Assembly: GCA_034044135.1 (NCBI GenBank)
Contig: CP139021.1
Span: 1,875,635 to 1,939,634, forward strand
Length of the DNA: 64,000 nt
Source: Flammeovirgaceae bacterium SG7u.111
Lineage (GTDB): Bacteria; Bacteroidota; Bacteroidia; Cytophagales; Flammeovirgaceae
Direction of reading: 5' to 3'
Positions 1-64,000 of this stretch are shown one piece after another (positions within the stretch are counted from its first letter, which is position 1; every line of letters begins with the position of its first letter). Position numbers and translations under genes: made by a program. The notes beneath the pieces were generated by a model. The model was not told where the DNA came from. It was given only the letters and a program-made list of their open reading frames with translations, and did no database searches.

Positions 1-1082
1 TTCCCCCCCTTTGTTAAAGGATACCACTCTTTAAAAACAAGCTCAGGTTGATTAGTTACACTGTCCAATACTTCCTTTTGGACGTTAGGGTCGGGATAAA
101 ATAATGCTAAGGAGTTATCAACGGCATTCACTTCATCGATAGTCCAGCCAAATACTTTTTGGCATTCTTTATTCCAATAAATGCATTTACCGTTCTCATC
201 AAAAGCATCTAACAATGCAGGTACTTCATCAAAAAGCTTTCTGAATTTTTCTTCACTTGCCCTAAGAGCTTCTTCGGCTTGTTTACGGGCTGTGTAATCC
301 TCCTTTACCTCCAAGTAATTTATTATGTTCCCTTTTTTATCTTTTATAGGGGTAATGGTAGCATATTCCCAATAATACTCACCATTTTTTTTCTTGTTAT
401 GGAATTCGCCTTCCCATGTTTTGCCAGATGAAACCTTAGCCCACATAGCTTCACGATACTCTATAGGTTGTGTTCCGGCATTTAATAGGTTAGGGTTTTT
501 CCCAAGTATTTCTTCAGCGGTATATCCGGTTAAGTCAGTAAACTTTTGGTTTACATATTCTATATTTCCATCTGTATCTGTAATCAAAGTTGCATTTGCG
601 CTTTGATCTACAGCAATATTGAGTTTCTTTACTTTATTTTCCGTTTCAATTTGCTCCGTGATATCTATAAAGTTAACTATAACCTTGTCGACATTTCCTT
701 CTGTGTCAAATTTGGGCAATGCTTTTACATCTACCCAAGTAATATTTTCTACATTTGGCTTGACTATTCCCAGAATACAATCTTTTAATACCTTTTTTGA
801 AGCGATTACTTTTGATACCGGATAATCTTCCACAACAATGTTTTTTTTATCCATATCCACGAACTTCCATATAGGATCTATAGCTGTTTTTCCTTGCATT
901 TGTTCCTTTGTCAGCCCTAAAATTTCATGTGCTTTTGGGTTGCTTAATAGGATACTTGTATCTGCAGCATGGACTACCAAGCCGACTAAAAGACTATCAA
1001 AAATAGATTTAAAAAAGTCATCTTCCTGTTTGAGCCTTATAACTTCAGCTTGAAGCTTCTCATAAGTTAACTTAGTTTCCAT
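1..1082 (-). CDS. PAS-domain sensor protein (likely histidine kinase), N-terminal part
   Basis: The reading frame is open on the minus strand from an ATG at 1082 to the window edge, so only about the first 360 residues are present. After a short helical start there are at least two complete PAS domains (about residues 18-135 and 140-260). The second contains the typical stretch ITDTDGNIEYVNQKF followed by LTGYTAEEILGKNP and a PAC-like end with ITPIKDKKGN. A third PAS begins near residue 270. PAS repeats of this kind sense ligands or redox state and usually precede a HisKA-ATPase core, which would lie outside the window. There is no signal peptide or membrane segment in the visible part, so a cytoplasmic sensor is likely. 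A diguanylate cyclase or other output domain cannot be excluded. Confidence 0.85.
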   Translation of the reverse strand, partial: METKLTYEKLQAEVIRLKQEDDFFKSIFDSLLVGLVVHAADTSILLSNPKAHEILGLTKEQMQGKTAIDPIWKFVDMDKKNIVVEDYPVSKVIASKKVLKDCILGIVKPNVENITWVDVKALPKFDTEGNVDKVIVNFIDITEQIETENKVKKLNIAVDQSANATLITDTDGNIEYVNQKFTDLTGYTAEEILGKNPNLLNAGTQPIEYREAMWAKVSSGKTWEGEFHNKKKNGEYYWEYATITPIKDKKGNIINYLEVKEDYTARKQAEEALRASEEKFRKLFDEVPALLDAFDENGKCIYWNKECQKVFGWTIDEVNAVDNSLALFYPDPNVQKEVLDSVTNQPELVFKEWYPLTKGG

Positions 1083-1307
1083 ACACTTTTTATTACGGTA
1101 TCATTCAGTTGCTACAAGCAGCTGAACATCTATTTCTTTAAATATAGTGTAGAAGACTCGTAATTATGAGCTGTAGCTTTAAAAGCTTATAAAAAAAATA
1201 AGCTATTAAGGCTTGGAGAGCATTATTAAAAGAGTAAGCATGCTTGTTTTCCCTTTCTATTTTTAATAATATATGGAAATAGAATTTTGTAAGCAAAAAT
1301 AACTTGA

Positions 1308-1535
1308 CTAATTGTATTGTGTTGTTGGAGTGATGTTCAAGTGCTCTTTGGAGTTCCGAGCTTTGTCAATAATTGCTGCCCAATGGGCGAAATATACGAC
1401 ATGGGCTTTTGTTTGACGCCCACGCGCTTCAAGGAAAACCGAAATCAGCTGGGAGATGGGTTGTAAATCGACAGGGCTTTTGGGAAGATCCCGTCGTTGG
1501 TAGTTTTGACCTCTTATTTTGCTAACGACCATCAC
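1308..1535 (-). CDS. Hypothetical 75-aa protein, possible small cassette gene
   Basis: A 75-codon frame whose product I do not recognise. Its C-terminal codons run through a CTCCAACAACAC sequence that resembles the end boxes of the repeats separating the genes further right, and GTCGTTAGC precedes its start, again like those repeats. This makes it a candidate extra cargo gene at the left end of the cassette-like region. The protein is basic with a plausible amphipathic middle part, and it has no membrane segment. It may equally be chance coding. Confidence 0.3.
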   Translation of the reverse strand: MMVVSKIRGQNYQRRDLPKSPVDLQPISQLISVFLEARGRQTKAHVVYFAHWAAIIDKARNSKEHLNITPTTQYN

Positions 1536-1629
1536 CGAGGTCGGTCTAAAGAAGAGAGGTTACGAAAGTATGATTGGCCACTACCAAAAAGTGAAGGTCT
1601 GATTTAGTGGATCATTGTTCTTTCCATTT

Positions 1630-2199
1630 CTATTTGTCAAGTTCGTAACAAGTTAGAGTGATTCCGCAGTCAAATTGTTTCGCTGTTTTTAATTTCAGTT
1701 TTAAATTCTTGTCTAAACCTTTAAAAATTGTCATTCCGTTTCCCATTGCTGTCGGATTGATAAATAAATGAAATTCGTCTATCAGTCCTGCATTTATGAG
1801 TGCAGTTACAAAAGTCCCACCACCGTAAACTATTATGTCTTTTCCGTTTTGGTTTTTAAGTTTATTTATTTCTTCAACCAATTCTCCGTTTGCAACGTCC
1901 GTATTTTCCCATATTGATTTTTTAATTGTCTTAGTAAAAACAATCTTTGGGGTTGTTGCATATTTTATTCCTCCTTCATATTCTGGATTATTCGGGTCTT
2001 TGGCAACATTTTCCCAATGAGGAATAAAACCTTCTGCAAGTTTTCTACCTAACAGAATAGTGTCAACATGTTCTGTAATTTCCCGAACATAATTCATGAT
2101 GTCATCTGTCCAAGGAAATTTCATCCAATCCATTTCTCCATTTTTTCCTGAAATGAATCCGTCAATTGTTATTTGTACTTGAAGTTTTAATTTTCTCAT
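1630..2199 (-). CDS. Dihydrofolate reductase-family (RibD C-terminal domain) protein
   Basis: A 189-residue single-domain protein of the RibD-C/DHFR superfamily, which are NADPH-dependent reductases. It starts with a beta strand followed by the SxDGFI-type motif (TIDGFISGKNGEMDW, residues 12-26), has TILLGRK near residue 48, a nucleotide-binding GGGTF (VYGGGTFVTALINAGLIDE) near residue 125 and a hydrophobic C-terminal strand. The family covers riboflavin reductases and uncharacterised reductases. It is not a classical trimethoprim-resistance dfrA, so no symbol is given. It is the left-most confident cargo gene of the repeat-separated array: the attC-like repeat at 2243-2376 lies directly upstream of its start. 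Such reductases are frequent passengers of accessory DNA in Bacteroidota. Confidence 0.85.
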   Translation of the reverse strand: MRKLKLQVQITIDGFISGKNGEMDWMKFPWTDDIMNYVREITEHVDTILLGRKLAEGFIPHWENVAKDPNNPEYEGGIKYATTPKIVFTKTIKKSIWENTDVANGELVEEINKLKNQNGKDIIVYGGGTFVTALINAGLIDEFHLFINPTAMGNGMTIFKGLDKNLKLKLKTAKQFDCGITLTCYELDK

Positions 2200-2242
2200 T
2201 ATCCATTTTGTTAATGTATTTTATCCTTTTTGCGGTTTCGTT

Positions 2243-2376
2243 TTACAACGGTCTCGTGTATAAGCCGTAGCGAATTTTAAACCACTAAACTGTCAGATAG
2301 CATCGACCATTGATTTATAGTTTTCTGTTTCAAATTAGCACTAAACCTGCTATGCATTATACATATTGTGTGCGCC
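2243..2376 (-). repeat. attC-like imperfect palindrome, site 1
   Basis: Outer boxes are ACAACG at 2245-2250 and ATTGTGTGCGCC at 2365-2376. Inner boxes GTATAAGCCGTAGC (2258-2271) and GCTATGCATTATAC (2349-2362) are complementary at most positions, with mismatches as in attC L boxes. It lies between the LysR gene and the DHFR-family gene. The R/L box layout is seen directly. The attC identity is inference. Confidence 0.55.
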
Positions 2377-2485
2377 TTGAATGGTGAATATAGCTCATGA
2401 ACTTGAGTGTTCCAAAGGCACGCCCAGTGAGGCGCACCGTAGGCTTATGGGGCATGCCTAGTGGCTCTCGGCGCCTACTCGATTG
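2366..2485. repeat. ~120 bp dispersed repeat, copy 1
   Basis: Nearly identical to the segments at 4925-5042 and 7876-7996. It contains two related sub-blocks (GGCACGCCCAGTGAGGCGC and GGCATGCCTAGTGGCTC) and ends with GCGCCTACTC 8 bp after the stop codon of the LysR gene. Its left end merges into the attC-like site. All three copies sit at the 3' end of a minus-strand cargo gene. Confidence 0.85.
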
Positions 2486-2493
2486 TACTGCGT

Positions 2494-3396
2494 TTATTTC
2501 ATTTTTGATGTGAATATATTCTTAATCGTATCTAATTCCTTTTTGTATTTCATATCTGTTCTTGAAGCAAAATATAAGGTGTTTTCCGTTTTTACTTTTC
2601 CTTCCCAAACTAAATTTATTTCATTTCTTAAGATTTGTTCTTGACATAAAAAATCTGGAACTAATGCAAGTCCGTTTCCATTGTTTAAACATCTAATAAT
2701 AGAAGTAATATTCGGTAAAATATAGTTTGGTTTGAAAGCAGGTTTCTTATTAAAATTCTCAAACCAAAAACGTCTAAAATGTTCCATTTCATTTGATGAA
2801 CTATACCAAACATTTTGAAGCAGTTCGTCTTCTAACTTACTTAAATTTTTTGATTTAATGTGTTTTTGTATTTTAGTTATATTCGTTTTATTTCCAGCTA
2901 TTAAAACGATTCTTTCTTTTGAAAATGGAATATACTCAACTAGTGATTTTTTTTCATTCTGCTTTTTAGGTGTTATTACTAAATCTAAAATTCCATTGTT
3001 TAGGTCTTTTATTAAATCTGTATGTGCTCCAAATCTAGCTACTAAGTCAAAGTCTAGTTTTGGAATTTCGGGTTCAATAATTAGTTGAAACATTTCTGAA
3101 CACATTCCAATGTTTAGAGATGGATTTTTTTCTTGAGTTGTTTTTTTAAAATGCTGTTCTGCTATTTCAAGTTTTTTTAAAGATTCAATAATATATTCAT
3201 ATAAAAATTTCCCATCCTCTGTTGGAATCATTTTTCTCGAAGTACGTTCAAATAGTTTTTTGCCAACATAAGCTTCTAGTGCATTTAAGTGTACACTAAC
3301 TCCAGGCTGGGACGCATATAAAGCAATAGAAGCTTTAGTCAAAGTTCCGTTTTCATATATTTCTTTAAATGTTCTGTACCATTCTAAATTTACCAT
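2494..3396 (-). CDS. LysR-family transcriptional regulator
   Basis: A 300-residue regulator with an N-terminal winged HTH (residues 1-60; TKASIALYASQPGVSVHLNA is the recognition region, followed by KKLFERTSRKMIPT) and a periplasmic-binding-like effector domain from about residue 90. Length and layout are normal for the family. It is divergent from the mdaB-like quinone reductase gene, the classical arrangement for a LysR activator of an oxidative or electrophile response. A perfect 7-bp palindrome overlaps its own promoter (3413-3444), which predicts negative autoregulation and control of the neighbour. The gene pair appears to travel as one unit between repeat sites 1 and 2. The effector is unknown. 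Confidence 0.93.
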   Translation of the reverse strand: MVNLEWYRTFKEIYENGTLTKASIALYASQPGVSVHLNALEAYVGKKLFERTSRKMIPTEDGKFLYEYIIESLKKLEIAEQHFKKTTQEKNPSLNIGMCSEMFQLIIEPEIPKLDFDLVARFGAHTDLIKDLNNGILDLVITPKKQNEKKSLVEYIPFSKERIVLIAGNKTNITKIQKHIKSKNLSKLEDELLQNVWYSSSNEMEHFRRFWFENFNKKPAFKPNYILPNITSIIRCLNNGNGLALVPDFLCQEQILRNEINLVWEGKVKTENTLYFASRTDMKYKKELDTIKNIFTSKMK

Positions 3397-3412
3397 AGCT
3401 ATTAAAATATTG

Positions 3413-3433
3413 ATACAAAGGTATGATTTGTAT
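3413..3433. promoter_or_regulatory. Probable LysR operator
   Basis: A perfect inverted repeat, ATACAAA-N7-TTTGTAT, in the 93 bp between the divergent LysR and mdaB-like genes. It fits the T-N11-A core of LysR boxes and overlaps the -7 box of the LysR promoter. Binding is inferred from position and symmetry. Confidence 0.6.
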
Positions 3434-3444
3434 TATTTTTACAA
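3416..3444 (-). promoter_or_regulatory. LysR promoter, Bacteroidota type
   Basis: On the minus strand TTG (3444-3442) and TACCTTTG (3423-3416) are spaced by 18 bases, matching the Bacteroidota -33 TTG / -7 TAnnTTTG consensus. The LysR start codon follows 20 bases downstream. The -7 box lies inside the palindrome, suggesting autorepression. Confidence 0.6.
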
Positions 3445-3459
3445 TAATAAATATTGCTT

Positions 3460-3467
3460 TAATTTTG
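3460..3467 (+). promoter_or_regulatory. Possible -7 box for the mdaB-like gene
   Basis: TAATTTTG fits TAnnTTTG and lies 23 bases before the mdaB-like ATG. No clear -33 TTG is found at the usual distance, consistent with a promoter that needs the LysR activator. Confidence 0.4.
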
Positions 3468-3489
3468 CCTCAAATAAAAAAAGAGACAA

Positions 3490-4086
3490 ATGAAAAATAT
3501 ATTTATAATTAATGGAAGTCATCCATTTGCACATTCTGGCGGAAGATTTAACGAAACACTTTTCAATATTACTATTTCATATTTTGATACGCGTGAGGAA
3601 TTTGACGTGAAATTTACCCAAGTGGGCGACAATTATAATGCAAAGGAAGAAGTAGAAAAATTTAAGTGGGCAGATATAGTGATTTATCACACGCCAATTT
3701 GGTGGTTTCAAATACCTTTTGGATTCAAAAAATATATAGATGAAGTTTTTACGGAAGGTCATCAAAATGGAATTTACGCAAGTGATGGAAGAAGCAGAAA
3801 AAATCCAAACATCAATTACGGGACTGGTGGTTTAATGCACGGAAAAAAATATATACTTACTACAAGTTGGAATGCGCCTAAAACCGCATTTACTTTAGAA
3901 AATGAATTTTTTAATCAAAAAAGTGTAGATGAAGGTGTCATGTTTGGGTTTCACAGAATGAATGCTTTTACAGGAATGGAATTATTAGCAACACATCATT
4001 TTCACGATATGGAAAAAAATGCAGATGTTCCTTTTGAGTTGAATAATTACAGTACTTTTTTAAATGATTTAATAATTAATTTGTAA
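3490..4086 (+). CDS. mdaB: NAD(P)H quinone oxidoreductase, MdaB-like
   Basis: A 198-residue flavodoxin-fold reductase that transfers two electrons from NAD(P)H through FAD to quinones. Visible family features are IFIINGSHPFAHSGG at the N-terminus (FAD phosphate loop), HTPIWWFQIPFGFKKYIDEV near residue 65, GIYASDGRSRKNP and YGTGGLMHGKKYIL (residues 95-125), and SWNAPKTAF. These follow E. coli MdaB closely in order and spacing. It is the only plus-strand gene in the 1.3-11.5 kb region and is divergent from the LysR gene, which probably controls it. It is cytoplasmic and full length. The attC-like site 2 begins 25 bp after the stop. Confidence 0.92.
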   Translation: MKNIFIINGSHPFAHSGGRFNETLFNITISYFDTREEFDVKFTQVGDNYNAKEEVEKFKWADIVIYHTPIWWFQIPFGFKKYIDEVFTEGHQNGIYASDGRSRKNPNINYGTGGLMHGKKYILTTSWNAPKTAFTLENEFFNQKSVDEGVMFGFHRMNAFTGMELLATHHFHDMEKNADVPFELNNYSTFLNDLIINL

Positions 4087-4110
4087 TTATCTGGTTTGGT
4101 TGCGAAATGC

Positions 4111-4250
4111 AGTACAACGGTCTCGTATAACCGTCAGTTACGGGTTAAAGTACGCAAATTTTTCGGTTTAGAACTGGTATTAGCAATTCCGAGTGGATTC
4201 GGACGTAGTCGAATCCACTCGGAATTGCGGTTATACATTGTTGTGTCCAA
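4111..4250 (-). repeat. attC-like imperfect palindrome, site 2, with 19-bp central hairpin
   Basis: Outer boxes are ACAACG (4114-4119) and TTGTTGTGTCC (4238-4248). Inner boxes TATAACCG (4126-4133) and CGGTTATA (4228-4235) pair perfectly. A central perfect 19-bp inverted repeat (4183-4201 with 4210-4228, 8-nt loop) forms a strong hairpin at the place of an attC variable terminal structure. The neighbouring gene's last codons and stop (4231-4245) lie inside the right arm. Confidence 0.6.
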
Positions 4251-4725
4251 GTTCTTGTTCTGTTATGATTCGTTTTCTTTCCGCAATTCGTTTCTCAAAT
4301 TTTGGGTTCAGTTCAATTCGGCTAATAAATTCAGATTCAAAACTCCCAATTGTTATGAACTCAAAGTCTATAAAAAAGAAGTGTTTTAATCCGTTTTGTT
4401 TCAAAATCAAATTACGATTCTTCTCCGGCAATCTTTGGATTTCGAGCGTGTCTGAAATCGGTTTCTCGAATTGATAAATTCTTAATTGTCTATTATTCAG
4501 TTCAAGTATTTTTTTCAATCCGCTCAAGTCGGTTTGAACATCCATTTCCATTTGACGAACGGACAGATTTTTGAATTCAGTTCCGTTTTGTATTTTCAAA
4601 TCCGTTTTCCACCATTCAATTACTTCGTTCGGCACAAATCTGTGGATAAAGATTGAGTCTAAATCCTTATCAAAGAGTTCCCAAATTTCTTCATTAGATT
4701 CTATTTCAAATATTAGTTCTTGCAT
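4231..4725 (-). CDS. Hypothetical 164-aa protein, array cargo
   Basis: The product is not recognised. The best start is the ATG at 4725: the frame stays open for 61 more codons upstream, but those codons run into the attC-like repeat site 3. The protein is acidic at the start (MQELIFEIESNEEIWELFDK) and mixed alpha/beta by eye, with no signal peptide or membrane segment, so it should be cytosolic. The last residues GHNNV and the stop are encoded by the arm of repeat site 2, as happens when a cassette gene reads into its recombination site. It may have a protein-binding or immunity-like role, but nothing in the sequence proves this. Confidence 0.7.
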   Translation of the reverse strand: MQELIFEIESNEEIWELFDKDLDSIFIHRFVPNEVIEWWKTDLKIQNGTEFKNLSVRQMEMDVQTDLSGLKKILELNNRQLRIYQFEKPISDTLEIQRLPEKNRNLILKQNGLKHFFFIDFEFITIGSFESEFISRIELNPKFEKRIAERKRIITEQELGHNNV

Positions 4726-4738
4726 TTTCTCAAATTGG

Positions 4739-4935
4739 GTACAACGTCTAGTATAAGAAACGTAAGTGATTTCGATGCACTTACCTGTCAATTTGCACTG
4801 AGCCAAATTTGCGTTTTGACACAAATTTAAGACATTAAACAAACCCGCCAAATCGCAGATGTGACGGGTTTGTTTAATGTGCAAAAGCTCTGTAAAACAC
4901 TGAACCACTTATGTTTTTTATACATTGTGTGCGCC
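4739..4935 (-). repeat. attC-like imperfect palindrome, site 3
   Basis: Outer boxes are ACAACG (4741-4746) and ATTGTGTGCGCC (4924-4935). Inner boxes TATAAGAAACGTAAGTG and CACTTATGTTTTTTATA pair at 14 of 17 positions. The centre has a perfect 16-bp hairpin (4832-4847 with 4865-4880). It lies just upstream of the 164-aa gene's ATG and downstream of the acyltransferase gene. Confidence 0.6.
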
Positions 4936-5042
4936 TTGAATGGTGAATATAGCTCATGAGCTTGAGTGTTCCAAAGGCACGCCCAGTGAGGCGCACCGTA
5001 GGCTTATGGGGCATGCCTAGTGGCTCTCGGCGCCTACTCGAT
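4925..5042. repeat. ~120 bp dispersed repeat, copy 2
   Basis: Same sequence as copies 1 and 3 with single-base changes (for example ATGAGC for ATGAAC). It ends 27 bp from the stop of the acyltransferase gene. It holds a short plus-strand frame starting MSLSVPKARPVRRTVG, shared by all copies, probably by chance. Confidence 0.85.
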
Positions 5043-5069
5043 GGCAACTGGCTTTTATCCGGGAGTCTT

Positions 5070-6176
5070 TTATTTATTTTTCATTCCGAAAAGCACTCTT
5101 GTAACTTTAAATGGGTAAATGAAAAAGCAATAAATTAACGCAATTATTAAAAAAGAACTAGTTAAAAGAATAACAATCTTTAAGGGAATATTTAAGTCAA
5201 GTTGAATGATATAATATCCCAAAACTACTATAACTGTTTGATGTAAAATATAAAATGGATAAATCGCTTCATTCATTTGTCTTAGGTAGATACTTGGTCT
5301 GTTAAAGTAAACCTGTCCGTATCCCAGTATTGCCAAAATAAAACTCCATCCTAATAAACAGCACAACCCATACCAAATATCCCACCGAACAGAAAGACTT
5401 AAATAGGGTTCTATAAGATTATTTGGGATAAAATAGTAACTATAAAATAAAAGTGAACTAACTATAAGAACAACTACGTGAAAGTGTCTAAATCTTTTCA
5501 AGTTGTCCCAAAATATTTGTGAAGACGCAAACAAAATACCAACTATAAAAAAGTAGGTATAAAAAAATGTTTCGGAAAAATTTGTCAGAGAGGACGAGCC
5601 TGTTGGGTAGTATCTTTTAAGTATTATCGTTCCTAACATTAAGGGCAATCCTCCTAATAAAAGCCCAATTTTATATGATGACATTTTCTCAAACCAATTC
5701 CTAAGAGCTATAGATTTTTGAGACCTAAGAAAAATTATTAGAGGAATTACAAGTATAGAAATTATGTAAAGATTTTCTATAAACCAGAGATGGTTTGTTT
5801 CAAACCGCCCTTGTGTATACAATTGCCAATAGGAATTAAATTCATTAATATATTGATAATAAGTCTGTGGCGGAACAATAAATAGCACACCAAAAAGTAA
5901 TGGAATTAGCAATCTACCTGTACGCTCTTTTAAAAATTGTTTCCAAGTTCGCTTAGAAAATGCGAGAACTGTTCCTGTACCAGATATCAAAAATAGTAGA
6001 GGAAGTCTAAATTGCTCAAAGTAAACCATTATATCGTCTAATAATTTGCTAGATTCAGCATTCATAATATGAAAGCCATCTCCATTAAAAGGCATTCCTA
6101 TATGGTGAAGGTAAACCGCCAAAATTGCGATAACTCTTAACCAATCTAAATCGTATCTTCTTTTTGAAATATCCAT
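5070..6176 (-). CDS. Acyltransferase family 3 membrane protein
   Basis: A 368-residue integral membrane protein with about ten hydrophobic helices. It begins RRYDLDWLRVIAILAVYLHH, the typical acyltransferase-3 start with the active-site His in helix 1, and has RLPLLFLISGTGTVLAF near residue 60. The family moves acyl groups onto sugars or other exported molecules at the inner membrane. The specific acceptor cannot be read here. It lies 89 bp downstream of a membrane LytTR gene on the same strand. The two probably form one unit in which the LytTR protein regulates or is paired with the transferase, an arrangement also known elsewhere in Bacteroidota. Confidence 0.88.
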   Translation of the reverse strand: MDISKRRYDLDWLRVIAILAVYLHHIGMPFNGDGFHIMNAESSKLLDDIMVYFEQFRLPLLFLISGTGTVLAFSKRTWKQFLKERTGRLLIPLLFGVLFIVPPQTYYQYINEFNSYWQLYTQGRFETNHLWFIENLYIISILVIPLIIFLRSQKSIALRNWFEKMSSYKIGLLLGGLPLMLGTIILKRYYPTGSSSLTNFSETFFYTYFFIVGILFASSQIFWDNLKRFRHFHVVVLIVSSLLFYSYYFIPNNLIEPYLSLSVRWDIWYGLCCLLGWSFILAILGYGQVYFNRPSIYLRQMNEAIYPFYILHQTVIVVLGYYIIQLDLNIPLKIVILLTSSFLIIALIYCFFIYPFKVTRVLFGMKNK

Positions 6177-6265
6177 TAATTTTGTTTTTTGGCAATAATA
6201 AAAACAAAATCAGCGTGGTTTTTTGTCAAGTGATGGATTGCAATAGATAGTGACGAAATGCAAGT

Positions 6266-7141
6266 TTAGTCTCTTTTGAGTTTTGCATAGGCTTGGTTAA
6301 ACTCTTCAATTTTTGAACGAGAAACAGGGATTGTTTTTTTAGAATAGTTTTTTAAATGAAGCACATACCCTTGGGCATTTCCAGAAACAGACTCAATGGC
6401 GTTGAGATTTACGACATAAGAGCGGTGGGTTTTAAAAATGAACGGATAAGAGTTTAATTGATCAGCAAATTCTTTCAAGGTCAGTCTTTTTAAGTCTCTT
6501 TTATAGTCATTTGAATGATCGCAAAATACTTCTAGATAGTTGCCATCCACTTTTGCATAAAGAAAAGACTGAATATTTAACTTAAAACCCTCTTCTATTA
6601 TTGGTGTAACAATTTGAGCAGTTGTATTGTTTTCATTGTTACAATGTTGGTTTACAGGTAATTTTTTTAAATCATTTGAGTGCTTGTTAATCATACGCTG
6701 CAGATTTAGTGGTAAAATAATTGTCAACAATAAAATACCGACTAAAAAAGCATTTCTTATCTCCTCCCAAAAGTAGTGTAAAGACCAGTTATCGGGATTT
6801 GTATAAATAAAATCTCGAATTAAGAAGCTAACAAGACCTATAAGAAGCAGGATTACTGCCAAATGAAAAAACTCCTTGCCTAGAGTCCAGTTTTCAATGT
6901 TTTTTACCGATTTATTGAGCAAGAAAAAATAGGCGAAAGCAACAGGAATCGGTATAACTGAATGCAATACTATAATCAATAAGTTATCTATTTTATGTTC
7001 GTCAACATTTACAATAAATGGTTCAAATAAATAAGTAAAAAGAAAACTTGCTATTGCAATAAAACAAAGAAATATTAATGCTTTTTTTAAGTCCTCATAA
7101 TAAAATGGATATGGCTGTTTTAGATAGGTGCTAAATGTCAT
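6266..7141 (-). CDS. Membrane-anchored LytTR DNA-binding protein
   Basis: A 291-residue protein with four predicted membrane helices in residues 25-150 and a LytTR domain in residues 185-290 (FLYAKVDGNYLEVF, FIFKTHRSYVVNLNAIESV, TIPVSRSK). It lacks a response-regulator receiver domain, so any signal would be sensed by the membrane part. It probably controls itself and the acyltransferase gene that follows on the same strand. The upstream region is occupied by a decayed IS481 transposase, which may have separated the gene from its original promoter. Confidence 0.88.
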   Translation of the reverse strand: MTFSTYLKQPYPFYYEDLKKALIFLCFIAIASFLFTYLFEPFIVNVDEHKIDNLLIIVLHSVIPIPVAFAYFFLLNKSVKNIENWTLGKEFFHLAVILLLIGLVSFLIRDFIYTNPDNWSLHYFWEEIRNAFLVGILLLTIILPLNLQRMINKHSNDLKKLPVNQHCNNENNTTAQIVTPIIEEGFKLNIQSFLYAKVDGNYLEVFCDHSNDYKRDLKRLTLKEFADQLNSYPFIFKTHRSYVVNLNAIESVSGNAQGYVLHLKNYSKKTIPVSRSKIEEFNQAYAKLKRD

Positions 7142-7233
7142 TAATTTTCTTTGGTTAATTCGGACTGTTTTATTCAGGCTTGTTCGTTAAGATATATGAT
7201 TTACACAAGTTAAAGATTAGTGTTTACACTAAA

Positions 7234-7780
7234 TTAGTTTCTAACCTTGCATACTGATCTTTGTTTTTTAAGTTGGTTTAAAAATACATTCCGATAATAC
7301 ACTCTCCAAATTTCATTGCCCACAGGTTCTACTCCCACAAATTTTCCTTTCAATGCCGCGGTTAGATAAACCTAATAATATGACTTCCATCGGATGGAAC
7401 CATTTTGAGTTACTTTAAGGGTTTTCCAGTCATGGTAATAGTGAATAGATGACAATAGACTTTATACCCCATTAGGAACTTACCTTTGTAGTCAGCTGAC
7501 CAAACTTCATTACACTCTTTAGGGTCGAAAATAGGGAAGAGTGGCTTAAGCCTTCTCATTCTTTTTTTAATAGATACTAACCCATTTTCTTCGAACCGTG
7601 TATTAATTTGTAGGCAGTAGGCCTAGAGCTTTCGAAGCTTTTACATAAACCTGTTATGGAGTATTTTCCTGTTCTCCATTCACAGATAAATTCAATTTTT
7701 TGTTCTATAGTTGTTGTTTCTTTCCAAGGTATGTCCATCCAATTTTTATGGATTTCTACGTCTAAAAAAGTGTAAAGCAT
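7234..7780 (-). pseudogene. Decayed IS481-family transposase
   Basis: The N-terminal piece (7577-7780) reads WKETTTIEQKIEFICEW and SFESSRPTAYKLI, the HTH start of IS481 transposases. After frame breaks, further pieces match the same family: PIFDPKECNEVWSADYKGKF with the first catalytic Asp around 7470-7540, and a C-terminal piece with AALKGKFVGVEPVG and VYYRNVFLNQL ending at a TAA (7234-7236). About half the expected gene is missing, including most of the DDE core. Terminal inverted repeats are not obvious. It is an inactive remnant inside the cassette-like region. Confidence 0.75.
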
Positions 7781-7805
7781 GTCCCTTTACCGTACCCTAA
7801 TTATC

Positions 7806-7886
7806 GCTAACGTTAAATGTATGAATCGTAGCTTTGGTCTGTGCGTTTGCCTTGCATGGCTATGCATTATACATATTGTGTGCGCC
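7806..7886 (-). repeat. attC-like imperfect palindrome, site 4 (short)
   Basis: Outer boxes are CGCTAACG (7806-7813) and ATTGTGTGCGCC (7875-7886). Inner boxes ATGTATGAATCGTAGC and GCTATGCATTATACAT are complementary at 12 of 16 positions. At 81 bp it is the most compact site and has no long central hairpin. Confidence 0.55.
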
Positions 7887-7996
7887 TTGAATGGTGAATA
7901 TAGCTCATGAACTTGAGTGTTCCAAAGGCACGCCCAGTGAGGCGCACCGTAGGCTTATGGGGCATGCCTAGTGGCTCTCGACCGCCTACTCAATTG
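7876..7996. repeat. ~120 bp dispersed repeat, copy 3
   Basis: Near-identical to copy 1, including the left-hand GCTATGCATTATACAT extension. It differs at CTCGACCGCC near its right end and stops 7 bp after the stop of the next minus-strand gene. Confidence 0.85.
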
Positions 7997-8003
7997 TGTG
8001 TAG

Positions 8004-8519
8004 TTATTTTTTTATTTCATTTTTTAAGTCCAACAATTTCAATTCTTTGTGGTAGTTCTCAATTCTTGAGTGTGCATTTCCGTCAATTATTAAAATGACA
8101 ATTAACATTGAAATGGTTGTAACACTAATTGCTCTCCAAGTTGGTGTATTAATAAATAGAATTAATAATGCTGCTACGATAATTAATATTGGAACTACTT
8201 TAAATACAAATATAAATTGCTTTAAAGTGCTTTCAGAACGTTCAATTTCTGACTGATAAAAGGCAGTTTCATCAGTATTAAAATCCTTATCAAATTGTTT
8301 AACCCTTTGAATATTGGTGTAATTAGTACCGCTGCCAATTATTAATAGTAATATACCTGCTACTAACGTTGGAATGATATAAGCCTTTGCTAAATCTGTT
8401 TTTCCTAATTGCCAAAATCCAATACTTGCGATTAAAAAGCCAATCGCGAAGAAAATAAAGAAACGTGTTGAGAATACTTCGGCTTTTGCCCATTCGATTG
8501 CTAGCTTTAATACGTTCAT
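8004..8519 (-). CDS. Hypothetical membrane protein, array cargo
   Basis: A 171-residue protein with two pairs of hydrophobic helices: residues 18-62 (FFIFFAIGFLIASIGFW, then IIPTLVAGILLLIIGSG) and residues 100-150 (FVFKVVPILIIVAALLILF, then ISMLIVILIIDGN). A charged segment of about 40 residues between the pairs and a charged C-terminal helix are presumably cytosolic. I recognise no named family. Similar small four-helix proteins are common passengers in Bacteroidota accessory DNA. It is flanked by dispersed-repeat copy 3 at its 3' end and an unexplained TAACGTTT/AAACGTTA inverted repeat upstream (8543-8632). Confidence 0.75.
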   Translation of the reverse strand: MNVLKLAIEWAKAEVFSTRFFIFFAIGFLIASIGFWQLGKTDLAKAYIIPTLVAGILLLIIGSGTNYTNIQRVKQFDKDFNTDETAFYQSEIERSESTLKQFIFVFKVVPILIIVAALLILFINTPTWRAISVTTISMLIVILIIDGNAHSRIENYHKELKLLDLKNEIKK

Positions 8520-8670
8520 AGTTTCATTTTTTAATTCTGACTAACGTTTTTTTAAATCATCACAATATCAGGCGTTTACAAATCTTTCAAATTACTCCAA
8601 ATTTTCATTAAAAATCTAGCTAAACGTTAGCTTCGGAAATTAATCCAGATTTCCGGGATATGGGGAATTA

Positions 8671-8800
8671 CACACAACGGTTTTGTGTATGATTTGTGGG
8701 ACTTAGAATCCGTAGGATTTTCAGTTGCAGCAAATCAGTTGTTTAAAGATATAAATGTAAGTAGGAGGTTAGTATGGGTTATACATGTTGTTGTGCAACG
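8671..8800 (-). repeat. attC-like imperfect palindrome, site 5
   Basis: Outer boxes are CACACAACGG (8671-8680) and TTGTTGTGCAACG (8788-8800), mutually complementary as CACAAC/GTTGTG. Inner boxes GTGTATGATTTGTGGG and GGGTTATACAT are less well paired than in the other sites. It lies just after the DUF1801-CDGSH gene. Confidence 0.5.
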
Positions 8801-8803
8801 TTT

Positions 8804-9445
8804 TTATTTTTCCAATTGTTTATGCGAACCGTCACAATTAGGCATTCGTTTTGATAATCCACAAATACAATCATTTAATCCTTTACCGTTAAAAATTCTA
8901 TCCATATTTTTTTCTATTCTAGATATTCGAGTTTTTGATTGTTTTGATTGTGCAAAGTGTAAAAGATAACCTCTTTTTCTACCTTCAGTTAGATTATTAA
9001 AGGCACTTTCAAAGTTTGAACTTTCTTTGAATTTTGTCATTAGTTCTTCAGGAATCTCAAAGTCAGATGTTTGCTTTTTCTTTACTTTTATTCCTGCTTT
9101 TTCAACTTCAACAGCTTCAAAAATATAGGCTTTTATCTCAGCCGTCATGTTTTCAATCTCGCTAAAATGTGTAAACCTTATTTGACGTGTTTCCTGTACG
9201 TTTTTCGTTTGCTGGATCAATATATTATGTGTGTCTTTCAGTAAAACACCTTTGAAGAAATTAAGTGCACAATATTCTTTAAAACCATGTATAATTAAGA
9301 TATTGGACTTTTTATTTGTGTAACAAGGGACACCCCATTTTAATTCTTCAGTTAAGCCGCAATCCAGAACTAAACTTCTTAATATCTCCATTTCTTTTTG
9401 CCATTGGACGGCATTGCTTAAAAATTCATCAACCTTTGGATTCAT
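8804..9445 (-). CDS. DUF1801/YdeI-type protein fused to a CDGSH iron-sulfur domain
   Basis: A 213-residue protein. Residues 1-115 form a DUF1801 (YdhG-like) fold with LTEELKWGVPCYT and YCALNFFKGVLL. Residues 120-180 carry the YdeI-type C-terminal part (FEIPEELMTKF, FNNLTEGRKRGYLLHF, SKTRISRI). The tail has CICGLSKRMPNCDGSHK (residues 193-209), an exact CxCx2Sx3PxCDGSH signature that ligates a [2Fe-2S] cluster through three Cys and one His. The combined protein is presumably cytosolic and redox-active. The substrate is unknown. Start and length are supported by complete domains. Confidence 0.85.
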   Translation of the reverse strand: MNPKVDEFLSNAVQWQKEMEILRSLVLDCGLTEELKWGVPCYTNKKSNILIIHGFKEYCALNFFKGVLLKDTHNILIQQTKNVQETRQIRFTHFSEIENMTAEIKAYIFEAVEVEKAGIKVKKKQTSDFEIPEELMTKFKESSNFESAFNNLTEGRKRGYLLHFAQSKQSKTRISRIEKNMDRIFNGKGLNDCICGLSKRMPNCDGSHKQLEK

Positions 9446-9475
9446 ATTTTTCTATTTCGAATCTTTCTTAAATGT

Positions 9476-9608
9476 TGCACAACTGTTCGTGTGAGGATAG
9501 TTGCGTGATTAAGCAACTAACTTAGTAAAAATGGAACGAACCAGAGGAAAATCCGCAGGATTTTCCGAGTAGGCAGGAACCAAGTAATTATTTTATACTT
9601 TGTTGGGA
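9476..9608 (-). repeat. attC-like palindrome, site 6 (divergent)
   Basis: Outer boxes are GCACAAC (9477-9483) and TTTGTTGGGA (9599-9608). The centre holds two hairpins, GTTGCGTGATTAAGCAAC and GGAAAATCCGCAGGATTTTCC. The inner boxes are weak, so this is the least certain site. The following gene's last codons read through its right arm. Confidence 0.4.
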
Positions 9609-10169
9609 TTTGTTTTTATATTCATTTATTATTTCGTCGTCCCATACTTGGGCTTCAATATATTTATCATATTTAAACCTTTCTTCTGTCAAACATTTTT
9701 CATCCGATGGAACTCCGTATTCATTTATAAGGTCATTCATTTCGTCTAACAAGAAAACCTGTCCGTTACAATCTTTTCTATAGGTTTCAAGTTTTGGCTC
9801 ATCGTAAAATTGAAATGACACCATACTATCGGGATAAGTAAAACTTATGTATTCAGGCTTAAAGTCGGTTAAAGGAATTTTTATAACTCCTGGCTTTACA
9901 TACCAAGATTTTGCCCAATCACATTCTCCCAAAGTAAAATAAAAAGGGTCATTTCTATTGGGTTTTCCTCCTTTTAAAATTAATTTTTCTTTAATTCTTT
10001 TTTCTAATGCTAATCTTAATTCAATATAATCCTTGGGTCTTTTGCTATTCCAACCTTTTGAGATTTGACTTTGGATTTTTTTAGCTTTTTTATAACCCTT
10101 TTCAGTAATATTACGGAATGGCCCGTTATCGAATTCGTAATAATGAAATAAGAATTTCGGTATAGTCAT
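9588..10169 (-). CDS. Hypothetical 193-aa protein, array cargo (possible ADP-ribosyltransferase-like fold)
   Basis: It is not securely recognised. It starts TIPKFLFHYYEFDNGPFRNI, has KIPLTDFKPEYISFTYPDS in the middle and YIEAQVWDDEI near residue 172. A start of the H-Y/T...N-hydrophobic type, a central strand, and a late E in a YxEaQVW strand resemble by eye the layout of DarT-like and related ADP-ribosyltransferase folds, but the match is weak and only inferred. It is soluble, with no signal peptide. The last codons (QQSIK and stop) lie within repeat site 6, supporting cassette origin. Confidence 0.65.
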   Translation of the reverse strand: MTIPKFLFHYYEFDNGPFRNITEKGYKKAKKIQSQISKGWNSKRPKDYIELRLALEKRIKEKLILKGGKPNRNDPFYFTLGECDWAKSWYVKPGVIKIPLTDFKPEYISFTYPDSMVSFQFYDEPKLETYRKDCNGQVFLLDEMNDLINEYGVPSDEKCLTEERFKYDKYIEAQVWDDEIINEYKNKSQQSIK

Positions 10170-10187
10170 ATTATTTTCTTAAATAAA

Positions 10188-10367
10188 GCCTAACGTTAAA
10201 TGTATGAGTAGTAGCGGACTACAAAGCGGTTTCGTATCAAGTTACTAAGTAGCCAAAGCTGCACTTTATCTAAATAGTCAAATCGGCAGATTTGGCGGGG
10301 TTGATTAGAACTACTTACGCCCAAATACCCACAGAAACCGCTATTACTTATACATATTGTTGGGGCG
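10188..10367 (-). repeat. attC-like imperfect palindrome, site 7 (best example)
   Basis: Outer boxes are GCCTAAC (10188-10194) and GTTGGGGC (10359-10366), the closest in the window to integron R boxes (the complement of GTTRRRY, and a near-match to it). Inner boxes ATGTATGAGTAGTAGCGG and CCGCTATTACTTATACAT pair at most positions. The 180-bp length and central hairpin-forming segment (AATCGGCAGATTTGGCGGGG) are in the range of long attC sites. It lies between the HNH gene's 3' end and the 193-aa gene's start. Confidence 0.65.
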
Positions 10368-10376
10368 TCGTGCTTT

Positions 10377-11447
10377 CTATTTCTCCTCATCAGGTAGAAA
10401 ATTTGGTTTATAGTCCTCCTTTGTATACTCCTGCCAATACCAATTACTTGCAAATGCATAGTCTTTATTTTTTAAAAAATCTTTTTCCTCAATGTGTTCT
10501 GATGTTCCATTCATAAACTCTGTTCCGTCTCCGACACATAAATTAGATAATATATAATCATACACTTTCAAACCTAGTTCAGATGGTCCAGGAAGAACAA
10601 TAGCAAATTGTCTTGAAATACTTTTTGTCTCTAATCTGAAAATTACAAGAAAACAACGAAGTTCTTTTGGTAATGTAATAATATTAATGCCTTCCATCTG
10701 TTTAGGAAATTCATACTTAATCCAAAATACATCTGGAATTATTTTTTTGTCTGGATTCAATATTTGCTCTCGAATTTTATACAATGCTCCATTAATATAA
10801 AATCCATTTCCAAGCACAGAATATGCTAATAAGTAAGCAACTCTAAGCAATGCAATTTCAGCTCTCCTTTCGTTTGATGTTTTTTTAAATTTCAAGGAAA
10901 ACGGGAGAGTCTTAAAACCGTTGTCAAATACCTTATCTGGATAAAACAAAGGGTTGTAAATTGTTCTTGGTGGTATTAAATCTTCATTGAACTTTTGGGC
11001 TTTAATTGGATTTGAACGATTCGTTTGTACTTCTAATTTCAACTTTCCTTCTTTGTCGACCTCTACAGTTCCATTTACTTCATTCCCATTAAGCTCAAAT
11101 GTTGTGTCTGTTTTTGAGTTTGGCAAAAAAGAATGTGAATCTAATTCCAGAAGCCTATTTAATAGGTGATTATCCAATTCATGTCCACTTCGAGAATTGC
11201 ATGTTTTACATGTTAGAGTAAGCGGTTTACCACCCAATGATTTAGGAGGTACATCTTCAAGTGTTAAATAATTGCTCAAACTTGAATCAAGGTCTTTTTC
11301 ATAAAAAACCTCAAAGCACAAAGGGCATAGATATCCATTAGAAAAGTCAGGTTGAAAAGATATAGAAGGATGTTCTTTTACCCATTCCAAATTTTGAGAG
11401 AACAACTCAAATATTTTTTTCTTTTTATCTCTGTTTTGATTTGCCAT
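10377..11447 (-). CDS. HNH-like zinc-binding protein, array cargo
   Basis: A 356-residue protein with a paired cysteine cluster near the N-terminus: YLCPLCFEVFY (residues 39-49) and LTCKTCNSRSGHELDNHLL (about 78-97), with LEDVPPKSLGGKP between. This CxxC...CxxCN-H arrangement is that of HNH endonucleases that bind zinc. The rest (residues 110-356) is mixed alpha/beta and not recognised. It could be a defence or recombination nuclease, which would fit accessory DNA, but a nonnuclease zinc role cannot be excluded. It is the right-most cargo gene of the array. Confidence 0.75.
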   Translation of the reverse strand: MANQNRDKKKKIFELFSQNLEWVKEHPSISFQPDFSNGYLCPLCFEVFYEKDLDSSLSNYLTLEDVPPKSLGGKPLTLTCKTCNSRSGHELDNHLLNRLLELDSHSFLPNSKTDTTFELNGNEVNGTVEVDKEGKLKLEVQTNRSNPIKAQKFNEDLIPPRTIYNPLFYPDKVFDNGFKTLPFSLKFKKTSNERRAEIALLRVAYLLAYSVLGNGFYINGALYKIREQILNPDKKIIPDVFWIKYEFPKQMEGINIITLPKELRCFLVIFRLETKSISRQFAIVLPGPSELGLKVYDYILSNLCVGDGTEFMNGTSEHIEEKDFLKNKDYAFASNWYWQEYTKEDYKPNFLPDEEK

Positions 11448-11796
11448 TACTCTAATCTAAATGTCTCTGCCTTGCATGCGCCCCAACTTGTTTATATATG
11501 CAATTGCACATATATCCCTTATATTTATCTCCTTAAATATAGTACAGAAGAGTTGGTTTTTTGAGTGGAAACCCTAAAAGGTTATATAAAATAAGCGTTT
11601 CATAGATCAGAGGACATTATTAACTGATGTTTTGTCTTTCCATCCTTTTTCTTTATTGAATATACAAATAACCTATTTTTCAACCAAAAATAACCGTAAA
11701 GTTATACGTTAGTTAAACGTTTAATCCTACGGTTAATAAGGGTTTTAGCTTGAGCAATGCTATTATTCTAACTAATGGTGTTACTAGGCTTGGCGG
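11448..11796. other. Intergenic region at right boundary of the array
   Basis: It contains GCGCCCCAACTTGTTTATATATG (split here as GCGCCCCAAC at 11478-11487 followed by TTGTTTATATATG), which resembles half of an attC-like site without its partner arm, then AT-rich DNA. No gene is seen. This may be the edge of the cassette-like region. Confidence 0.4.
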
Positions 11797-12423
11797 CTAC
11801 TTTGTTTTTGGTGTGATATTTAGCTTTTTCCAAGACTTTATCATCCCGCTAGTGTTGGTGTACCATGTATAGAGTTGCTGGGCATTGGCTTCGTAGATGT
11901 TTTGCGCTTCGCTTCTTTCCTCTTCGTCTGTTTCTTGGACTAGCTTAAGGCTTACCATTTCTTTATAGAGCTTCATTCCCTCGCTGATGTATTCTTTGGT
12001 TATATTTGACGCTACGTAGTGTTCGAGCAAAGCTGCATCGTTGAGGATAGCAGAATAAAAGTTGAAAATCTGCATGCGTCGCTCAGCATATTTAGATTTT
12101 CTTATACCTTTGAGCTCTAGCCTTTTTATGATCATTACATCTTCTTTAAATAGCTTTTTTGAGATCTCGATCATTTTACCATAATGCTTCTTAAGGGCAT
12201 CAATGGCTTCATTGAGGGCTGAAGTGGCACTCATTCTACGTCCTTCTGCCGTAGTTTCTACTTGCTTTAGCTCTATTGTTTTGTTGTAGAGCTTCAGTGC
12301 ATCTTCAAACTGTTTTTTGGTGAAACCAGCGGCAATTGCCGTCTCCAATTCTTTTGGGCGGTTAAGTGTATGGTTTATAAAGCCCCATACATCTTCTAGT
12401 ACTTCATTAATTGTCTTGTTCAT
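11797..12423 (-). CDS. Hypothetical all-helical protein with internal duplication
   Basis: A 208-residue protein, almost entirely amphipathic helix, with no signal peptide. Residues 33-100 (ITKK-type start, LKLYNKTIELKQVE, then a second helix ending ISKKLF) align by eye with residues 142-205 (ITKEYISEGMKLYKEMVSLK, then TSGMIKSWKK), so the protein looks like a two-repeat helical bundle. The family is unknown. It is conserved-looking and cytosolic, and codon use resembles the chromosomal genes to its right rather than the AT-rich island to its left. Confidence 0.75.
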   Translation of the reverse strand: MNKTINEVLEDVWGFINHTLNRPKELETAIAAGFTKKQFEDALKLYNKTIELKQVETTAEGRRMSATSALNEAIDALKKHYGKMIEISKKLFKEDVMIIKRLELKGIRKSKYAERRMQIFNFYSAILNDAALLEHYVASNITKEYISEGMKLYKEMVSLKLVQETDEEERSEAQNIYEANAQQLYTWYTNTSGMIKSWKKLNITPKTK

Positions 12424-12754
12424 GCTTAAAAAGAGTTTAGTTTAACATAAATTAGACTACAAATAAAGCCGAGCTGACAACGTAGAACCGTTCGCTTTTC
12501 CTATTTTTCTTCTCTATGTAAGAATAAGCTTGGTAGTGAGTGTTTTATGGCTTGAAATAGCAGAAGGGTGTTCTCCTTTTTTTGTCGAGAAATAGGGTTC
12601 TGAAGGGATTTGGCAAGTAGAGAGCTTTAAAAGTCACTATTAAAAATCCCTAATTATAGTGAGAGGAATTAAATCAAGAAAATGTAAGAGATGTTAATGG
12701 TTAGCCAAGAAACAGGGGGTGTTTTTGATTTTTCTTTGTTATTCTTAGCCGAAT

Positions 12755-13033
12755 TTCAATTTCATTTGTTGAAATACCAATATTCTTTGGTAAGTATCCA
12801 TAATACCAAATATCCATTGGTATCCTTTGTTTAAATATATCTTTATTCTACCGAAATAGGGTAATTATTTGTTCGAATACCAAATATTCTAGAAGAAAAA
12901 GGGCAATATTTACTTCAAATGCGAATATCCCCAAATGAAATGCCAATATACCTTATTCAAATGAGTAAATCCCTTGTTTAAATATTTAAGTCCTTTGTTG
13001 AAATGTATTTATTCCCAAATATTATTTGGAAAG
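12755..13033. repeat. Degenerate AT-rich repeat tract
   Basis: About 280 bp in which short variants of TTTGTTGAAATACCAATATTC recur with spacing near 22-30 bp (for example AATACCAATATTC, ATACCAAATATCC, GAATACCAAATATTC, GAATATCCCCAAATG, GCCAATATACC, TTTGTTTAAATATTTAAG). There is no open frame. It lies in the 700-bp space between the helical protein and the S9 peptidase. Confidence 0.55.
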
Positions 13034-13075
13034 GCGGAGTTAGCTATCACGCTATAGTAGTGAATTTTACAAAAT

Positions 13076-13102
13076 AAAGACCTTGCACAGGGCAAGGTCT
13101 TT
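13076..13102 (-). terminator. Terminator hairpin after the S9 peptidase gene
   Basis: AAAGACCTTGC-ACAG-GGCAAGGTCTTT forms an 11-bp stem. On the minus strand it is followed by TTATTTTG. It lies 27 bp past the S9 peptidase stop. Confidence 0.75.
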
Positions 13103-13128
13103 CGGTAGTCATCAATTACTCAACATCT

Positions 13129-15057
13129 TTACATTTGTTGTTCTTCTGTTTCCTCAGGTACTTCTTTTTTGAGGTATTTATCGAGGAAGGCGAGGATATC
13201 ACCATAGCCTTTGATGCGGTTTTCCTTTTTGCTGAAGCCATGTCCCTCATCGTCGAAGACTACATATTCTACAGGCACGCCATTATTCTTAACTGCTTCC
13301 ACTATTTCGTCCGATTCGGCTTTGAGCACCCGCGGATCGTTGGCTCCTTGCAGCACCATCATCGGTTTTTTGATGTTTTCCGCATGGAAGAGGGGAGACT
13401 TGTTGTAAAGGGCAATGGAATCTTCTCCATAGGGGTTGCCCATCTCTTCGTACAGCGCATCTTTGAACGATTCCCACCAAGGCGGTATGCTCCTGAGCGT
13501 TCTTATCCAGTTGGTTACACCAAAGATATCTACACCCACTTCAAACTCGTCTGGGGCGAAAGCCATTGCTGCTGCGGTCATGTACCCACCATAAGATCCC
13601 CCAATGATACCTACTTTTGTAGTATCTACATAGCCAAGCGATTTGAAATATTCCTTCGCCCATATGCAGTCTTTCAAATCCACATCTCCGTGCTTTTGAT
13701 CATCCATTTTATTAAATGTTTTACCGTATCCGCTGCTTCCTCGGTTGTTTACACCGAGTACTACATACCCGTGGTTGGCAAAATATTGCATAATAGCCGA
13801 ATAGTTAGCACGGGTTTGTCCACCTGGGCCACCATGCACCCATACCAAAGCAGGAACTTTATTGTCTGCTGTAGCATTGTGAGGTTTGTATAGGATAGAA
13901 GGGATTTCCAAGCCATCGAACGATGGATAACGGATTACTTCTGCCGTTACCAAATCAGCAGCATTGATTTCTGGGTTTAGCGTATTGGTCAGTTGGCTTG
14001 CTTCGGTTTCCCCCATTTTTCCAAAGAACAAATTGCTTGGCATGTTCGATGCCCCGGCATAAAAAGTCAATACTTCTTCATTATCGCCAATATTCACCGA
14101 GGTAATATCTCCGCCTTCTATGCTAGGGAATTGCACCTCTTTTCCAGATGCTATTTCAAACACTTTGATGCTGTTCCTGCCATCTTCGTTGATTCCGATG
14201 ATGCGGTATTTCTCATTGAAGGAAGAGTAAGCATACATCACATCCCAGTCGGCTTTGAAAACTTCCTCTTTTTCCCCACTTTCCAAGTCGTATTTAGCCA
14301 GATACATGTATTCATTGCCTTCGTTGGTGGTAAAGTAAAAGGTTTTGTTATCGAGACTAAATTCTGAAGCCGAATAGCTGTTTCCGTTGGCTGGGGCGAG
14401 CAATTTCATCTCTTTGGTTTCAGTATCGTAAATGTACAGCTCATTGCTGCTGGTAGTAATGGTTTTTGAAAGGGCAAAATAGCGCTTGTCGTTGGACATA
14501 CCTGTAAAATCCATGCCTGCATCGTTTTGGTAGATCATGGTAGGTTCGAAAGTCTCGATGTCCATTTCATATACATCCACAAATTTGTTGTCCCGCTTGT
14601 TTGAACCAAAAAAGAACCCAGTTCTTTCCCTGTTCCAGCCATAGAAATTGGAGCGAGCACCTTCCCAAGGAGTAAGGTCGCTGACTTCTCCTTCGGGTGT
14701 TTGCATAAAAATGTGGTTTATTTCGTCCCCATTGTTGTCGGCACGGAAAAGAAAACGGTCGTCGTGGGGGAAATAGGCTGATGCAAACACAGTTTGGCTG
14801 TCCGATTGGGTGAGCTGTATAGGTTCGCCACCTTCTATAGGAACGCTGTACACATTATAGATCCCAGACTCATCGCTGGAAAACAAAATCTTGGAATAAT
14901 CGTGGGAAAAGGAACTTCCCCCAATACTTGTGTTACCAAAAAATTGCTCGATGGTATATTCCTGTACCATCTGGGCTTCTTCCTCTGGTGGGGCTTGCTT
15001 ACTACATCCCCAAAGGGCAAGAGCCATCAATACGAGTATGCTTAAGTTTACTTTCAT
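13129..15057 (-). CDS. S9 prolyl oligopeptidase-family lipoprotein
   Basis: A 642-residue exported peptidase. The N-terminus MKVNLSILVLMALALWGCSK has a lipobox (LWGC), so it should be a membrane-anchored lipoprotein in the periplasm. Residues 30-370 form a WD40-like beta-propeller (repeated S-x-D-x-x-x-F and IYDTET blades). Residues 390-640 are the alpha/beta hydrolase domain with the nucleophile in GGSYGGY (Ser488), Asp574 in GANDPR and His606 in DEGHGF. This is the dipeptidyl-peptidase/acylaminoacyl-peptidase group that releases short peptides. It appears monocistronic with its own terminator. The precise peptide specificity cannot be told. Confidence 0.95.
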   Translation of the reverse strand: MKVNLSILVLMALALWGCSKQAPPEEEAQMVQEYTIEQFFGNTSIGGSSFSHDYSKILFSSDESGIYNVYSVPIEGGEPIQLTQSDSQTVFASAYFPHDDRFLFRADNNGDEINHIFMQTPEGEVSDLTPWEGARSNFYGWNRERTGFFFGSNKRDNKFVDVYEMDIETFEPTMIYQNDAGMDFTGMSNDKRYFALSKTITTSSNELYIYDTETKEMKLLAPANGNSYSASEFSLDNKTFYFTTNEGNEYMYLAKYDLESGEKEEVFKADWDVMYAYSSFNEKYRIIGINEDGRNSIKVFEIASGKEVQFPSIEGGDITSVNIGDNEEVLTFYAGASNMPSNLFFGKMGETEASQLTNTLNPEINAADLVTAEVIRYPSFDGLEIPSILYKPHNATADNKVPALVWVHGGPGGQTRANYSAIMQYFANHGYVVLGVNNRGSSGYGKTFNKMDDQKHGDVDLKDCIWAKEYFKSLGYVDTTKVGIIGGSYGGYMTAAAMAFAPDEFEVGVDIFGVTNWIRTLRSIPPWWESFKDALYEEMGNPYGEDSIALYNKSPLFHAENIKKPMMVLQGANDPRVLKAESDEIVEAVKNNGVPVEYVVFDDEGHGFSKKENRIKGYGDILAFLDKYLKKEVPEETEEQQM

Positions 15058-15110
15058 TATATATAGGTTTTATTGAATAATTTAATATGCTTGATGAATT
15101 ACTAGGTGTT

Positions 15111-15273
15111 TTAAGTAGGTGAACATAAAAAACCATATATTTTGACTATTTCTTTTTCTGCTATGCTTTGTTGCAAAATCATTCCGTAGCTGGGCTATGC
15201 AAGGATTTTTTGCCTTGCCTAACGAAAAAATAACCGCATCCAAATATATGTTTACTTATGTCCACCTACTTAA
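15111..15273. mobile_element. MITE-like element with ~34-bp terminal inverted repeats
   Basis: The left end TTAAGTAGGTGAACATAA (15111-15128) and the right end, whose reverse complement reads TTAAGTAGGTGGACATAAG, match over about 34 bp with few mismatches, extending to CATATATTT on both sides. The 163-bp element has no coding frame and contains a GC-richer core (GCTGGGCTATGCAAGG). It lies between two divergently oriented genes. Confidence 0.65.
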
Positions 15274-15616
15274 TGAGTTTTTACCTCTTTATAGATATTG
15301 CTGAAGGTTGTTGGTTACGAGTTACTGGTTTTTTACTTAATAAAGCATAGTTTACTTCTGCTTGGTAAAATCATCTAAAGCTTAGTTTATTACCTATTAA
15401 ATAGTGTAGCGAAGTGTATTTGTGAAAGCTTCTGGATAGATAAAGTATAGGAAGGGAAGTGTTTGTATGGTTCAATTTATGAAAAAGGAAGAGGGAAACA
15501 AATAGTAATATGACAAATGGGGCAAATCATTGGTGTATGGAAGTAAGGAGGAATATCTGTTAGCTTTTATATGTAAGTTTGTTGTAGTCACTTTATTCGG
15601 AACCAAAATCAATAAA

Positions 15617-17008
15617 ATGAAGATGAAATCGAAATTGCTTTTCTTCTACCTACTTATTTTTAACTTTTATTTTTTATCATCTTGCCAAACCAATAAGCCC
15701 CAAGAAGCTCTCAAAGAAACTCTTGCAGAGGAGGTAACAATTGAATCTGTTTTAGCCCAAATCTCTGAGCCGACTATTCCTTCAAATGCCATTAACCTTA
15801 CTGATTTCGGTGGGGTGGGAGATAGTGCCACGAATAACCAACCTGCCTTTGCAAAAGCTATTGAGGAATTAAAAAATAAAGGAGGAGGCAAGCTCATTGT
15901 CCCTGCGGGGAAGTACATCGTAAATGGCCCTATCCATCTTATCAGCAATATGGACTTGCATTTGGAAGAAGAGGCAACGTTGCTCTTCGGTTCGGATGCG
16001 AAAGATTACCTGCCTGTAGTGAAAACCAGTTGGGAGGGGACGTTTTTATACAATTACAGCCCATTTATCTATGCATTGGAATGCGAAAATGTGGCGATTA
16101 CGGGAGAGGGAACAATAGACGGAGAAGCCTCAGAAACTTGGAACACTTGGCGCGATAAGCAGAAGGAAGATCAGTTGCTAAGCAGGGAAATGAACCATAC
16201 GAATGTGCCCATTGAGAAGCGTGTGTTTGGCGAAGGGCATTTCTTGCGTCCGCAACTTATCCAGTTTTTCGATTGCAAAAATGTAAAAGTAGAAGGGGTT
16301 ACCATCGAGGATTCGCCTTTCTGGTGCGTGCATTTGCTCCGCTGCGAGAACGTGATCGTGAGAGGGGTGAAATACAATGCATTCAACAAGAACAATGATG
16401 GCATCGACCCGGAATATTCTCGCAATGTGCTGATCGAAGATGTCCAATTCAACAATTCTGATGATAACGTGGCGGTAAAAGCTGGCAGGGACGATGAAGG
16501 AAGGGCTTCTGAAGTAAGGTCGGAAAACATAGTGGTGCGAAATTGCCATTTCAAGGGCTTGCACGCTATGGTAATTGGCAGCGAGATGTCGGCAGGCGTG
16601 CAAAATGTGTTTGTGGAAGATTGTACGTTTGCAGGCTATCTAAAAAGAGGGATTTACCTAAAATCCAACCCAGATAGGGGCGGCTTCATGAAAAATATTC
16701 GTGTAAAAAACGTGGACTTTGGGCTGGTAGAAGATTGCATTTACATCACTTCTTTCTACCACAACGAGGGCGAAGGGCATGCCACGGAGATCAGCGATAT
16801 TTACTTTGAAAACATCCATTGCAACCGTGCGACCAACAATGGAATAGTGATTCAAGGCTTCCCAGAGATGAAAGTCAGGGATATTCATTTCACGAATGTG
16901 CAGATAGACACGGCAAAAAATGCCATGAGCATGACCGATACCGAAAACATCATTGTCAGCGATCTGCTCATTGGCGAACCGGCAAACCCTCCTTCTGCGG
17001 TGAAGTAA
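15617..17008 (+). CDS. GH28-family (polygalacturonase-like) lipoprotein
   Basis: A 463-residue protein from the ATG at 15617, chosen because a lipoprotein signal follows directly (LLFFYLLIFNFYFLSSCQ; lipobox LSSC). An upstream frame extension has no signal. Residues 60-75 (LTDFGGVGDSATNNQPAF) are the usual start of GH28 and related right-handed beta-helix enzymes. Catalytic-region motifs are NNDGIDPE, SDDNVAVKAG, a variant of GHG (HAMVIGSE) and RGIYLKSN. It should hydrolyse galacturonan or a related polysaccharide at the cell surface or in the periplasm. A CE12-type esterase of related function lies 17 kb away (33981), not in the same operon. Confidence 0.92.
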   Translation: MKMKSKLLFFYLLIFNFYFLSSCQTNKPQEALKETLAEEVTIESVLAQISEPTIPSNAINLTDFGGVGDSATNNQPAFAKAIEELKNKGGGKLIVPAGKYIVNGPIHLISNMDLHLEEEATLLFGSDAKDYLPVVKTSWEGTFLYNYSPFIYALECENVAITGEGTIDGEASETWNTWRDKQKEDQLLSREMNHTNVPIEKRVFGEGHFLRPQLIQFFDCKNVKVEGVTIEDSPFWCVHLLRCENVIVRGVKYNAFNKNNDGIDPEYSRNVLIEDVQFNNSDDNVAVKAGRDDEGRASEVRSENIVVRNCHFKGLHAMVIGSEMSAGVQNVFVEDCTFAGYLKRGIYLKSNPDRGGFMKNIRVKNVDFGLVEDCIYITSFYHNEGEGHATEISDIYFENIHCNRATNNGIVIQGFPEMKVRDIHFTNVQIDTAKNAMSMTDTENIIVSDLLIGEPANPPSAVK

Positions 17009-17016
17009 TATGGTTC

Positions 17017-17499
17017 TTATTTCAAGATATTCCCGATTTTGAGAAAAACAAAGGCAAGGATCACCCCGACCAAACCTCCTGATACAATCGCTACAATGAG
17101 TTGGCTTTGTGTGAGAAGGTTTTCTTTTTCGAGTTCGAGCAAAATGAATAATGCAAGGGGAAGGTTGATCAATATTCCTGTGATGACCCCAGGTGCGTAC
17201 TTCTTTAAATAAATGGTAGCGATAAGGTGTGGGAAGAAAACATTTAGGAGGATCATTCCTGCAAATCCGGCAATTACCCAATAGTAAAGGCTTTCGGAGG
17301 GGTATAACCCATCAGCATAAACGCTTATGAAACCAAGCAAGGTAAATAGGCTTACCGCTATGGCAAATTGCTTGGTGATAACGGGCTTATGAAAAGAAGG
17401 AGGAATGGATTTTGTCCATTTTTCCATACCAAATACCTCTTCGAGGTTATGTAGTGCAAATGCAAACGGAAGTAGCGCAACTAATGTGTGTAGGTTCAT
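17017..17499 (-). CDS. HXXEE-domain membrane protein
   Basis: A 160-residue membrane protein with about five hydrophobic helices. The HNLEE sequence at residues 17-21 in the first helix is the signature of the HXXEE family, whose function is unknown. It is convergent with the GH28 gene, with only 8 bp between the two stops, and lies just downstream of the GH13 gene on the same strand, so it could be co-transcribed with it. There is no obvious metal-binding motif beyond the HXXEE cluster. Confidence 0.85.
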   Translation of the reverse strand: MNLHTLVALLPFAFALHNLEEVFGMEKWTKSIPPSFHKPVITKQFAIAVSLFTLLGFISVYADGLYPSESLYYWVIAGFAGMILLNVFFPHLIATIYLKKYAPGVITGILINLPLALFILLELEKENLLTQSQLIVAIVSGGLVGVILAFVFLKIGNILK

Positions 17500-17533
17500 A
17501 AGATAATTAGGTTAAACCCTTAGTCATTTACCA

Positions 17534-19366
17534 TCAACTTTGTACAAATACCTTCCCGAAGTTAGAAGGGACGCTTAGCGTGACCCATTCATAATCTGAA
17601 ACGACCTCAAGGGTTTCTCCATCTTTATTTAACTGTTCTATCCAAGTTCCTTTGCGTAGGTATAAGCTAAGCTCTTTGTTGCCTTCGCTAAAATTGATCA
17701 ATACCAATACATTTCCTGTGGAGTAGTTTTGGTCTTTTATTCTCAAGAATGCGACAAGCCCGTCGTATAAGCGAGATTCTTTATCATAGAAATACGAGAA
17801 CCTGCTCCGAAGTGCTGGTAGCTCTTGCCTAAGTTTCCCCAATTTGCGGTAGAGGTTTACGAGCGTCCTTCCGCTTTCTTCGTAGAAGTAATTCCAGTGC
17901 AACGGCCTTGCGGCAAGCACCCGAGAGCCGCCATCGTCGTGCTTGCCATAGATTTCCCCAAATTCTTGCCCCTGCCAAATCATGGGGATGCCCTCGGAGG
18001 TGAGTAGGGCGATAGCAAAAGGTTGCAGCCTATACCATTTGGAAATATCTCTTCCAAAGAGATCGAAACCGCCGTGATAAGAAGAGTGCTGACCGCTCAG
18101 TAGATACATTAACCTGCTTTTATCGTGGCATTCGATGAATTGGATAGGTGCAACAGGAAATTCATCCATTCCGTTGTCGTAATTGCTGGGCCAGTTGTGG
18201 TTAAAGTCTATCAGCAGCATTTCATCTACAAAAGCCCTTGGGACTTGCCCATAGTTCTTGATCATATCTTGGGATAACAGCATCGGTTCCCAGCGCTTGC
18301 TGGCGCTTGTGTAGGTAGTTTCCAATATCTCTTTTGGGCGGGACAAATACTCCGCTGCTTGGATGATTTTAGAATGTTGTGCGTTTTGAAACTTCGGAAT
18401 AGTTTTGCTGTACTGGTAAGTTTCGTACACCAGCTTTGCATATCCGATGCCCATAGGTCCGTCGTAAATCCCAGGCACGTAATCATAGCGGAAACCATCC
18501 ATGTGAAATTCTTCCATGAAGTATTTGTTAACGGCTAAGAAATATTCGAAGGTGAAACTCTTGTTAAAATCCGTGCCGACCCCAAACATGTCCTCGGCAA
18601 ATGGCCCAATCATTGGGTTTTCCTCGCCTACTTCCCAATACACTTTTTTGTAGCAAAACTCATCGTGCATGTGGGAGTACACCGCATCGTGGATCACCGC
18701 AATTCCATTTTTATGGCATTCGTTTACAAATTCTTTTAGTCCCGTTTGCCCTCCGTAGCGTTCTTCTATGGCAAAATAGCTCATAGGCATGTACCCCCAG
18801 CGGTAGGGCTCGGGAATATTTGTTACGGGCATAAGCTCAATGCAATTGATATGGAGTGATTTGAGGTATTCGATTTTTTCCAATACTCCGCTAAAGTCAT
18901 GGGCAAAGTCATCTACCATCATTTCATAGATCACCAAGTCATTGACATTGGGCGGGGTAAAACTTGCGTCAGTCCAAGTGAATTCTTCATCGGTTTTGTA
19001 CGAAAAAGAAGAGTAAGTTCCCGTGCCGCTTTCCTTGGAAAAAGGATCAGAAAAGGATCTGCACTTTACTACATTATTTTTCAAAAGGCGGAAACGGTAA
19101 ATGTATTTCCCAGCTTTTCCCAACTCGCCATAAGCAGGGTTTTCTTGAAAAGCATTTTTATATTCCCAGATTCCTTTAGCTTGATCCACATTGATTAGCT
19201 CCATGGGAAAAGCAGGAATGGCTTCCTTAAATTGATCATTGGAGTGGATGATATCGGCAAAAAGCCTGTATCCTTTGTCACTGGTAATGTTGGGCAAAAA
19301 AGCTCTGATGGTAATTTCAGTAGGAGAGACGCCCGAAAAACTAACTCCAAAGTCGGTTGGATTCAT
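17534..19366 (-). CDS. GH13 alpha-amylase family enzyme (branching-enzyme-like)
   Basis: A 610-residue protein without a signal peptide, so cytoplasmic. Residues 5-125 form an N-terminal CBM48/E-set-like sandwich, residues 140-510 the TIM barrel and the remainder a C-terminal beta domain. GH13 catalytic regions are visible: region I DAVYSHMH (Asp227), region II GFRYDYV (nucleophile Asp295), region III with Glu339 in IIQAAEYLSRP, and region IV ECHDKSR (Asp415). WGYMPMSYFAIEERYG and ELMPV are typical of branching or trehalose-type members. It acts on alpha-1,4-glucans. Branching enzyme, glycosyltrehalose hydrolase or debranching activity cannot be told apart by eye. Confidence 0.9.
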   Translation of the reverse strand: MNPTDFGVSFSGVSPTEITIRAFLPNITSDKGYRLFADIIHSNDQFKEAIPAFPMELINVDQAKGIWEYKNAFQENPAYGELGKAGKYIYRFRLLKNNVVKCRSFSDPFSKESGTGTYSSFSYKTDEEFTWTDASFTPPNVNDLVIYEMMVDDFAHDFSGVLEKIEYLKSLHINCIELMPVTNIPEPYRWGYMPMSYFAIEERYGGQTGLKEFVNECHKNGIAVIHDAVYSHMHDEFCYKKVYWEVGEENPMIGPFAEDMFGVGTDFNKSFTFEYFLAVNKYFMEEFHMDGFRYDYVPGIYDGPMGIGYAKLVYETYQYSKTIPKFQNAQHSKIIQAAEYLSRPKEILETTYTSASKRWEPMLLSQDMIKNYGQVPRAFVDEMLLIDFNHNWPSNYDNGMDEFPVAPIQFIECHDKSRLMYLLSGQHSSYHGGFDLFGRDISKWYRLQPFAIALLTSEGIPMIWQGQEFGEIYGKHDDGGSRVLAARPLHWNYFYEESGRTLVNLYRKLGKLRQELPALRSRFSYFYDKESRLYDGLVAFLRIKDQNYSTGNVLVLINFSEGNKELSLYLRKGTWIEQLNKDGETLEVVSDYEWVTLSVPSNFGKVFVQS

Positions 19367-19614
19367 GATAGAGAAGATTTTTAAGTTTGAACTATATGGT
19401 AGTAAATGCTGGGGGCTGGCGCAAGAATTTTGACTACAAGATAGGCTACAAAACTAATTTCTCAAAGGAAAAGCAATGTTATAAAATGTGTTCTTTACCA
19501 ATCTGCCCTTTATATAAGTCACTGCCAAGTGAATTTAAGTTCTCACCTTCAGGCAGTTTGAATTATTTTATTTGGAATTGATCTAAATAATTTTCCATCT
19601 CTCGATTTTTGCTC

Positions 19615-19622
19615 TAGATTTG
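19615..19622 (+). promoter_or_regulatory. Possible -7 box upstream of the iron-uptake trio
   Basis: TAGATTTG fits TAnnTTTG and lies 36 bases before the TTG start of the receptor gene. No convincing -33 TTG is found at 18-20 bases, so this is weak. Confidence 0.3.
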
Positions 19623-19658
19623 CATCTGTTTATAATAAATCTAAATTAAAATAAGACT

Positions 19659-22061
19659 TTGAAACAGTACACCAAACTAGCTGTGCTCCTTTGTATATTC
19701 ATCTGTTCCTCCAAGTTACTTTGGAGTCAAGGCACAGGTAATTCACGTGTGTTTGGAGAGGTCTCTTCAACTTCTGGGGAGCCTCTGACAGGTGCAACAG
19801 TCTTGCTCAAAGGCACGGACAAAGGTGTGGTCACGGATGTGAAGGGGCAGTTTGAGATAAAAGGTGTTGGTGCTGGAAGTTATGTCCTTCAAGTGAGTTT
19901 TGTAGGCTTTGAAAGCCAAGAGAAACCAGTTCAAGTGAAGAAATCACAAAGCTTGGAGATAAACATTAAGCTGCAAGAAACATCAATGGAGCTTGAAGGG
20001 GCGGAAGTTGTGGGGAAATCCATGGTGCGGGAAGTGAGTGAGCAAGCTTTTGCCGTTACGGCTATTTCTACCAAAGAACTTTACAACAGTACTGCCAATG
20101 TAAAGGGCGTATTAAACCGCGTTCCGGGTGTCAGGATTTTGGAAGAAGGAGGAGTTGGTTCGGATATCAGTTTTACCCTCAACGGGTTTTCTGGCGATCA
20201 GGTGAAGTTCTTTATGGACGGCATCCCCATGGATAATTTTGGCTCATCTTTGAACCTGAGCAATATCCCGGTGAATATGATCGACCGGGTGGAGGTCTAT
20301 AAAGGCGTAGTGCCCGTTTGGTTGGGGACGGATGCACTTGGTGGGGCGGTGAATATCATTACCAGCTCAAAGCAAAACTTTTTGGATGCCTCTTATTCGA
20401 TCGGCTCGTTCAACACGCACCGAGTTTCGCTAAACGGCGCATATACGAACCCCCAAAATGGGTTTATTGTAAAGGGAAATATCAATTACAATTACTCTGA
20501 CAATAACTACAAAGTTTGGGTGCCGATAGTGGAGGGAAACAATGTAGTGGATACTGCCGATGTGGAGCGCTTCCATGATCGATACCGCTCGGGCATGATC
20601 AAATTGGAAACTGGCTTAGTGAACAAAACCTTTGCCGACAAGCTCCTTATCGGAATCATTGCCTCTACTGATGACAAGCAAGTGCAGCATGGGGCGACCA
20701 TGAGTTCTGTATATGGCGGCATCCTGCGCAATAGCCAATCCGTGATTCCGAGCTTAAACTACAGCAAGGAAAACCTTTTTGTAGAGGGCTTGAATGTGAG
20801 TTTCCACGGCCTTTACAACGCTACTAAAAATGAAGTGATAGATACGCTGAGCGGGGTAAGCTATAATTGGTTGGGGGAAGCAACGGTAACGCCCGGCTCT
20901 GATGACGGGGAATTGTATCGCACGTTCACCACCATGAACGACGATGAATTTAATAGCCAGTTCAACGTGGGTTACACTATTAGCCCTCAACATTCTCTTG
21001 CCTTCAACTATTCTTATTCTTATTTCCACCGAGAAGCTTTTGATACTGAGCATCCTGATAACATTGAAAACCAATTTCCTAAATTGCTCCACAAACAGGT
21101 GGTAGGCTTGGCTTACAAATTCGATCTGAACCAAAAATGGAGCACAACGCTTTTTGGGAAGTATTACTTTTTGAAGGCGAAGACGAGCAAAGAATTTGAT
21201 TTTGCACAGGAAACCCAGCGAACCGAAGCATTTGAAACCAACAAAAACAATTTTGGATACGGACTTGCCACTTCTTATTTTTTACTTCCAAAGCTGCAAT
21301 TCAAAGCTTCTTACGAGCATACGTATCGCATGCCTTGGGCAACGGAAATATTTGGGAATGGCTTGTTTGTAACGGCTAACCCTGACTTGGGACCAGAGCA
21401 AAGTGATAATATGAATTTGGGTTTGGCATATCGCTTTAAGCTAAATGCTGATCACCAGTTCACCCTCGAAAACAGCTATATCTACCGCAAGGCAAATGAC
21501 CTTATTTACCAAGTGGTGAAAGTTTCCAGCCCCGAGACCTATTATGAGAATTTGGCGGAAACCCGCACGCTCGGCGTGGAAGGAAGCGTCAATTACCAAT
21601 GGAAACAAACGCTGCGCATTGGGGCAAATATCACTTTCCAAGACATTACAGACCAAGCCGATTTTGTATATAATGAATCATACACCAACACGGGTTACCA
21701 AAAGAACTTCCAAAAAGGGTACAGACTTCCGAATACTCCGTACTTTTTTGGAAATGCCAATGCGGGGCTTTCTTTCAAAAATGTGCTTTCTGCAGGCTCG
21801 CTGTTGAACTTCAACTACTATTTCAATTTTGTGGAACAGTACTTTTTGAGCTGGGTCGAACTGGGCTCTAAGGATACCAAAAAAGTAATTCCCCAGCAAA
21901 CTTCACACGATTTGGAAGTATCCTACAGCTTACTTGACGGGAAATATAACCTTTCGCTAGAATGCCGAAACCTGGCCGATGCAAGGCTTTATGATAAATA
22001 TTATTTACAAAAACCTGGACGCGCTTTTTATCTCAAGGTGAGGTATGTGCTAGGTCAATAA
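19659..22061 (+). CDS. TonB-dependent outer-membrane receptor with carboxypeptidase-like N-domain
   Basis: An 800-residue receptor starting at TTG. No ATG lies closer, and a good signal peptide (AVLLCIFICSSKLLWSQ) follows immediately. Residues 28-110 are a carboxypeptidase-regulatory-like domain (GEVSSTSGEPLTGATVLLKG). Residues 120-235 form the plug (NRVPGVRILEEGGVG, DRVEVYKGVVPVWLGTDALG). The rest is the 22-strand barrel, ending in an aromatic strand with FYLKVRYVL. With the next two genes, a DUF4374 lipoprotein and a PepSY membrane protein, it makes the standard Bacteroidota siderophore or haem-type iron-uptake trio. The exact ligand is unknown. It is probably iron-repressed, but no Fur box was identified. 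Confidence 0.95.
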   Translation: MKQYTKLAVLLCIFICSSKLLWSQGTGNSRVFGEVSSTSGEPLTGATVLLKGTDKGVVTDVKGQFEIKGVGAGSYVLQVSFVGFESQEKPVQVKKSQSLEINIKLQETSMELEGAEVVGKSMVREVSEQAFAVTAISTKELYNSTANVKGVLNRVPGVRILEEGGVGSDISFTLNGFSGDQVKFFMDGIPMDNFGSSLNLSNIPVNMIDRVEVYKGVVPVWLGTDALGGAVNIITSSKQNFLDASYSIGSFNTHRVSLNGAYTNPQNGFIVKGNINYNYSDNNYKVWVPIVEGNNVVDTADVERFHDRYRSGMIKLETGLVNKTFADKLLIGIIASTDDKQVQHGATMSSVYGGILRNSQSVIPSLNYSKENLFVEGLNVSFHGLYNATKNEVIDTLSGVSYNWLGEATVTPGSDDGELYRTFTTMNDDEFNSQFNVGYTISPQHSLAFNYSYSYFHREAFDTEHPDNIENQFPKLLHKQVVGLAYKFDLNQKWSTTLFGKYYFLKAKTSKEFDFAQETQRTEAFETNKNNFGYGLATSYFLLPKLQFKASYEHTYRMPWATEIFGNGLFVTANPDLGPEQSDNMNLGLAYRFKLNADHQFTLENSYIYRKANDLIYQVVKVSSPETYYENLAETRTLGVEGSVNYQWKQTLRIGANITFQDITDQADFVYNESYTNTGYQKNFQKGYRLPNTPYFFGNANAGLSFKNVLSAGSLLNFNYYFNFVEQYFLSWVELGSKDTKKVIPQQTSHDLEVSYSLLDGKYNLSLECRNLADARLYDKYYLQKPGRAFYLKVRYVLGQ

Positions 22062-22103
22062 TCAATGATAGTTTTACAACTTTTAAATAAACTTTTAAAA
22101 AAA

Positions 22104-23330
22104 ATGACTTCATCTAGAAAATTCACAAAGTTTACATTTTTGTTTCTAAGCATTATTGCTTCCATTTTTATTGCAGGTTGTAGTGATGAGGACAACGACG
22201 ACCCTATTGATCCATCTACAGAAGAAAAACCTTTCGTAGTTTCTTTGGCAATACAAGGTAGCGACAATTCTTTCACCTACTACACGGTTCCTTTCGCAGA
22301 TGTGATGACGGGTTCTTTATCAGCCGTTGGTCAAGGAGTGGAGCAGCCAGGTTATTATGACTTCACCCAAATAGATGAAACGATATACAGCATTGGCGGC
22401 CTAGATGACGTCAACGTAGTGGGCATCACTCAAAATGAAGATGGTACACTTGCTCAAATTGGTGATATTTCGTTCGATAACAGCCTTTCTGATATTGTGA
22501 AAGGTGACGACAACACGCTTGTGGCGTTGGAATTTTCATCTTCTTCAGACCAAGTAAAATTCCATACGATTGATGTGAACACGGTTGCTGTAACCAATAC
22601 GGTGCAGCACCCAGTTTCTGATCTTACTAGTCTTTCGGCTCCTTCTTACTCAGGGATGCGCGTGAGTGGCGATCACTTATTTTTGAGCTATTATATAAGC
22701 GATCCTTCTACTTGGGCAACAGATTATACCGATACTGCTTGGGTAGCTGTGTATTCGTACCCTGAGTTGGAATTCCAAAAAGTAATTACCGATACCCGTA
22801 CGGGTTCTATTGGTGGGTTCAACGTAAAAGCAGGTTTGATCAAAGATACTAATGGCGATATCTATGCGCTTTCCCACTCTAACCCAGCAAACGGCTATAG
22901 TCAAACAACAAAAGGGGGAGCAATCTTGAAGATCAACAGCGGGGAAACAACGTTTGACCAAGATTATTTCTTCGATATTGAAGCGGCAACAGGAGGTTTC
23001 AATACTGCTCACTTAAAATACTTAGGCAATGGTAAAGCTTTTGCCGAAATCAACATGGCTGCAAATGCCGAACAAGAAAGATGGTCTGACGGACCTTTGC
23101 AATCTGCGGTGGTTGATCTTTACAACAAAACGGTAACGTTTATCGAGGGAGTGCCAGAGCACGCTGGCAATGGCAGAAGGTTGGCATGTCTTTACGACGA
23201 CGGTTTCATTTACCTTTGCATCCCTGAAGATTCGGGCATATTTGTGTACAAAATGGATATTGAAAACCATACTGCAACCAAAGGCGCTGAAGTAGAGGCT
23301 AACTTTGTGGCAGGGTTCTTCAAATTTTAA
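22104..23330 (+). CDS. DUF4374 lipoprotein of iron-uptake trio
   Basis: 408 residues from the ATG at 22104. An earlier in-frame ATG at 22065 would put extra residues before the signal. The N-terminus has a lipoprotein signal (FLFLSIIASIFIAGCSDED, lipobox IAGC). The rest forms a beta-propeller-like DUF4374 domain with repeated strands. Such proteins sit between TonB receptors and PepSY proteins in siderophore-uptake loci and probably hold or process the ferric ligand in the periplasm. It is 42 bp after the receptor stop and in the same operon. A hairpin follows the stop. Confidence 0.9.
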   Translation: MTSSRKFTKFTFLFLSIIASIFIAGCSDEDNDDPIDPSTEEKPFVVSLAIQGSDNSFTYYTVPFADVMTGSLSAVGQGVEQPGYYDFTQIDETIYSIGGLDDVNVVGITQNEDGTLAQIGDISFDNSLSDIVKGDDNTLVALEFSSSSDQVKFHTIDVNTVAVTNTVQHPVSDLTSLSAPSYSGMRVSGDHLFLSYYISDPSTWATDYTDTAWVAVYSYPELEFQKVITDTRTGSIGGFNVKAGLIKDTNGDIYALSHSNPANGYSQTTKGGAILKINSGETTFDQDYFFDIEAATGGFNTAHLKYLGNGKAFAEINMAANAEQERWSDGPLQSAVVDLYNKTVTFIEGVPEHAGNGRRLACLYDDGFIYLCIPEDSGIFVYKMDIENHTATKGAEVEANFVAGFFKF

Positions 23331-23346
23331 TTTCCCTTCTTAACTT

Positions 23347-23387
23347 GCACTACTGGCTTTATAAAAGCTGGTAGTGCTGTTTTTAAC
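23347..23387 (+). terminator. Intercistronic hairpin (attenuator/terminator)
   Basis: GCACTACTGGCTTT-ATA-AAAGCTGGTAGTGC, followed by TGTTTTTAAC, lies between the DUF4374 and PepSY genes. It could be a partial terminator lowering expression of the third gene, or an RNA-stability element. Confidence 0.65.
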
Positions 23388-23412
23388 TTCTGCGTTGAAC
23401 AACTTCCCATAC

Positions 23413-24663
23413 ATGAAAAACAAATCCAACAAAAGCAAAGTAAGGCAACTCAATGACTGGCTTCACCTCTGGTTAGGCTTAGTTTCAGGAATTGTCGTTT
23501 TCATTGTAAGTATTACTGGATGTTTTTATGCTTTTCAGCAAGAAATAAAAGATGCTGCAGAGTCATGGCGATTTGTGGAAGCTCAAGAAAACCCATTTGT
23601 GCCGCCTAGCCAATTGCTAGATACGGCGCAGAGCTACATGGGAGATAGCAAACCAACAGGATTGACCTATAGCAATGGAGAAGGAGCTGCGGCAGTGGGC
23701 TTTTCTTCTTTTGAAAAAGGGAAACGAAGCTTTTCAGTGGTGTTTATGAACCCTTATACAGGGGCGTTTTTGAAGAAGCAACAGACGATAGGAGAAGGAG
23801 AGTTTGATTTTTTTCGCTTCATTATCGATGGACACCGTGCCCTTTGGCTGCCTTATGAAATAGGCCGTCCGATAGTTGGGGTTTGTACCCTCATTTTTTT
23901 ATTCCTATTGTTCTCAGGCTTGGTGATGTGGTGGCCCAAAAACTTCAAGAAAGCCAATTTCAACAAGAGTTTTAAGATAAAATGGAATGGCAGTTTCAAA
24001 AGAGTCAATTATGATCTACATAATGTATTGGGCTTTTACACCCTTGTGCTAGCTTTTATACTTGGGGTGACAGGGTTGGTTTGGAGCTTTGAATGGTTTG
24101 AAGATTCGTTGTATTACATCACTTCTGGAGGAGAAGAAAAACCGGGGCATCATCACCCACATTCGGATATTATAAAAGCAGGTGAATTAGCTAATGACAG
24201 TATTTCGATGCTTGATAGAGCTTGGTACATAACTATCGCGCAGGAGCAAAATGCCCAAGGCTTTTATATGACGCCCATACTCGAAGACCCAGACGATGCC
24301 ATCGAGATCATTGCCTATCAGGACAAGGGTTCGTGGTACAACAGGAATGAATATTACTACGATCAATACACCTTGGAGCGGTTTAGGGTGCAAGGCGACC
24401 GCTTTTCGGAAGCTAGCTTTGCAGACCAACTGACTATGCTCAATTACGATATCCATATTGGTGCTGCGTTAGGCTTGTCGGGTAAAATCTTAGCCTTTTT
24501 CATTAGCCTCGTTTGCGCCAGCCTTCCTATTACAGGCTTGATGGTTTGGCTGAACAAAAAGAAAAAAGGCAAGAAAAAGGAGGGCGACGCCAGTTTGAGT
24601 TCGAATAAAAAAGAGAGGCAGTCCAATGCTCAAAGAGCTGCCAAAACTGCTCAGGAAGTTTAA
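23413..24663 (+). CDS. PepSY-associated membrane protein, iron reductase-like
   Basis: A 416-residue inner-membrane protein starting at 23413 (MKNKSNKSKVRQLNDWLHLW). It shows the PepSY-TM layout: helix 1 (LGLVSGIVVFIVSITGCFYAF), a periplasmic PepSY segment, helices 2 and 3 near residues 155-225 (GVCTLIFLFLLFSGLVMWWP, FYTLVLAFILGVTGLVWSF), a second periplasmic part with a His-rich stretch (PGHHHPHSD), and a last helix before a long basic tail. Conserved His residues in the helices may bind haem. Members act as ferric-siderophore reductases at the inner membrane. It is the third gene of the receptor operon. Confidence 0.9.
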   Translation: MKNKSNKSKVRQLNDWLHLWLGLVSGIVVFIVSITGCFYAFQQEIKDAAESWRFVEAQENPFVPPSQLLDTAQSYMGDSKPTGLTYSNGEGAAAVGFSSFEKGKRSFSVVFMNPYTGAFLKKQQTIGEGEFDFFRFIIDGHRALWLPYEIGRPIVGVCTLIFLFLLFSGLVMWWPKNFKKANFNKSFKIKWNGSFKRVNYDLHNVLGFYTLVLAFILGVTGLVWSFEWFEDSLYYITSGGEEKPGHHHPHSDIIKAGELANDSISMLDRAWYITIAQEQNAQGFYMTPILEDPDDAIEIIAYQDKGSWYNRNEYYYDQYTLERFRVQGDRFSEASFADQLTMLNYDIHIGAALGLSGKILAFFISLVCASLPITGLMVWLNKKKKGKKKEGDASLSSNKKERQSNAQRAAKTAQEV

Positions 24664-24704
24664 GCAAATGAGAATTAAAGGTAAAACCATACGCTAGAAA
24701 TCTG

Positions 24705-24975
24705 CTACTTGAGTTTGGCAAATTTAGATTCAATGTTATTCATCCATTTTGTACGTTTTTCACTTGAAACCATTTCAACCATATTCAGGCTGATTCATTT
24801 GCGGTTTTTATACCCTATTTTCCAAAATGTCCCCCCCATCATCTCCTTTTGTATGGCATTTCCGAAAATCGTCCGATAGAAAATGACTTTATCGATGAAC
24901 CCCTTCATCAAAGCAGGCATAAGCTCCCGCCAAATTGGGGAAAATAAAAACAAGATGGTCGGCTTGTTTAAGCCT
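24705..24975 (-). pseudogene. NAD(P)H-quinone oxidoreductase remnant (C-terminal part)
   Basis: Reading the minus strand with one frameshift, ADHLVFIFP is followed by PALMKGFIDKV and then AIQKEMMGGTFWKIGYKNR, an internal TGA, and VEMVSSEKRTKWMNNI before a TAG at 24705-24707. This matches the C-terminal half of flavodoxin-fold NAD(P)H dehydrogenases. The gene is truncated at its 5' end where it joins the cNMP-binding remnant, so it is inactive. Confidence 0.7.
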
Positions 24976-25184
24976 ATCTGTAAATTCTCAAACTCTCGAT
25001 GGATGAAATACCATGCCCTTCAAAGAAAAACTGGAAAGTAATATCCTTGTCATTGTTGTTAAAACAAGCCCTTATGCATTCTTTTTCAATGTAAAATGCT
25101 TTTTTGAAACCTCCCCTTCGCTCAAAAAGAACTGTTTTTGCAGAGATTTCTAGCCGCTTCAATAGATGTAGGAATTTCTTCCAT
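24974..25184 (-). pseudogene. Crp/Fnr-type cyclic-nucleotide-binding regulator remnant (N-terminal part)
   Basis: The minus strand encodes KRLEISAKTVLFERRGGFKK, FYIEKECIRACFNNND and ITFQFFFEGHGISSIESL, the beta-roll of Crp/Fnr-like sensors common in Bacteroidota. The frame stops after about 60 residues, and the HTH half is missing. A frameshift appears to separate a possible start at 25184 from this frame. Regulators of this family often sit beside NAD(P)H oxidoreductase genes, so a single deletion may have fused two neighbours. Confidence 0.65.
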
Positions 25185-25426
25185 TTTGTTTCAATTGGAG
25201 TTTGCGAAAATGCTACTTAATATTGTTACTAATATCCTAATTATAGGAATATTCCAGTCCACTTTGGATGTTATTTCTCTTATATTTATACCGCAATAAT
25301 AGGCTGCAAATAATAACACAAAAAACTGGTGGGTTTTCAACTTCCATTATAAAAAATAGTTAATTCGAGTTGTATTATTATCGAGCTTTTACGCATTGAT
25401 TTAGAATCTTAAACCTGTTTTTTTAT

Positions 25427-28333
25427 ATGAGAAGTTATACAATTCTCTTTTTCTTTTTTTGTAATGGCTTTTGCTTGTCTTTATTTGCCCAAGCGCCAGA
25501 TAATGTTGCCATTGCCGAGCAAATACAAAAATTGAAAAAAGATGCAAGAGGACCTTACAAAGATATCCGTTGGTTTTGCAAAGATGGGTCAATACTGATG
25601 CCTACCGAAAGATGTCCCGAAAAAGGGGGCGTGCAAAGAGCGAGGTATAAAGACGAGGTAGTTGCGCTGGCAAAGAACCATCATATTTTTATTGGGCAAA
25701 TACTTTCCACTACCTTGGTGGATGATTTTTGGGATGCAGCGCATAACCAATCGAGGTTGAAGCAGTACATGTTGGAAAAATACCTCCGCACGGTAGACAA
25801 CGGTTGGGTGCTTCAAAAAGGGCAATATTACCGTGGTGCTATTCAGATTGAAGATGAAGAAGAGTGGGGGAAAGAGTTTTTCACCTGGTTATTGAAAGAT
25901 AGTGTCAGTTTAGTGGAGAATTATTTTTTAGTGAGGCAAGCGCTAAAAGACGTGCCGCATTTTGGTGATAACAACAAGGCACAATTAATAAGAAGCCAAT
26001 CCAAAATACTTGCCGATACTTTCCCTGCTTTCATGAATTTACGAATTAAAATCCATGGACAACCCGATGCTTCGGATATAACCAGTGTGGAAAAGTTTAA
26101 AGCAAGCCATAGCCAGCAACTTTCCCCTAAGCTCACCAAGCAATTTGATGGACTCATTGATAATTTGAAAAGCTACTATGAATTGTCTGATGTGGCGGCG
26201 CTGAAAAGTGCTACTAACAAACTATCCCCCACTTCAGCCTTGAAAACTCAGGTAAATAGCTATTTATCAGCGCAGTATACGAGTGGGTCTGAAGAGGGAC
26301 TTATCCAAGCTACCGCACAGTTGATGTGGGAAATTCGGGTGAATTTGCCACAAGAAAAATCCAAGGACAAATTAGCTTTGCTCGATATTTCCAATTTATT
26401 GGAAACCTATCTTCTTAAGCAATTATCGAAGTGGAAATGCGAGAACTTGCAGGAATTGCTACATCGTATTCAGTATTTGTCCTTGGCAAGTGCGGGCGCG
26501 GGCTTTGTGGAAAAGTGGGAGTGGGAGAAAATAGAAGCCAAGCTTCAATTGGAAGAACAAAATGAGATGAGCTTAGGTGATTTGACCGACTATATGAACC
26601 GAGGCAGGAGTCAATTAGAGTGGGGAATCGGGATGAACAAGGCTGTTTTTCAGGAGACGATCAACTTGTTTTATGGCTTTGAAAAAATGGCTTCTGGCTT
26701 TATAGACGATAGAATAAGGGCTTCGGTACTGTTGGATTTAGGCAACAGCATTGGGCAATTGGGCGATATTATAGCCAAGGAATCTTCATTGACAAATCAA
26801 GTGTTGGGCATTGCCAACCAAAGCCATATTAGGGGACTTAATCCTGGCTTTTCTAAAGGAGAGCTGCAAGTAGTTGAAGGAGTGGCGGATGAAATAGAGG
26901 TTGCAGCTAATAAGATTTACATTTTCGAAAGAGCTCCTGCCGACCTGAAACCCGTTGCCGGGATCGCCACGGTTTCGGAAGGAAACATGGTTTCGCACGT
27001 ACAATTATTAGCCAGAAACTTGGGAATTCCCAATGCCATCGTATCGGATGTCAACTTGAAAGATTTAATGCAATTTTCGGGGAAGCAGGTATTTTATGCG
27101 GTTTCTAGCAAAGGAACGGTCATTATGAAAGATACCAGTGAAATGACCGAAGTGGAAAAGAAGTTGTTTGCAGGCAAAAGGATAATGGAGGAAAAAATAC
27201 GTGTGCCGATAGATAAAATGCAACTCGGCATCACAACACTTCCCAACCTCAGAACCTTGAAAGCCAATGACTCGGGGATAATTTGTGGACCGAAAGCAGC
27301 TAATTTGGGCCAGCTAAAGTACGCCTTTCCCGATAATGTAGTCGAAGGATTTGTAATCCCTTTTGGCGTTTTCAGAGAGCACATGGATCAGAAATTACCC
27401 GATTCGGAGCAAACCTATTGGGAGTTCCTTACGCAAACTTTTGAAGAAGCGGAGAGTATGGCTGCCAACGGAATTGACGAAGCCGAAATAGAGGAGTTTC
27501 AATTGAAACAATTGGCGCAACTACGGGAAGACATAAGTAAAATCACGTTTTTACCTTCATTTCTAGAAAATTTAGAAACTAGTTTCCAAGAAATATTGGG
27601 CAAGCCCATGGGCAAAATAGCGGTGTTCCTGAGAAGCGATACCAACATGGAAGACCTCAAAGATTTTACCGGGGCAGGGCTTAACCTTACCATTTTTAAT
27701 GCCGCAGCGAAAGACAAAATATTGCAAGGGATCAAAAGTGTTTGGGCTTCGCCTTATACCGAGCGTAGTTTCAAATGGCGTCAAAAGTTTCTGTTAAACC
27801 CCGAAAATGTGTATCCATCTATCTTAATTATTCCGAGTGTAGATGTAAATTACTCGGGGGTGCTGATAACCAAAGGGGTGTCAAATGGAAACACAGAAGA
27901 TTTGACCATTGCCTTTAGTCGGGGAGCTGGCGGTGCGGTAGATGGACAAACTTCTGAAACCTATTTGGTGAAAAGTGATGGGGAAAATAGCTTGCTGAGC
28001 CCTGCCAGAGAAACCTATTATAATCAATTGCCTACAAGCGGTGGAGTGCTGAAAGGGAAAGCTAAATTCAATAAACCGATTCTTCAACCAGAAAATATAG
28101 AAGAGATAAGAAAACTTACTCAGCAACTGAAGGAGGTTATGCCAACTACGCCCGGCATTGAATCGGATGGTCCGTTTGATGTAGAATTAGGCTTTTTGGA
28201 TAATAAGCTATGGCTTTTTCAGGTAAGACCTTTTGTAGAAAACAAAAAAGCGGTCAGCTCCGATTTTCTACAATCTATTGACCCTGAAGAAGTAGGGACT
28301 GATAAAACGGTTTCATTGCTCATGAAGCTTTAA
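25427..28333 (+). CDS. Exported PEP/pyruvate-dikinase-like protein with glucan-water-dikinase domain order
   Basis: 968 residues. The N-terminus has a Sec signal (YTILFFFFCNGFCLSLFAQ), so the protein should leave the cytoplasm. Residues 30-480 are mostly helical and not recognised. Residues 500-560 are a phosphohistidine swivel domain with the His in MVSHVQLLARNLGIPNAIV (His524). Residues 620-960 form an ATP-grasp domain (CGPKAANLGQLK, FLRSDTNMEDLKDFTGAG near 735, VWASPYTERSFKWRQ, and a final DVELGFLDNKLWLFQVRPF). PEP synthase and PPDK have the ATP domain first. Here the His domain comes before it, as in plant GWD/PWD, and the TNMEDL motif also recalls those enzymes. A phosphoryl-transfer role outside the cytoplasm is puzzling and unproven. 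Confidence 0.85.
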   Translation: MRSYTILFFFFCNGFCLSLFAQAPDNVAIAEQIQKLKKDARGPYKDIRWFCKDGSILMPTERCPEKGGVQRARYKDEVVALAKNHHIFIGQILSTTLVDDFWDAAHNQSRLKQYMLEKYLRTVDNGWVLQKGQYYRGAIQIEDEEEWGKEFFTWLLKDSVSLVENYFLVRQALKDVPHFGDNNKAQLIRSQSKILADTFPAFMNLRIKIHGQPDASDITSVEKFKASHSQQLSPKLTKQFDGLIDNLKSYYELSDVAALKSATNKLSPTSALKTQVNSYLSAQYTSGSEEGLIQATAQLMWEIRVNLPQEKSKDKLALLDISNLLETYLLKQLSKWKCENLQELLHRIQYLSLASAGAGFVEKWEWEKIEAKLQLEEQNEMSLGDLTDYMNRGRSQLEWGIGMNKAVFQETINLFYGFEKMASGFIDDRIRASVLLDLGNSIGQLGDIIAKESSLTNQVLGIANQSHIRGLNPGFSKGELQVVEGVADEIEVAANKIYIFERAPADLKPVAGIATVSEGNMVSHVQLLARNLGIPNAIVSDVNLKDLMQFSGKQVFYAVSSKGTVIMKDTSEMTEVEKKLFAGKRIMEEKIRVPIDKMQLGITTLPNLRTLKANDSGIICGPKAANLGQLKYAFPDNVVEGFVIPFGVFREHMDQKLPDSEQTYWEFLTQTFEEAESMAANGIDEAEIEEFQLKQLAQLREDISKITFLPSFLENLETSFQEILGKPMGKIAVFLRSDTNMEDLKDFTGAGLNLTIFNAAAKDKILQGIKSVWASPYTERSFKWRQKFLLNPENVYPSILIIPSVDVNYSGVLITKGVSNGNTEDLTIAFSRGAGGAVDGQTSETYLVKSDGENSLLSPARETYYNQLPTSGGVLKGKAKFNKPILQPENIEEIRKLTQQLKEVMPTTPGIESDGPFDVELGFLDNKLWLFQVRPFVENKKAVSSDFLQSIDPEEVGTDKTVSLLMKL

Positions 28334-28520
28334 CAAAAGGATTCATGCTATTTTGAGGTACAAGAGAAGTTAGAGGCTAGAACTAAAATGTGTTTTTTCA
28401 ATTTTGCCTTTTTTCTAACCTCCAATTTCTAGTTTTTACCTTCTTCACCATCAAACTTAAATTTTTCTATAGGTTGAATTTTCAAGTAGGTTCATAAAGA
28501 ACCCTTAAACTATAAAAAAG

Positions 28521-29786
28521 ATGAAAATATCTATTCGTAAAATGATGTTGTTAGGATCGGTTTTAGCCCTGATTATGTCATTTACACTTGCCCCATATCC
28601 CATAGACGGATACGAATACACAGGTATTAGGCGGCTACTGCGCTTAGAGCTGATAATGAAGGATGAGCTAAAAGACGCCAAGCCTCCGCTAGGTGCGCAA
28701 AAATCAATGGCCGATATTAAGTTAAACTTGGTCGGCAGCCGAGGTGATAGTTTAGATGTTTTGCCTGCTGTTGATCCTGCATTTCAAAAAGCAGTCAGTG
28801 GTGTTTTTTCTGGATTGGATGCGAGCTATTCGCTTGCCATAACAGAGATCACGAAAGACAAACCTCTGCGGTTTATGAAGTTGCAAGAGAAAAGGGGCTA
28901 TCAGCCGGGCAGTGTAGGTAAATTAGCGGTATTGACAGGTTTCTTTCATCAAATAGCCAAGATTTACCCCAAGAGCTACGCAAGCAGGATAGAGCTGATG
29001 AAAACCAAGCAAGTACGAGGGGGAAGATGGGTGCTCACCGATTCGCATACCATACCTGTGTATGATATTGAAACTAAAAAACTAACCAAACGAATAGCGA
29101 AAGAAGACGATGTTTTCAGCTTATTCGAGTGGATAGACCACATGCTTTCGGTCAGTAACAATGGAGCTGCCAGCGTGGTTTGGAGAGAAGTAATGCTCAT
29201 GGATGCCTTTGGCGAGAAATATCCCGAACTGACGGATGACGAAGCCAACGAATATTTTAAAAATACTCCTAAAAAAGACCTTTCAGATATTGCCACAAGG
29301 GTGGTGAATCAACCTTTGCGTGACTTATGTATTGACGAGCAGGAATGGAAGCTCGGCAGCTTTTTTACTTATGGCGCAAGCAATATTGTACCCGATAAAG
29401 GTGGGAGTATTGGGACTGTTATCGGGTTAATGAAATATTTGGTAGCTGTTGAGCGAGGAAAGGTAATTGACCAAGAATCCAGTTTAGAGATAAAACGCCT
29501 TATGTACATGACCGATAGAAGGATACGGTACGCGTCTGCCCCAGCGCTGAGTACTGCGGCAGTGTATTTTAAGTCGGGAAGCTTGTACCAATGCAGGGAA
29601 GAAGAAGGCTATAACTGCCAAAAATACATGGGCAATAAGTCCAATTTTATGAATTCGGTCGCGATTATCGAACATGAGAATGGTACTACTTATTTGGTGT
29701 GTTTGATGTCGAATGTGCTCAAGAGAAACTCTAGCAGCGATCATTTGGCGCTGGCAACTTCTATTGATCGTATCATGCAAAAATAA
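28521..29786 (+). CDS. SxxK serine hydrolase (class A beta-lactamase/PBP-like)
   Basis: 421 residues with a signal-like N-terminus (KMMLLGSVLALIMSFTLA). The penicillin-recognising triad is present: GSVGK (SxxK, near residue 131), SNN in LSVSNNGAAS (near 212, in the place of SDN) and KSG in YFKSGSLY (near 350). The domain is longer than class A beta-lactamases, with an extra segment after residue 170 (ETKKLTKRIAKED). It could cut or transfer peptidoglycan peptides or hydrolyse other amides or esters. It lies 187 bp after the dikinase-like gene on the same strand and ends 8 bp from the convergent transporter gene. Confidence 0.85.
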   Translation: MKISIRKMMLLGSVLALIMSFTLAPYPIDGYEYTGIRRLLRLELIMKDELKDAKPPLGAQKSMADIKLNLVGSRGDSLDVLPAVDPAFQKAVSGVFSGLDASYSLAITEITKDKPLRFMKLQEKRGYQPGSVGKLAVLTGFFHQIAKIYPKSYASRIELMKTKQVRGGRWVLTDSHTIPVYDIETKKLTKRIAKEDDVFSLFEWIDHMLSVSNNGAASVVWREVMLMDAFGEKYPELTDDEANEYFKNTPKKDLSDIATRVVNQPLRDLCIDEQEWKLGSFFTYGASNIVPDKGGSIGTVIGLMKYLVAVERGKVIDQESSLEIKRLMYMTDRRIRYASAPALSTAAVYFKSGSLYQCREEEGYNCQKYMGNKSNFMNSVAIIEHENGTTYLVCLMSNVLKRNSSSDHLALATSIDRIMQK

Positions 29787-29793
29787 GCTGGTT

Positions 29794-32610
29794 TTATTCT
29801 TTTATTTGTAGCGCTTTTGAAGCGAATGTCGCAATTTTAATGTTTGGAGCATTTAGGTATTGCTCAACTAAAGGATGAAATTTTTTATCTTTTAATTGGG
29901 CAATCAAATGTAAGACCGCCAATGAAATTCGCTGGTCGCTCATGTTTAGAAGAATGGTAAAGCACTCAAGGTCATTCGGGATTTTGATGTGCAATGCTTT
30001 TAATGATTCTTCCGTAGGATGATCTAAAAGATTGACTTCAATAATGGGTATGAGTACTTTTTTGAGCTCGAAATGCAACAATATTTCTAAGTACTGGATA
30101 GCGGTGACTCTTATTTCTTTTTTGTTATTGGTAATTCCTTTGTAGGTTGAAAGCACATCGTCAGGGGGGTATTTTAACCCTAATAACAAAAAGATTCTTT
30201 CCAAGTCGGCGTCTAGCCTTCTCTCCAACAATTCAATCAAACTCTGCCTAGCATCGTATTGCGCATGTTCCTTTCCTATACTGCTAATTTTTTTGGATTG
30301 GGCGTACATGGAGCTTAGTACATCTACATAGACTTTAGATTCCTCAATAATTCTGGATATGATTTTTTTATGATAAAATTGTAAATGACCATTTTGTAAT
30401 TTCAAGTGGCGCAAAGCATTTATGGCTTCCTTTTTAAACGCATGATCGGGCACTTCTAAAAAATAGAAGAGGCAATCTACAGCCTTTTGGTAATTAAATT
30501 GTTTGATGATACTCGGTATGTACCTGAGCGAGGCATCAAATTCCTTTTTCTCTACTACCAATTTTTTGAGGCGATCAATAATAGCCAAGCCGTAGTTAAC
30601 TAGTGCTTTTTGCGCAGTCTCTCGGTACGTTTTATCTTCTAAACACAGTACAAGGGTTTCTATAAAAATAGGATTTAGGCTATACCCAGCACTAGTGATA
30701 GCCTGTTTTTTTATGGTTATATTTTCATCTTTCATCTTTTCCCCAATAAAATAATGGAAGAAAACGATGTTGGCGTGGCCTATGACCTCAAGCAAATTGA
30801 TTGTTTCATTGAGCTTCTGCTCTCTCTCCAATTTTACTAATCCATCAATCTTTTTCTGGATAGTTTGCTCTAGTTGAAACTGCTCCCTAAGGGTCGGGTT
30901 ATCCCGCGTTTCGGTAGCCAAACTGATGAGTGCGGCATTTAATACCCTTTCGTCAGGGTCATTTAGGTAGGTTGAAAATGTTTGGGTAAAGTCATTTCCC
31001 GAATGCTCGATGATATACTCAAATGCGGCAATTCGCACTTCTGCGCTTTCATCCGATACGAAAGGCTCAATTTCTTGTAAGATGATTTTTTGTTTGCAAA
31101 AGTATAAGGTGTTAATAACCTTGGCTCTTACCGAGGCTGAAGGGTGGGTCAGCAAGTTTTTTATGGGATCGAAGAAAACAACTACATTGAGGCTTGAAAT
31201 CTTTTGAAGTATAAAACAGATTTGACTTTCCGTGCCTGTTTGTAATACTTTCAATATACCACTGTTCACCGAAGCAATAGGGATAACAGGCTGTGCTTTT
31301 TTCTTTTCGGCAGGTTCAAAAACAGCTAAGTTACTTTTGAATGCAGCTATGTATTCTTTTCTAACAAAATAGACAAGTGTTCCCCAGCCTATAATAAAGA
31401 GGATAATAATAAGGTTGATCGTCTGGGTAGAGAGGTTAAACCCTCTAATGACAAAAATAAGAATGATACCTGCCAGCCCCGTTGCGATGCTATCGACTAC
31501 TACATCTATGAATATCTTTGTTTTGTTTTTTATCTCAAGGGGGATCGGTAGTGCTAGCAATTCGGTTGCCGATTTATTGACCGATTGTTTCAAACTGCCA
31601 TCGATTGTTTTTAACAAAATAACAATCCCTAGCTCGGGAAATACAACCAGAAGGAGGGTAGCTAATAATATGCCTAAAGGCAAGAATAAAAGCGAACTTC
31701 CCACGCCCCAGATACCTACCAAACGGTTGGTCAAAAATACCTGAACAAAGAGTGATAATAAGTTGAGGTTAGATGCCCACAACCCAAAGAAAGCCGTCAG
31801 TTCATCAGGGTCTATAAGATGGCGAGAGGCAATATCATTAAATTGATAATCAACGAGTTTGGCTACGATGATGCTCGCCCCAATAATACCTGCTAAGTAG
31901 GTCAAATGCTTGGAGCTTAGCACGAGCTTTAGGGGATTGGTAACCCTTCCTACTTCTCTTTTCAATCGCCTAAACTCAGATAATTTATGGATGTTTTTAA
32001 GCCATATTTTTCTTAGCAAGAAAATATTGATACCCAAGAAGAAAGTAGCTACTAAAAAGAGGTTTTCGTTACCTATAAATGGAGCTAGGATATTGGTGAG
32101 ATACCCGCCAAATATTCCACCTGAAATTGCCCCGACACCCACTACGCTAAATAGCCTTTTGGCATCCCTTATATTAAAAACCAAATTGGCTAAAACCCAA
32201 AATTGGGAGGCGGTCAGCACACCAAAAATGGAAACCCAAATAAACATAAAATAAAGGATCCACCCGTACAGGAAGTCTAGGGCAAATAGCAATCGGATGA
32301 GCAATAAAAAAAGGATAGAGATCCAGAGCGTTTTTTCGATAATGCCTTTTAGCAAGCCTTTTTTTAACCATTTGGAATAAAAAACGGAGGTTAGAATAGC
32401 TGCTAAAGCCACCATTATATAGGCTAAGGGGAGTTCTTGAACACCTAAGCTTGAGATAAAAAGTGCATTGATAGTTGGTTTTACTATCAGTAGGGTAGAT
32501 ATTAATAAAAAAATGAACAGTTGCATAAATGCAACTGTTTCAAGTTCCCCGTCTCTAACATTAAATAATTTTTTAAATGCAATTTTAATAGCATTTTCAA
32601 CTGCAAACAT
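29794..32610 (-). CDS. Npt1/Npt2-like nucleotide-transporter domain with HEAT-repeat tail
   Basis: 938 residues from the ATG at 32610. An upstream in-frame ATG would overlap the preceding gene. Residues 30-450 carry about twelve membrane helices resembling ADP/ATP translocases of the Npt/Tlc type (LLIVKPTINALFISSLGV, then YIMVALAAILTSVFYSKWL). Residues 490-938 are soluble, with repeated paired helices of HEAT type (SASVRAKVINTLYFC, SAEVRIAAFEYII, DERVLNAALISLA). Free-living bacteria do not obviously need ATP import, so the transported solute is uncertain. The gene starts 5 bp after the stop of the upstream SxxK hydrolase gene, forming a two-gene operon. Confidence 0.85.
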   Translation of the reverse strand: MFAVENAIKIAFKKLFNVRDGELETVAFMQLFIFLLISTLLIVKPTINALFISSLGVQELPLAYIMVALAAILTSVFYSKWLKKGLLKGIIEKTLWISILFLLLIRLLFALDFLYGWILYFMFIWVSIFGVLTASQFWVLANLVFNIRDAKRLFSVVGVGAISGGIFGGYLTNILAPFIGNENLFLVATFFLGINIFLLRKIWLKNIHKLSEFRRLKREVGRVTNPLKLVLSSKHLTYLAGIIGASIIVAKLVDYQFNDIASRHLIDPDELTAFFGLWASNLNLLSLFVQVFLTNRLVGIWGVGSSLLFLPLGILLATLLLVVFPELGIVILLKTIDGSLKQSVNKSATELLALPIPLEIKNKTKIFIDVVVDSIATGLAGIILIFVIRGFNLSTQTINLIIILFIIGWGTLVYFVRKEYIAAFKSNLAVFEPAEKKKAQPVIPIASVNSGILKVLQTGTESQICFILQKISSLNVVVFFDPIKNLLTHPSASVRAKVINTLYFCKQKIILQEIEPFVSDESAEVRIAAFEYIIEHSGNDFTQTFSTYLNDPDERVLNAALISLATETRDNPTLREQFQLEQTIQKKIDGLVKLEREQKLNETINLLEVIGHANIVFFHYFIGEKMKDENITIKKQAITSAGYSLNPIFIETLVLCLEDKTYRETAQKALVNYGLAIIDRLKKLVVEKKEFDASLRYIPSIIKQFNYQKAVDCLFYFLEVPDHAFKKEAINALRHLKLQNGHLQFYHKKIISRIIEESKVYVDVLSSMYAQSKKISSIGKEHAQYDARQSLIELLERRLDADLERIFLLLGLKYPPDDVLSTYKGITNNKKEIRVTAIQYLEILLHFELKKVLIPIIEVNLLDHPTEESLKALHIKIPNDLECFTILLNMSDQRISLAVLHLIAQLKDKKFHPLVEQYLNAPNIKIATFASKALQIKE

Positions 32611-32615
32611 CCATT

Positions 32616-33551
32616 TTAATTTATATGTAATACTTCTTCTACAGGAAGTATGAGCTGTCTGATGATGCTTTCCCCTTCTGGGTCTTCGATTAGCGCTACT
32701 AAAATATAGTGCCTGTCCGACATATCCCAGACTAAAACAGAATCGGAGTGAAAGTTTTTCCACGAGCCAGATTTCCTAAAAATCCGAGCATTGGGCACGA
32801 TCTGATCAAGCGTATGCACAAACTTATGATGAAGTGCTGGATCTTCCATGATATCAAGCATTTGTTTTGAGCGCTCATAGGAAACGAGCCTACCCGAAAC
32901 CATCAGGTAATAGAACCGGCTCACCTGATAGGCTGTAGCCGCATGGCTCAAACCTAGGATAGGATCAGGCTTTCGTGCGCCCGTTTTAGCGTATCTTTTG
33001 CCTACCCACAATCCGCCATTGTACTTCTCTGAGTATAATTCATATTGCGGGTCTCTGAGTACCGAAGCTATTTTATCGTAGCCCAACAAGTCAATCATGC
33101 GGGTGGAGGCGGCGTTGTCCGATCTGCTGATCATTAACTTTAAGTCTTCGTCAATAGCAGGAGTTTCTTCAATTTCGCCTTTTTCAAGGGCATCCATGGC
33201 GGTGAGCAATACGGCAATTTTGGGCAAGCTAGCCGCATACATCATTTCGTTATCATTTATACCTGCATATTTGATCTGCTCAGGATCTCTTAGATCGACT
33301 ACGCCAATGGCCATTTTTTTTTGGGCAATCAATTTCCTCCATTTTTCATTGGTTTTGAGTTTTGTCAATAGTTCTTTTTGCACAGAATCATTTCTATACA
33401 TATTGAGCTTAGACGTAGATTGATCGGGGAGATCTAGGGGTAACGAATTTTGGTTTTGCATTGAAATGCCTTCTATTGCCTCCCCAGCTTCTTGTCCATG
33501 AGCACAGGTCGTTAACAATAAAAGAAAGATAATTTTTATAGAACTTTTCAT
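32616..33551 (-). CDS. SxxK serine hydrolase (class A beta-lactamase-related)
   Basis: 311 residues with a Sec signal (IIFLLLLTTCAHGQ). The triad is Ser108-Lys111 in SLPK, SDN (residues 144-146, in SRSDNAAST) and KSG in FRKSGSW (near 266). Between SDN and KSG there is HAATAYQVSRFYYLM, typical of beta-lactamase-related exported proteins in Bacteroidota. A true beta-lactamase would usually have Glu166 in an ExxLN loop, which I do not see, so peptidase or esterase activity is more likely. It is first in an operon with the Npt-HEAT transporter. Another SxxK protein lies on the other side of that transporter. Confidence 0.85.
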   Translation of the reverse strand: MKSSIKIIFLLLLTTCAHGQEAGEAIEGISMQNQNSLPLDLPDQSTSKLNMYRNDSVQKELLTKLKTNEKWRKLIAQKKMAIGVVDLRDPEQIKYAGINDNEMMYAASLPKIAVLLTAMDALEKGEIEETPAIDEDLKLMISRSDNAASTRMIDLLGYDKIASVLRDPQYELYSEKYNGGLWVGKRYAKTGARKPDPILGLSHAATAYQVSRFYYLMVSGRLVSYERSKQMLDIMEDPALHHKFVHTLDQIVPNARIFRKSGSWKNFHSDSVLVWDMSDRHYILVALIEDPEGESIIRQLILPVEEVLHIN

Positions 33552-33980
33552 CTAGCTTAAACACGTTTAAATTTTCCAAACTAATACATGGATTGCTCTC
33601 AAATTATGATCCATATATTTAAAGAAGGCTTGTTTGCATAATCATTTTAATGCATGTTTTGCATGGACTTTTGGGTTACTTATTGGTATTCTTTTTTTAT
33701 TATTGATAATCAGTGTATTATGTTGAATGTTTACTGCTCTTTTTTTTGGAAAATGTAAATAAAATTGATAGGGAAAGAAAAGTTATTTGGGGCTAAAAAC
33801 CGGTTAAATATTGTGTGCCCCGTGCCATCAGTTGCAGCTGGCAGGGAGTCCTTCTTATTGATTCCGGTTTCCCTAGTTTATGTTGTTTTGAAATAGATAA
33901 ATGTTTCTACTACAGTTTTCCTTTTCTATCTTTGGCGTAGGTTACTTTGTAACAGTATGTATGTTAAATGAAAATAATCT
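33552..33980. other. Intergenic region
   Basis: It separates divergent genes. It contains an imperfect palindrome (GCCATCAGTTGCAGCTGGC near 33826) and TATCTTTG at 33927-33934, which could be the -7 box for the CE12 gene. Nothing else was recognised. Confidence 0.4.
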
Positions 33981-34718
33981 ATGAAACACTCTGCGTATTT
34001 TTTCTTCTTATTACTTTTTTTAGGAATTAGCTGCCAAAAGGAAATAAAGCCAGTTACCATTTATATGATTGGTGACTCAACCATGGCGAATAAAAAGCCA
34101 AATAAAGCTCCAGAAACAGGTTGGGGGCAGGTATTCAATCAATTGCTTACCGAAAAAGCTACGGTAGATAACCATGCTGTAAATGGGAGGAGTTCTAAGT
34201 CGTTCTTAGGGGAAAACCGTTGGAAAGCCGTACTCGATTCTTTGAAGGAAGGCGATTATGTGTTCATCCAGTTTGGGCACAACGACCAAAAAACCGATTC
34301 GGCAAGGCACACTACTTTGGAAGAGTACAAGCTCAACCTTGAGAAATATGTAAAGGAATCACATGCAAAAAAAGCCAATCCAATTCTGTTTACTTCAGTG
34401 ATGAGGCGCAGATTCGATGAAAACGGTAAGTTTTTCGATACGCACATGGGATACCCTGATGCGGTGAGGGAAGTTGCCAAGGAATTGAATGTGCCGTTGA
34501 TCGATTTGCATAAAAAAACAGAGGAGCTTATTGTCTCTATGGGAGAAGAAGAGTCGAAAAAGCTGTTTTTGATCTTGAAGCCTAGGGAAAGTGAAAATTA
34601 CCCCGATGGGAGAGAGGACAATACGCATTTCCAAACATATGGAGCTTTGGAAGTTGCAAAACTTACAGCTGCTAGCATTAGGGAACAGAACTTGCCGTTG
34701 GCAGCATATTTAAAGTAA
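33981..34718 (+). CDS. Rhamnogalacturonan acetylesterase-like SGNH lipoprotein (CE12)
   Basis: 245 residues. The N-terminus is a lipoprotein signal (FFFLLLFLGISCQK, lipobox GISC). SGNH blocks are in order: block I IYMIGDSTMANK (nucleophile Ser near residue 35), block II AVNGRSSKSFLG, block III FIQFGHNDQK, and block V with Asp/His in DNTHFQTYGALEVAK. This spacing is that of rhamnogalacturonan acetylesterases, which remove acetyl groups from pectin side regions. It should act in the periplasm or on the surface, functionally matching the GH28-like protein at 15617. It is monocistronic with a strong terminator. Confidence 0.92.
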   Translation: MKHSAYFFFLLLFLGISCQKEIKPVTIYMIGDSTMANKKPNKAPETGWGQVFNQLLTEKATVDNHAVNGRSSKSFLGENRWKAVLDSLKEGDYVFIQFGHNDQKTDSARHTTLEEYKLNLEKYVKESHAKKANPILFTSVMRRRFDENGKFFDTHMGYPDAVREVAKELNVPLIDLHKKTEELIVSMGEEESKKLFLILKPRESENYPDGREDNTHFQTYGALEVAKLTAASIREQNLPLAAYLK

Positions 34719-34742
34719 AAAAATCCTATTTGTTGCAATGTA

Positions 34743-34773
34743 AAACGGGGCTCTGAGGCCCCGTTTGTTTTAT
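34743..34773. terminator. Terminator, probably shared by convergent genes
   Basis: AAACGGGGC-TCTGAG-GCCCCGTTT, followed by GTTTTAT on the plus strand and preceded by T-rich sequence on the minus strand. It lies between the CE12 stop and the convergent CAP-protein stop. Confidence 0.85.
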
Positions 34774-34787
34774 AAAAGTAAGGAGAG

Positions 34788-35327
34788 TTATTCTTTATCT
34801 AATTCACTACCAAACCAGACCACAGCATAACCGCCATAAATTCCAATTCCTATCGCATTCCAATTGTGTCTGCTCCAAATGCCCTGGTTGATGATTACTG
34901 TATTGTGCCCGCCACTCCCTTTCCAGCCATTCAACGAACCTAAAGCAGTTGCTCTTCCACTACTCCAGTGCGATATTTCAAAGCCGTTGCCGGTATAAGA
35001 GGTAAGTTCTCTTGGCTTGTCCCACATGCAGCTTGCTTGTTTGTGGTCAGGAGTATAGCAGCAGGGAGACCATTCTCCCTTGTTGGACCAACTGTGCATA
35101 TTGCATGCTCCTTCGTCTGGGCTGTTATTTTCAAGGTCTTTCACATGGGTTTGGGCCACATAGGTCAAGGATTTTGATAAGGGAATAGCGGGAAGGTCGA
35201 GCTCTTGTCTATATTCCATGATCAATGCGTACAGCTTTTCTTCTTCTGAGGTAAGCGATTGGGAAAATGAGCTATTGAGTAGGGATAAGTGTAAAATAAT
35301 AGCTGATAAGGTGCTTTTTACCATCAT
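34788..35327 (-). CDS. Secreted CAP (SCP/PR1)-domain protein
   Basis: 179 residues with a signal peptide (LSAIILHLSLLNSSFSQ). The CAP fold is recognisable from its N-terminal helix (YALIMEYRQELDLPAIPLS), the THVKDLENN segment with a central His, GHNTVIINQGIW and the last strands NAIGIGIYGGYAVVWFG. Four cysteines in the middle (ACNMHSWSNKGEWSPCCY, then SCMW) suggest disulfides, fitting an exported protein. The biochemical function of bacterial CAP proteins is mostly unknown. Some bind lipids or act as peptidases. It is monocistronic. Confidence 0.88.
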   Translation of the reverse strand: MMVKSTLSAIILHLSLLNSSFSQSLTSEEEKLYALIMEYRQELDLPAIPLSKSLTYVAQTHVKDLENNSPDEGACNMHSWSNKGEWSPCCYTPDHKQASCMWDKPRELTSYTGNGFEISHWSSGRATALGSLNGWKGSGGHNTVIINQGIWSRHNWNAIGIGIYGGYAVVWFGSELDKE

Positions 35328-35570
35328 AGGTGTGGGTTGTTTTTTTGGTTTTACTTCTGAATATATTGATAGGAACGGTTACCCATGTTTTGTAAAGGGG
35401 AATTTCCGCATGTGCGAGAATAACGGAAGAAATCACCCGAAGTTTTCCATGATAATCAAGTATGGCTTTATAATAACCCTATGATAAAAGTTTAAACCAC
35501 TTCATATCTAAGCTTAAGTAAATTTTATTTTTTTTATTACAAATCCAGTAATGTTCAAGGTAAATCCTAT

Positions 35571-35687
35571 CTATGCTAATAGAGCTGGAATATAATTCAT
35601 TCTAAGTGAGGCAGGGAATAGGATTAGGAAAATTGAAGCTAATATCAGAATTAAGCCTAATGCAAAAATCAGGGTACTAGTTTTCAT
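35571..35687 (-). CDS. Possible 38-aa single-pass membrane peptide
   Basis: A short frame (MKTSTLIFALGLILILAS, then IFLILFPASLR) is one long hydrophobic helix with a charged start and a soluble tail. It lies alone in the 600-bp gap between the CAP and ketopantoate reductase-like genes. The strong membrane-helix pattern argues for a real small protein, but there is no other evidence. Confidence 0.35.
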   Translation of the reverse strand: MKTSTLIFALGLILILASIFLILFPASLRMNYIPALLA

Positions 35688-35927
35688 AGTTCTGTAGTTT
35701 TTAGTGTTTTATCAAAAATAATATAAGGCTTTTGACAAAGTATTGATTTGGTTCTGTTTCTTAAAAAATAATATTGCGAACGGGTAAAAATAAAGAATGT
35801 TTCATGCTTTTTTACAAAAAACAAAAGAGCCTGTAAACGACCTTCGATTTCTTCTTGCATATTCTTTTCTTTGGATTCCATCATTTCGAAAAAGAGGTTT
35901 GTGCGCCACAAACTATGGGTTGGTATT

Positions 35928-36848
35928 TCAAGCCATCTTGATTTTCGATTTTATTCTTATCATTTCGCCTAACAGCTTAGTGTTGGTTACCAATTCAGGC
36001 ATCCCTATTTCATCAGCAAGCCTTGAAATTTCCAAATTTAAACTTTCAATTTCGGTTCTTCTTCTATTTCTGATATCCTCATAGGTAGAAATAAGTTGCC
36101 CGTCTGCTCGCTTGCTTATCAGTATTAATTTTTCTTCAATTTCTTTTGGATCTAGTTCGATTTTATATTGATTGGCTAATGCTACACATTCTCCAATTAT
36201 GATTTTTGCTAGGTTTATAGCTTCAGGATTTCTTTGGAAAATACCATTGTCCACTTCGAGTAATGGGCAAATGGAATTAAATGCACAATTTATTATTACT
36301 TTATCCCATACATATTTTAAAATATGTGGCTCACTTTTAAAACCAAAATAGGGTGTGTTAACTTGGTTTACTATTGAATCTAAATTTGTATTCTTTTCTT
36401 GTATATTTCCTATTGGAGATGCTGTGACCGTTTTAAAGGCAAGGTTGTTTTCACTTGTAACCTGACTTGTTGAAAATAGAACGCAACGAAAGACTTTATC
36501 AAAGTATGCAAAAGGTTGTTCAATATTAAGCCCATTTTGGAGCAAAACAATTGTAAAGTCACCTTTTTTATCTTTTAGTTTTTGGGCAAGCTCAATATTT
36601 GCAAATGTTTTGGTTGCAATTAAAACAATACCATTTATTATGGGTAAATTATCTAATGTGATAGTTGTTATTGTTTGCTGAAATGTCTGATTATTTTGAT
36701 TTGTTACCGTAATTAAATTTTCTATAGTAGGTTTGTTTTCTACACTACCTCTTACAAGAGTAACCTCTTTGTTTGCTTGCTGTAGAAAAACAGCTAATGC
36801 TTTTCCAATTGCTCCCGAACCAATGATATAAATTTTACTTCCTCTCAT
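35928..36848 (-). CDS. Ketopantoate reductase (PanE/ApbA) family protein
   Basis: 306 residues from the ATG at 36848. Starting 11 codons earlier would add residues before the nucleotide-binding strand. The Rossmann motif is IYIIGSGAIGKALAVFL (residues 5-21), followed by the family's VLLQNGLN near 110. In the C-terminal helical domain KYVWDKVIINCAFNSICPLL contains the conserved Lys and Asn of the active site, and SSY-type positions are partly replaced (ISTYEDIRNRRRTEIESLN). It would reduce 2-dehydropantoate to pantoate with NADPH in CoA synthesis, although paralogues act on other keto acids. It is AT-richer than its neighbours and apparently monocistronic. Confidence 0.85.
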   Translation of the reverse strand: MRGSKIYIIGSGAIGKALAVFLQQANKEVTLVRGSVENKPTIENLITVTNQNNQTFQQTITTITLDNLPIINGIVLIATKTFANIELAQKLKDKKGDFTIVLLQNGLNIEQPFAYFDKVFRCVLFSTSQVTSENNLAFKTVTASPIGNIQEKNTNLDSIVNQVNTPYFGFKSEPHILKYVWDKVIINCAFNSICPLLEVDNGIFQRNPEAINLAKIIIGECVALANQYKIELDPKEIEEKLILISKRADGQLISTYEDIRNRRRTEIESLNLEISRLADEIGMPELVTNTKLLGEMIRIKSKIKMA

Positions 36849-37063
36849 AAGTTTACTTTTTGTTAAAAGCAAACTTATCATTTGTTTTATTAAGTCAAAA
36901 TAGCCAAGCTTGATTTATCCAATGTTTTTTGTTTAAAGTAGATTTCCTTCTCAGATATCCACCTTATTCTCACATTTTCTCAAACATCCATTTGTATCCT
37001 TCGTATGTAAAGTAGGATTCACCTAAGGGTGAAGCCTCTTTTTTTAACAACAACACTTTCCAA

Positions 37064-39727
37064 ATGATACGAAGTTTTGTACTCATAGCTATTACTATTT
37101 TTTCTTTCTCACTTTCCCAAGCACAATCTGTAGAAATCACCCGCTGGATGGGGCTTCAGGGCTATCCGTATGGGGTAGAGCATGTCGCTATTTCTAGCGA
37201 TGGGCGCTACTTTGCCGTACTGCCCAAGCAGCAGAGCAACACGGTTGATCTGTACGATGAGAACTACCAAAAGGTATGGTCGCACCGAGGAGTACTACGA
37301 GGGAAATCGAACGTGGCAGCTTTTAGTCCTGATGGCAAGTACTTGTTTTTCTCCAACTACGGAAAGGGCACGGATATAGGCGTGCTAAATGTACAAACCC
37401 GCAAAATAGTTAGGAAACTACGGAAGCACATGGGCTTGGTAACGAGCTTAAGCTTTAGTGCCAACGGTAAGTACATGGTGTCGGCTGGTGAAGATGGCTT
37501 TATAAGGGTGTGGGAATACACCAACGAATCTTTCTTCGAGATCCAGTCTTTCAAAAGCAATTCGGGGGCAATCCGAAATGTTGCTTTTGCCGATAACGGG
37601 CAACTCTTTGCCGCAGCTAACTCTAACCAAACCGTAACGATTTTTTCTTTAGAAGGAAAACAGTTTAAAGCTTCGAGTGCACTCAAGCTCAATGGGGTTC
37701 AGGCAAAGGAAATTGTGTTCGGTAAGAATGCCAGCCAGCTAGCCATGGTACAGTCCGACGGCTCGGTGCAGGTGTTCAACCGGTCTGGCTATGACTACCA
37801 GTTTGCTTTTAAGCTACCGACAGGCTACGGAACGACAAGCCTTGCTTTCAGCCCAAACGGTGATTATTTGCTAGTGGCAGGCAGCGATAGATCGGTGAAA
37901 ATGTATGGAATTACTAAGGAAAGGGCACTTTTGAGCGAAACGCTTTGGGACCATGAAAAAGCAGTGGCGGATATTGCCATTTCGGGTAATGGAAAAATGA
38001 TGCTGACTGCTGGGGCGGAAGGTGTGGCAAATATTTGGAAGGTAGAAGGGATGAAAGGTAGGGGCGAAATCCTAGGGATTTCGGGAGGAACAAGTAGCCG
38101 ACCTTCGGGCTTGCCTCCAGTGCTTTCTATTGAGGAAATCAGTTTTTCGGAGTCTGTGCTCGATGCCGAAGAATCGGCTGAGCTAAAGGTTACGGTGAAA
38201 AACTCGGGACCTGGAGAGGCTCAAAATGTACGTTTGTTGCTCAGAGGAAGTCTTGGTGAGGTATTGATTCCGAAGGAAACGACTTTTCCTTCTATAGCAG
38301 CTAAAGGAGGTTTGGAAACGCTTACCGTACGCATCAGTGGCTCGGCAAATTTACCAACTTCTTCGGCATTTATAGATATAGCAGTTGAACAAGCCGATTT
38401 TGGTATTCGCTTGCAGGGCAGAAGGCTTACGTTCAATACGAGGCACAGCCCTAAGCCCAGGCTTACACTGGCTAAATTTGCTGTGTTGGAACATGTATCG
38501 GCTTCACCCAATAATCAGGTGGATTTGAATGAGATGATAGATGTGAAGTTTGTGGTGCAAAACGTGGGTGAAGGAACTGCCCGGGATGTGGAGTTGAACT
38601 TGACAAACAACCAAAAAGGCGTGCTGTACCTAGGCGTGGAAGAGCAAGGCCAGCTTACAAGGCAAAACCCTCGGATTTCTGAAATTCCTTCGGGTAAATA
38701 TGTGACGGTGGTGTATCGCTATTTTGTGAACAGTGAGTTTGCTGGAACGGACTTGTTATTTGACCTCAATGGTAAAGAACGGTTGGGAAGCTTTGGTTTC
38801 AATGAACGCAAGTCGGTAGCCATAAACAAGACCCTGCGAGAGGAGGGACAAATAGTGGTGATGGATGGGAATACACCAGATTATCGCCCTGGCCAAGTGG
38901 AAGATGTGCCTGACCTGTATGTGGATGTTAGGCAAAATATTCCGCAGACCCGCAAGGTGAACAACGATGCTGTAGCGGTGGTGATAGGAAATCAGCATTA
39001 CCGAAACAGAGATGTTCCTTCGGTAGATTTTGCCATAGAAGATGTCCAAACAATGAAGGAATACTTGGTGAAAACTTTTGGTTTTAAAGAGGGAAATATC
39101 TTGTATTATAAAGATGCTACGCAAGCAGATTTTAATGCGCTTTTTGGTACGCCTACGAACCCAAGAGGACGGTTGTATAATTATGTAAAAGCGGGAATAT
39201 CCGATGTATTTGTCTATTACAGTGGGCACGGCGCGCCAGATCCAGAAAGCAAAGAAGCCTTCTTTGTACCTGTAGATTGCGATCCTTCGGTAGTGGCGCT
39301 CAACGGCTACGGAGTGAATACCTTTTACAATAATATTTCCCAGATCCCTTACCGCTCGCTTACAGTGGTGGTGGATGCTTGTTTTAGTGGAAGTTCAGCG
39401 AAAGGAATGCTCTTAAAGAATATTTCACCTGTGTTCATCCAGCCTAAAATGAAGGTAATTAACGATGAAAAAGCAATTGTATTCACTTCGGCAGGGGGCG
39501 AACAAGTCTCCTCTTGGTATCCCGAAAAAAGACATTCCCTTTTCACTTATTATTTTCTAAAAGGCTTGCAGGGCGAAGCAAACACCAACAAAGATAGGCA
39601 ATTGACCTTGGCAGAACTAGAGAGTTATATCCAAAGCCAAGTGCCGTACATGGCGCGTAGGCTCAATAATAGGGAGCAATCTCCTGAGGTTTTTGGAGAG
39701 CAGGAAAAAGTGTTGGTCGATTATTAA
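37064..39727 (+). CDS. Exported WD40-caspase (C14) protein with CARDB-like spacers
   Basis: 887 residues with a Sec signal (LIAITIFSFSLSQAQ). Residues 30-345 form a WD40 propeller (repeats such as AFSPDGKYLFFSNY, SFSANGKYMVSAGEDGFIRVWEY). Residues 355-460 and 470-590 are two immunoglobulin-like CARDB-type domains (LKVTVKNSGPGEAQNVRLLL, FVVQNVGEGTARDVELNL). Residues 640-885 are a caspase-fold peptidase with His722 in YYSGHG and Cys773 in VVVDACFSGS, both catalytic residues intact. A short EF-hand-like loop (NTNKDRQLTLAE) follows. It would be a cysteine peptidase working outside the cytoplasm. The target is unknown. A strong terminator follows. Confidence 0.92.
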   Translation: MIRSFVLIAITIFSFSLSQAQSVEITRWMGLQGYPYGVEHVAISSDGRYFAVLPKQQSNTVDLYDENYQKVWSHRGVLRGKSNVAAFSPDGKYLFFSNYGKGTDIGVLNVQTRKIVRKLRKHMGLVTSLSFSANGKYMVSAGEDGFIRVWEYTNESFFEIQSFKSNSGAIRNVAFADNGQLFAAANSNQTVTIFSLEGKQFKASSALKLNGVQAKEIVFGKNASQLAMVQSDGSVQVFNRSGYDYQFAFKLPTGYGTTSLAFSPNGDYLLVAGSDRSVKMYGITKERALLSETLWDHEKAVADIAISGNGKMMLTAGAEGVANIWKVEGMKGRGEILGISGGTSSRPSGLPPVLSIEEISFSESVLDAEESAELKVTVKNSGPGEAQNVRLLLRGSLGEVLIPKETTFPSIAAKGGLETLTVRISGSANLPTSSAFIDIAVEQADFGIRLQGRRLTFNTRHSPKPRLTLAKFAVLEHVSASPNNQVDLNEMIDVKFVVQNVGEGTARDVELNLTNNQKGVLYLGVEEQGQLTRQNPRISEIPSGKYVTVVYRYFVNSEFAGTDLLFDLNGKERLGSFGFNERKSVAINKTLREEGQIVVMDGNTPDYRPGQVEDVPDLYVDVRQNIPQTRKVNNDAVAVVIGNQHYRNRDVPSVDFAIEDVQTMKEYLVKTFGFKEGNILYYKDATQADFNALFGTPTNPRGRLYNYVKAGISDVFVYYSGHGAPDPESKEAFFVPVDCDPSVVALNGYGVNTFYNNISQIPYRSLTVVVDACFSGSSAKGMLLKNISPVFIQPKMKVINDEKAIVFTSAGGEQVSSWYPEKRHSLFTYYFLKGLQGEANTNKDRQLTLAELESYIQSQVPYMARRLNNREQSPEVFGEQEKVLVDY

Positions 39728-39754
39728 GAAAGGTTTTATTCTTGGAAAAAGTAG

Positions 39755-39785
39755 AAAGCTCCCCATCAGGAGCTTTTTTTATTTT
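39755..39785 (+). terminator. Terminator after the caspase gene
   Basis: AAAGCTCC-CCATCA-GGAGCTTT followed by a long T tract, 28 bp after the caspase-gene stop. Confidence 0.9.
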
Positions 39786-39926
39786 GTAAGGGCTAATGAT
39801 TGAGAAAAATCAGCTAAAATAATTATAGAAGGCATAGATTAGATAGGTAAAGGATTTAGTTTTGCAAAAGGGCAGAATCCATCTGCTTTTTTTTGATTTT
39901 TAACTTACTAAAACAGCGCAAGACCT

Positions 39927-40553
39927 ATGTTTACCGGAATAGTGGAATGTACGGGAGAGGTGGTGACCATCACCAAGGAAAATGAAAATGTGACTTTTGA
40001 AATAGCTTCGCCAGTGAGCCATGAGCTGAAGGTGGACCAAAGCGTAGCCCACAATGGTGTTTGCCTTACCGTTACGCACGTAGCCGATGGGAAACATAGG
40101 GTTACCGCCATTTTGGAAACCTTGCGGAAAACAAACCTTGGAGATTGGGTGGAAGGCTCGGAAGTGAACATAGAGCGTTGCATGCAAATGAACGGAAGGG
40201 TAGATGGACATTTGGTACAAGGGCATGTTGACCAAATAGCTACCTGTACCAGCGTGAAAGACGAAGACGGAAGCTGGTTCTTTACCTTCGAATACGATCC
40301 TTCTTTTGGAAATATCACAGTAGAAAAAGGATCGATTACCATCAACGGGGTGAGTCTTACGGTAGTAAATTCCCAAAAAGGGGCACTTAGTGTGGCAATA
40401 ATTCCTTATACCTATGAGCATACTAACTTCAAACAGTTCAGAGTAGGGACCAAGGTGAATTTCGAATTTGACATCATCGGGAAATATTTACAAAAGATGT
40501 TTGAAAACAGTCCTTACTATCAGCACTTTAATCAACCGCCTGCTGCTGAGTAG
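39927..40553 (+). CDS. ribE: Riboflavin synthase, alpha chain
   Basis: 208 residues. It starts MFTGIVECTGEV, the near-invariant beginning of riboflavin synthase, and shows the internal duplication of the family: first lumazine-binding repeat 1-97 (VAHNGVCLTVTHV, ETLRKTNL), second 98-195 (VDGHLVQGHVDQ, ITINGVSLTVVN, IIPYTYEHTNF). The enzyme dismutates two 6,7-dimethyl-8-ribityllumazine molecules to riboflavin and acts as a homotrimer in the cytoplasm. No other rib gene is adjacent and no FMN riboswitch was seen. TAGTTTTG at 39857-39864 is a possible -7 box. It is full length with all key motifs intact. Confidence 0.97.
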   Translation: MFTGIVECTGEVVTITKENENVTFEIASPVSHELKVDQSVAHNGVCLTVTHVADGKHRVTAILETLRKTNLGDWVEGSEVNIERCMQMNGRVDGHLVQGHVDQIATCTSVKDEDGSWFFTFEYDPSFGNITVEKGSITINGVSLTVVNSQKGALSVAIIPYTYEHTNFKQFRVGTKVNFEFDIIGKYLQKMFENSPYYQHFNQPPAAE

Positions 40554-40731
40554 TGTGAAAGGTATAATGTGCTATTTTATTTGAAGTTGATGCTGTATCA
40601 CCAAAACTGGTGAAAAAAGCAATCCAGATTTGATTGAATACGGTTTTTATAAAAATATTATTACCTTACAAAAAGGTTCATCTTGTGATAAGTATATTCT
40701 GGTTTGTTTTTTAACCAAATATAAGTTTGCT

Positions 40732-40739
40732 TAAAAATC
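40732..40739 (+). promoter_or_regulatory. Possible -7 box of the LytTR regulator gene
   Basis: TAAGTTTG fits TAnnTTTG, with TTTG 15 bases upstream (40713-40716). The leader would be about 80 bases. Spacing is shorter than ideal. Confidence 0.3.
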
Positions 40740-40820
40740 ACAAAGCAATTGAATCTTTCGTTATTAAACCCAAAATCTAACACGCCGACCTCTAGGAAGG
40801 CTTAACCTAACCTACTTATT

Positions 40821-41516
40821 ATGAGATGTATAGTTGTTGATGATGACCAAGTATCGAGGACGGTTATCAATGATTATATCGAACGGACGGATGGATTGGA
40901 GCTGGCAAAAGATTTTGACAATGCTATTTCAGCATTGCAATATTTAAAATCCGAAGCTGTAGACCTAATCTTCTTGGATGTAGAGATGCCCAAAATGTCG
41001 GGTATGGATCTGGTAAGCACTTTAAAAATACTGGATAACCTACCTCACGTCATCATTATGACGAGCAAAAAAGAGTATGCGTTTGATGCGTTTAAGTTTG
41101 AATTGACCGGCTTCTTGCTCAAAGATATCAAATATGCTGAGTTTTTAGAGGAAGTGGGGAAAGTGAAGCAAGTAAGGGAGCAAAGTGTAATAGAATCGGA
41201 CAATCAAGAGGCTATTTATGTGAAAGCCGACAACAAAATCCAGCGAGTGAATTTGTCGGATATGTTGTTCATTGAAGCATTATCCGACTATGTAATTATC
41301 AATACAGCGCAGAAGAGGTTAGTGGTACATTCGACCATGAAGGGAATAGAAAAGCGGCTAGCCTCTAACGATTTTGCTAGGGTTCACCGCTCTTATATTG
41401 TAAATATTTCTAAGATTGAGTCCATCGAAGACATGAACATCAGCATGCAAGGGAAAAGCATCCCCATAGGTTCTTCTTATAAAAATGACTTCTTGGCTAA
41501 GCTTAACTTGCTGTAG
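40821..41516 (+). CDS. LytTR-family response regulator
   Basis: 231 residues. Residues 1-120 form a receiver domain with the acidic pair in VVDDDQ, phospho-acceptor Asp53 in LIFLDVEMPKMSG, Thr81 in IIMTS and Lys101 in GFLLKDI. Residues 130-230 form a LytTR DNA-binding domain (IYVKADNKIQRV, FARVHRSYIVNISKI, IPIGSSYK). It would be phosphorylated by a LytS/YehU-type kinase and bind direct repeats near promoters. The partner kinase is not adjacent. The 3' end overlaps the convergent PAP2 gene by 14 bp. Confidence 0.95.
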   Translation: MRCIVVDDDQVSRTVINDYIERTDGLELAKDFDNAISALQYLKSEAVDLIFLDVEMPKMSGMDLVSTLKILDNLPHVIIMTSKKEYAFDAFKFELTGFLLKDIKYAEFLEEVGKVKQVREQSVIESDNQEAIYVKADNKIQRVNLSDMLFIEALSDYVIINTAQKRLVVHSTMKGIEKRLASNDFARVHRSYIVNISKIESIEDMNISMQGKSIPIGSSYKNDFLAKLNLL

Positions 41517-42087
41517 TCTTTTTCTTAGGTCTAATGTATTTGTCGGCGAGTAGGTATATTTTGTATGCAAGCCATCCCCAAAATATACCTGCTATAGCGC
41601 CAACAGTTATATCTCCCGGATAATGCACCCCAACAGCTATCCTGCTATAAGCCACAATTGCCGCCCAAGCAAAGAGCAACCACAAGTATTTGAGCCTATC
41701 TTTGAAAAGTAAATAGATAAACATAGCTATAGCAAAGGAGTTGGATGAGTGGCCAGAAATAAAGCCATAGCCTCCGCAGCCATCGCGAGTGGTGTGTACC
41801 AAATGCCCTATTTCGGGGCTGGCGCAAGGCCTGAATCGTTCGAAAAAGGGTTTGCAAAAGCCTGAAGAAAACTGGTCGGCGAAGGTGATGGTCAAGGCTA
41901 CGCCTATCAGCACGATGAACCCCCGCCACTTGTATTGCCAGAAAATATATGCCAAAATGAGGGCATAGAAGGGAAACCAAGTTTCCTTTTCGGTAATGAA
42001 CTGCCAAAAAATATCGGAGGTATCGCTGTGAAAGCTATTGAGCCAGAGAAAAAGTTCTTTATCTAACTTATCCAGATAATCTATCAT
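41503..42087 (-). CDS. PAP2-family phosphatase
   Basis: 194 residues with five or six membrane helices. The three phosphatase motifs are present: KPFFERFRP (KxxxxxxRP type, residues 78-86), SGHSSNSF (PSGH-like, near 110) and SRIAVGVHYPGD (SRxxxxxHxxxD, near 148). It dephosphorylates lipid phosphates such as undecaprenyl pyrophosphate or phosphatidic acid on the outer face of the inner membrane. It is complete, and the basic tail KKKTTAS is cytosolic. Its last codons overlap the convergent LytTR regulator gene. Confidence 0.93.
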   Translation of the reverse strand: MIDYLDKLDKELFLWLNSFHSDTSDIFWQFITEKETWFPFYALILAYIFWQYKWRGFIVLIGVALTITFADQFSSGFCKPFFERFRPCASPEIGHLVHTTRDGCGGYGFISGHSSNSFAIAMFIYLLFKDRLKYLWLLFAWAAIVAYSRIAVGVHYPGDITVGAIAGIFWGWLAYKIYLLADKYIRPKKKTTAS

Positions 42088-42348
42088 GAGTTTGAGATTA
42101 GTGTTGCATGGAAAAAATACCTCGCAAGGATAAGAAAAAACATGTTCCTTTCAAATCTGGGGGCTTAGTTTTGGGTAAATGGAAATTGCCAATAGCGGGG
42201 GAAAACCGTACCTGTTTATTCTTTTATAAATCAGAAAGGTTTATTTATATGTCCAGAGAAATCGTGTAGTGGAAAAAAAATATTAGAACATGTCCAATTC
42301 CAATTTCCTCATTCGTAGTGAGGGTAAATCAAACTAAAACTTAATACC

Positions 42349-42693
42349 ATGAAGGAATTTATGATGCTTTTTAGAAGTGAACCAAAAATGTGGTCAGAGC
42401 TCTCTCCAGAGCAAATGCAATCCAATATGAAAAAGTGGCAAGATTGGATTGGTGGGATTGCTGCCCAAGGAAAGTTTGTAAGTACTAGTCGCTTAGGATT
42501 TAATGGAAAAACGGTAAAGCCTGATAACACTGTTACTGATGGACCTTACGCTGAATTAAAAGAGATAGTGGGAGGGAATATGGTGGTAAAAGCGGAAAAT
42601 ATTGATGAAGTTGTCGAAATGGCGAAAGGTTGTCCTTCCTTAGAGATTGGTGGTCATGTTGAAGTTAGGGATACCATGGAAGTTACCCTTTAA
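42349..42693 (+). CDS. YCII-related (DGPF) family protein
   Basis: 114 residues. A small ferredoxin-like alpha/beta protein with EFMMLFRSEP at the start, a central TDGPYAELKEIVGG (the DGPF-type signature) and VVKAENIDEVVEMAKGCP near residue 85. In many bacteria such genes neighbour ECF sigma factors of group ECF42, as here: a DUF1569 gene and an ECF42-type sigma gene follow on the same strand. It may be a target or a partner of that sigma factor. No catalytic function is proven. A MITE-like element lies between it and the next gene. Confidence 0.9.
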   Translation: MKEFMMLFRSEPKMWSELSPEQMQSNMKKWQDWIGGIAAQGKFVSTSRLGFNGKTVKPDNTVTDGPYAELKEIVGGNMVVKAENIDEVVEMAKGCPSLEIGGHVEVRDTMEVTL

Positions 42694-42712
42694 TTTGAAT
42701 CAACCCTTAAAT

Positions 42713-42792
42713 AGGACTTACGTACTAACCCTGCCCTTGAAATTACGTGGTTAATCGGTATGTTGAATTTTATACCCAAATGCGTAAGTCCT
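42713..42792. mobile_element. 80-bp MITE-like element
   Basis: Perfect 10-bp terminal inverted repeats, AGGACTTACG (42713-42722) and CGTAAGTCCT (42783-42792), bound an 80-bp non-coding segment between the YCII and DUF1569 genes. Ends of the AGGACTTACGCA type are known from insertion sequences and MITEs. No clear target duplication was seen. Confidence 0.55.
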
Positions 42793-42825
42793 GATTTTAC
42801 AGTTTAGATTTTAAATTTCACTACG

Positions 42826-43278
42826 ATGGACAGTATATTTAAAGACACGACAATTAGTTGTTTTATAGAAAGAATCAATAAAATAAGTGAAAGTTCAATT
42901 GCTGAATGGGGTAAAATGAACCCTTATCAAATGTTGAAGCATTGCACAGAAAGTGAAAAAGTAAACCTTGGGGAATTGAAGCTGAAAAGATTATTTATAG
43001 GGAGATTATTTGGTAGGGTAGCATTGCAGTCCATTATTAAAGATGGAGCTAAGGAAAAGAAAAACTCGCCCACCCATCCAGCTTTGGTCATTTCTGAAAC
43101 AGGCGATGTAGAACAGCAGAAAGTGGCATTGATCAACCAACTTAAAAAGTATTCTAAAGCGAATCAAAGCGCCTTTGCTAGCCGGATACATCCTTTTTTT
43201 GGGAAAATGTCAATTAATGAGTGGGACATGCTTATTTGCAAGCACCTTGACCATCATTTACGACAGTTTGGGGTTTGA
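42826..43278 (+). CDS. DUF1569 (DinB-like) protein
   Basis: 150 residues. The family is recognised from WGKMNPYQMLKHCTESE (residues 26-42), HPALVISETGD, and the end RIHPFFGKMSINEWDMLICK with the terminal HLDHHLRQFGV. Its His residues (His37 and the late HLDHH) fit the metal-binding pattern of the DinB fold. It is probably a small metal-dependent enzyme, possibly thiol-S-transferase-like. It lies between the YCII gene and the ECF sigma gene on the same strand, separated by short gaps, so they may be co-regulated. Confidence 0.88.
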   Translation: MDSIFKDTTISCFIERINKISESSIAEWGKMNPYQMLKHCTESEKVNLGELKLKRLFIGRLFGRVALQSIIKDGAKEKKNSPTHPALVISETGDVEQQKVALINQLKKYSKANQSAFASRIHPFFGKMSINEWDMLICKHLDHHLRQFGV

Positions 43279-43337
43279 TAAGTCTTATTAATTATAATTT
43301 GAGCAAGGAGTATAGAAAATATGCTAAGTAAAAATGT

Positions 43338-44573
43338 ATGAATCATACAGAGTTGATTCCTAATTTATTCAAATCGGAGTACAGAAAAATCGTTTCTGTA
43401 CTCTGTAAATTATTTGGTACAGTCCATATTGAGATTGCAGAAGATATCACGAATGATACTTTTTTATTGGCATCGGAGACGTGGGGATTGAAAGGTATTC
43501 CAGCTAACCCTAAAGCTTGGCTTTATTTGGTTGCAAAAAATAAGACGAAAGATTATCTCCGAAGAAATAAGCTTTTTACCCATAAAATCAAAGAGGAAAT
43601 AAGGGATGCTTCTTCTGATTTCTATGAACCAGAAATTGACTTATCTGACAGAAATATCAAAGACAGTCAGTTGCAAATGATTTTCGCTATCTGCACTCCG
43701 TTAATTTCCAAAGAAACACAGGTGGGCTTAGCTTTACGAATCTTGTGTGGTTTCGGTATCGAAGAAATCTCCCAAGCTTTTCTCACCAACAAAGAAACGA
43801 TCAATAAAAGGTTGTTTCGAGGCAAGGAAAAATTGCGGATAGCCAACCTGAAAATTGAATTTCCTGACCAAGAAAGCATAGACGAACGCTTGGAAAATGT
43901 GCTGACTACCATTTACTTGTTATTCAATGAAGGGTACTATTCTTCCACTCAACATAAAATACTGAGAAAAGAGCTTTGTATGGAAGCGATGAGGCTTACC
44001 GCTCTTTTATTGGAGAATGAACTGACCAACAAGCCTAACGTAAACGCTTTGATGTCATTGATGTGTTTCCATGCATCGAGGTTTGAAGCAAGGGTTTCAG
44101 AATGTGGTGATTACTTACTGTATGCCGAACAAGATCGGGATAAATGGAATAGTGAGTTAGTGCTAAAAGGAGAGTACTTTCTAAATGAGTCTGCTACGGG
44201 AGATCGGTTGACAAAATACCATTTGGAAGCGGCGATCGCTTTTTGGCATACCGAGGAGGAGGGGGAAACCAGCGAAAAGTGGGAAAATATACTTCAATTA
44301 TACAATCATTTGCTCCAACTAGAATATTCGCCTATTGCAGCACTGAACCGAACCTATGCACTGGCAATGGCCAATGGAAAACAAGAAGCCATTGAAGAGG
44401 CATTGAAGATAAACTTGGTTGGAAACCATCTTTACCATTCTTTATTGGCTGCACTGTACGAAGGGGTTGATTCAAAAAAGCAATTGGCGCAATTACAATT
44501 AGCTATTGGCTGTGCTAAAATGGAAAATGACCAAAAGGTTATCCTTTCGAAAATTGAGAAAATAAGTGGGTAA
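43338..44573 (+). CDS. ECF sigma factor with C-terminal TPR-like domain (ECF42 type)
   Basis: 411 residues, much longer than ordinary ECF factors. Residues 10-80 form sigma region 2 (EDITNDTFLLASETWGLKGIPANPKAWLYL split as EDITNDTFLLASETW and IPANPKAWLY, then KDYLRR). Residues 125-175 are region 4 (LRILCGFGIEEISQAFL, KETINKRLFRGKEKLR). Residues 185-411 are the large helical C-terminal extension of the ECF42 group (LFNEGYYSS, LTALLLENELTNKPNVNALM, AALNRTYALAMANG), which regulates activity in place of an anti-sigma factor. It lies after YCII and DUF1569 genes, the known ECF42 context, and probably drives them. The exact promoter motif is unknown. Confidence 0.92.
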   Translation: MNHTELIPNLFKSEYRKIVSVLCKLFGTVHIEIAEDITNDTFLLASETWGLKGIPANPKAWLYLVAKNKTKDYLRRNKLFTHKIKEEIRDASSDFYEPEIDLSDRNIKDSQLQMIFAICTPLISKETQVGLALRILCGFGIEEISQAFLTNKETINKRLFRGKEKLRIANLKIEFPDQESIDERLENVLTTIYLLFNEGYYSSTQHKILRKELCMEAMRLTALLLENELTNKPNVNALMSLMCFHASRFEARVSECGDYLLYAEQDRDKWNSELVLKGEYFLNESATGDRLTKYHLEAAIAFWHTEEEGETSEKWENILQLYNHLLQLEYSPIAALNRTYALAMANGKQEAIEEALKINLVGNHLYHSLLAALYEGVDSKKQLAQLQLAIGCAKMENDQKVILSKIEKISG

Positions 44574-44785
44574 TAAGCAATCCTTTTTTAAGAAGGTCAC
44601 GGTTACGTTCGCTAACGTGAGATGAAGAGCCTATGAAGTACATAAAAAAGGAACATAGAAACTATTAATAGACAGTGTCTCCGAACATGGGAAACACATA
44701 TTGGCTCAGTAAACGGATAGCCAAATCCTCGTTTATGAACCTGAAAATGCTAAAATAACAAGCAGATAGGATTGATACATTATAG

Positions 44786-45343
44786 TCAATCTTTTTTCTT
44801 TTTCAAAAACTCAGCAGGAACAGCATCGGTAAGCCAAACCCCGTTTGCCGAGAGGAAAAACTGATGCCCTGCCTTAGTCATTTCCCCAGCCAACACTTCT
44901 AGCACCACGGGCTTTCCGTGCCTGCTACCTACTTGAACAGCGGTTTCCACATCTTTGCTCAAATGCACATGTTGCCTGTTCCTTTTCTCCAACCCTTTTC
45001 CCAAAATGCTGGCAACGTTCTTTTCGGCAGTGCCATGGAATAGGATAGTGGGCGGTTCTATTGGTTCAAATTCTAGATCCACATCTATAGAATGCCCTTG
45101 GCTTGCTCTAATCTTTGTTTTGCTTTCATCAAAAGCATAGCGCTTTTTATTGTTGGTTTCAACTATCTTCTCTAGGGTTTCTTGATCGAGTTTTCTTCCC
45201 GATGCGCTCACCTTGGTAAGTAACTCATCCACATCTGCCCAGCCGTTTTCATCTAGGCTGATGCTAATTGCCTCAGGCTTGTGGCGTAGCACAAGGCTCA
45301 AGAATTTGCCGAGCCGTTTTAGTCTTTTTTCTTCTTCTGTCAT
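44786..45343 (-). CDS. kptA: RNA 2'-phosphotransferase (Tpt1/KptA)
   Basis: 185 residues. Features of the family are KFLSLVLRHKPEAISISLD with the RNA-binding Arg-His (residues 13-31), ENGWADVDELL, IRASQGHS (near 82), ILFHGTAEKNVASIL, and NRQHVHLSKDVETA with GSRHGKPVVLEV in the NAD-binding half. The enzyme moves an internal RNA 2'-phosphate to NAD+, releasing ADP-ribose 1'',2''-cyclic phosphate. In eukaryotes it finishes tRNA splicing. The bacterial substrate is uncertain. No RNA ligase or RtcB gene is adjacent. Length and motifs are complete. Its start overlaps no other gene. Confidence 0.95.
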   Translation of the reverse strand: MTEEEKRLKRLGKFLSLVLRHKPEAISISLDENGWADVDELLTKVSASGRKLDQETLEKIVETNNKKRYAFDESKTKIRASQGHSIDVDLEFEPIEPPTILFHGTAEKNVASILGKGLEKRNRQHVHLSKDVETAVQVGSRHGKPVVLEVLAGEMTKAGHQFFLSANGVWLTDAVPAEFLKKKKD

Positions 45344-45405
45344 TGGTTCGTGTTTTTATTTGTTGCAAAAATAAGGTTTGGTGTATAAAAGGTTGGGAAA
45401 AAGGA

Positions 45406-46059
45406 CTACTCTAGTTTCAAGATCAACTTTTTGATGTAGTTCTCATTTTTCTGAATGTCTTCAACTGTACCTTGGAAAGTAGAAACCTTGCTGATATTTG
45501 GGAACTTGATCGCCTTTCTGGCTAAAGAGACGGAAGCCATCAAATTGAAATAATTGAAGGCAAGGATAAAGGTTTGGATAGGGTCGGTACTGACTTTTTT
45601 CATCCCAATTTTTGCAGCTGTTTTTTCATTGATGATGTAACTCGTTCCTTTTAGGATTACCCCTTTTTCCTCTTGTTGGATGAGCTGAAGCAAGCCTTTT
45701 AGATATTCTGCCATGATGAGCTTTGTTCGTTCTTGCCCACTCAGCTCTTTGTCCAGCACAAAGTAATAATCGAACAAAGTTCCACCATGAATGGTGACAC
45801 TCCCTTTCTTTTTCCTTTCGGATAAAAGGAAGAGGGAATGATAGGTCAAACTTCCTTTTTCTACCAAAGCAGGAATATCAAAAAATGGGGCTACTAGAGA
45901 TAAATTGATAGCAATTGCGAGAAAAACCAAGGGTAAAAGGTGTAAGTCGATTAGGAAAAGCACTAGCCCAAAGAGGGTAATTCCCAACAAGCTAAAAAGC
46001 CCAAGCTTTACCTGAAACAGCGTTTGCTGTTTCTTTGGCATCGAATAAAATTTGTTCAT
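45406..46059 (-). CDS. Hypothetical membrane-anchored protein
   Basis: 217 residues with two adjacent hydrophobic helices near the N-terminus (LGLFSLLGITLFGLVLFLID, then LHLLPLVFLAIAINLSLVAP) followed by a soluble alpha/beta domain (residues 65-217) that should be cytosolic. The domain includes YYFVLDKELSGQERT and an end rich in charged residues. I recognise no family. A related start codon (MPKKQQ) six codons downstream is an alternative. It lies between the kelch-DUF1080 gene and kptA on the same strand. Confidence 0.75.
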   Translation of the reverse strand: MNKFYSMPKKQQTLFQVKLGLFSLLGITLFGLVLFLIDLHLLPLVFLAIAINLSLVAPFFDIPALVEKGSLTYHSLFLLSERKKKGSVTIHGGTLFDYYFVLDKELSGQERTKLIMAEYLKGLLQLIQQEEKGVILKGTSYIINEKTAAKIGMKKVSTDPIQTFILAFNYFNLMASVSLARKAIKFPNISKVSTFQGTVEDIQKNENYIKKLILKLE

Positions 46060-46072
46060 TGTGTCAGTCTGG

Positions 46073-46105
46073 AGTCACGATGTCGCTCGCAGCGACGTCG
46101 TGACT
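46073..46105. repeat. 33-bp inverted repeat
   Basis: AGTCACGATGTCGCT-CGC-AGCGACGTCGTGACT pairs over 15 bp with one mismatch. There is no T-tract, so it is more a REP-like palindrome than a terminator. It lies between the kelch-DUF1080 stop and the start of the membrane-anchored protein gene. Confidence 0.7.
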
Positions 46106-46122
46106 GGTTAATGAAGTGCTTT

Positions 46123-47799
46123 CTACAACTCCCTAATCTCAATATCCTTAAACCGTATAAAATTAACCGAGTTTTTGTGGAGCTGGATGGCGATATGCCC
46201 TTTGCTGCCGACTTTGTGCTTTTTGTGCCCTTTGTCGTCGAGTACGCCAGTGCCGTCGTAGTCCGATACTTTTACATTGTTTACGTAAGTAGTGATCTGG
46301 TTTCCTTTACAAATGATGGTCATGTCGTTCCAGCCTGTTCCTTGGTCAGCCCAGTTGTACACCACCTTTTTGGGAGCATATTTTTCCTTGTCTATGTTCC
46401 AATCGGGTAGGCTAGGGTTTATCCAACGCTTCGCAGTTCTTGTCTCGTCATAGATGAAACCATTGCGCCAAGGGTTGTTCGGTTCTATGTCTACCTGTGG
46501 ACCATCTAGCCAGCCTTTTACTCCTTTTTCCACCTCTGCTTTTTCATCGAACCTACTGCGGACTTGCACACCGCTGTTGCCTTTGTGGTCTCGGGTGGCT
46601 TGGAATTTCAACCTTAGTTCAAAGTCGGAAAACTCTTCATCAGAATACAACCACATGTAGTTGTGATCTTTTTTGCCTTTCGTATCGCACAAGATTGTTC
46701 CATTTTCTACTCTCCAATATCCCTTTCCCTTATCGGCATCGGTGCATTTTACTTCCCATCCGCTCAAATCTTTTCCGTTGAAAAGGGGTTTCCAGTCGTG
46801 CTTAGCCGAAAATACTTCTAAGGTATTGAGGTTGCCCCCTCCCTTGTTGGGGCTTCCGGCAGCTATATAGATATCATTTTTGTAGAGGATTGCTCCTGAG
46901 CCATGTCGGCCGGTGGTCATGGGGGCGAGTTGCTCCCATTTGCCTGTTTCCAAATCCATTGCTTGGGTGAGGTTATACGCTGAAGCGTAGTTTCCTTCTC
47001 CGCCCATGTACAAGATTTTGCCTTCAAACTCCATCAAGCCACCAGCAGCAGTGGGAACGGGAAGGGTTTCTTCTAGGGTTATCCATGTTCCCGCTTCAAA
47101 ATCATAGACATCTACATAGGGCATGGTCGCCCCAAAAAATGCAGTGAAACGCCCTTTGAGATGGAAACTGGAATTCCTTCCACCTACCAAGTACAGCTTG
47201 TCACCTACTACTATGGCTGGAAAATGATCGCGGATATGCGGAGCTTTGGTCAATATTTCCCATTCGCCTGTTTTTGGGTCAAATGCATCAAAATTGTTGT
47301 TGGTACCGCTGGTATGTCCATAGTCTATTCCGCAGGCAACGTAGATTTTATCTTTGTACACCACCGCACCAGCACCACCTCTTCGGCGAGCTTCGGGTAT
47401 CTCCACGCTTTTTTCCCATTTATCTGTTTCGGGGTAATAAATCCACACGTTTTCGAGCGGGGTTTCTTTGGGGTATTGTCCAGTCATTGCGCATACTATG
47501 TAGATTGCATCGCCATAAACTACGGGCTGGAAATGGTGGAATTCAAATGGCGTTTTCCCCTTTGTTTCCCACATTTTGGTTTCGGGGTCATATACATCTA
47601 CGGGGTTTACCCCTCTTCCTCCCATTAGGTAAAACTTGCCCTTGTATTCTATAAAAGTATTTTCATGTCGGGCTTTTGGGTTGCCCGAAGTTTCAACAGC
47701 CGTCCATCGATATTGGCTGAGGTCAACTTCTTGGGCAAAGGAAATGGTAGTGATTAAAATGAGTGTTAGTGTGGTAAAGAAATGTCGGATACGTCTCAT
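46123..47799 (-). CDS. Exported kelch-repeat protein fused to a DUF1080 domain
   Basis: 558 residues with a Sec signal (FFTTLTLILITTISFAQ). Residues 25-345 form a kelch beta-propeller (repeats with GKFYLMGGRG, DKIYVACG, DKLYLVGGRN, GKILYMGGEG, NDIYIAAGSP). Residues 350-558 are a DUF1080 (3-keto-disaccharide hydrolase) domain, starting FNGKDLSGWEVKC, with FELRLKFQATRDHKGNSGVQ and ending in VNFIRFKDIEIREL. DUF1080 proteins act on sugars through 3-keto intermediates. The propeller could bind carbohydrate or protein. The fusion suggests a secreted carbohydrate-active protein. No sugar-uptake genes are adjacent. Confidence 0.9.
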   Translation of the reverse strand: MRRIRHFFTTLTLILITTISFAQEVDLSQYRWTAVETSGNPKARHENTFIEYKGKFYLMGGRGVNPVDVYDPETKMWETKGKTPFEFHHFQPVVYGDAIYIVCAMTGQYPKETPLENVWIYYPETDKWEKSVEIPEARRRGGAGAVVYKDKIYVACGIDYGHTSGTNNNFDAFDPKTGEWEILTKAPHIRDHFPAIVVGDKLYLVGGRNSSFHLKGRFTAFFGATMPYVDVYDFEAGTWITLEETLPVPTAAGGLMEFEGKILYMGGEGNYASAYNLTQAMDLETGKWEQLAPMTTGRHGSGAILYKNDIYIAAGSPNKGGGNLNTLEVFSAKHDWKPLFNGKDLSGWEVKCTDADKGKGYWRVENGTILCDTKGKKDHNYMWLYSDEEFSDFELRLKFQATRDHKGNSGVQVRSRFDEKAEVEKGVKGWLDGPQVDIEPNNPWRNGFIYDETRTAKRWINPSLPDWNIDKEKYAPKKVVYNWADQGTGWNDMTIICKGNQITTYVNNVKVSDYDGTGVLDDKGHKKHKVGSKGHIAIQLHKNSVNFIRFKDIEIREL

Positions 47800-48074
47800 G
47801 AGTTATTTAAATTTTCATATTTGGAAATTTGAACCGAAAATTACTCTTTCACACCGAAGAAACCAGACGTAATCAGTCTTTATTTTTCACTACGAGTTCA
47901 GGTTTTGTAAAAACTGAAAGTACGTTTGGTAGGCTAGACTTCAATTTTATAGAGTTAAGAGTTTTTCTACTCTAGCCGATTGTTTTTCGGTAAAAACTTT
48001 ATCTCCACCAAACAAATAAATACACAATATTTTTATTTAGAAACAAACCCAATATGGGTTTCATACTTGTAGTA

Positions 48075-48215
48075 ATCTTCAGGTTTAAAGATTACAACGC
48101 TGTAGGTGTTGCACAAAGAGTACTTAACATTGATCTATGCAACCCCGTTAGGGGTTGTTTTTTTAGCTTAAACCATTTTGCTACAATTATTGGAATCCCT
48201 ACGGGATTCTTTTCA
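48075..48215. repeat. Clustered palindromes in intergenic region
   Basis: AACCCCGTTAGGGGTT (48141-48156, followed by GTTTTTTT) and GAATCCCTACGGGATTC (48191-48207) stand close together after GATTACAACGCTGTAGGTGTTG. A plus-strand frame through them is probably artefactual. The group looks like a dispersed palindromic element. The first palindrome with its T-tract could also terminate plus-strand transcription. Confidence 0.5.
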
Positions 48216-48250
48216 AAAAAACAGTCGGCTAGAGAAGAACTTTTCCATAG

Positions 48251-48286
48251 AGCAAAAAAAAGCTCTTGGCCTAAACCAAGAGCTTT
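48251..48286 (-). terminator. Terminator after the S8 peptidase gene
   Basis: AAAGCTCTTGG-CCTAAA-CCAAGAGCTTT. On the minus strand it is followed by TTTTTGCTC. It lies 26 bp after the peptidase stop. Confidence 0.85.
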
Positions 48287-48311
48287 CCATATTTCAGTAA
48301 TACTGACCGTT

Positions 48312-51218
48312 TTAGTTCAGTATGAATTTTTGAATGAGAATTTTATTTCCAGCAGCTATTTTTGCGAAGTACATTCCTCTGTTATAAGAAGTTAAATCGA
48401 GTTGGATAGTACCTGAGCTTAGCTGAGGCCTAGTAAGAACCTCTTCACCTGCTATGTTGAATATACTGAGTTGGGTAGTTTGCTTGGCATCTATCGCATT
48501 CAATTGAATATTTACGATACCTTGGCTCACATTCGGATAAACCTCCAGCGATGGCTCTCCAATAGCTTCGTTATCAGTTATCAATAATCCGTTAGCCTGC
48601 CTAGCATTGGCCACGGCACTTGCCTCGTCTATCACTTCAAGTTCAAACTCGGTTTTTTCACCTGCAAAACCGAACCAGCCTTTGCCCACATATACGGTCG
48701 ACGTGAGTTTGTATGATCCTGTACGGTTAAACAAGTACGTATATTTGTTGCGGTTCCAAGATTGGGCAAGCGTATAAGGCGCTTGTGTATCAATAGAGGA
48801 CACGTACATTTTTCCTGAAAGGATAGTCACCACTCTCGATGCATTTGGCGTGTTTATTTCCGCTCTTATGTCGATATTTTTAGTTGGTAGTTCCGCAAGG
48901 TTAAGTGTATCTCCCAAGATACCAATATCTTCTCCGGTATCGCCATTCACTATTACATATTGCTCCACTTTTGCAGAATTAACAACGGTAAAGTCAATGG
49001 AAAGCTCAATGCCTTTCAAATGGTTCCTACGGCCTTTTGCCTTGGTATAAGGCGTTGCAGTTAGGTTGTATTCCCCAACCCATGGAAGCCATTTGTCATT
49101 TCTGATTAAGGCATAAGGCGCTTTAGTATCGTATGAGCCTGCATAGGTCGCTCCCTTTAGTGAGAGGTTCACACTTTTTATTTCTCCAGTTCCATTCGAT
49201 GTTTCTGCTATGATGTTTATTGGGTTTTCCAACATAGCCAAGTCAATTTGATCTCCGTCTTCTAGTTTGGTAAGCATTTCACCGGTTTTTGCATCTATTA
49301 CAGTAAAGCTTGTTACCGTAGGTACATCTAGTGTGCTGGCAATAGCCTCTGTTGCTACAAGTAACCCAAAACCTGTATCGAAGTCAAACTTGGCATCTGT
49401 GCCAGCGGGAGGTGTCTTTGTAAGAGGATTGGTAGGTGCGATGTCTATTGCTGTGGAAGTCATTGCCTCTTCTATTTCATCTGGAGTAAGATCCATCCCG
49501 TTTGCTTCGAGCATCAATGCGGCTACCGCAGCAGCATGAGGGGCAGATGCCGATGTGCCAAAGAAGTTAGGGAAACCATCGCCTTCGTAATCAAAACCGA
49601 AGAAGGTAGTATTTGTACCTTGAACAGCTGAAATTTCAGGCTTCAATCTTAATTCGTTTATTGGGTTTCCTTGGATATCAAAGAAGGTTGGAACACCTCC
49701 TGATGAAGAGAATACTTCTCTCAGTGGAGGGTTTACGCCAAATTCTGGAGTTCTATCGTACCTAACTGCACCTACTGAAATTGCTCCGTTTGCATTGGCG
49801 TGCCCATAAGAAGTACTGCTTCTACCTACGTATTCGGTAACGAGGTTGTCAGCATAGCTCACATATTTGATCATTTCAGGGTTTGGAGTGCCGTCAGGTA
49901 CTTTACCAATAGCCAAGTAAGCTGTAACAGCTCCACCAGCAGAGATACCTAAAAGTTCAAATGGATCTGCTCCTACGTTAAAGTCTAACCCTGAAAGGTT
50001 GAAAAAGACAGCGCCAGTATCTTCGGCCAATACCAAGAAGAAATCAAGATCGGAAGTAGCGCCTGGGCAACCTGCACAAACAGATGCAGCTGGCTCAGCC
50101 CATTGTAATGCAAGCGTGAGTGAACCACCAGTTGCTGGGAATTGGATTTCTTGGAATATATCTACACCTGGTCCTTCGTCAAAATCGTGCATGATATAGT
50201 CCCCTAAGGAAAAACCTGAAAATGCGTCAGCAAGTTCGTACGTTCCGCCATCTCTGAAAGGAGCTTCATAAGAAGCATCTAATTGGTTTCCTGCCGAAGA
50301 AAAGTAACTTACACCCGCATCTTTAACTATATCTGTTGCTTGCCCGATAATGCCATCTTGGAACATGGGTTCGGCAAAGTAGATAATGTCATCAACAATT
50401 ACATCGCAATCGTTTTGGGCTAATTCGATGATGCCATTGGCGAAATCCGCAGTACCCAAAAATGCTGTATGGAAAGCAAGTTCTGAGCCTGGGGCAACGT
50501 CGTGCACTAGTTCAGCCATAGCACGCCCTTCGTCTGAACCTCCACTAGGTAGGTCTTCGAGTACCTGTACCTCGGTGGTGAAGCCATTAGGGTTGGCTGC
50601 GCCAGGTAGGTCACCAGAAACAATGGTTGCATCTGCTCCAAGAAGGTTGTCATAGCTATCGGAAATGATACCTATTTTCACACCAGCTCCATTTACATTG
50701 AAAAGGCTTTTTGCTTCATCGGATAGTTGCGCCTCATCTGCTTGACTTGTGGTCAAACCTACGTTTTTGTGAGGTTTGAAAGCCGCTTTCAAGAACTTCA
50801 AAGAACTAACTTGTTCCATTTCGGCAATGGACGAGAGTGGCATAAGTCCACTTACCACTCCTCCAAAAGAAGAAAGTTTTTTGCATCCTTTGGCGCTAAG
50901 CTCACCCATCAGCTCATTTGCTGATGTGGCAACTATTGCATCGAATACAACATACCCATCGTACACCTGAACCATATCGGAAAGACCTGATTGGAAAATA
51001 TCGGTAGGCTTTGTCGACTTTCTGAGGCTTTTAGAAGAGGGCGCAATTGTATTGCTCAATTGAGCAGACTGGTTTTCACTTGCCAGATCTAATAATGCCT
51101 TACTAACTTTTGAGTTATTTGGAGCTTTTTGTGCATTAGCCAAGTGAAAACAACCCACTTGGAAAACCAGTACTAATAGTACAGTTAAGAGTTTTTTGTC
51201 TAGTCTCAGTGCTTTCAT
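48312..51218 (-). CDS. Secreted S8 subtilase-like protease with type IX secretion domain
   Basis: 968 residues with a Sec signal (LLVLVFQVGCFHLANAQ). Residues 175-640 form a subtilase fold: Asp187 in IGIISDSYD, Asn of the oxyanion hole in SSAGNQLD, and Ser in GTSASAPHAAA (near 555). Where the His box HGTxxAG would be, the sequence is DEGRAMAELVHDVAPG, so the catalytic His position appears to be Glu230. Residues 650-880 hold two immunoglobulin-like repeats. The tail (LEVYPNVSQGIVNIQL, then GMYFAKI and IQKFIL) is a type IX secretion C-terminal domain. The product would be exported to the outside or the cell surface. Activity is uncertain because of the His-to-Glu change. Confidence 0.92.
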   Translation of the reverse strand: MKALRLDKKLLTVLLVLVFQVGCFHLANAQKAPNNSKVSKALLDLASENQSAQLSNTIAPSSKSLRKSTKPTDIFQSGLSDMVQVYDGYVVFDAIVATSANELMGELSAKGCKKLSSFGGVVSGLMPLSSIAEMEQVSSLKFLKAAFKPHKNVGLTTSQADEAQLSDEAKSLFNVNGAGVKIGIISDSYDNLLGADATIVSGDLPGAANPNGFTTEVQVLEDLPSGGSDEGRAMAELVHDVAPGSELAFHTAFLGTADFANGIIELAQNDCDVIVDDIIYFAEPMFQDGIIGQATDIVKDAGVSYFSSAGNQLDASYEAPFRDGGTYELADAFSGFSLGDYIMHDFDEGPGVDIFQEIQFPATGGSLTLALQWAEPAASVCAGCPGATSDLDFFLVLAEDTGAVFFNLSGLDFNVGADPFELLGISAGGAVTAYLAIGKVPDGTPNPEMIKYVSYADNLVTEYVGRSSTSYGHANANGAISVGAVRYDRTPEFGVNPPLREVFSSSGGVPTFFDIQGNPINELRLKPEISAVQGTNTTFFGFDYEGDGFPNFFGTSASAPHAAAVAALMLEANGMDLTPDEIEEAMTSTAIDIAPTNPLTKTPPAGTDAKFDFDTGFGLLVATEAIASTLDVPTVTSFTVIDAKTGEMLTKLEDGDQIDLAMLENPINIIAETSNGTGEIKSVNLSLKGATYAGSYDTKAPYALIRNDKWLPWVGEYNLTATPYTKAKGRRNHLKGIELSIDFTVVNSAKVEQYVIVNGDTGEDIGILGDTLNLAELPTKNIDIRAEINTPNASRVVTILSGKMYVSSIDTQAPYTLAQSWNRNKYTYLFNRTGSYKLTSTVYVGKGWFGFAGEKTEFELEVIDEASAVANARQANGLLITDNEAIGEPSLEVYPNVSQGIVNIQLNAIDAKQTTQLSIFNIAGEEVLTRPQLSSGTIQLDLTSYNRGMYFAKIAAGNKILIQKFILN

Positions 51219-51684
51219 AAAATGAATGTTTAAATAGTTGTATATAATGTTTATTTATCTTCAAGTAAAGTGGTTTCTTCCTGCTTTTTCTATGGTAAAA
51301 AAAGCGGGAAATAGGTTTGATAAAAGTCTTTATCCTAAAATCAAATGATTGGATAAACGGGTCGCGATTGAAGTGACGAGTTGGAAGTTAAAATAAACCC
51401 TATAGTTCAGGGGTCTTTGCTGGTTGTATTTGTGATGATAATGTATTCAAATACTATTGGTAGTCAAAGGAATTTGTAGGTGAACAATCTATCAAGGTTG
51501 ATAGGTCGTTAGTAGTTTTATGCTTAACTACTTTAAAAGTGATGTCTAAATATAGGTTGATTTATTGAAAATACTACTATTCTTAATCGTTTTTTACTGA
51601 GCAGTGACTTATCCGTAGAACATTATATAAAATAAATCCTGTCTTAGGATAAGAAAATGAATATGGACTGAATATCATTTGGGG
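51219..51684. other. Intergenic region
   Basis: The upstream region of the S8 peptidase gene. No gene, strong palindrome or clear promoter was identified. Confidence 0.5.
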
Positions 51685-51725
51685 CAAAAAAAAGCTCCAT
51701 AGCCTTTTGGGTAAGACTATGGAGC
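51685..51725 (-). terminator. Terminator after the dienelactone hydrolase gene
   Basis: GCTCCATAG and CTATGGAGC pair over 9 bp around a 14-nt loop. On the minus strand a T-tract follows (AGCTTTTTTTTG). It lies 26 bp downstream of the hydrolase stop. Confidence 0.85.
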
Positions 51726-51750
51726 AACAAATGATATTCTAAACTATATT

Positions 51751-52638
51751 CTATTTCAAATTTTCCTCAAAAAATGCAACGGTTCTTTCCCACGCCAATT
51801 TGGCTGCGGGCTTGTCGTACCTAGGCGTAGTATCGTTGTGGAAGCCGTGGTTCACATCAGGGTACATGTACTGGGTGTAGGTTTTATTATTGGCTTTCAA
51901 CGCTTCTTCGTAAGCTGGCCAGCCTGCGTTCACACGTTTGTCCAACCCTGCATTTTGAACGAGTAGAGGGGCTTTTATAGCTTTTACTTCTTCGGCAGAA
52001 GGTTGGCTTCCGTAAAATGGAACTGAAGCTCCTAGGTCGGGTAATTTTACCGCCATCATGTTAGAAACCCAGCCACCAAAGCAGAAACCTACCACACCCA
52101 CTTTGCCAGTACATTCTGGATGGTTTTTGAGGTATTCGAAAGCTGCGATGAAGTCTTCCAGCATTTCATTTCTATCGCGTGTTCGCTGCATAGTTCTGCC
52201 TTCGTCATCGGTTCCGGGGTAGCCGCCTAGCGGTGAAAGCGCATCGGGGGAAACAGAGACGAAACCTGCTAGTGCAGCTCTGCGACCTACATCGGCTATG
52301 TGTGGGTTTAGTCCTCGATTTTCGTGGACTACTACTATTCCAGGTAGTTTTCCTTTCGCATCTACGGGGCGGGAAAGCTGAGCTTTTATCGAACCGCCAC
52401 CCTTGGGCGAATCGTAATTGATAAACTCAGTTTTTAGCCTTGGGTCATCTTCCTTTACCTGAATGTTATCTTGGTAATTGGGCATAATAAAGCTGAGGAG
52501 GGCAGGAACGGTGAGGCTTCCTACGGCATAAGTCGATAGCTTTTCAAGAAATACCCTTCTATCAATTCTGTTGTGTGCATAATCATCGTACAGGTCAAAT
52601 ACTTCCTGCTTGATGTCTTCTTTTTTTATCTTCTCCAT
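51751..52638 (-). CDS. Dienelactone hydrolase-family protein
   Basis: 295 residues. A helical N-terminal part with a twin-Arg-like [16 protein letters not shown] and a hydrophobic stretch (residues 38-52) suggests membrane association or export. Residues 70-295 are the alpha/beta hydrolase domain: [14 protein letters not shown], nucleophile Cys in [10 protein letters not shown] (near 185), Asp in AGLDKRV and His in VNHGFHND. Dienelactone hydrolases open lactone rings. Paralogues act on many esters. It is monocistronic with its own terminator. Confidence 0.9.
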
Positions 52639-52789
52639 TGATTTATAATTAGTAATGTTGGTAAAATATATTGAGTGAATCTTGTTGCCTGTCGAAAACA
52701 GAGGAGTGTCGAAGTTAAAAGCGAGTTATGCGAATTATCAGAGTTGTCCCCTTTTGTGGTCTTTTGGATTACAACAGAAGGGGTTGTTC

Positions 52790-53287
52790 TTAAACGAAAA
52801 TAATAATAAGGGCAAATGCAAGTCCTGCAAGTGTAAAATACACACCTTTCTTAAATACCGATGATTTGGGCGTAAACATCCAGAAAGAGGAAATTACGAA
52901 AAATAACAAGGAAAGCCCAAAGAAGATGTTCAAGAAGAAAAGAGGGCGGTCGGAGTTTGCCTTGTGCAGGTGGACCATCTTGTCTAGCACAAAAGGAAGC
53001 TCTTTTTTGGTGTAAGTAGCCTCTCCAGTTTGGGTGTTGAACTCACCTCCTTTAAAGTACATAATTCCCTCCTCGGTTTTAGTCACTTTTAGGTTTTTGA
53101 TGCCCAGTTCCCTTCCTAACATTTCTGTTTTTGTATCTGCCGGAATCGATTTGGTGTATTGGTTTTCTTGTTTTAAAAAATCTGTGTTTCTAAAGATCAA
53201 CACAATTCCGCTAAGGGCATAAACAGCCATTATTCCTGCTAAAAAAAAGCCTAAGTAGCGGTGGTAAATTCTCATTTTTTTGTTCAT
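52790..53287 (-). CDS. PepSY-TM-like membrane protein
   Basis: 165 residues. The first helix (YLGFFLAGIMAVYALSGIVLIF) follows a basic start with a conserved RIYHRY, as in PepSY-TM proteins. A periplasmic part (residues 40-105) reads KNLKVTKTEEGIMYFKGGEF and has a His pair (MVHLHKA). Two more helices complete the protein (FFLNIFFGLSLLFFVISSFW and FTLAGLAFALIIIFV). It is probably a small inner-membrane redox or regulatory protein. It is apparently monocistronic, 151 bp from the dienelactone hydrolase start. Confidence 0.75.
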   Translation of the reverse strand: MNKKMRIYHRYLGFFLAGIMAVYALSGIVLIFRNTDFLKQENQYTKSIPADTKTEMLGRELGIKNLKVTKTEEGIMYFKGGEFNTQTGEATYTKKELPFVLDKMVHLHKANSDRPLFFLNIFFGLSLLFFVISSFWMFTPKSSVFKKGVYFTLAGLAFALIIIFV

Positions 53288-53694
53288 ACTCTTTGAAAGA
53301 TTAATTTTTTTTTGAAAATGAAATTGTTCAAAACTGTTTCTTCGTGCTGCACATGGCTGGTTTGGTCTTATACTCCGTCACTTTTCTTGTAAATAAAACC
53401 TTTGAACAACTCCAGTGCTAAAAAGCCCATTGGGCATAAGTTATTTATTAGACATTGAACTGCGAAAATTAATCAATGAACAACTGGAAATATCTAATGA
53501 ACGGTAGGTTTTTTTGAAAGATGTTCTTGTTTGTCGAATAACTAATAAGGAGAGTGCAGTGAGGTTGGCGTTTTATTCGGCTGTTGTTCATAGGTTTAAA
53601 AAGGTTGTTTGCCCTATTTTACAAAACAAAAGAACAGACGGATTAATTATAGCTATTAATATTTAGAGCACAAATTAAACATTGGGTAAATTAA
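53288..53694. other. Intergenic region between divergent genes
   Basis: It should contain the promoters of the PepSY-TM-like gene and the TlpA-like gene. No clear TAnnTTTG box, palindrome or repeat was identified. Confidence 0.4.
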
Positions 53695-54276
53695 ATGAAA
53701 AAAGCTTTTAAAAAGGGTATTCAGGCAGGTTTTCTTGCAATTCTACTGGCGGCGGCTTTTGGTAGCTGCCAAAGTTCTACTCAAAATGCTGCGGTTGAAG
53801 AGGGAGAAGCAACCAGCCAATGGCCAAAGCCTAACTCTTATGTAAATGGTATTCCTACATATAACAAGTTTGCCGATATCGAGCCCTTGTTCCATATGGA
53901 AAATGACACCACTTACATTATCAATTTTTGGGCTACATGGTGCAAGCCATGCGTAGAGGAGCTTCCGCACTTTGAAACATTCAATGCTCGCAATGCAAAC
54001 AGGAAAGTGAAGGTGATTTTGTGCAGCCTTGATTTTCCCAAGCAGCTCGAAAGCAAGCTAGTGCCTTTTGTGGGAAAGCATCAGCTCAAGTCGTCCGTAG
54101 TTGTGTTGCTAGATGGGAAGTTCAATGAATGGATTGATAAAATATCTCCCGAATGGTCGGGGGCAATTCCTGTGACGTATGTTTACCGTCAGGGTAAATC
54201 TGCGTTTACAGAATCTACTTTCGAAAGTGTAGAAGAGCTTGAAGAATTCATTAATCTAAATTTAACTAATATCTAA
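53695..54276 (+). CDS. TlpA-like thioredoxin-fold lipoprotein
   Basis: 193 residues. The N-terminal lipoprotein signal (GFLAILLAAAFGSCQSS, lipobox FGSC) anchors it in the periplasm. The thioredoxin-fold domain has YIINFWATWCKPCVEELPHF with the WCKPC active site and the cis-Pro in AIPVTYVY. It would reduce or oxidise disulfides outside the cytoplasm, for example in cytochrome c maturation or metal handling. The next gene, another thioredoxin-fold protein, follows 11 bp downstream, so they form an operon. Confidence 0.93.
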   Translation: MKKAFKKGIQAGFLAILLAAAFGSCQSSTQNAAVEEGEATSQWPKPNSYVNGIPTYNKFADIEPLFHMENDTTYIINFWATWCKPCVEELPHFETFNARNANRKVKVILCSLDFPKQLESKLVPFVGKHQLKSSVVVLLDGKFNEWIDKISPEWSGAIPVTYVYRQGKSAFTESTFESVEELEEFINLNLTNI

Positions 54277-54287
54277 AACTAAGAGTC

Positions 54288-54899
54288 ATGAAAAAGTTAC
54301 TATTGATTTCGATTTCTCTTGCGTTATTTTCTTTTGTCTATCAGCATGAGCTAGGAACAGGCAATGGTGTGGGTATAGGTGAAAAAGCACCGGATTTCAA
54401 ACTGAAAAATGTGGATGGGAAAGAGTATTCTTTCGAGAATATTATGGATAGTGAAGGGAAAAAGCCTGAGGGGTACATTGTCATTTTTACATGTAATACC
54501 TGTCCTGTAGCGCAGGCTAATGAGCAAAGAATCATTGACTTGCACAAGAAATATGGTGCAAAGGGATACCCTGTAGTGGCTATCCAGCCAAATGACCCGA
54601 AGATAAAAGCTGGTGATAGCTTTGAAGAAATGAAAAAGAAGAACTATCCTTTCCTCTACCTTTTTGATGAGGGACAAACTGTGTACCCTCAGTATGGTGC
54701 AACCAAGACTCCTGAAGTGTTTATTGTAGATAAAGACTTGAAAGTTCGTTATCACGGGGCAATTGATGATAATGCGCGCGATGCGGATGGTGTAGATGAA
54801 AAGTTTGTTGAAAAAGCGATAGGTGCTTTGATGAAAGGAGAAGCGCCAAGCCCAGCAAAAACCAAAGCTATTGGCTGTGGAATAAAAGCCGGTGCTTAA
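54288..54899 (+). CDS. Redoxin-family exported protein (CNTCP motif)
   Basis: 203 residues with a short Sec signal (LLISISLALFSFVY). The redoxin domain begins GEKAPDFKLKNVDGKEY, and the active site is FTCNTCPVAQANEQR (CxxCP). The cis-Pro lies in TKTPEVFIVD, and the DNARDADGV segment is typical of this AhpC/TSA-related group. It is co-transcribed with the TlpA-like gene. It is probably a periplasmic thiol-disulfide protein. The tail is lysine- and alanine-rich with a free Cys (IGCGIKAGA). Confidence 0.92.
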   Translation: MKKLLLISISLALFSFVYQHELGTGNGVGIGEKAPDFKLKNVDGKEYSFENIMDSEGKKPEGYIVIFTCNTCPVAQANEQRIIDLHKKYGAKGYPVVAIQPNDPKIKAGDSFEEMKKKNYPFLYLFDEGQTVYPQYGATKTPEVFIVDKDLKVRYHGAIDDNARDADGVDEKFVEKAIGALMKGEAPSPAKTKAIGCGIKAGA

Positions 54900-54930
54900 T
54901 AAGAACGACATTACATTGCAAAAAAATAAA

Positions 54931-54967
54931 AAGGACGAAGTGGGTTTTCCACTTCGTCCTTTTTTTA
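54931..54967 (+). terminator. Terminator after the thioredoxin-fold operon
   Basis: AAGGACGAAGTGG-GTTTT-CCACTTCGTCCTT followed by TTTTT, 31 bp after the stop. Confidence 0.95.
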
Positions 54968-55137
54968 GTGGAATAAATTGATTGATGGTTCATAAATAAT
55001 TGCCTTTTTTTTCATTGATTTGTCATCTAAATTTAATAAATGAAGTTGTAATATTGTTTTTTTTAGCTTATTGAAAATCAGTTTTTTAGGGAAGAGGTAG
55101 GGCTGAGGGTAATAATGTGCTGAATTTAGATAGTAGT

Positions 55138-55316
55138 AAGACGCTGTTTGGGAATTATATTTAAAAATTGTTATTGCTTATTTTGGATGCAGAATAAGGC
55201 AAAATAGACAAAGATAGTGGAGCTATCTGCGGAGATTTTAACGAGGGCGGCTAGCCGAAATTATGCGTCAAAAGAAGCAATAAGAATTTTGAAGATGCAT
55301 TTCAAAACAGCTTCTT
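55138..55316. mobile_element. MITE-like long inverted-repeat element
   Basis: Ends AAGACGCTGTTT and AAACAGCTTCTT match at 11 of 12 positions as inverted repeats. A second inner pair (55164-55190 with 55265-55290; TTATTGCTT core) also matches. The 179-bp element can fold almost end to end. The centre holds GGCTAGCC. There is no coding frame. It lies between a terminator and the first GH3 gene. Confidence 0.6.
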
Positions 55317-55365
55317 AGATAAGAAAAGAAATAAGTTAGCGCTTCAAACTTAACCGATAAAGACT

Positions 55366-56922
55366 ATGATAAAGAAAGAGAAACTGTTAAGTACCTTTGG
55401 GTCGCTTTTGCAGCAGGCAATCAAAGCTCAAAAAACTAAACTGGAGAAAAAGGCACTTCCACCAGCCTTGGCACAAGACAAGACGCTCCGCAAATTGCTA
55501 GATGATGCTAGGGGGACGGCTTTTGGGAAGCATTACGGGTTTGGGCAACTATTGGAGTCATCGCATCCAGCGAAGCTGTTTCAAGAAAATCTTCCTGTTT
55601 TTGATTATAATAAATTGCATGATGAATGGCTTTATAGGAGCATTGCGGGTGAAAAAAATGTGACTTGGCCAGGAAAGGTCAGCCACTTTGCCCTCACTTC
55701 GGGCACGTCGGAAGCAAGTAGCAAGCGAGTGCCAGTGACAGGTAGGATGATTGACGCAATGCAAAAGACCAGCAGGAGACAGATATTGACGATGGCCGAT
55801 ATGGACCTGCCGCCTGATTTGTACAATAGAAAAATACTAATGCTCAATGGAAGCTCGAAACTCAACGAAGTCGATGGGCATTTTGAAGGGGACTTGAGCG
55901 GGATTTTGGCTAGTAAACTTCCCGTTTGGTTTCATAAGTTTTACAAGCCGGGGAAAAAGATTTCCGATATAAAACAATGGGATGAAAAACTAGATGAAAT
56001 GGTACTGGCTGCCAAAGATTGGGACATCGGGTTTATCGCTGGGGTTCCGGCTTGGGCGCAGATTCTTCTCACCAAAATAATTGATCATTACCAGCTCGAT
56101 AATATTCATGAGATCTGGCCTAATTTTTCCATCTTCGTGCATGGCGGGGTGGCTTTTGCCCCGTACAAGAAGAGCTTTGATAAACTGATAGGGAAAAAGG
56201 TGATTTACCTTGAAACGTACTTGGCTTCGGAAGGATTTTTTTCTTACCAAGTAGCCCTTGATAGAGAAGACATGAGGCTTGTGACGGATAATGATGTGTT
56301 TTATGAGTTTATTCCTTTTAATGAGGAAAACTTTGAGGCGGATGGGCAGCTTGTGGACAACCCTCAAACCTTGCTAATAAATGAGGTGGAAGAAGGGAAA
56401 GATTACGCATTGCTGATTTCTACATCGGCAGGGCTTTGGAGGTATATGATAGGGGATACGATAAGGTTTACTTCTGTGAAGGATGCTAATATAGTTATTA
56501 CGGGGCGGACCAAGCATTTTCTTAGCTTGTGTGGGGAACATTTGTCGGTAGATAATATGAACCATGGGATTATTAAAGTAGCCGAGCATTTCAATACGGA
56601 GATTAAAGAATTTACCGTGGTGGGAATGCCTCATGAAGGGCTCTTTGCCCATAAGTGGTATGTTGGCGTGACGGAAGAGATGGACGAAGAGGAAATAAAG
56701 CGGGTGTTGGATGAGGCACTGAAAGAACTGAACGATGACTATGCCACTGAGCGTGAGCATGCGCTCCATGAGGTTATGGTGCATACGGTGCCTCTTCAGC
56801 TTTTCTACGATTTTTTGGGGAAATTGGGCAAATCAGGTGCTTCGCATAAATTTCCAAGGGTACTCAACAAGGCTTTCCAAGAAAAATGGGAAGCTTTCCT
56901 CGACGAGGTTCATGCTATTTAA
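55366..56922 (+). CDS. GH3 auxin-responsive-promoter-family protein (1)
   Basis: 518 residues of the adenylate-forming superfamily. Recognisable motifs are FALTSGTSEASSKRVP (ATP-binding loop, residues 104-119), ETYLASEGFFSYQV (near 285), LWRYMIGDTIRF (near 355) and TGRTKHFLSLCGEHLS (near 382). Plant GH3 enzymes join amino acids to acyl acids. The bacterial substrate is unknown. A second, related gene lies at 58754. No signal peptide, so cytosolic. Confidence 0.93.
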   Translation: MIKKEKLLSTFGSLLQQAIKAQKTKLEKKALPPALAQDKTLRKLLDDARGTAFGKHYGFGQLLESSHPAKLFQENLPVFDYNKLHDEWLYRSIAGEKNVTWPGKVSHFALTSGTSEASSKRVPVTGRMIDAMQKTSRRQILTMADMDLPPDLYNRKILMLNGSSKLNEVDGHFEGDLSGILASKLPVWFHKFYKPGKKISDIKQWDEKLDEMVLAAKDWDIGFIAGVPAWAQILLTKIIDHYQLDNIHEIWPNFSIFVHGGVAFAPYKKSFDKLIGKKVIYLETYLASEGFFSYQVALDREDMRLVTDNDVFYEFIPFNEENFEADGQLVDNPQTLLINEVEEGKDYALLISTSAGLWRYMIGDTIRFTSVKDANIVITGRTKHFLSLCGEHLSVDNMNHGIIKVAEHFNTEIKEFTVVGMPHEGLFAHKWYVGVTEEMDEEEIKRVLDEALKELNDDYATEREHALHEVMVHTVPLQLFYDFLGKLGKSGASHKFPRVLNKAFQEKWEAFLDEVHAI

Positions 56923-56928
56923 TAGGAG

Positions 56929-56972
56929 ACGAAACAAAAAATGCGGACATTTGGCCGCATTTTTTGTTTCGT
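56929..56972 (+). terminator. Terminator after the first GH3 gene
   Basis: ACGAAACAAAAAATGCGG and CCGCATTTTTTGTTTCGT form an 18-bp perfect stem around an 8-nt loop, directly after the stop. The stem carries its own T tract on both strands. Confidence 0.9.
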
Positions 56973-57001
56973 GAATTCCAATTGTTTAACCTATGGGCAA
57001 A

Positions 57002-57475
57002 TCATAACCCCGCAAGTTGGATCATCTCCTGAAAGGTTTTTAAGTCAACTTGATGGCCCATCCATTCACATGTGATGAGTCTAACATTATCTTTAGTAGA
57101 AAAATAGCTAAGGTTCAGGTTGGTAGGAATCACATCATCGTGAGCACCTAGTACCACATAGCTACCTACATCTCTTCTTTCTTCTATATTATGGCTCTGT
57201 ACCCTTACTGAGCGGAAAGGCATGGCAGGATTGAAAAGGAGCTGGTTTTTGCCCAACAAATGACCAAGCCAGTATCCATAATACCCTCCTACAGATGCGC
57301 CTATTATATAATCAATTTCATTTGTTTGTGCATATTCTACCAACACGTCGAACGTATCGACTTGCTTTCTGTAATCAAACTCTAAAGAAAAAACGTCATG
57401 ACCTTTGTCTCTAAGAATTTCTAGTTCGCTTGAGGTCGGAATATTGTCTAGTCCGTGGATGTACAAGATTCTCAT
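57002..57475 (-). CDS. YqiA/YcfP-like alpha/beta hydrolase
   Basis: 157 residues, a minimal alpha/beta hydrolase. The start ILYIHGLDNIPTSSE contains the oxyanion region. The nucleophile lies in IGASVGGYYGYWLG (Ser near residue 62), with Asp in GAHDDVIP and His in EWMGHQVDL. This order and small size fit the YqiA/YcfP esterase-like group. It is cytosolic. The substrate is unknown. It is convergent with the first GH3 gene. Confidence 0.85.
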   Translation of the reverse strand: MRILYIHGLDNIPTSSELEILRDKGHDVFSLEFDYRKQVDTFDVLVEYAQTNEIDYIIGASVGGYYGYWLGHLLGKNQLLFNPAMPFRSVRVQSHNIEERRDVGSYVVLGAHDDVIPTNLNLSYFSTKDNVRLITCEWMGHQVDLKTFQEMIQLAGL

Positions 57476-57835
57476 AATACTATTGCTGGTTGTAAGTGTT
57501 TGTTCGATAATTTAATTTCACCCCATAAACGCCTACTATTATGTTTCATTTCACTTTTTCTTCTTCGTTATTGTCAAAATCCTTACGTAGGGTTTTATTT
57601 ATAGTTTGATCATTAAAATTCAAGGTTCACTTCATTTGGGGGATACCCTATATTGAGTAGTCTTCTGCAAGAAAAATGTTCTAAGTTCTGATTATCTTGT
57701 GATTAGAAGCTGTTTTCCTTTCAAAATAGTAAATAGTATTATAGATTTACAGTTAATAGTACGAGCCTAGGGCGTTAATTCGCTTTTTGGGCATGTATTA
57801 TTGTTTTTATAAAAATTAATTTGACACTAGGAACA
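57476..57835. other. Intergenic region
   Basis: AT-rich DNA upstream of the YqiA-like gene. No gene, repeat or clear promoter was identified. Confidence 0.4.
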
Positions 57836-57870
57836 GAAAGCCCGGCTTTATTAGAGCCGGGCTTTCTTGT
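57836..57870. terminator. Terminator near the ABM gene
   Basis: GAAAGCCCGGCT-TTATTAG-AGCCGGGCTTTC forms a 12-bp stem. It lies 77 bp past the stop of the minus-strand ABM gene and probably terminates it. T residues flank it on the plus side. Confidence 0.75.
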
Positions 57871-57946
57871 TTTGTATGGGATGGGGGATTCACCTACCTA
57901 TTTTTTTCAATATTTAGGGCATATTAATTCGAAAAAGCCTTAAACC

Positions 57947-58264
57947 TTATTTGGGTAATATGTTAATGTTAGGCAGACATACTGCTGGGGAGTAGGAAAT
58001 GGCTTCGGGTTTCGCCGAAAACAATCTCTGGGTTTTAGCCCAAGTTTCTTTAAATAGTTCCGATTGTCTGTATCGCTCTAGCGATTCAGTATCTTGCCAA
58101 TGGCTGTAAGTAGTGAAACTGCTTTTTTGTGCAGCTTCTTTCCACAGCTCTAGGTGTTGGCAGCCTTCGGTAGCAAGTATTTTATCTTTCACAGTTTCAA
58201 AGGTCTTCAAAAACTCTTCAGCTTTCTCTTCTCTAAAATGCATTCTTACAATTCTGATTATCAT
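57947..58264 (-). CDS. Antibiotic biosynthesis monooxygenase (ABM) domain protein
   Basis: 105 residues, a dimeric ferredoxin-like domain. Typical features are IRIVRMHFREEKAEEFLKTF at the start, EGCQHLELWKE in the middle and FTTYSHWQDTESLERYRQS. The family includes cofactor-free monooxygenases and haem-degrading proteins. No conserved haem-binding residues can be assigned here, so the role is open. It is divergent from gldC, with 111 bp between them. Confidence 0.88.
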   Translation of the reverse strand: MIIRIVRMHFREEKAEEFLKTFETVKDKILATEGCQHLELWKEAAQKSSFTTYSHWQDTESLERYRQSELFKETWAKTQRLFSAKPEAISYSPAVCLPNINILPK

Positions 58265-58375
58265 TTTCTAAGGATTTATATCGATTTTGTGCAACTTTGC
58301 GGTCTATTTCAAAAATAAAGGTTTAAAGCCTGTCTAAAGTAAGAAGAAGGTTTAGGTTGGTAAAAAAATAGACAA

Positions 58376-58717
58376 ATGAAGACGTCAGATATTAGGTTTA
58401 AAGTAGAGTTAGACGATGATAATGTTCCAGAAAAACTATTCTGGGAAGCTACAAATGGTCCATCGGTAGGTTTGCAGGAAACAAAAGCATTCACTATTTC
58501 TATTTGGGACCAGATCCAAAAGGAGACTTTGAGGATAGATTTGTGGGGCAAAGAAATGCCAACGCACGAGATGAAGCGCTTTTATGTAGATACTATTGGC
58601 GGGCTGGCAAACAGCTTGCGTTCGGCTACGAGCGATGAATTCATGGCAACAGAAATTGAAAACTTGTGTGAAAAACTGGTTGAATACCTCAAAAAGGAAG
58701 GGGAGTCACCTGCGTAA
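58376..58717 (+). CDS. gldC: Gliding motility protein GldC
   Basis: 113 residues, soluble. It starts MKTSDIRFKVELDDDNVPEK and continues IFW-type LFWEATNGPS, SISIWDQ-type TISIWDQIQKETLRIDLW, and MKRFYVDTIGGLANSLRSAT, matching the conserved GldC profile. GldC is a cytosolic protein with no membrane segment that is needed for efficient gliding in Flavobacterium. Its biochemical role is unclear. It is followed 36 bp later by a GH3-family gene, likely in the same operon. This gene is the strongest sign that the organism belongs to the gliding Bacteroidota. Confidence 0.93.
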   Translation: MKTSDIRFKVELDDDNVPEKLFWEATNGPSVGLQETKAFTISIWDQIQKETLRIDLWGKEMPTHEMKRFYVDTIGGLANSLRSATSDEFMATEIENLCEKLVEYLKKEGESPA

Positions 58718-58753
58718 ACTATATTTTTTAAACTGATAAGAAGTGTATAACCT

Positions 58754-60250
58754 ATGGGAATCCGTTCAGTCCTGAGTAAACCTTTTGCTGCGTATATAGC
58801 AAAGGAACAAAAAAAGTGGTCGATGAACCCTATTGGTTCTCAGCAAAAAGTATTTGATAACCTGATTTCCAAGGCTAAGCATACAGTCTTTGGGCAAGAT
58901 CATTATTTTGAGAATATCCGCAATTATGATGACTTCCGAAAGAATGTGCCCATCCGAGACTATGAGGATTTAAAGCCTTATGTAGAGCGGGTTACCAAGG
59001 GAGAAAGCGATATATTGTGGCCAGGGCAGCCTGCTTATTTTGCCAAAACCTCAGGTACTACTTCGGGCACAAAATACATTCCGCTTACAAAGGATTCCAT
59101 GCCGAACCATATTAATTCGGCGAGGAATGCATTGCTTTCGTATGTTCACGAAACAGGAAAGTCCCAGTTTTTGGACAAGAAGCTGATTTTCCTTTCGGGA
59201 AGCCCCGTTATGTTCGAAACCAACGGTGTGCTTACGGGCAGGCTTTCGGGGATTGTGAACCACCATGTGCCGGGCTATCTCCGCACCAACCAAATGCCCA
59301 GCTATGAGACCAACTGCATAGAAGAGTGGGAAGAGAAGTTGGAAAAAATTATAGATGAGACGCTTTCCCAAAATATGTCCCTCATTTCGGGTATTCCTCC
59401 TTGGGTGCAGATGTATTTTGATAGGATTCAGGCTAGAACGGGAAAAAAGATCAAAGATGTTTTTCCTGATTTTTCTCTTTTCGTTTATGGTGGAGTGAAC
59501 TTTGAACCTTATCGAGCCAAACTCTATGAAAGCATTGGGAAAAAGGTCGATTCTATAGAAACGTATCCTGCCTCGGAAGGCTTCATTGCCTACCAAGATT
59601 CGCAGGTGGAAGAAGGCTTGCTCATGTTGCTAGATAGCGGGATTTTCTTCGAGTATGTTCCTGCTGACGAGTACTTCAACGATAATCCAACTCGATTGAG
59701 CATTGAAGAAGTAGAAGTAGGTAAAAACTATGCGCTCATTATCAATTCGAATGCTGGGCTATGGGGGTACTCGATTGGAGATACGGTAAAGTTCATTTCC
59801 AAAGACCCGTACCGTTTGTTAGTGACTGGTCGGATCAAGCATTTTATTTCTGCATTTGGAGAACACGTGATAGGAGAAGAGGTTGAGAAAGCGATGAAAC
59901 ATGCGATGGAGTTGCATCCGGAAGTGAAGATTAAAGAGTTTTCGGTTGCCCCACAAGTCACTCCGGCTGAGGGCTTGCCACACCACGAATGGTTGGTGGC
60001 TTTTGAAAACGAACCTAATGATCTCGAAAAATTTACCTTGGCCATAGATAAAAAGCTTTGCGAGTTGAATGTCTATTACGATGATTTGATTGTAGGAAAT
60101 ATATTGAGGACTTTGAAAATAACTTCACTGGCTGAAAATGCTTTCCAAGATTATATGAAGTCGATAGGGAAACTGGGGGGGCAGAATAAAGTGCCAAGGC
60201 TGGCGAATGATAGAAAAATAGCGGATGCTATTGTGGAATGGCGGAAGTAG
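58754..60250 (+). CDS. GH3 auxin-responsive-promoter-family protein (2)
   Basis: 498 residues, clearly related to the protein at 55366. Motifs are FAKTSGTTSGTKYIPLTKDS (ATP loop, near 97), ETYPASEGFIAYQD (near 275), LWGYSIGDTVKFI (near 337) and TGRIKHFISAFGEHVIGEE (near 362). It is an adenylate-forming enzyme likely to conjugate acids to amines. It starts 36 bp after gldC and is probably in its operon. The two GH3 copies differ in many positions, so they are old duplicates, not a recent repeat. A long hairpin terminates the gene. Confidence 0.93.
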   Translation: MGIRSVLSKPFAAYIAKEQKKWSMNPIGSQQKVFDNLISKAKHTVFGQDHYFENIRNYDDFRKNVPIRDYEDLKPYVERVTKGESDILWPGQPAYFAKTSGTTSGTKYIPLTKDSMPNHINSARNALLSYVHETGKSQFLDKKLIFLSGSPVMFETNGVLTGRLSGIVNHHVPGYLRTNQMPSYETNCIEEWEEKLEKIIDETLSQNMSLISGIPPWVQMYFDRIQARTGKKIKDVFPDFSLFVYGGVNFEPYRAKLYESIGKKVDSIETYPASEGFIAYQDSQVEEGLLMLLDSGIFFEYVPADEYFNDNPTRLSIEEVEVGKNYALIINSNAGLWGYSIGDTVKFISKDPYRLLVTGRIKHFISAFGEHVIGEEVEKAMKHAMELHPEVKIKEFSVAPQVTPAEGLPHHEWLVAFENEPNDLEKFTLAIDKKLCELNVYYDDLIVGNILRTLKITSLAENAFQDYMKSIGKLGGQNKVPRLANDRKIADAIVEWRK

Positions 60251-60271
60251 TGGCCACGCTTTTAGAGTTAT

Positions 60272-60316
60272 AACCAAAATGTCCAGCCTTACTGCTAAGG
60301 CTGGACATTTTGGTTT
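60272..60316. terminator. Long terminator hairpin between convergent genes
   Basis: AACCAAAATGTCCAGCCTTA and TAAGGCTGGACATTTTGGTT form a 20-bp perfect stem with a 4-nt loop. It can terminate both convergent genes. Confidence 0.9.
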
Positions 60317-60327
60317 ATCATGTTTTA

Positions 60328-60600
60328 CTAAAGCTTACTATAATCTATTTGTGAGCATTCATTGCACGTATCCTCAATTTCGGTGAAGAGGAGGTTGTCG
60401 TATTGTCTTCCAAAAAACACATTATCACTTTGCAGATATTCAGTTCTGGTCATGCAGGCAATGTACACCCGCACATTTGTGCCTTGAACTATTCCTGAAA
60501 CGCAACCGAGCCCATAAGACCCCGAACTGTTGCATGAGGATAGGGAAAGGCCGTACATCATGCTGAGGGTCAATAAGATTATTGATACAAACTTTTTCAT
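60328..60600 (-). CDS. Small Cys-containing lipoprotein
   Basis: 90 residues. The N-terminus is a lipoprotein signal (IILLTLSMMYGLSLSSCNSS, lipobox LSSC). The mature part has several cysteines (GLGCVSG, IACMTR, DTCNECSQ) that could form disulfides or bind metal. The family is not recognised. It lies downstream of the ParA/partner genes on the same strand, with a 46-bp gap, and could be co-transcribed with them, although the functions look unrelated. Confidence 0.7.
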   Translation of the reverse strand: MKKFVSIILLTLSMMYGLSLSSCNSSGSYGLGCVSGIVQGTNVRVYIACMTRTEYLQSDNVFFGRQYDNLLFTEIEDTCNECSQIDYSKL

Positions 60601-60646
60601 GGGAGCAAAAATATCAATAATCCTTGAAAGTAGATGAGGAGCTTGA

Positions 60647-60907
60647 TTATTCAGCCAAATAAGCCGATAAAGCTGTTGCTACTACATCTTTTACCTCTAC
60701 CTTGTTTTCTTCGGCAAGTTTTTTTGTTTTTGCCAACTGCTCTTTTTCCATAGGGAGCAGATACATTTCGTACTCTCCTTTTTTTACTGTCAATGCTTTT
60801 TTTGCAGGTTTTTCCTTTACCGGTGTCGCTGTTGCTTCTTTTGCTTTTGGAGCTGCATATTCACCAAAAATATCGTTGGCATCTGATGTAAAACTCTTTT
60901 TTGACAT
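60647..60907 (-). CDS. Small partner protein of ParA
   Basis: 86 residues. A flexible, lysine- and alanine-rich N-terminal half (residues 1-42, with KAKEATATPVKEKPAKKALT) precedes a short beta strand (KGEYEMYLLP) and two helices ending DVVATALSAYLAE. The C-terminal strand-helix-helix layout resembles ribbon-helix-helix DNA-binding domains. It starts 41 bp after the ParA stop on the same strand. Small RHH proteins of this size act as the ParB-like or ParA-stimulating partner in many partition modules. That role is inference. Confidence 0.7.
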   Translation of the reverse strand: MSKKSFTSDANDIFGEYAAPKAKEATATPVKEKPAKKALTVKKGEYEMYLLPMEKEQLAKTKKLAEENKVEVKDVVATALSAYLAE

Positions 60908-60948
60908 GGTTATCTCTATTTTATTTTTTTTCTAAATTAAATTCCTGC

Positions 60949-61701
60949 TCATGCTTTGGAATGTCTTTCCAAAATCTCTACACATAAGTCTGCGTAATCT
61001 TTTGCACCGTAGCTATAGGGTGCGTACCTAAATATATCCATACGCTTGCTCGGTGCTTCAGCTAGTGCGATATTGTCCCGTATTTTTGTTTTGAAAAGCT
61101 CGTTGGGGAATTGTTGTTCCAGCACTTCCACTACATTTCTGTTCAACACTTTTCTGCTGTCAAATCTTGTAGCAAATACTCCGGTCACTTTTAGCTGGGG
61201 ATTGAGGCGCTTGGTTATTTTTTCCAAAGATTCGGTTAGTGAAGCCAACCCTTCTAAGGAAAGAAACTCGGATTGCACGGGCACAAATACTTCCGTAGAA
61301 GCCAAAAGTGCGCTCATAGTGAGAATGCTTAGCGATGGCGGACAGTCGATATATACATAATCGTAAGTGCCATCAAGCTTTTCCAATTGCTCCTTTAAGA
61401 TAAAATGATCTCCTTGAGCTGGGTCTAGCTGGGTTTCGGCTTTGCTTAGTTTCAAAGTAGCTGGGGCAAGGTCGAGGTTTTCCGAAATAGATACAATTGG
61501 AATATCCGTCTCTTCTGTCAGGGACTCGTAGATGGTCTTTTCGGGCTCTCTTACACCTAATGATTTACTAAGGTTAGCCTGTGGATCGAGGTCGACTAGC
61601 AATACTTTTTTACCGCCAAGGGCTATTCCAGCTCCTATATTTACGGTTGATGTAGTTTTGCCTATTCCTCCTTTATTATTTGCTATGGAAATGATTCTCA
61701 T
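60949..61701 (-). CDS. ParA-family ATPase
   Basis: 250 residues. The deviant Walker A is IANNKGGIGKTTSTVN (residues 6-21), with Walker A' VDLDPQANLSKSLG, Walker B YVYIDCPPSLS and a conserved FVPVQSEFLSLEGL. The protein has no N-terminal DNA-binding extension, as in chromosomal Soj/ParA and in small plasmid-like ParA proteins. It should form ATP-dependent dimers on DNA and position cargo such as chromosome origins, plasmids or protein complexes. A small downstream partner gene takes the place of parB. No parS-like repeats were noted near it. Confidence 0.93.
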   Translation of the reverse strand: MRIISIANNKGGIGKTTSTVNIGAGIALGGKKVLLVDLDPQANLSKSLGVREPEKTIYESLTEETDIPIVSISENLDLAPATLKLSKAETQLDPAQGDHFILKEQLEKLDGTYDYVYIDCPPSLSILTMSALLASTEVFVPVQSEFLSLEGLASLTESLEKITKRLNPQLKVTGVFATRFDSRKVLNRNVVEVLEQQFPNELFKTKIRDNIALAEAPSKRMDIFRYAPYSYGAKDYADLCVEILERHSKA

Positions 61702-62084
61702 CTTATATCAAGTGATTTTTGAATTCAAAAAGTCAATTGGGCTTCAGTTTCCGATTAACGCCGTTACTGGCAAATCATTTTCCTGTTTTTAGACTAAATG
61801 AGGCTTATTAGCAAGAAAAATGTAACGCTATTGTATATTCTGCGTATTTGTAGAGCATGTAATAAGTATTAGATTCCGTATGATTTTTCTTTTTATAATT
61901 AGGCTTTAAAAAAAAATAGTGGTAATTCTTCTACCTAAAGCAAAATGTACAAACCCAATTTTTTTAGTATAATGCAAAGAAAAAGGAATAGAATCTATTT
62001 TATCATTCGTACATAACAGAAAGAAGTTTCCCCATTTCATATATTTCTCTACACTGATTCTGCATAAAATAAATCATTCGAAAC
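61702..62084. other. Intergenic region between divergent genes
   Basis: It separates parA from the papain-like protease gene. AT-rich. No gene or repeat was identified. Confidence 0.4.
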
Positions 62085-63482
62085 ATGAGAATTTCACTGA
62101 TCTTTTTACTTGGATTATTATCCTTTAACCTTGTTTTTGCCCAAGAGTACACAACTGGGCTAAACTTTGACGATGAGGAATATGCGAAGATCCCCCGAAA
62201 AGCTCCACTTACCCGTGGGCTTTATGTGGAGGCGATGCCAACTGCTATTTCATTAAAAAAATACTGTCCAACTCCCATGAGTCAAGGAAGTTATGGCACT
62301 TGTGTGGGTTGGTCTACCAACTGGGCAGCGCGAACCATAGTAGAAGCAATACGCAACAATTGGAATAGTAGGGATCAAATCTCTCAAAATACGTTCTCGC
62401 CAGGGTACGTTTATCAGCAAATAAAGGATAGAAATGATGTGAACTGTTCGTTTGGGACAAGTATCCATGATGCGCTCAACTACATGAAGTTCAACGGTTC
62501 GGTGCATTATTCGGACTTCGACCAAAGTTGTGCTTCTGAAGTGCCCATGCATTTGAAGGAGAAAGAAAAAGCCTTTAAGATAAAAGACTTTGCTAGGATT
62601 TTCAGTATAGACCAAAGTAGCAACTTTAAAATTCAAGCGACTAAAAAAGGGCTTTCAGAAAACTATCCTATAATTATAGGAATGAAATGCCCTCCCTCTT
62701 TTTTCAAAGCGAAAGGAGCTTGGCAACCCGAAGAAGATCCGAAAGGTAGTTTTGGAGGACATGCCATGTGTGTGATTGGTTACGATGACAGCAAGTATGG
62801 CGGTGCTTTTGAAATTATGAACAGTTGGGGTACAGGCTGGGGTAATGAAGGTTTTATTTGGGTGAAGTATGAAGACTTTGCTAATTTTACCAAGTATGCT
62901 TATGAGCTGATCCACGACCCTGGTACGTACAGGCCACCTACACCTGTTGTAGTTGCCAAACCAGATCTTTCCGGCGAGCTCAAGCTGGTGACCGACAGAG
63001 GAAAAGCAATGACGGCTTCGCTGAGAGGTGACGAGTACAAGATGAACCAAGCTTATCAGTCGGGAACTAGTTTCCGTATTTTCATCTCAAACAATGAGCC
63101 TGCTTATGTGTATGCCATCGGTACGGACAATACAGAAGAAATTTTTCAGCTTTTTCCATATGCCCCAGATATTAGTGCCTCGCTTAACTATAGCCAAAAT
63201 GATGTTGCTTTGCCGAGTGAAGATCATTATATCACAATGGATAATACTACCGGCACAGATTATATTTGTGTGTTGTACAGCAAAGATGAATTGGATATAG
63301 AAGCAATCAAACGAAAAATTGCGTATACTTCTGGCGACTTTAAGGGAAGGGTAGAGTCAGTTTTGGGCGATATGTTGGTAACGGATAATAATATTACCTT
63401 TAGTGGGAATGAAATTGGTTTTAAGGCATTCAGTAAAGGAAGAAGCATTGTAGCGTTAATTGTTGCTACGGATCATATATAG
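62085..63482 (+). CDS. Exported papain-like (C1) protease with DUF4384-like tail
   Basis: 465 residues with a Sec signal (SLIFLLGLLSFNLVFAQ). Residues 55-280 form a C1 peptidase domain: catalytic Cys in SQGSYGTCVGWSTNWA (near 72), His in FGGHAMCVIGYDD (near 227) and Asn in NSWGTGWGNEGFIWV (near 246). Residues 300-465 resemble a DUF4384 domain (FRIFISNNEPAYVYAIGTDN, then EIFQLFPYAP). The DUF4384 tail is known from peptidases and kinases in Bacteroidota, probably as a protein-binding module. All three catalytic residues are present. A terminator follows. Confidence 0.92.
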   Translation: MRISLIFLLGLLSFNLVFAQEYTTGLNFDDEEYAKIPRKAPLTRGLYVEAMPTAISLKKYCPTPMSQGSYGTCVGWSTNWAARTIVEAIRNNWNSRDQISQNTFSPGYVYQQIKDRNDVNCSFGTSIHDALNYMKFNGSVHYSDFDQSCASEVPMHLKEKEKAFKIKDFARIFSIDQSSNFKIQATKKGLSENYPIIIGMKCPPSFFKAKGAWQPEEDPKGSFGGHAMCVIGYDDSKYGGAFEIMNSWGTGWGNEGFIWVKYEDFANFTKYAYELIHDPGTYRPPTPVVVAKPDLSGELKLVTDRGKAMTASLRGDEYKMNQAYQSGTSFRIFISNNEPAYVYAIGTDNTEEIFQLFPYAPDISASLNYSQNDVALPSEDHYITMDNTTGTDYICVLYSKDELDIEAIKRKIAYTSGDFKGRVESVLGDMLVTDNNITFSGNEIGFKAFSKGRSIVALIVATDHI

Positions 63483-63514
63483 TACAAACCATATTGTTAA
63501 TCTTATGGCTAATC

Positions 63515-63547
63515 AAGCCCTGCCGATGTTGGCAGGGCTTTTTTTAT
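63515..63547 (+). terminator. Terminator after the papain-like gene
   Basis: AAGCCCTGCC-GATGTT-GGCAGGGCTT followed by TTTTTAT, 33 bp after the stop. Confidence 0.95.
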
Positions 63548-63711
63548 AGAATGTTGAAAGGATAGAAAAGGCTGTTTTTAATAGCTGTGGAGGTATTTGA
63601 AGAGTGGGGTAGTGTAGTTTTTATTTTTTTGAAAATGTTCCACTTTATTACACCCCAATTTGGAGGAAATAGCGTTTAGTCATTAAGATTGAAAACTGAA
63701 ATTTTAGCATT

Positions 63712-64000
63712 ATGACTTTCGAAGAATACACCCCTTCTCCAGAGAAGCTTAAGGAGCGTGTAAGAATCAACACCAGAAAAATCAATAAGATTTTTTATTA
63801 TACAATGCCTCTTGGGATGTTGATCAGTTTGGTGTTGGCTACCATTTATGGCAACTTCGAATTTGCTATTTGGTCTTCGGCAAGTGTTTTACTAACATTT
63901 TACGGTGCTAAGTTTTTTACGAGAAAGCACCCTGTTTTCCATAAGTATTTGACGGCTATTGTATTGGCTTTATTTTCTCTACAATATATTTTCCAGTCGG
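63712..64000 (+). CDS. Membrane sensor or signalling protein, N-terminal part
   Basis: An open frame from the ATG at 63712 to the window edge. A charged start (residues 1-25, TFEEYTPSPEKLKERVRINT) is followed by at least three hydrophobic helices (TMPLGMLISLVLATIYG, FAIWSSASVLLTFYGAKFF and YLTAIVLALFSLQYIFQS). This helix group resembles the N-terminal membrane part of sensor kinases or chemoreceptor-like proteins, but the catalytic part is outside the window, so the type is not decided. Confidence 0.65.
   Translation, partial: MTFEEYTPSPEKLKERVRINTRKINKIFYYTMPLGMLISLVLATIYGNFEFAIWSSASVLLTFYGAKFFTRKHPVFHKYLTAIVLALFSLQYIFQS

Follow-up and report, generated by a model that had tools for sequence, protein, structure and literature searches.

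A predicted exported dikinase-like protein with intact catalytic residues, encoded in a conserved four-gene locus of Bacteroidota

Phosphohistidine dikinases are described as ATP-fuelled enzymes of the cell interior, and we know of no phosphoryl donor outside the inner membrane; a narrow phrase search of the literature found no paper on a periplasmic, exported or secreted dikinase. In plant glucan water dikinases (GWD), the phosphohistidine domain comes first and is followed by the ATP-binding domain. For rifampin phosphotransferase (RPH), K22, R117, T136 and E297 were tested in the ATP domain and H825 is the phosphohistidine; the K22A mutant was inactive, R117A and T136V stopped short of the second step, and E297A carried that step out unimpaired (PMC4844700). 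Fusions of an NTT (ATP/ADP carrier-like) membrane domain with HEAT repeats are widespread in free-living bacteria, and their function was open in 2017 (Major, Embley and Williams, PMC5381601). K155, E245, E385 and K527 are needed for ATP/ADP exchange by the Arabidopsis carrier (PMC3306366, PMC10654386).

The window is the whole stretch of DNA analysed, 64,000 nucleotides of the Flammeovirgaceae bacterium SG7u.111 genome. Within it, gene D occupies exactly the open reading frame first noted in the initial annotation, and its parts were assigned as follows.

25427-28333, forward strand: gene D, predicted exported dikinase-like protein of 968 aa (open reading frame, ATG start)
25427-25489, forward strand: residues 1-21 of D, predicted signal peptide, with Gln22 as the expected first mature residue (aligned Gln22, hydrophobic core)
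25490-26827, forward strand: N-terminal region of D (about residues 22-467), candidate acceptor-binding part (Pfam, AlphaFold2, Foldseek, conservation)
26828-27136, forward strand: phosphohistidine domain of D (about residues 468-570; PEP-utilizers model, PEP synthase swivel-domain profile)
26996-26998, forward strand: His524 codon of D, predicted phosphohistidine, EGNMVSHVQLLARNL (invariant in 81/81 sequences, PEP synthase alignment)
27248-28261, forward strand: ATP-binding domain of D (about residues 608-945; Pfam, invariance, Foldseek, RPH mutants)

Pfam placed PPDK_N (PF01326) at residues 620-944 (E=4.8e-25, 89 bits vs a cut-off of 27), and this match together with the intact catalytic residues bears out the annotation of D as dikinase-like. 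The phosphohistidine motif, EGNMVSHVQLLARNLGIPN, lies N-terminal to PPDK_N, and since His524 precedes K623-R934, the phosphohistidine domain does stand before the ATP domain as annotated. The PEP-utilizers model matched D weakly (residues 507-536, E=0.011, under cut-off) and matched 13/13 orthologues (best E=0.0014), and a profile alignment set the His524 motif against the SH motif conserved in PEP synthase. TNMEDL is located at 739-744 and VWASPYT at 772-778. K623, R736, T755, D918, E920, Q932 and R934 of the ATP domain, as well as His524, were invariant in the 13 orthologues, a set obtained by tblastn or profile search with no motif bias. His524 and the ATP-domain positions checked were also invariant in 81/81 sequences of a larger set, for which the best 80 of 483 GTDB loci were fetched by the patterns RSDTNMED and GPKAANL[GA][QE], so that the invariance of K623 and R736 is partly built in, and that of H524, E920, Q932 and R934 is unaffected. 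Profile alignments equated RPH K22, R117, T136, E297 and H825 with D K623, R736, T755, E920 and H524, the K22 to K623 correspondence being made via the GPKAANL/GGKGANL motif. An AlphaFold2 model of mature D was produced with 39 orthologues (pLDDT 78.7, pTM 0.73), and Foldseek against the PDB matched its ATP domain to RPH (5hv6, TM 0.84 by target length, 18-19% identity), followed by PEP synthase and PPDK; a viral structure search added nothing. The catalytic residues of D are thus intact as judged from the alignments, and D is likely to be catalytically active. The loss of all ATP-binding residues, which the initial annotation had named as evidence against its reading, was not seen, every one of them being present on checking. 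A non-catalytic binding or scaffold protein with a retained dikinase fold, which the same annotation had offered, would suit a GWD-like architecture fit for polymer binding and a location where ATP is not known to occur, but it is quite improbable, the phosphohistidine and the ATP-handling residues listed above being strictly invariant down to 42% identity.

By sequence and fold, D is a member of the dikinase superfamily that falls outside both PEP synthase/PPDK and RPH. It resembles Listeria RPH (5hv6/5fbs) in the fold of the ATP domain, in all tested ATP-handling residues and in having a small histidine domain, but differs in domain order (the catalytic His is central in D and C-terminal in RPH), in being without a rifampin-binding domain and in its predicted export, and the full-length RPH model NF041857, whose cut-off is 999 bits, scored 44. 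PEP synthase and PPDK are closest by sequence and share the ATP-binding domain and the SH phosphohistidine motif; D differs from them in having the first two domains the other way round, in an N-terminus of about 450 residues, in its predicted export, and in the PEP/pyruvate domain PF02896, for which Pfam gave no match in D. PF02896 had no match anywhere in the genome either, as opposed to 14/14 control genomes with a match, and, the genome being 98% complete, this absence is good but not absolute evidence; the genome is apparently without PEP synthase, PPDK and PTS enzyme I. Assignment of D as a PEP synthase, the activity that the initial annotation had set against its own reading, was therefore ruled out. 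The GWD resemblance that had been proposed held for domain order, and kinship beyond that was not supported. D shares with plant GWD/PWD the succession of N-terminal extension, phosphohistidine domain and ATP-binding domain, but is bacterial and predicted to be exported, its phosphohistidine domain model is below threshold, and no carbohydrate-binding module (CBM) was found in Pfam scans of D and its orthologues, where a divergent one is possible. GWD1_pHisD (PF22973) matched 6/13 orthologues (best E=0.012, weaker than PEP-utilizers) and left D itself unmatched, and the NCBIfam and PDB matches of D were to PEP synthase and rifampin phosphotransferase. With domain order as the one shared feature, membership of GWD was not accepted.

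The N-terminus of D, MRSYTILFFFFCNGFCLSLFAQ, is Sec-signal-like. A signal-like start was present in 12/12 orthologues from the protein search, the hydrophobic core in all sequences checked, and Gln22 in 77/79 aligned sequences with a letter at that position; an AxA-Q cleavage-site regular expression proved too strict (49/78), and the aligned Gln22 count was used instead. Export was judged by eye and from the alignment. By the Bacteroidetes Q-rule, signal peptidase I cleavage leaves an N-terminal Gln in most substrates (PMC5837995), and the retention of Gln22 directly after the signal peptide supports export of D. Export, as first annotated, is thus a strong inference and nearly certain on these sequence features, and the location outside the inner membrane is probably the periplasm. 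That D is instead cytosolic, with a membrane anchor or a misassigned start codon behind its signal-like start, would place it with ATP, its expected donor, but is very hard to reconcile with a conserved signal and Gln22, a start position shared among orthologues, and predicted export of both enzymes encoded beside D. Export of a family that retains all its catalytic residues would imply phosphoryl-transfer chemistry in a compartment for which we know of no donor.

The AlphaFold2 model shows the N-terminal region as largely helical, with confidence low in places and pLDDT under 50 over mature-chain residues 69-121. The absence of a known family over these approximately 450 residues, as first noted, stands: neither Pfam nor Foldseek against the PDB gave a family or structural match, and no recognisable acceptor site was found in the region. 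Cys51 and Cys63 are near-invariant (80/81 and 79/81, respectively), a pair that would fit a disulphide and adds to the case for export, as does the predicted export of two proteins encoded alongside.

A protein search of 395 genomes of the phylum gave 12 full-length orthologues of D at 43-58% identity, and D was present in 13/395 genomes; a GTDB-wide scan gave 483 loci related to D, and the analysis covered the best 80 of them. Given the 12 orthologues and the 483 related GTDB loci, D is far from a chance reading frame. No D was found in the 17 same-family genomes searched, and D occurs in Flavobacteriaceae, Saprospiraceae and other classes of the phylum, a distribution that suggests transfer or repeated loss. 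Plasmid spread was considered and dropped, all relatives returned by tblastn being distant ones of the PEP synthase or RPH kind.

The 7.7 Mb genome has just two PF01326 proteins, D and a second exported dikinase-like protein of 649 aa (loci L002/L040; L040 7223-9172, forward strand; G000:C1 about 3995223-3997172), which is 29% identical to D over the matched part and keeps TPLSHINLLAKNRG and the ATP-domain motifs. This protein falls with a family of about 630 aa (L041 6820-8697, L040 7223-9172) that resembles D in having a signal peptide, the ATP residues and a phosphohistidine motif (TPLSHxxLL) N-terminal to the ATP domain, but has a shorter N-terminus and is without the gene partners of D described below. 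In some loci the family of about 630 aa adjoins a DUF4956 membrane protein gene (L041 6266-6823 with 6820-8697; L042 6206-6766 with 6771-8666; L043 6121-6678 with 6675-8552).

D is part of a fixed, previously unnamed four-gene locus across many Bacteroidota, the other members of which are as follows in the window.

28521-29786, forward strand: gene C, predicted exported SxxK serine enzyme, class A beta-lactamase/PBP-A fold (PF13354, motifs, AlphaFold2, Foldseek)
29794-32763, reverse strand: gene B, membrane protein with an NTT (ATP/ADP carrier-like) domain and HEAT repeats (TLC and HEAT Pfam)
32616-33551, reverse strand: gene A, predicted exported SxxK serine enzyme of the Beta-lactamase2 family (PF13354, 71 bits)

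Among 42 representative loci, D was counted in 42, C in 40, A in 39 and B in 37, and the next neighbour family in 7, which ruled out a cassette larger than four genes. Among the best 80 of the 483 loci, C adjoined D in 79 (the lone exception being a contig end), and the complete set of D, C, B and A was found in 64, several of the remainder being interrupted by contig ends, and B lying farther downstream or past the flank in some Maribacter loci. The gap between D and C was 1 nt in the median across loci and 187 nt in the window. Distances among D sequences correlated with those of C at 0.95, of A at 0.88 and of B at 0.67, as expected for joint inheritance, and orthologous B (at least 770 bits) occurred in 11/13 genomes with D vs 0/382 without D among the 395 genomes of the phylum (Fisher p=1e-19, without phylogeny correction), shared descent inflating both the distance and the co-occurrence statistics. 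In one genome (G213), B lies about 150 kb away from D, and two genomes (G218, G233) carry D, C and A without orthologous B; in G218 an ordinary MFS gene adjoins D, a single case. D, C and A very probably constitute one functional unit, and that this unit includes B is probable. An alpha-amylase/branching-enzyme-like gene near D in three loci was considered and set aside as not recurrent.

C and A both carry PF13354-type active sites that appear intact. The SxxK, SxN and KSG motifs of C were invariant in 78/78 sequences, and SLPK, SxN and KSG of A in 66/66. With the AlphaFold2 model of C (pLDDT 89.4) as query, Foldseek matched both PBP-A and class A beta-lactamases at 10-15% identity and a TM of about 0.7, normalised by target length. 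Both enzymes thus resemble PBP-A/class A beta-lactamases in keeping SxxK, SxN and KSG, whereas C is set apart by its low identity to them and by a conserved N-terminal motif, YPIDGYxxTGIxRL. SxxK enzymes can also be acyltransferases, and this counts for a reading in which D is a PigC-type ligase: its phosphohistidine chemistry would prime a small molecule to be condensed, leaving no phosphate behind on the product, whose acyl groups would then be trimmed or transferred by C and A. The models of PigC (prodigiosin ligase, 62.8 bits) and RedH (undecylprodigiosin ligase, 47.2 bits) do match the ATP domain of D, but these matches are limited to that shared domain and score below the PEP synthase models, and no biosynthetic genes recur near D in the 42 representative loci; we regard a ligase of this type as improbable.

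The TLC domain match in B scored 26 bits vs a Pfam cut-off of 21, profile matches to solved carriers were obtained (9j3j, E=2e-16; 9j3n, E=2e-14), and the true start of the gene is likely 32610. By these profile matches, B is a true homologue of the solved ATP/ADP carriers, and the presence of such a homologue beside a predicted exported ATP enzyme is suggestive. The Arabidopsis residues were mapped via the 9j3j alignment (chain index equal to residue number minus 84, which fits all four letters), the first stretch of which is weak and makes the K155 position the least certain. At the mapped positions, 66 orthologues of B have Tyr/Phe for K155, Ala/Ser for E245, Asp for E385 and Thr for K527; three of the four exchange charges are replaced, and only E385 is kept, as Asp. 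Because three of the four key residues are lost, classical ATP/ADP exchange by B is not supported, and plain ATP supply, attractive from the TLC match, is weakened. The cargo of B may be another nucleotide, the acceptor or the product, and delivery of the phosphoryl donor by B is a doubtful proposition. B is like described NTT-HEAT transporters in joining an NTT membrane domain to HEAT repeats (PMC5381601), and unlike the others its branch is linked to D, C and A. The locus gives NTT-HEAT transporters a defined set of genetic partners, and the locus and its carrier homologue, neither of them in the initial annotation, bear on the puzzle of a dikinase where ATP is absent.

Another Bacteroidota NTT-HEAT branch shows similar losses of charged residues and, in several loci (L168-L178), adjoins an Omp85-domain protein and a lipoprotein, which suggests a different envelope role.

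The reading we prefer, and hold with rather more confidence than doubt, is that D is a competent periplasmic dikinase that acts with C and A on one envelope substrate, and that B moves a small molecule. By analogy with described dikinases, the beta-phosphate of ATP or of another nucleoside triphosphate would be passed to His524 in the ATP-binding domain, and the small histidine domain would then swivel and hand the phosphate to an acceptor held at the N-terminal helical region. D would act with the secreted SxxK enzymes C and A on one substrate of the cell envelope, and B would move the phosphoryl donor, the acceptor or the product for this pathway. An envelope substrate for D specifically has, in our estimate, an even chance. 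The likelihoods given in words for export, activity, functional unit, substrate and donor are judgements, not computed values.

A donor other than a nucleoside triphosphate, namely pyrophosphate, PEP, polyphosphate or a lipid-linked phosphate of the envelope, would solve the donor problem without B as an ATP carrier, and related dikinases run reversibly from PEP. We consider it unlikely, the ATP-domain residues of D being those that position ATP in RPH (PMC4844700), and PEP in particular is opposed by the absence of the PEP-binding domain from D and the genome. Returning to D as a periplasmic dikinase supplied with a nucleoside triphosphate, a more specific form is tentatively conceivable, in which the locus is a self-contained extracytoplasmic phosphorylation module: B would supply the nucleoside triphosphate or retrieve the spent nucleotide, D would phosphorylate an envelope polymer, and C and A would process that polymer. 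Such a module, if true, would be the first function for NTT-HEAT transporters of free-living bacteria. The substrate and donor of D and the role of the NTT-HEAT protein are testable in culturable Maribacter, Arenibacter, Cellulophaga and Muricauda.

A scan for promoters and terminators gave no signal above shuffles. Upstream of D in the window, a TonB-dependent receptor, a DUF4374 protein and a PepSY membrane protein are encoded in a row (19659-24663, forward strand), probably for the uptake of a metal or siderophore, and these genes are not kept beside D in orthologous loci. Elsewhere in the window, an exported-looking protein that combines WD40 repeats with a caspase domain at its C-terminus (37064-39727, forward strand) and a subtilase carrying a sorting domain for type IX secretion (48312-51218, reverse strand) were observed. 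Two members of GH3, a family familiar chiefly from the auxin-amido synthetases of plants, are encoded at 55366-56922 and 58754-60250 (both forward strand).
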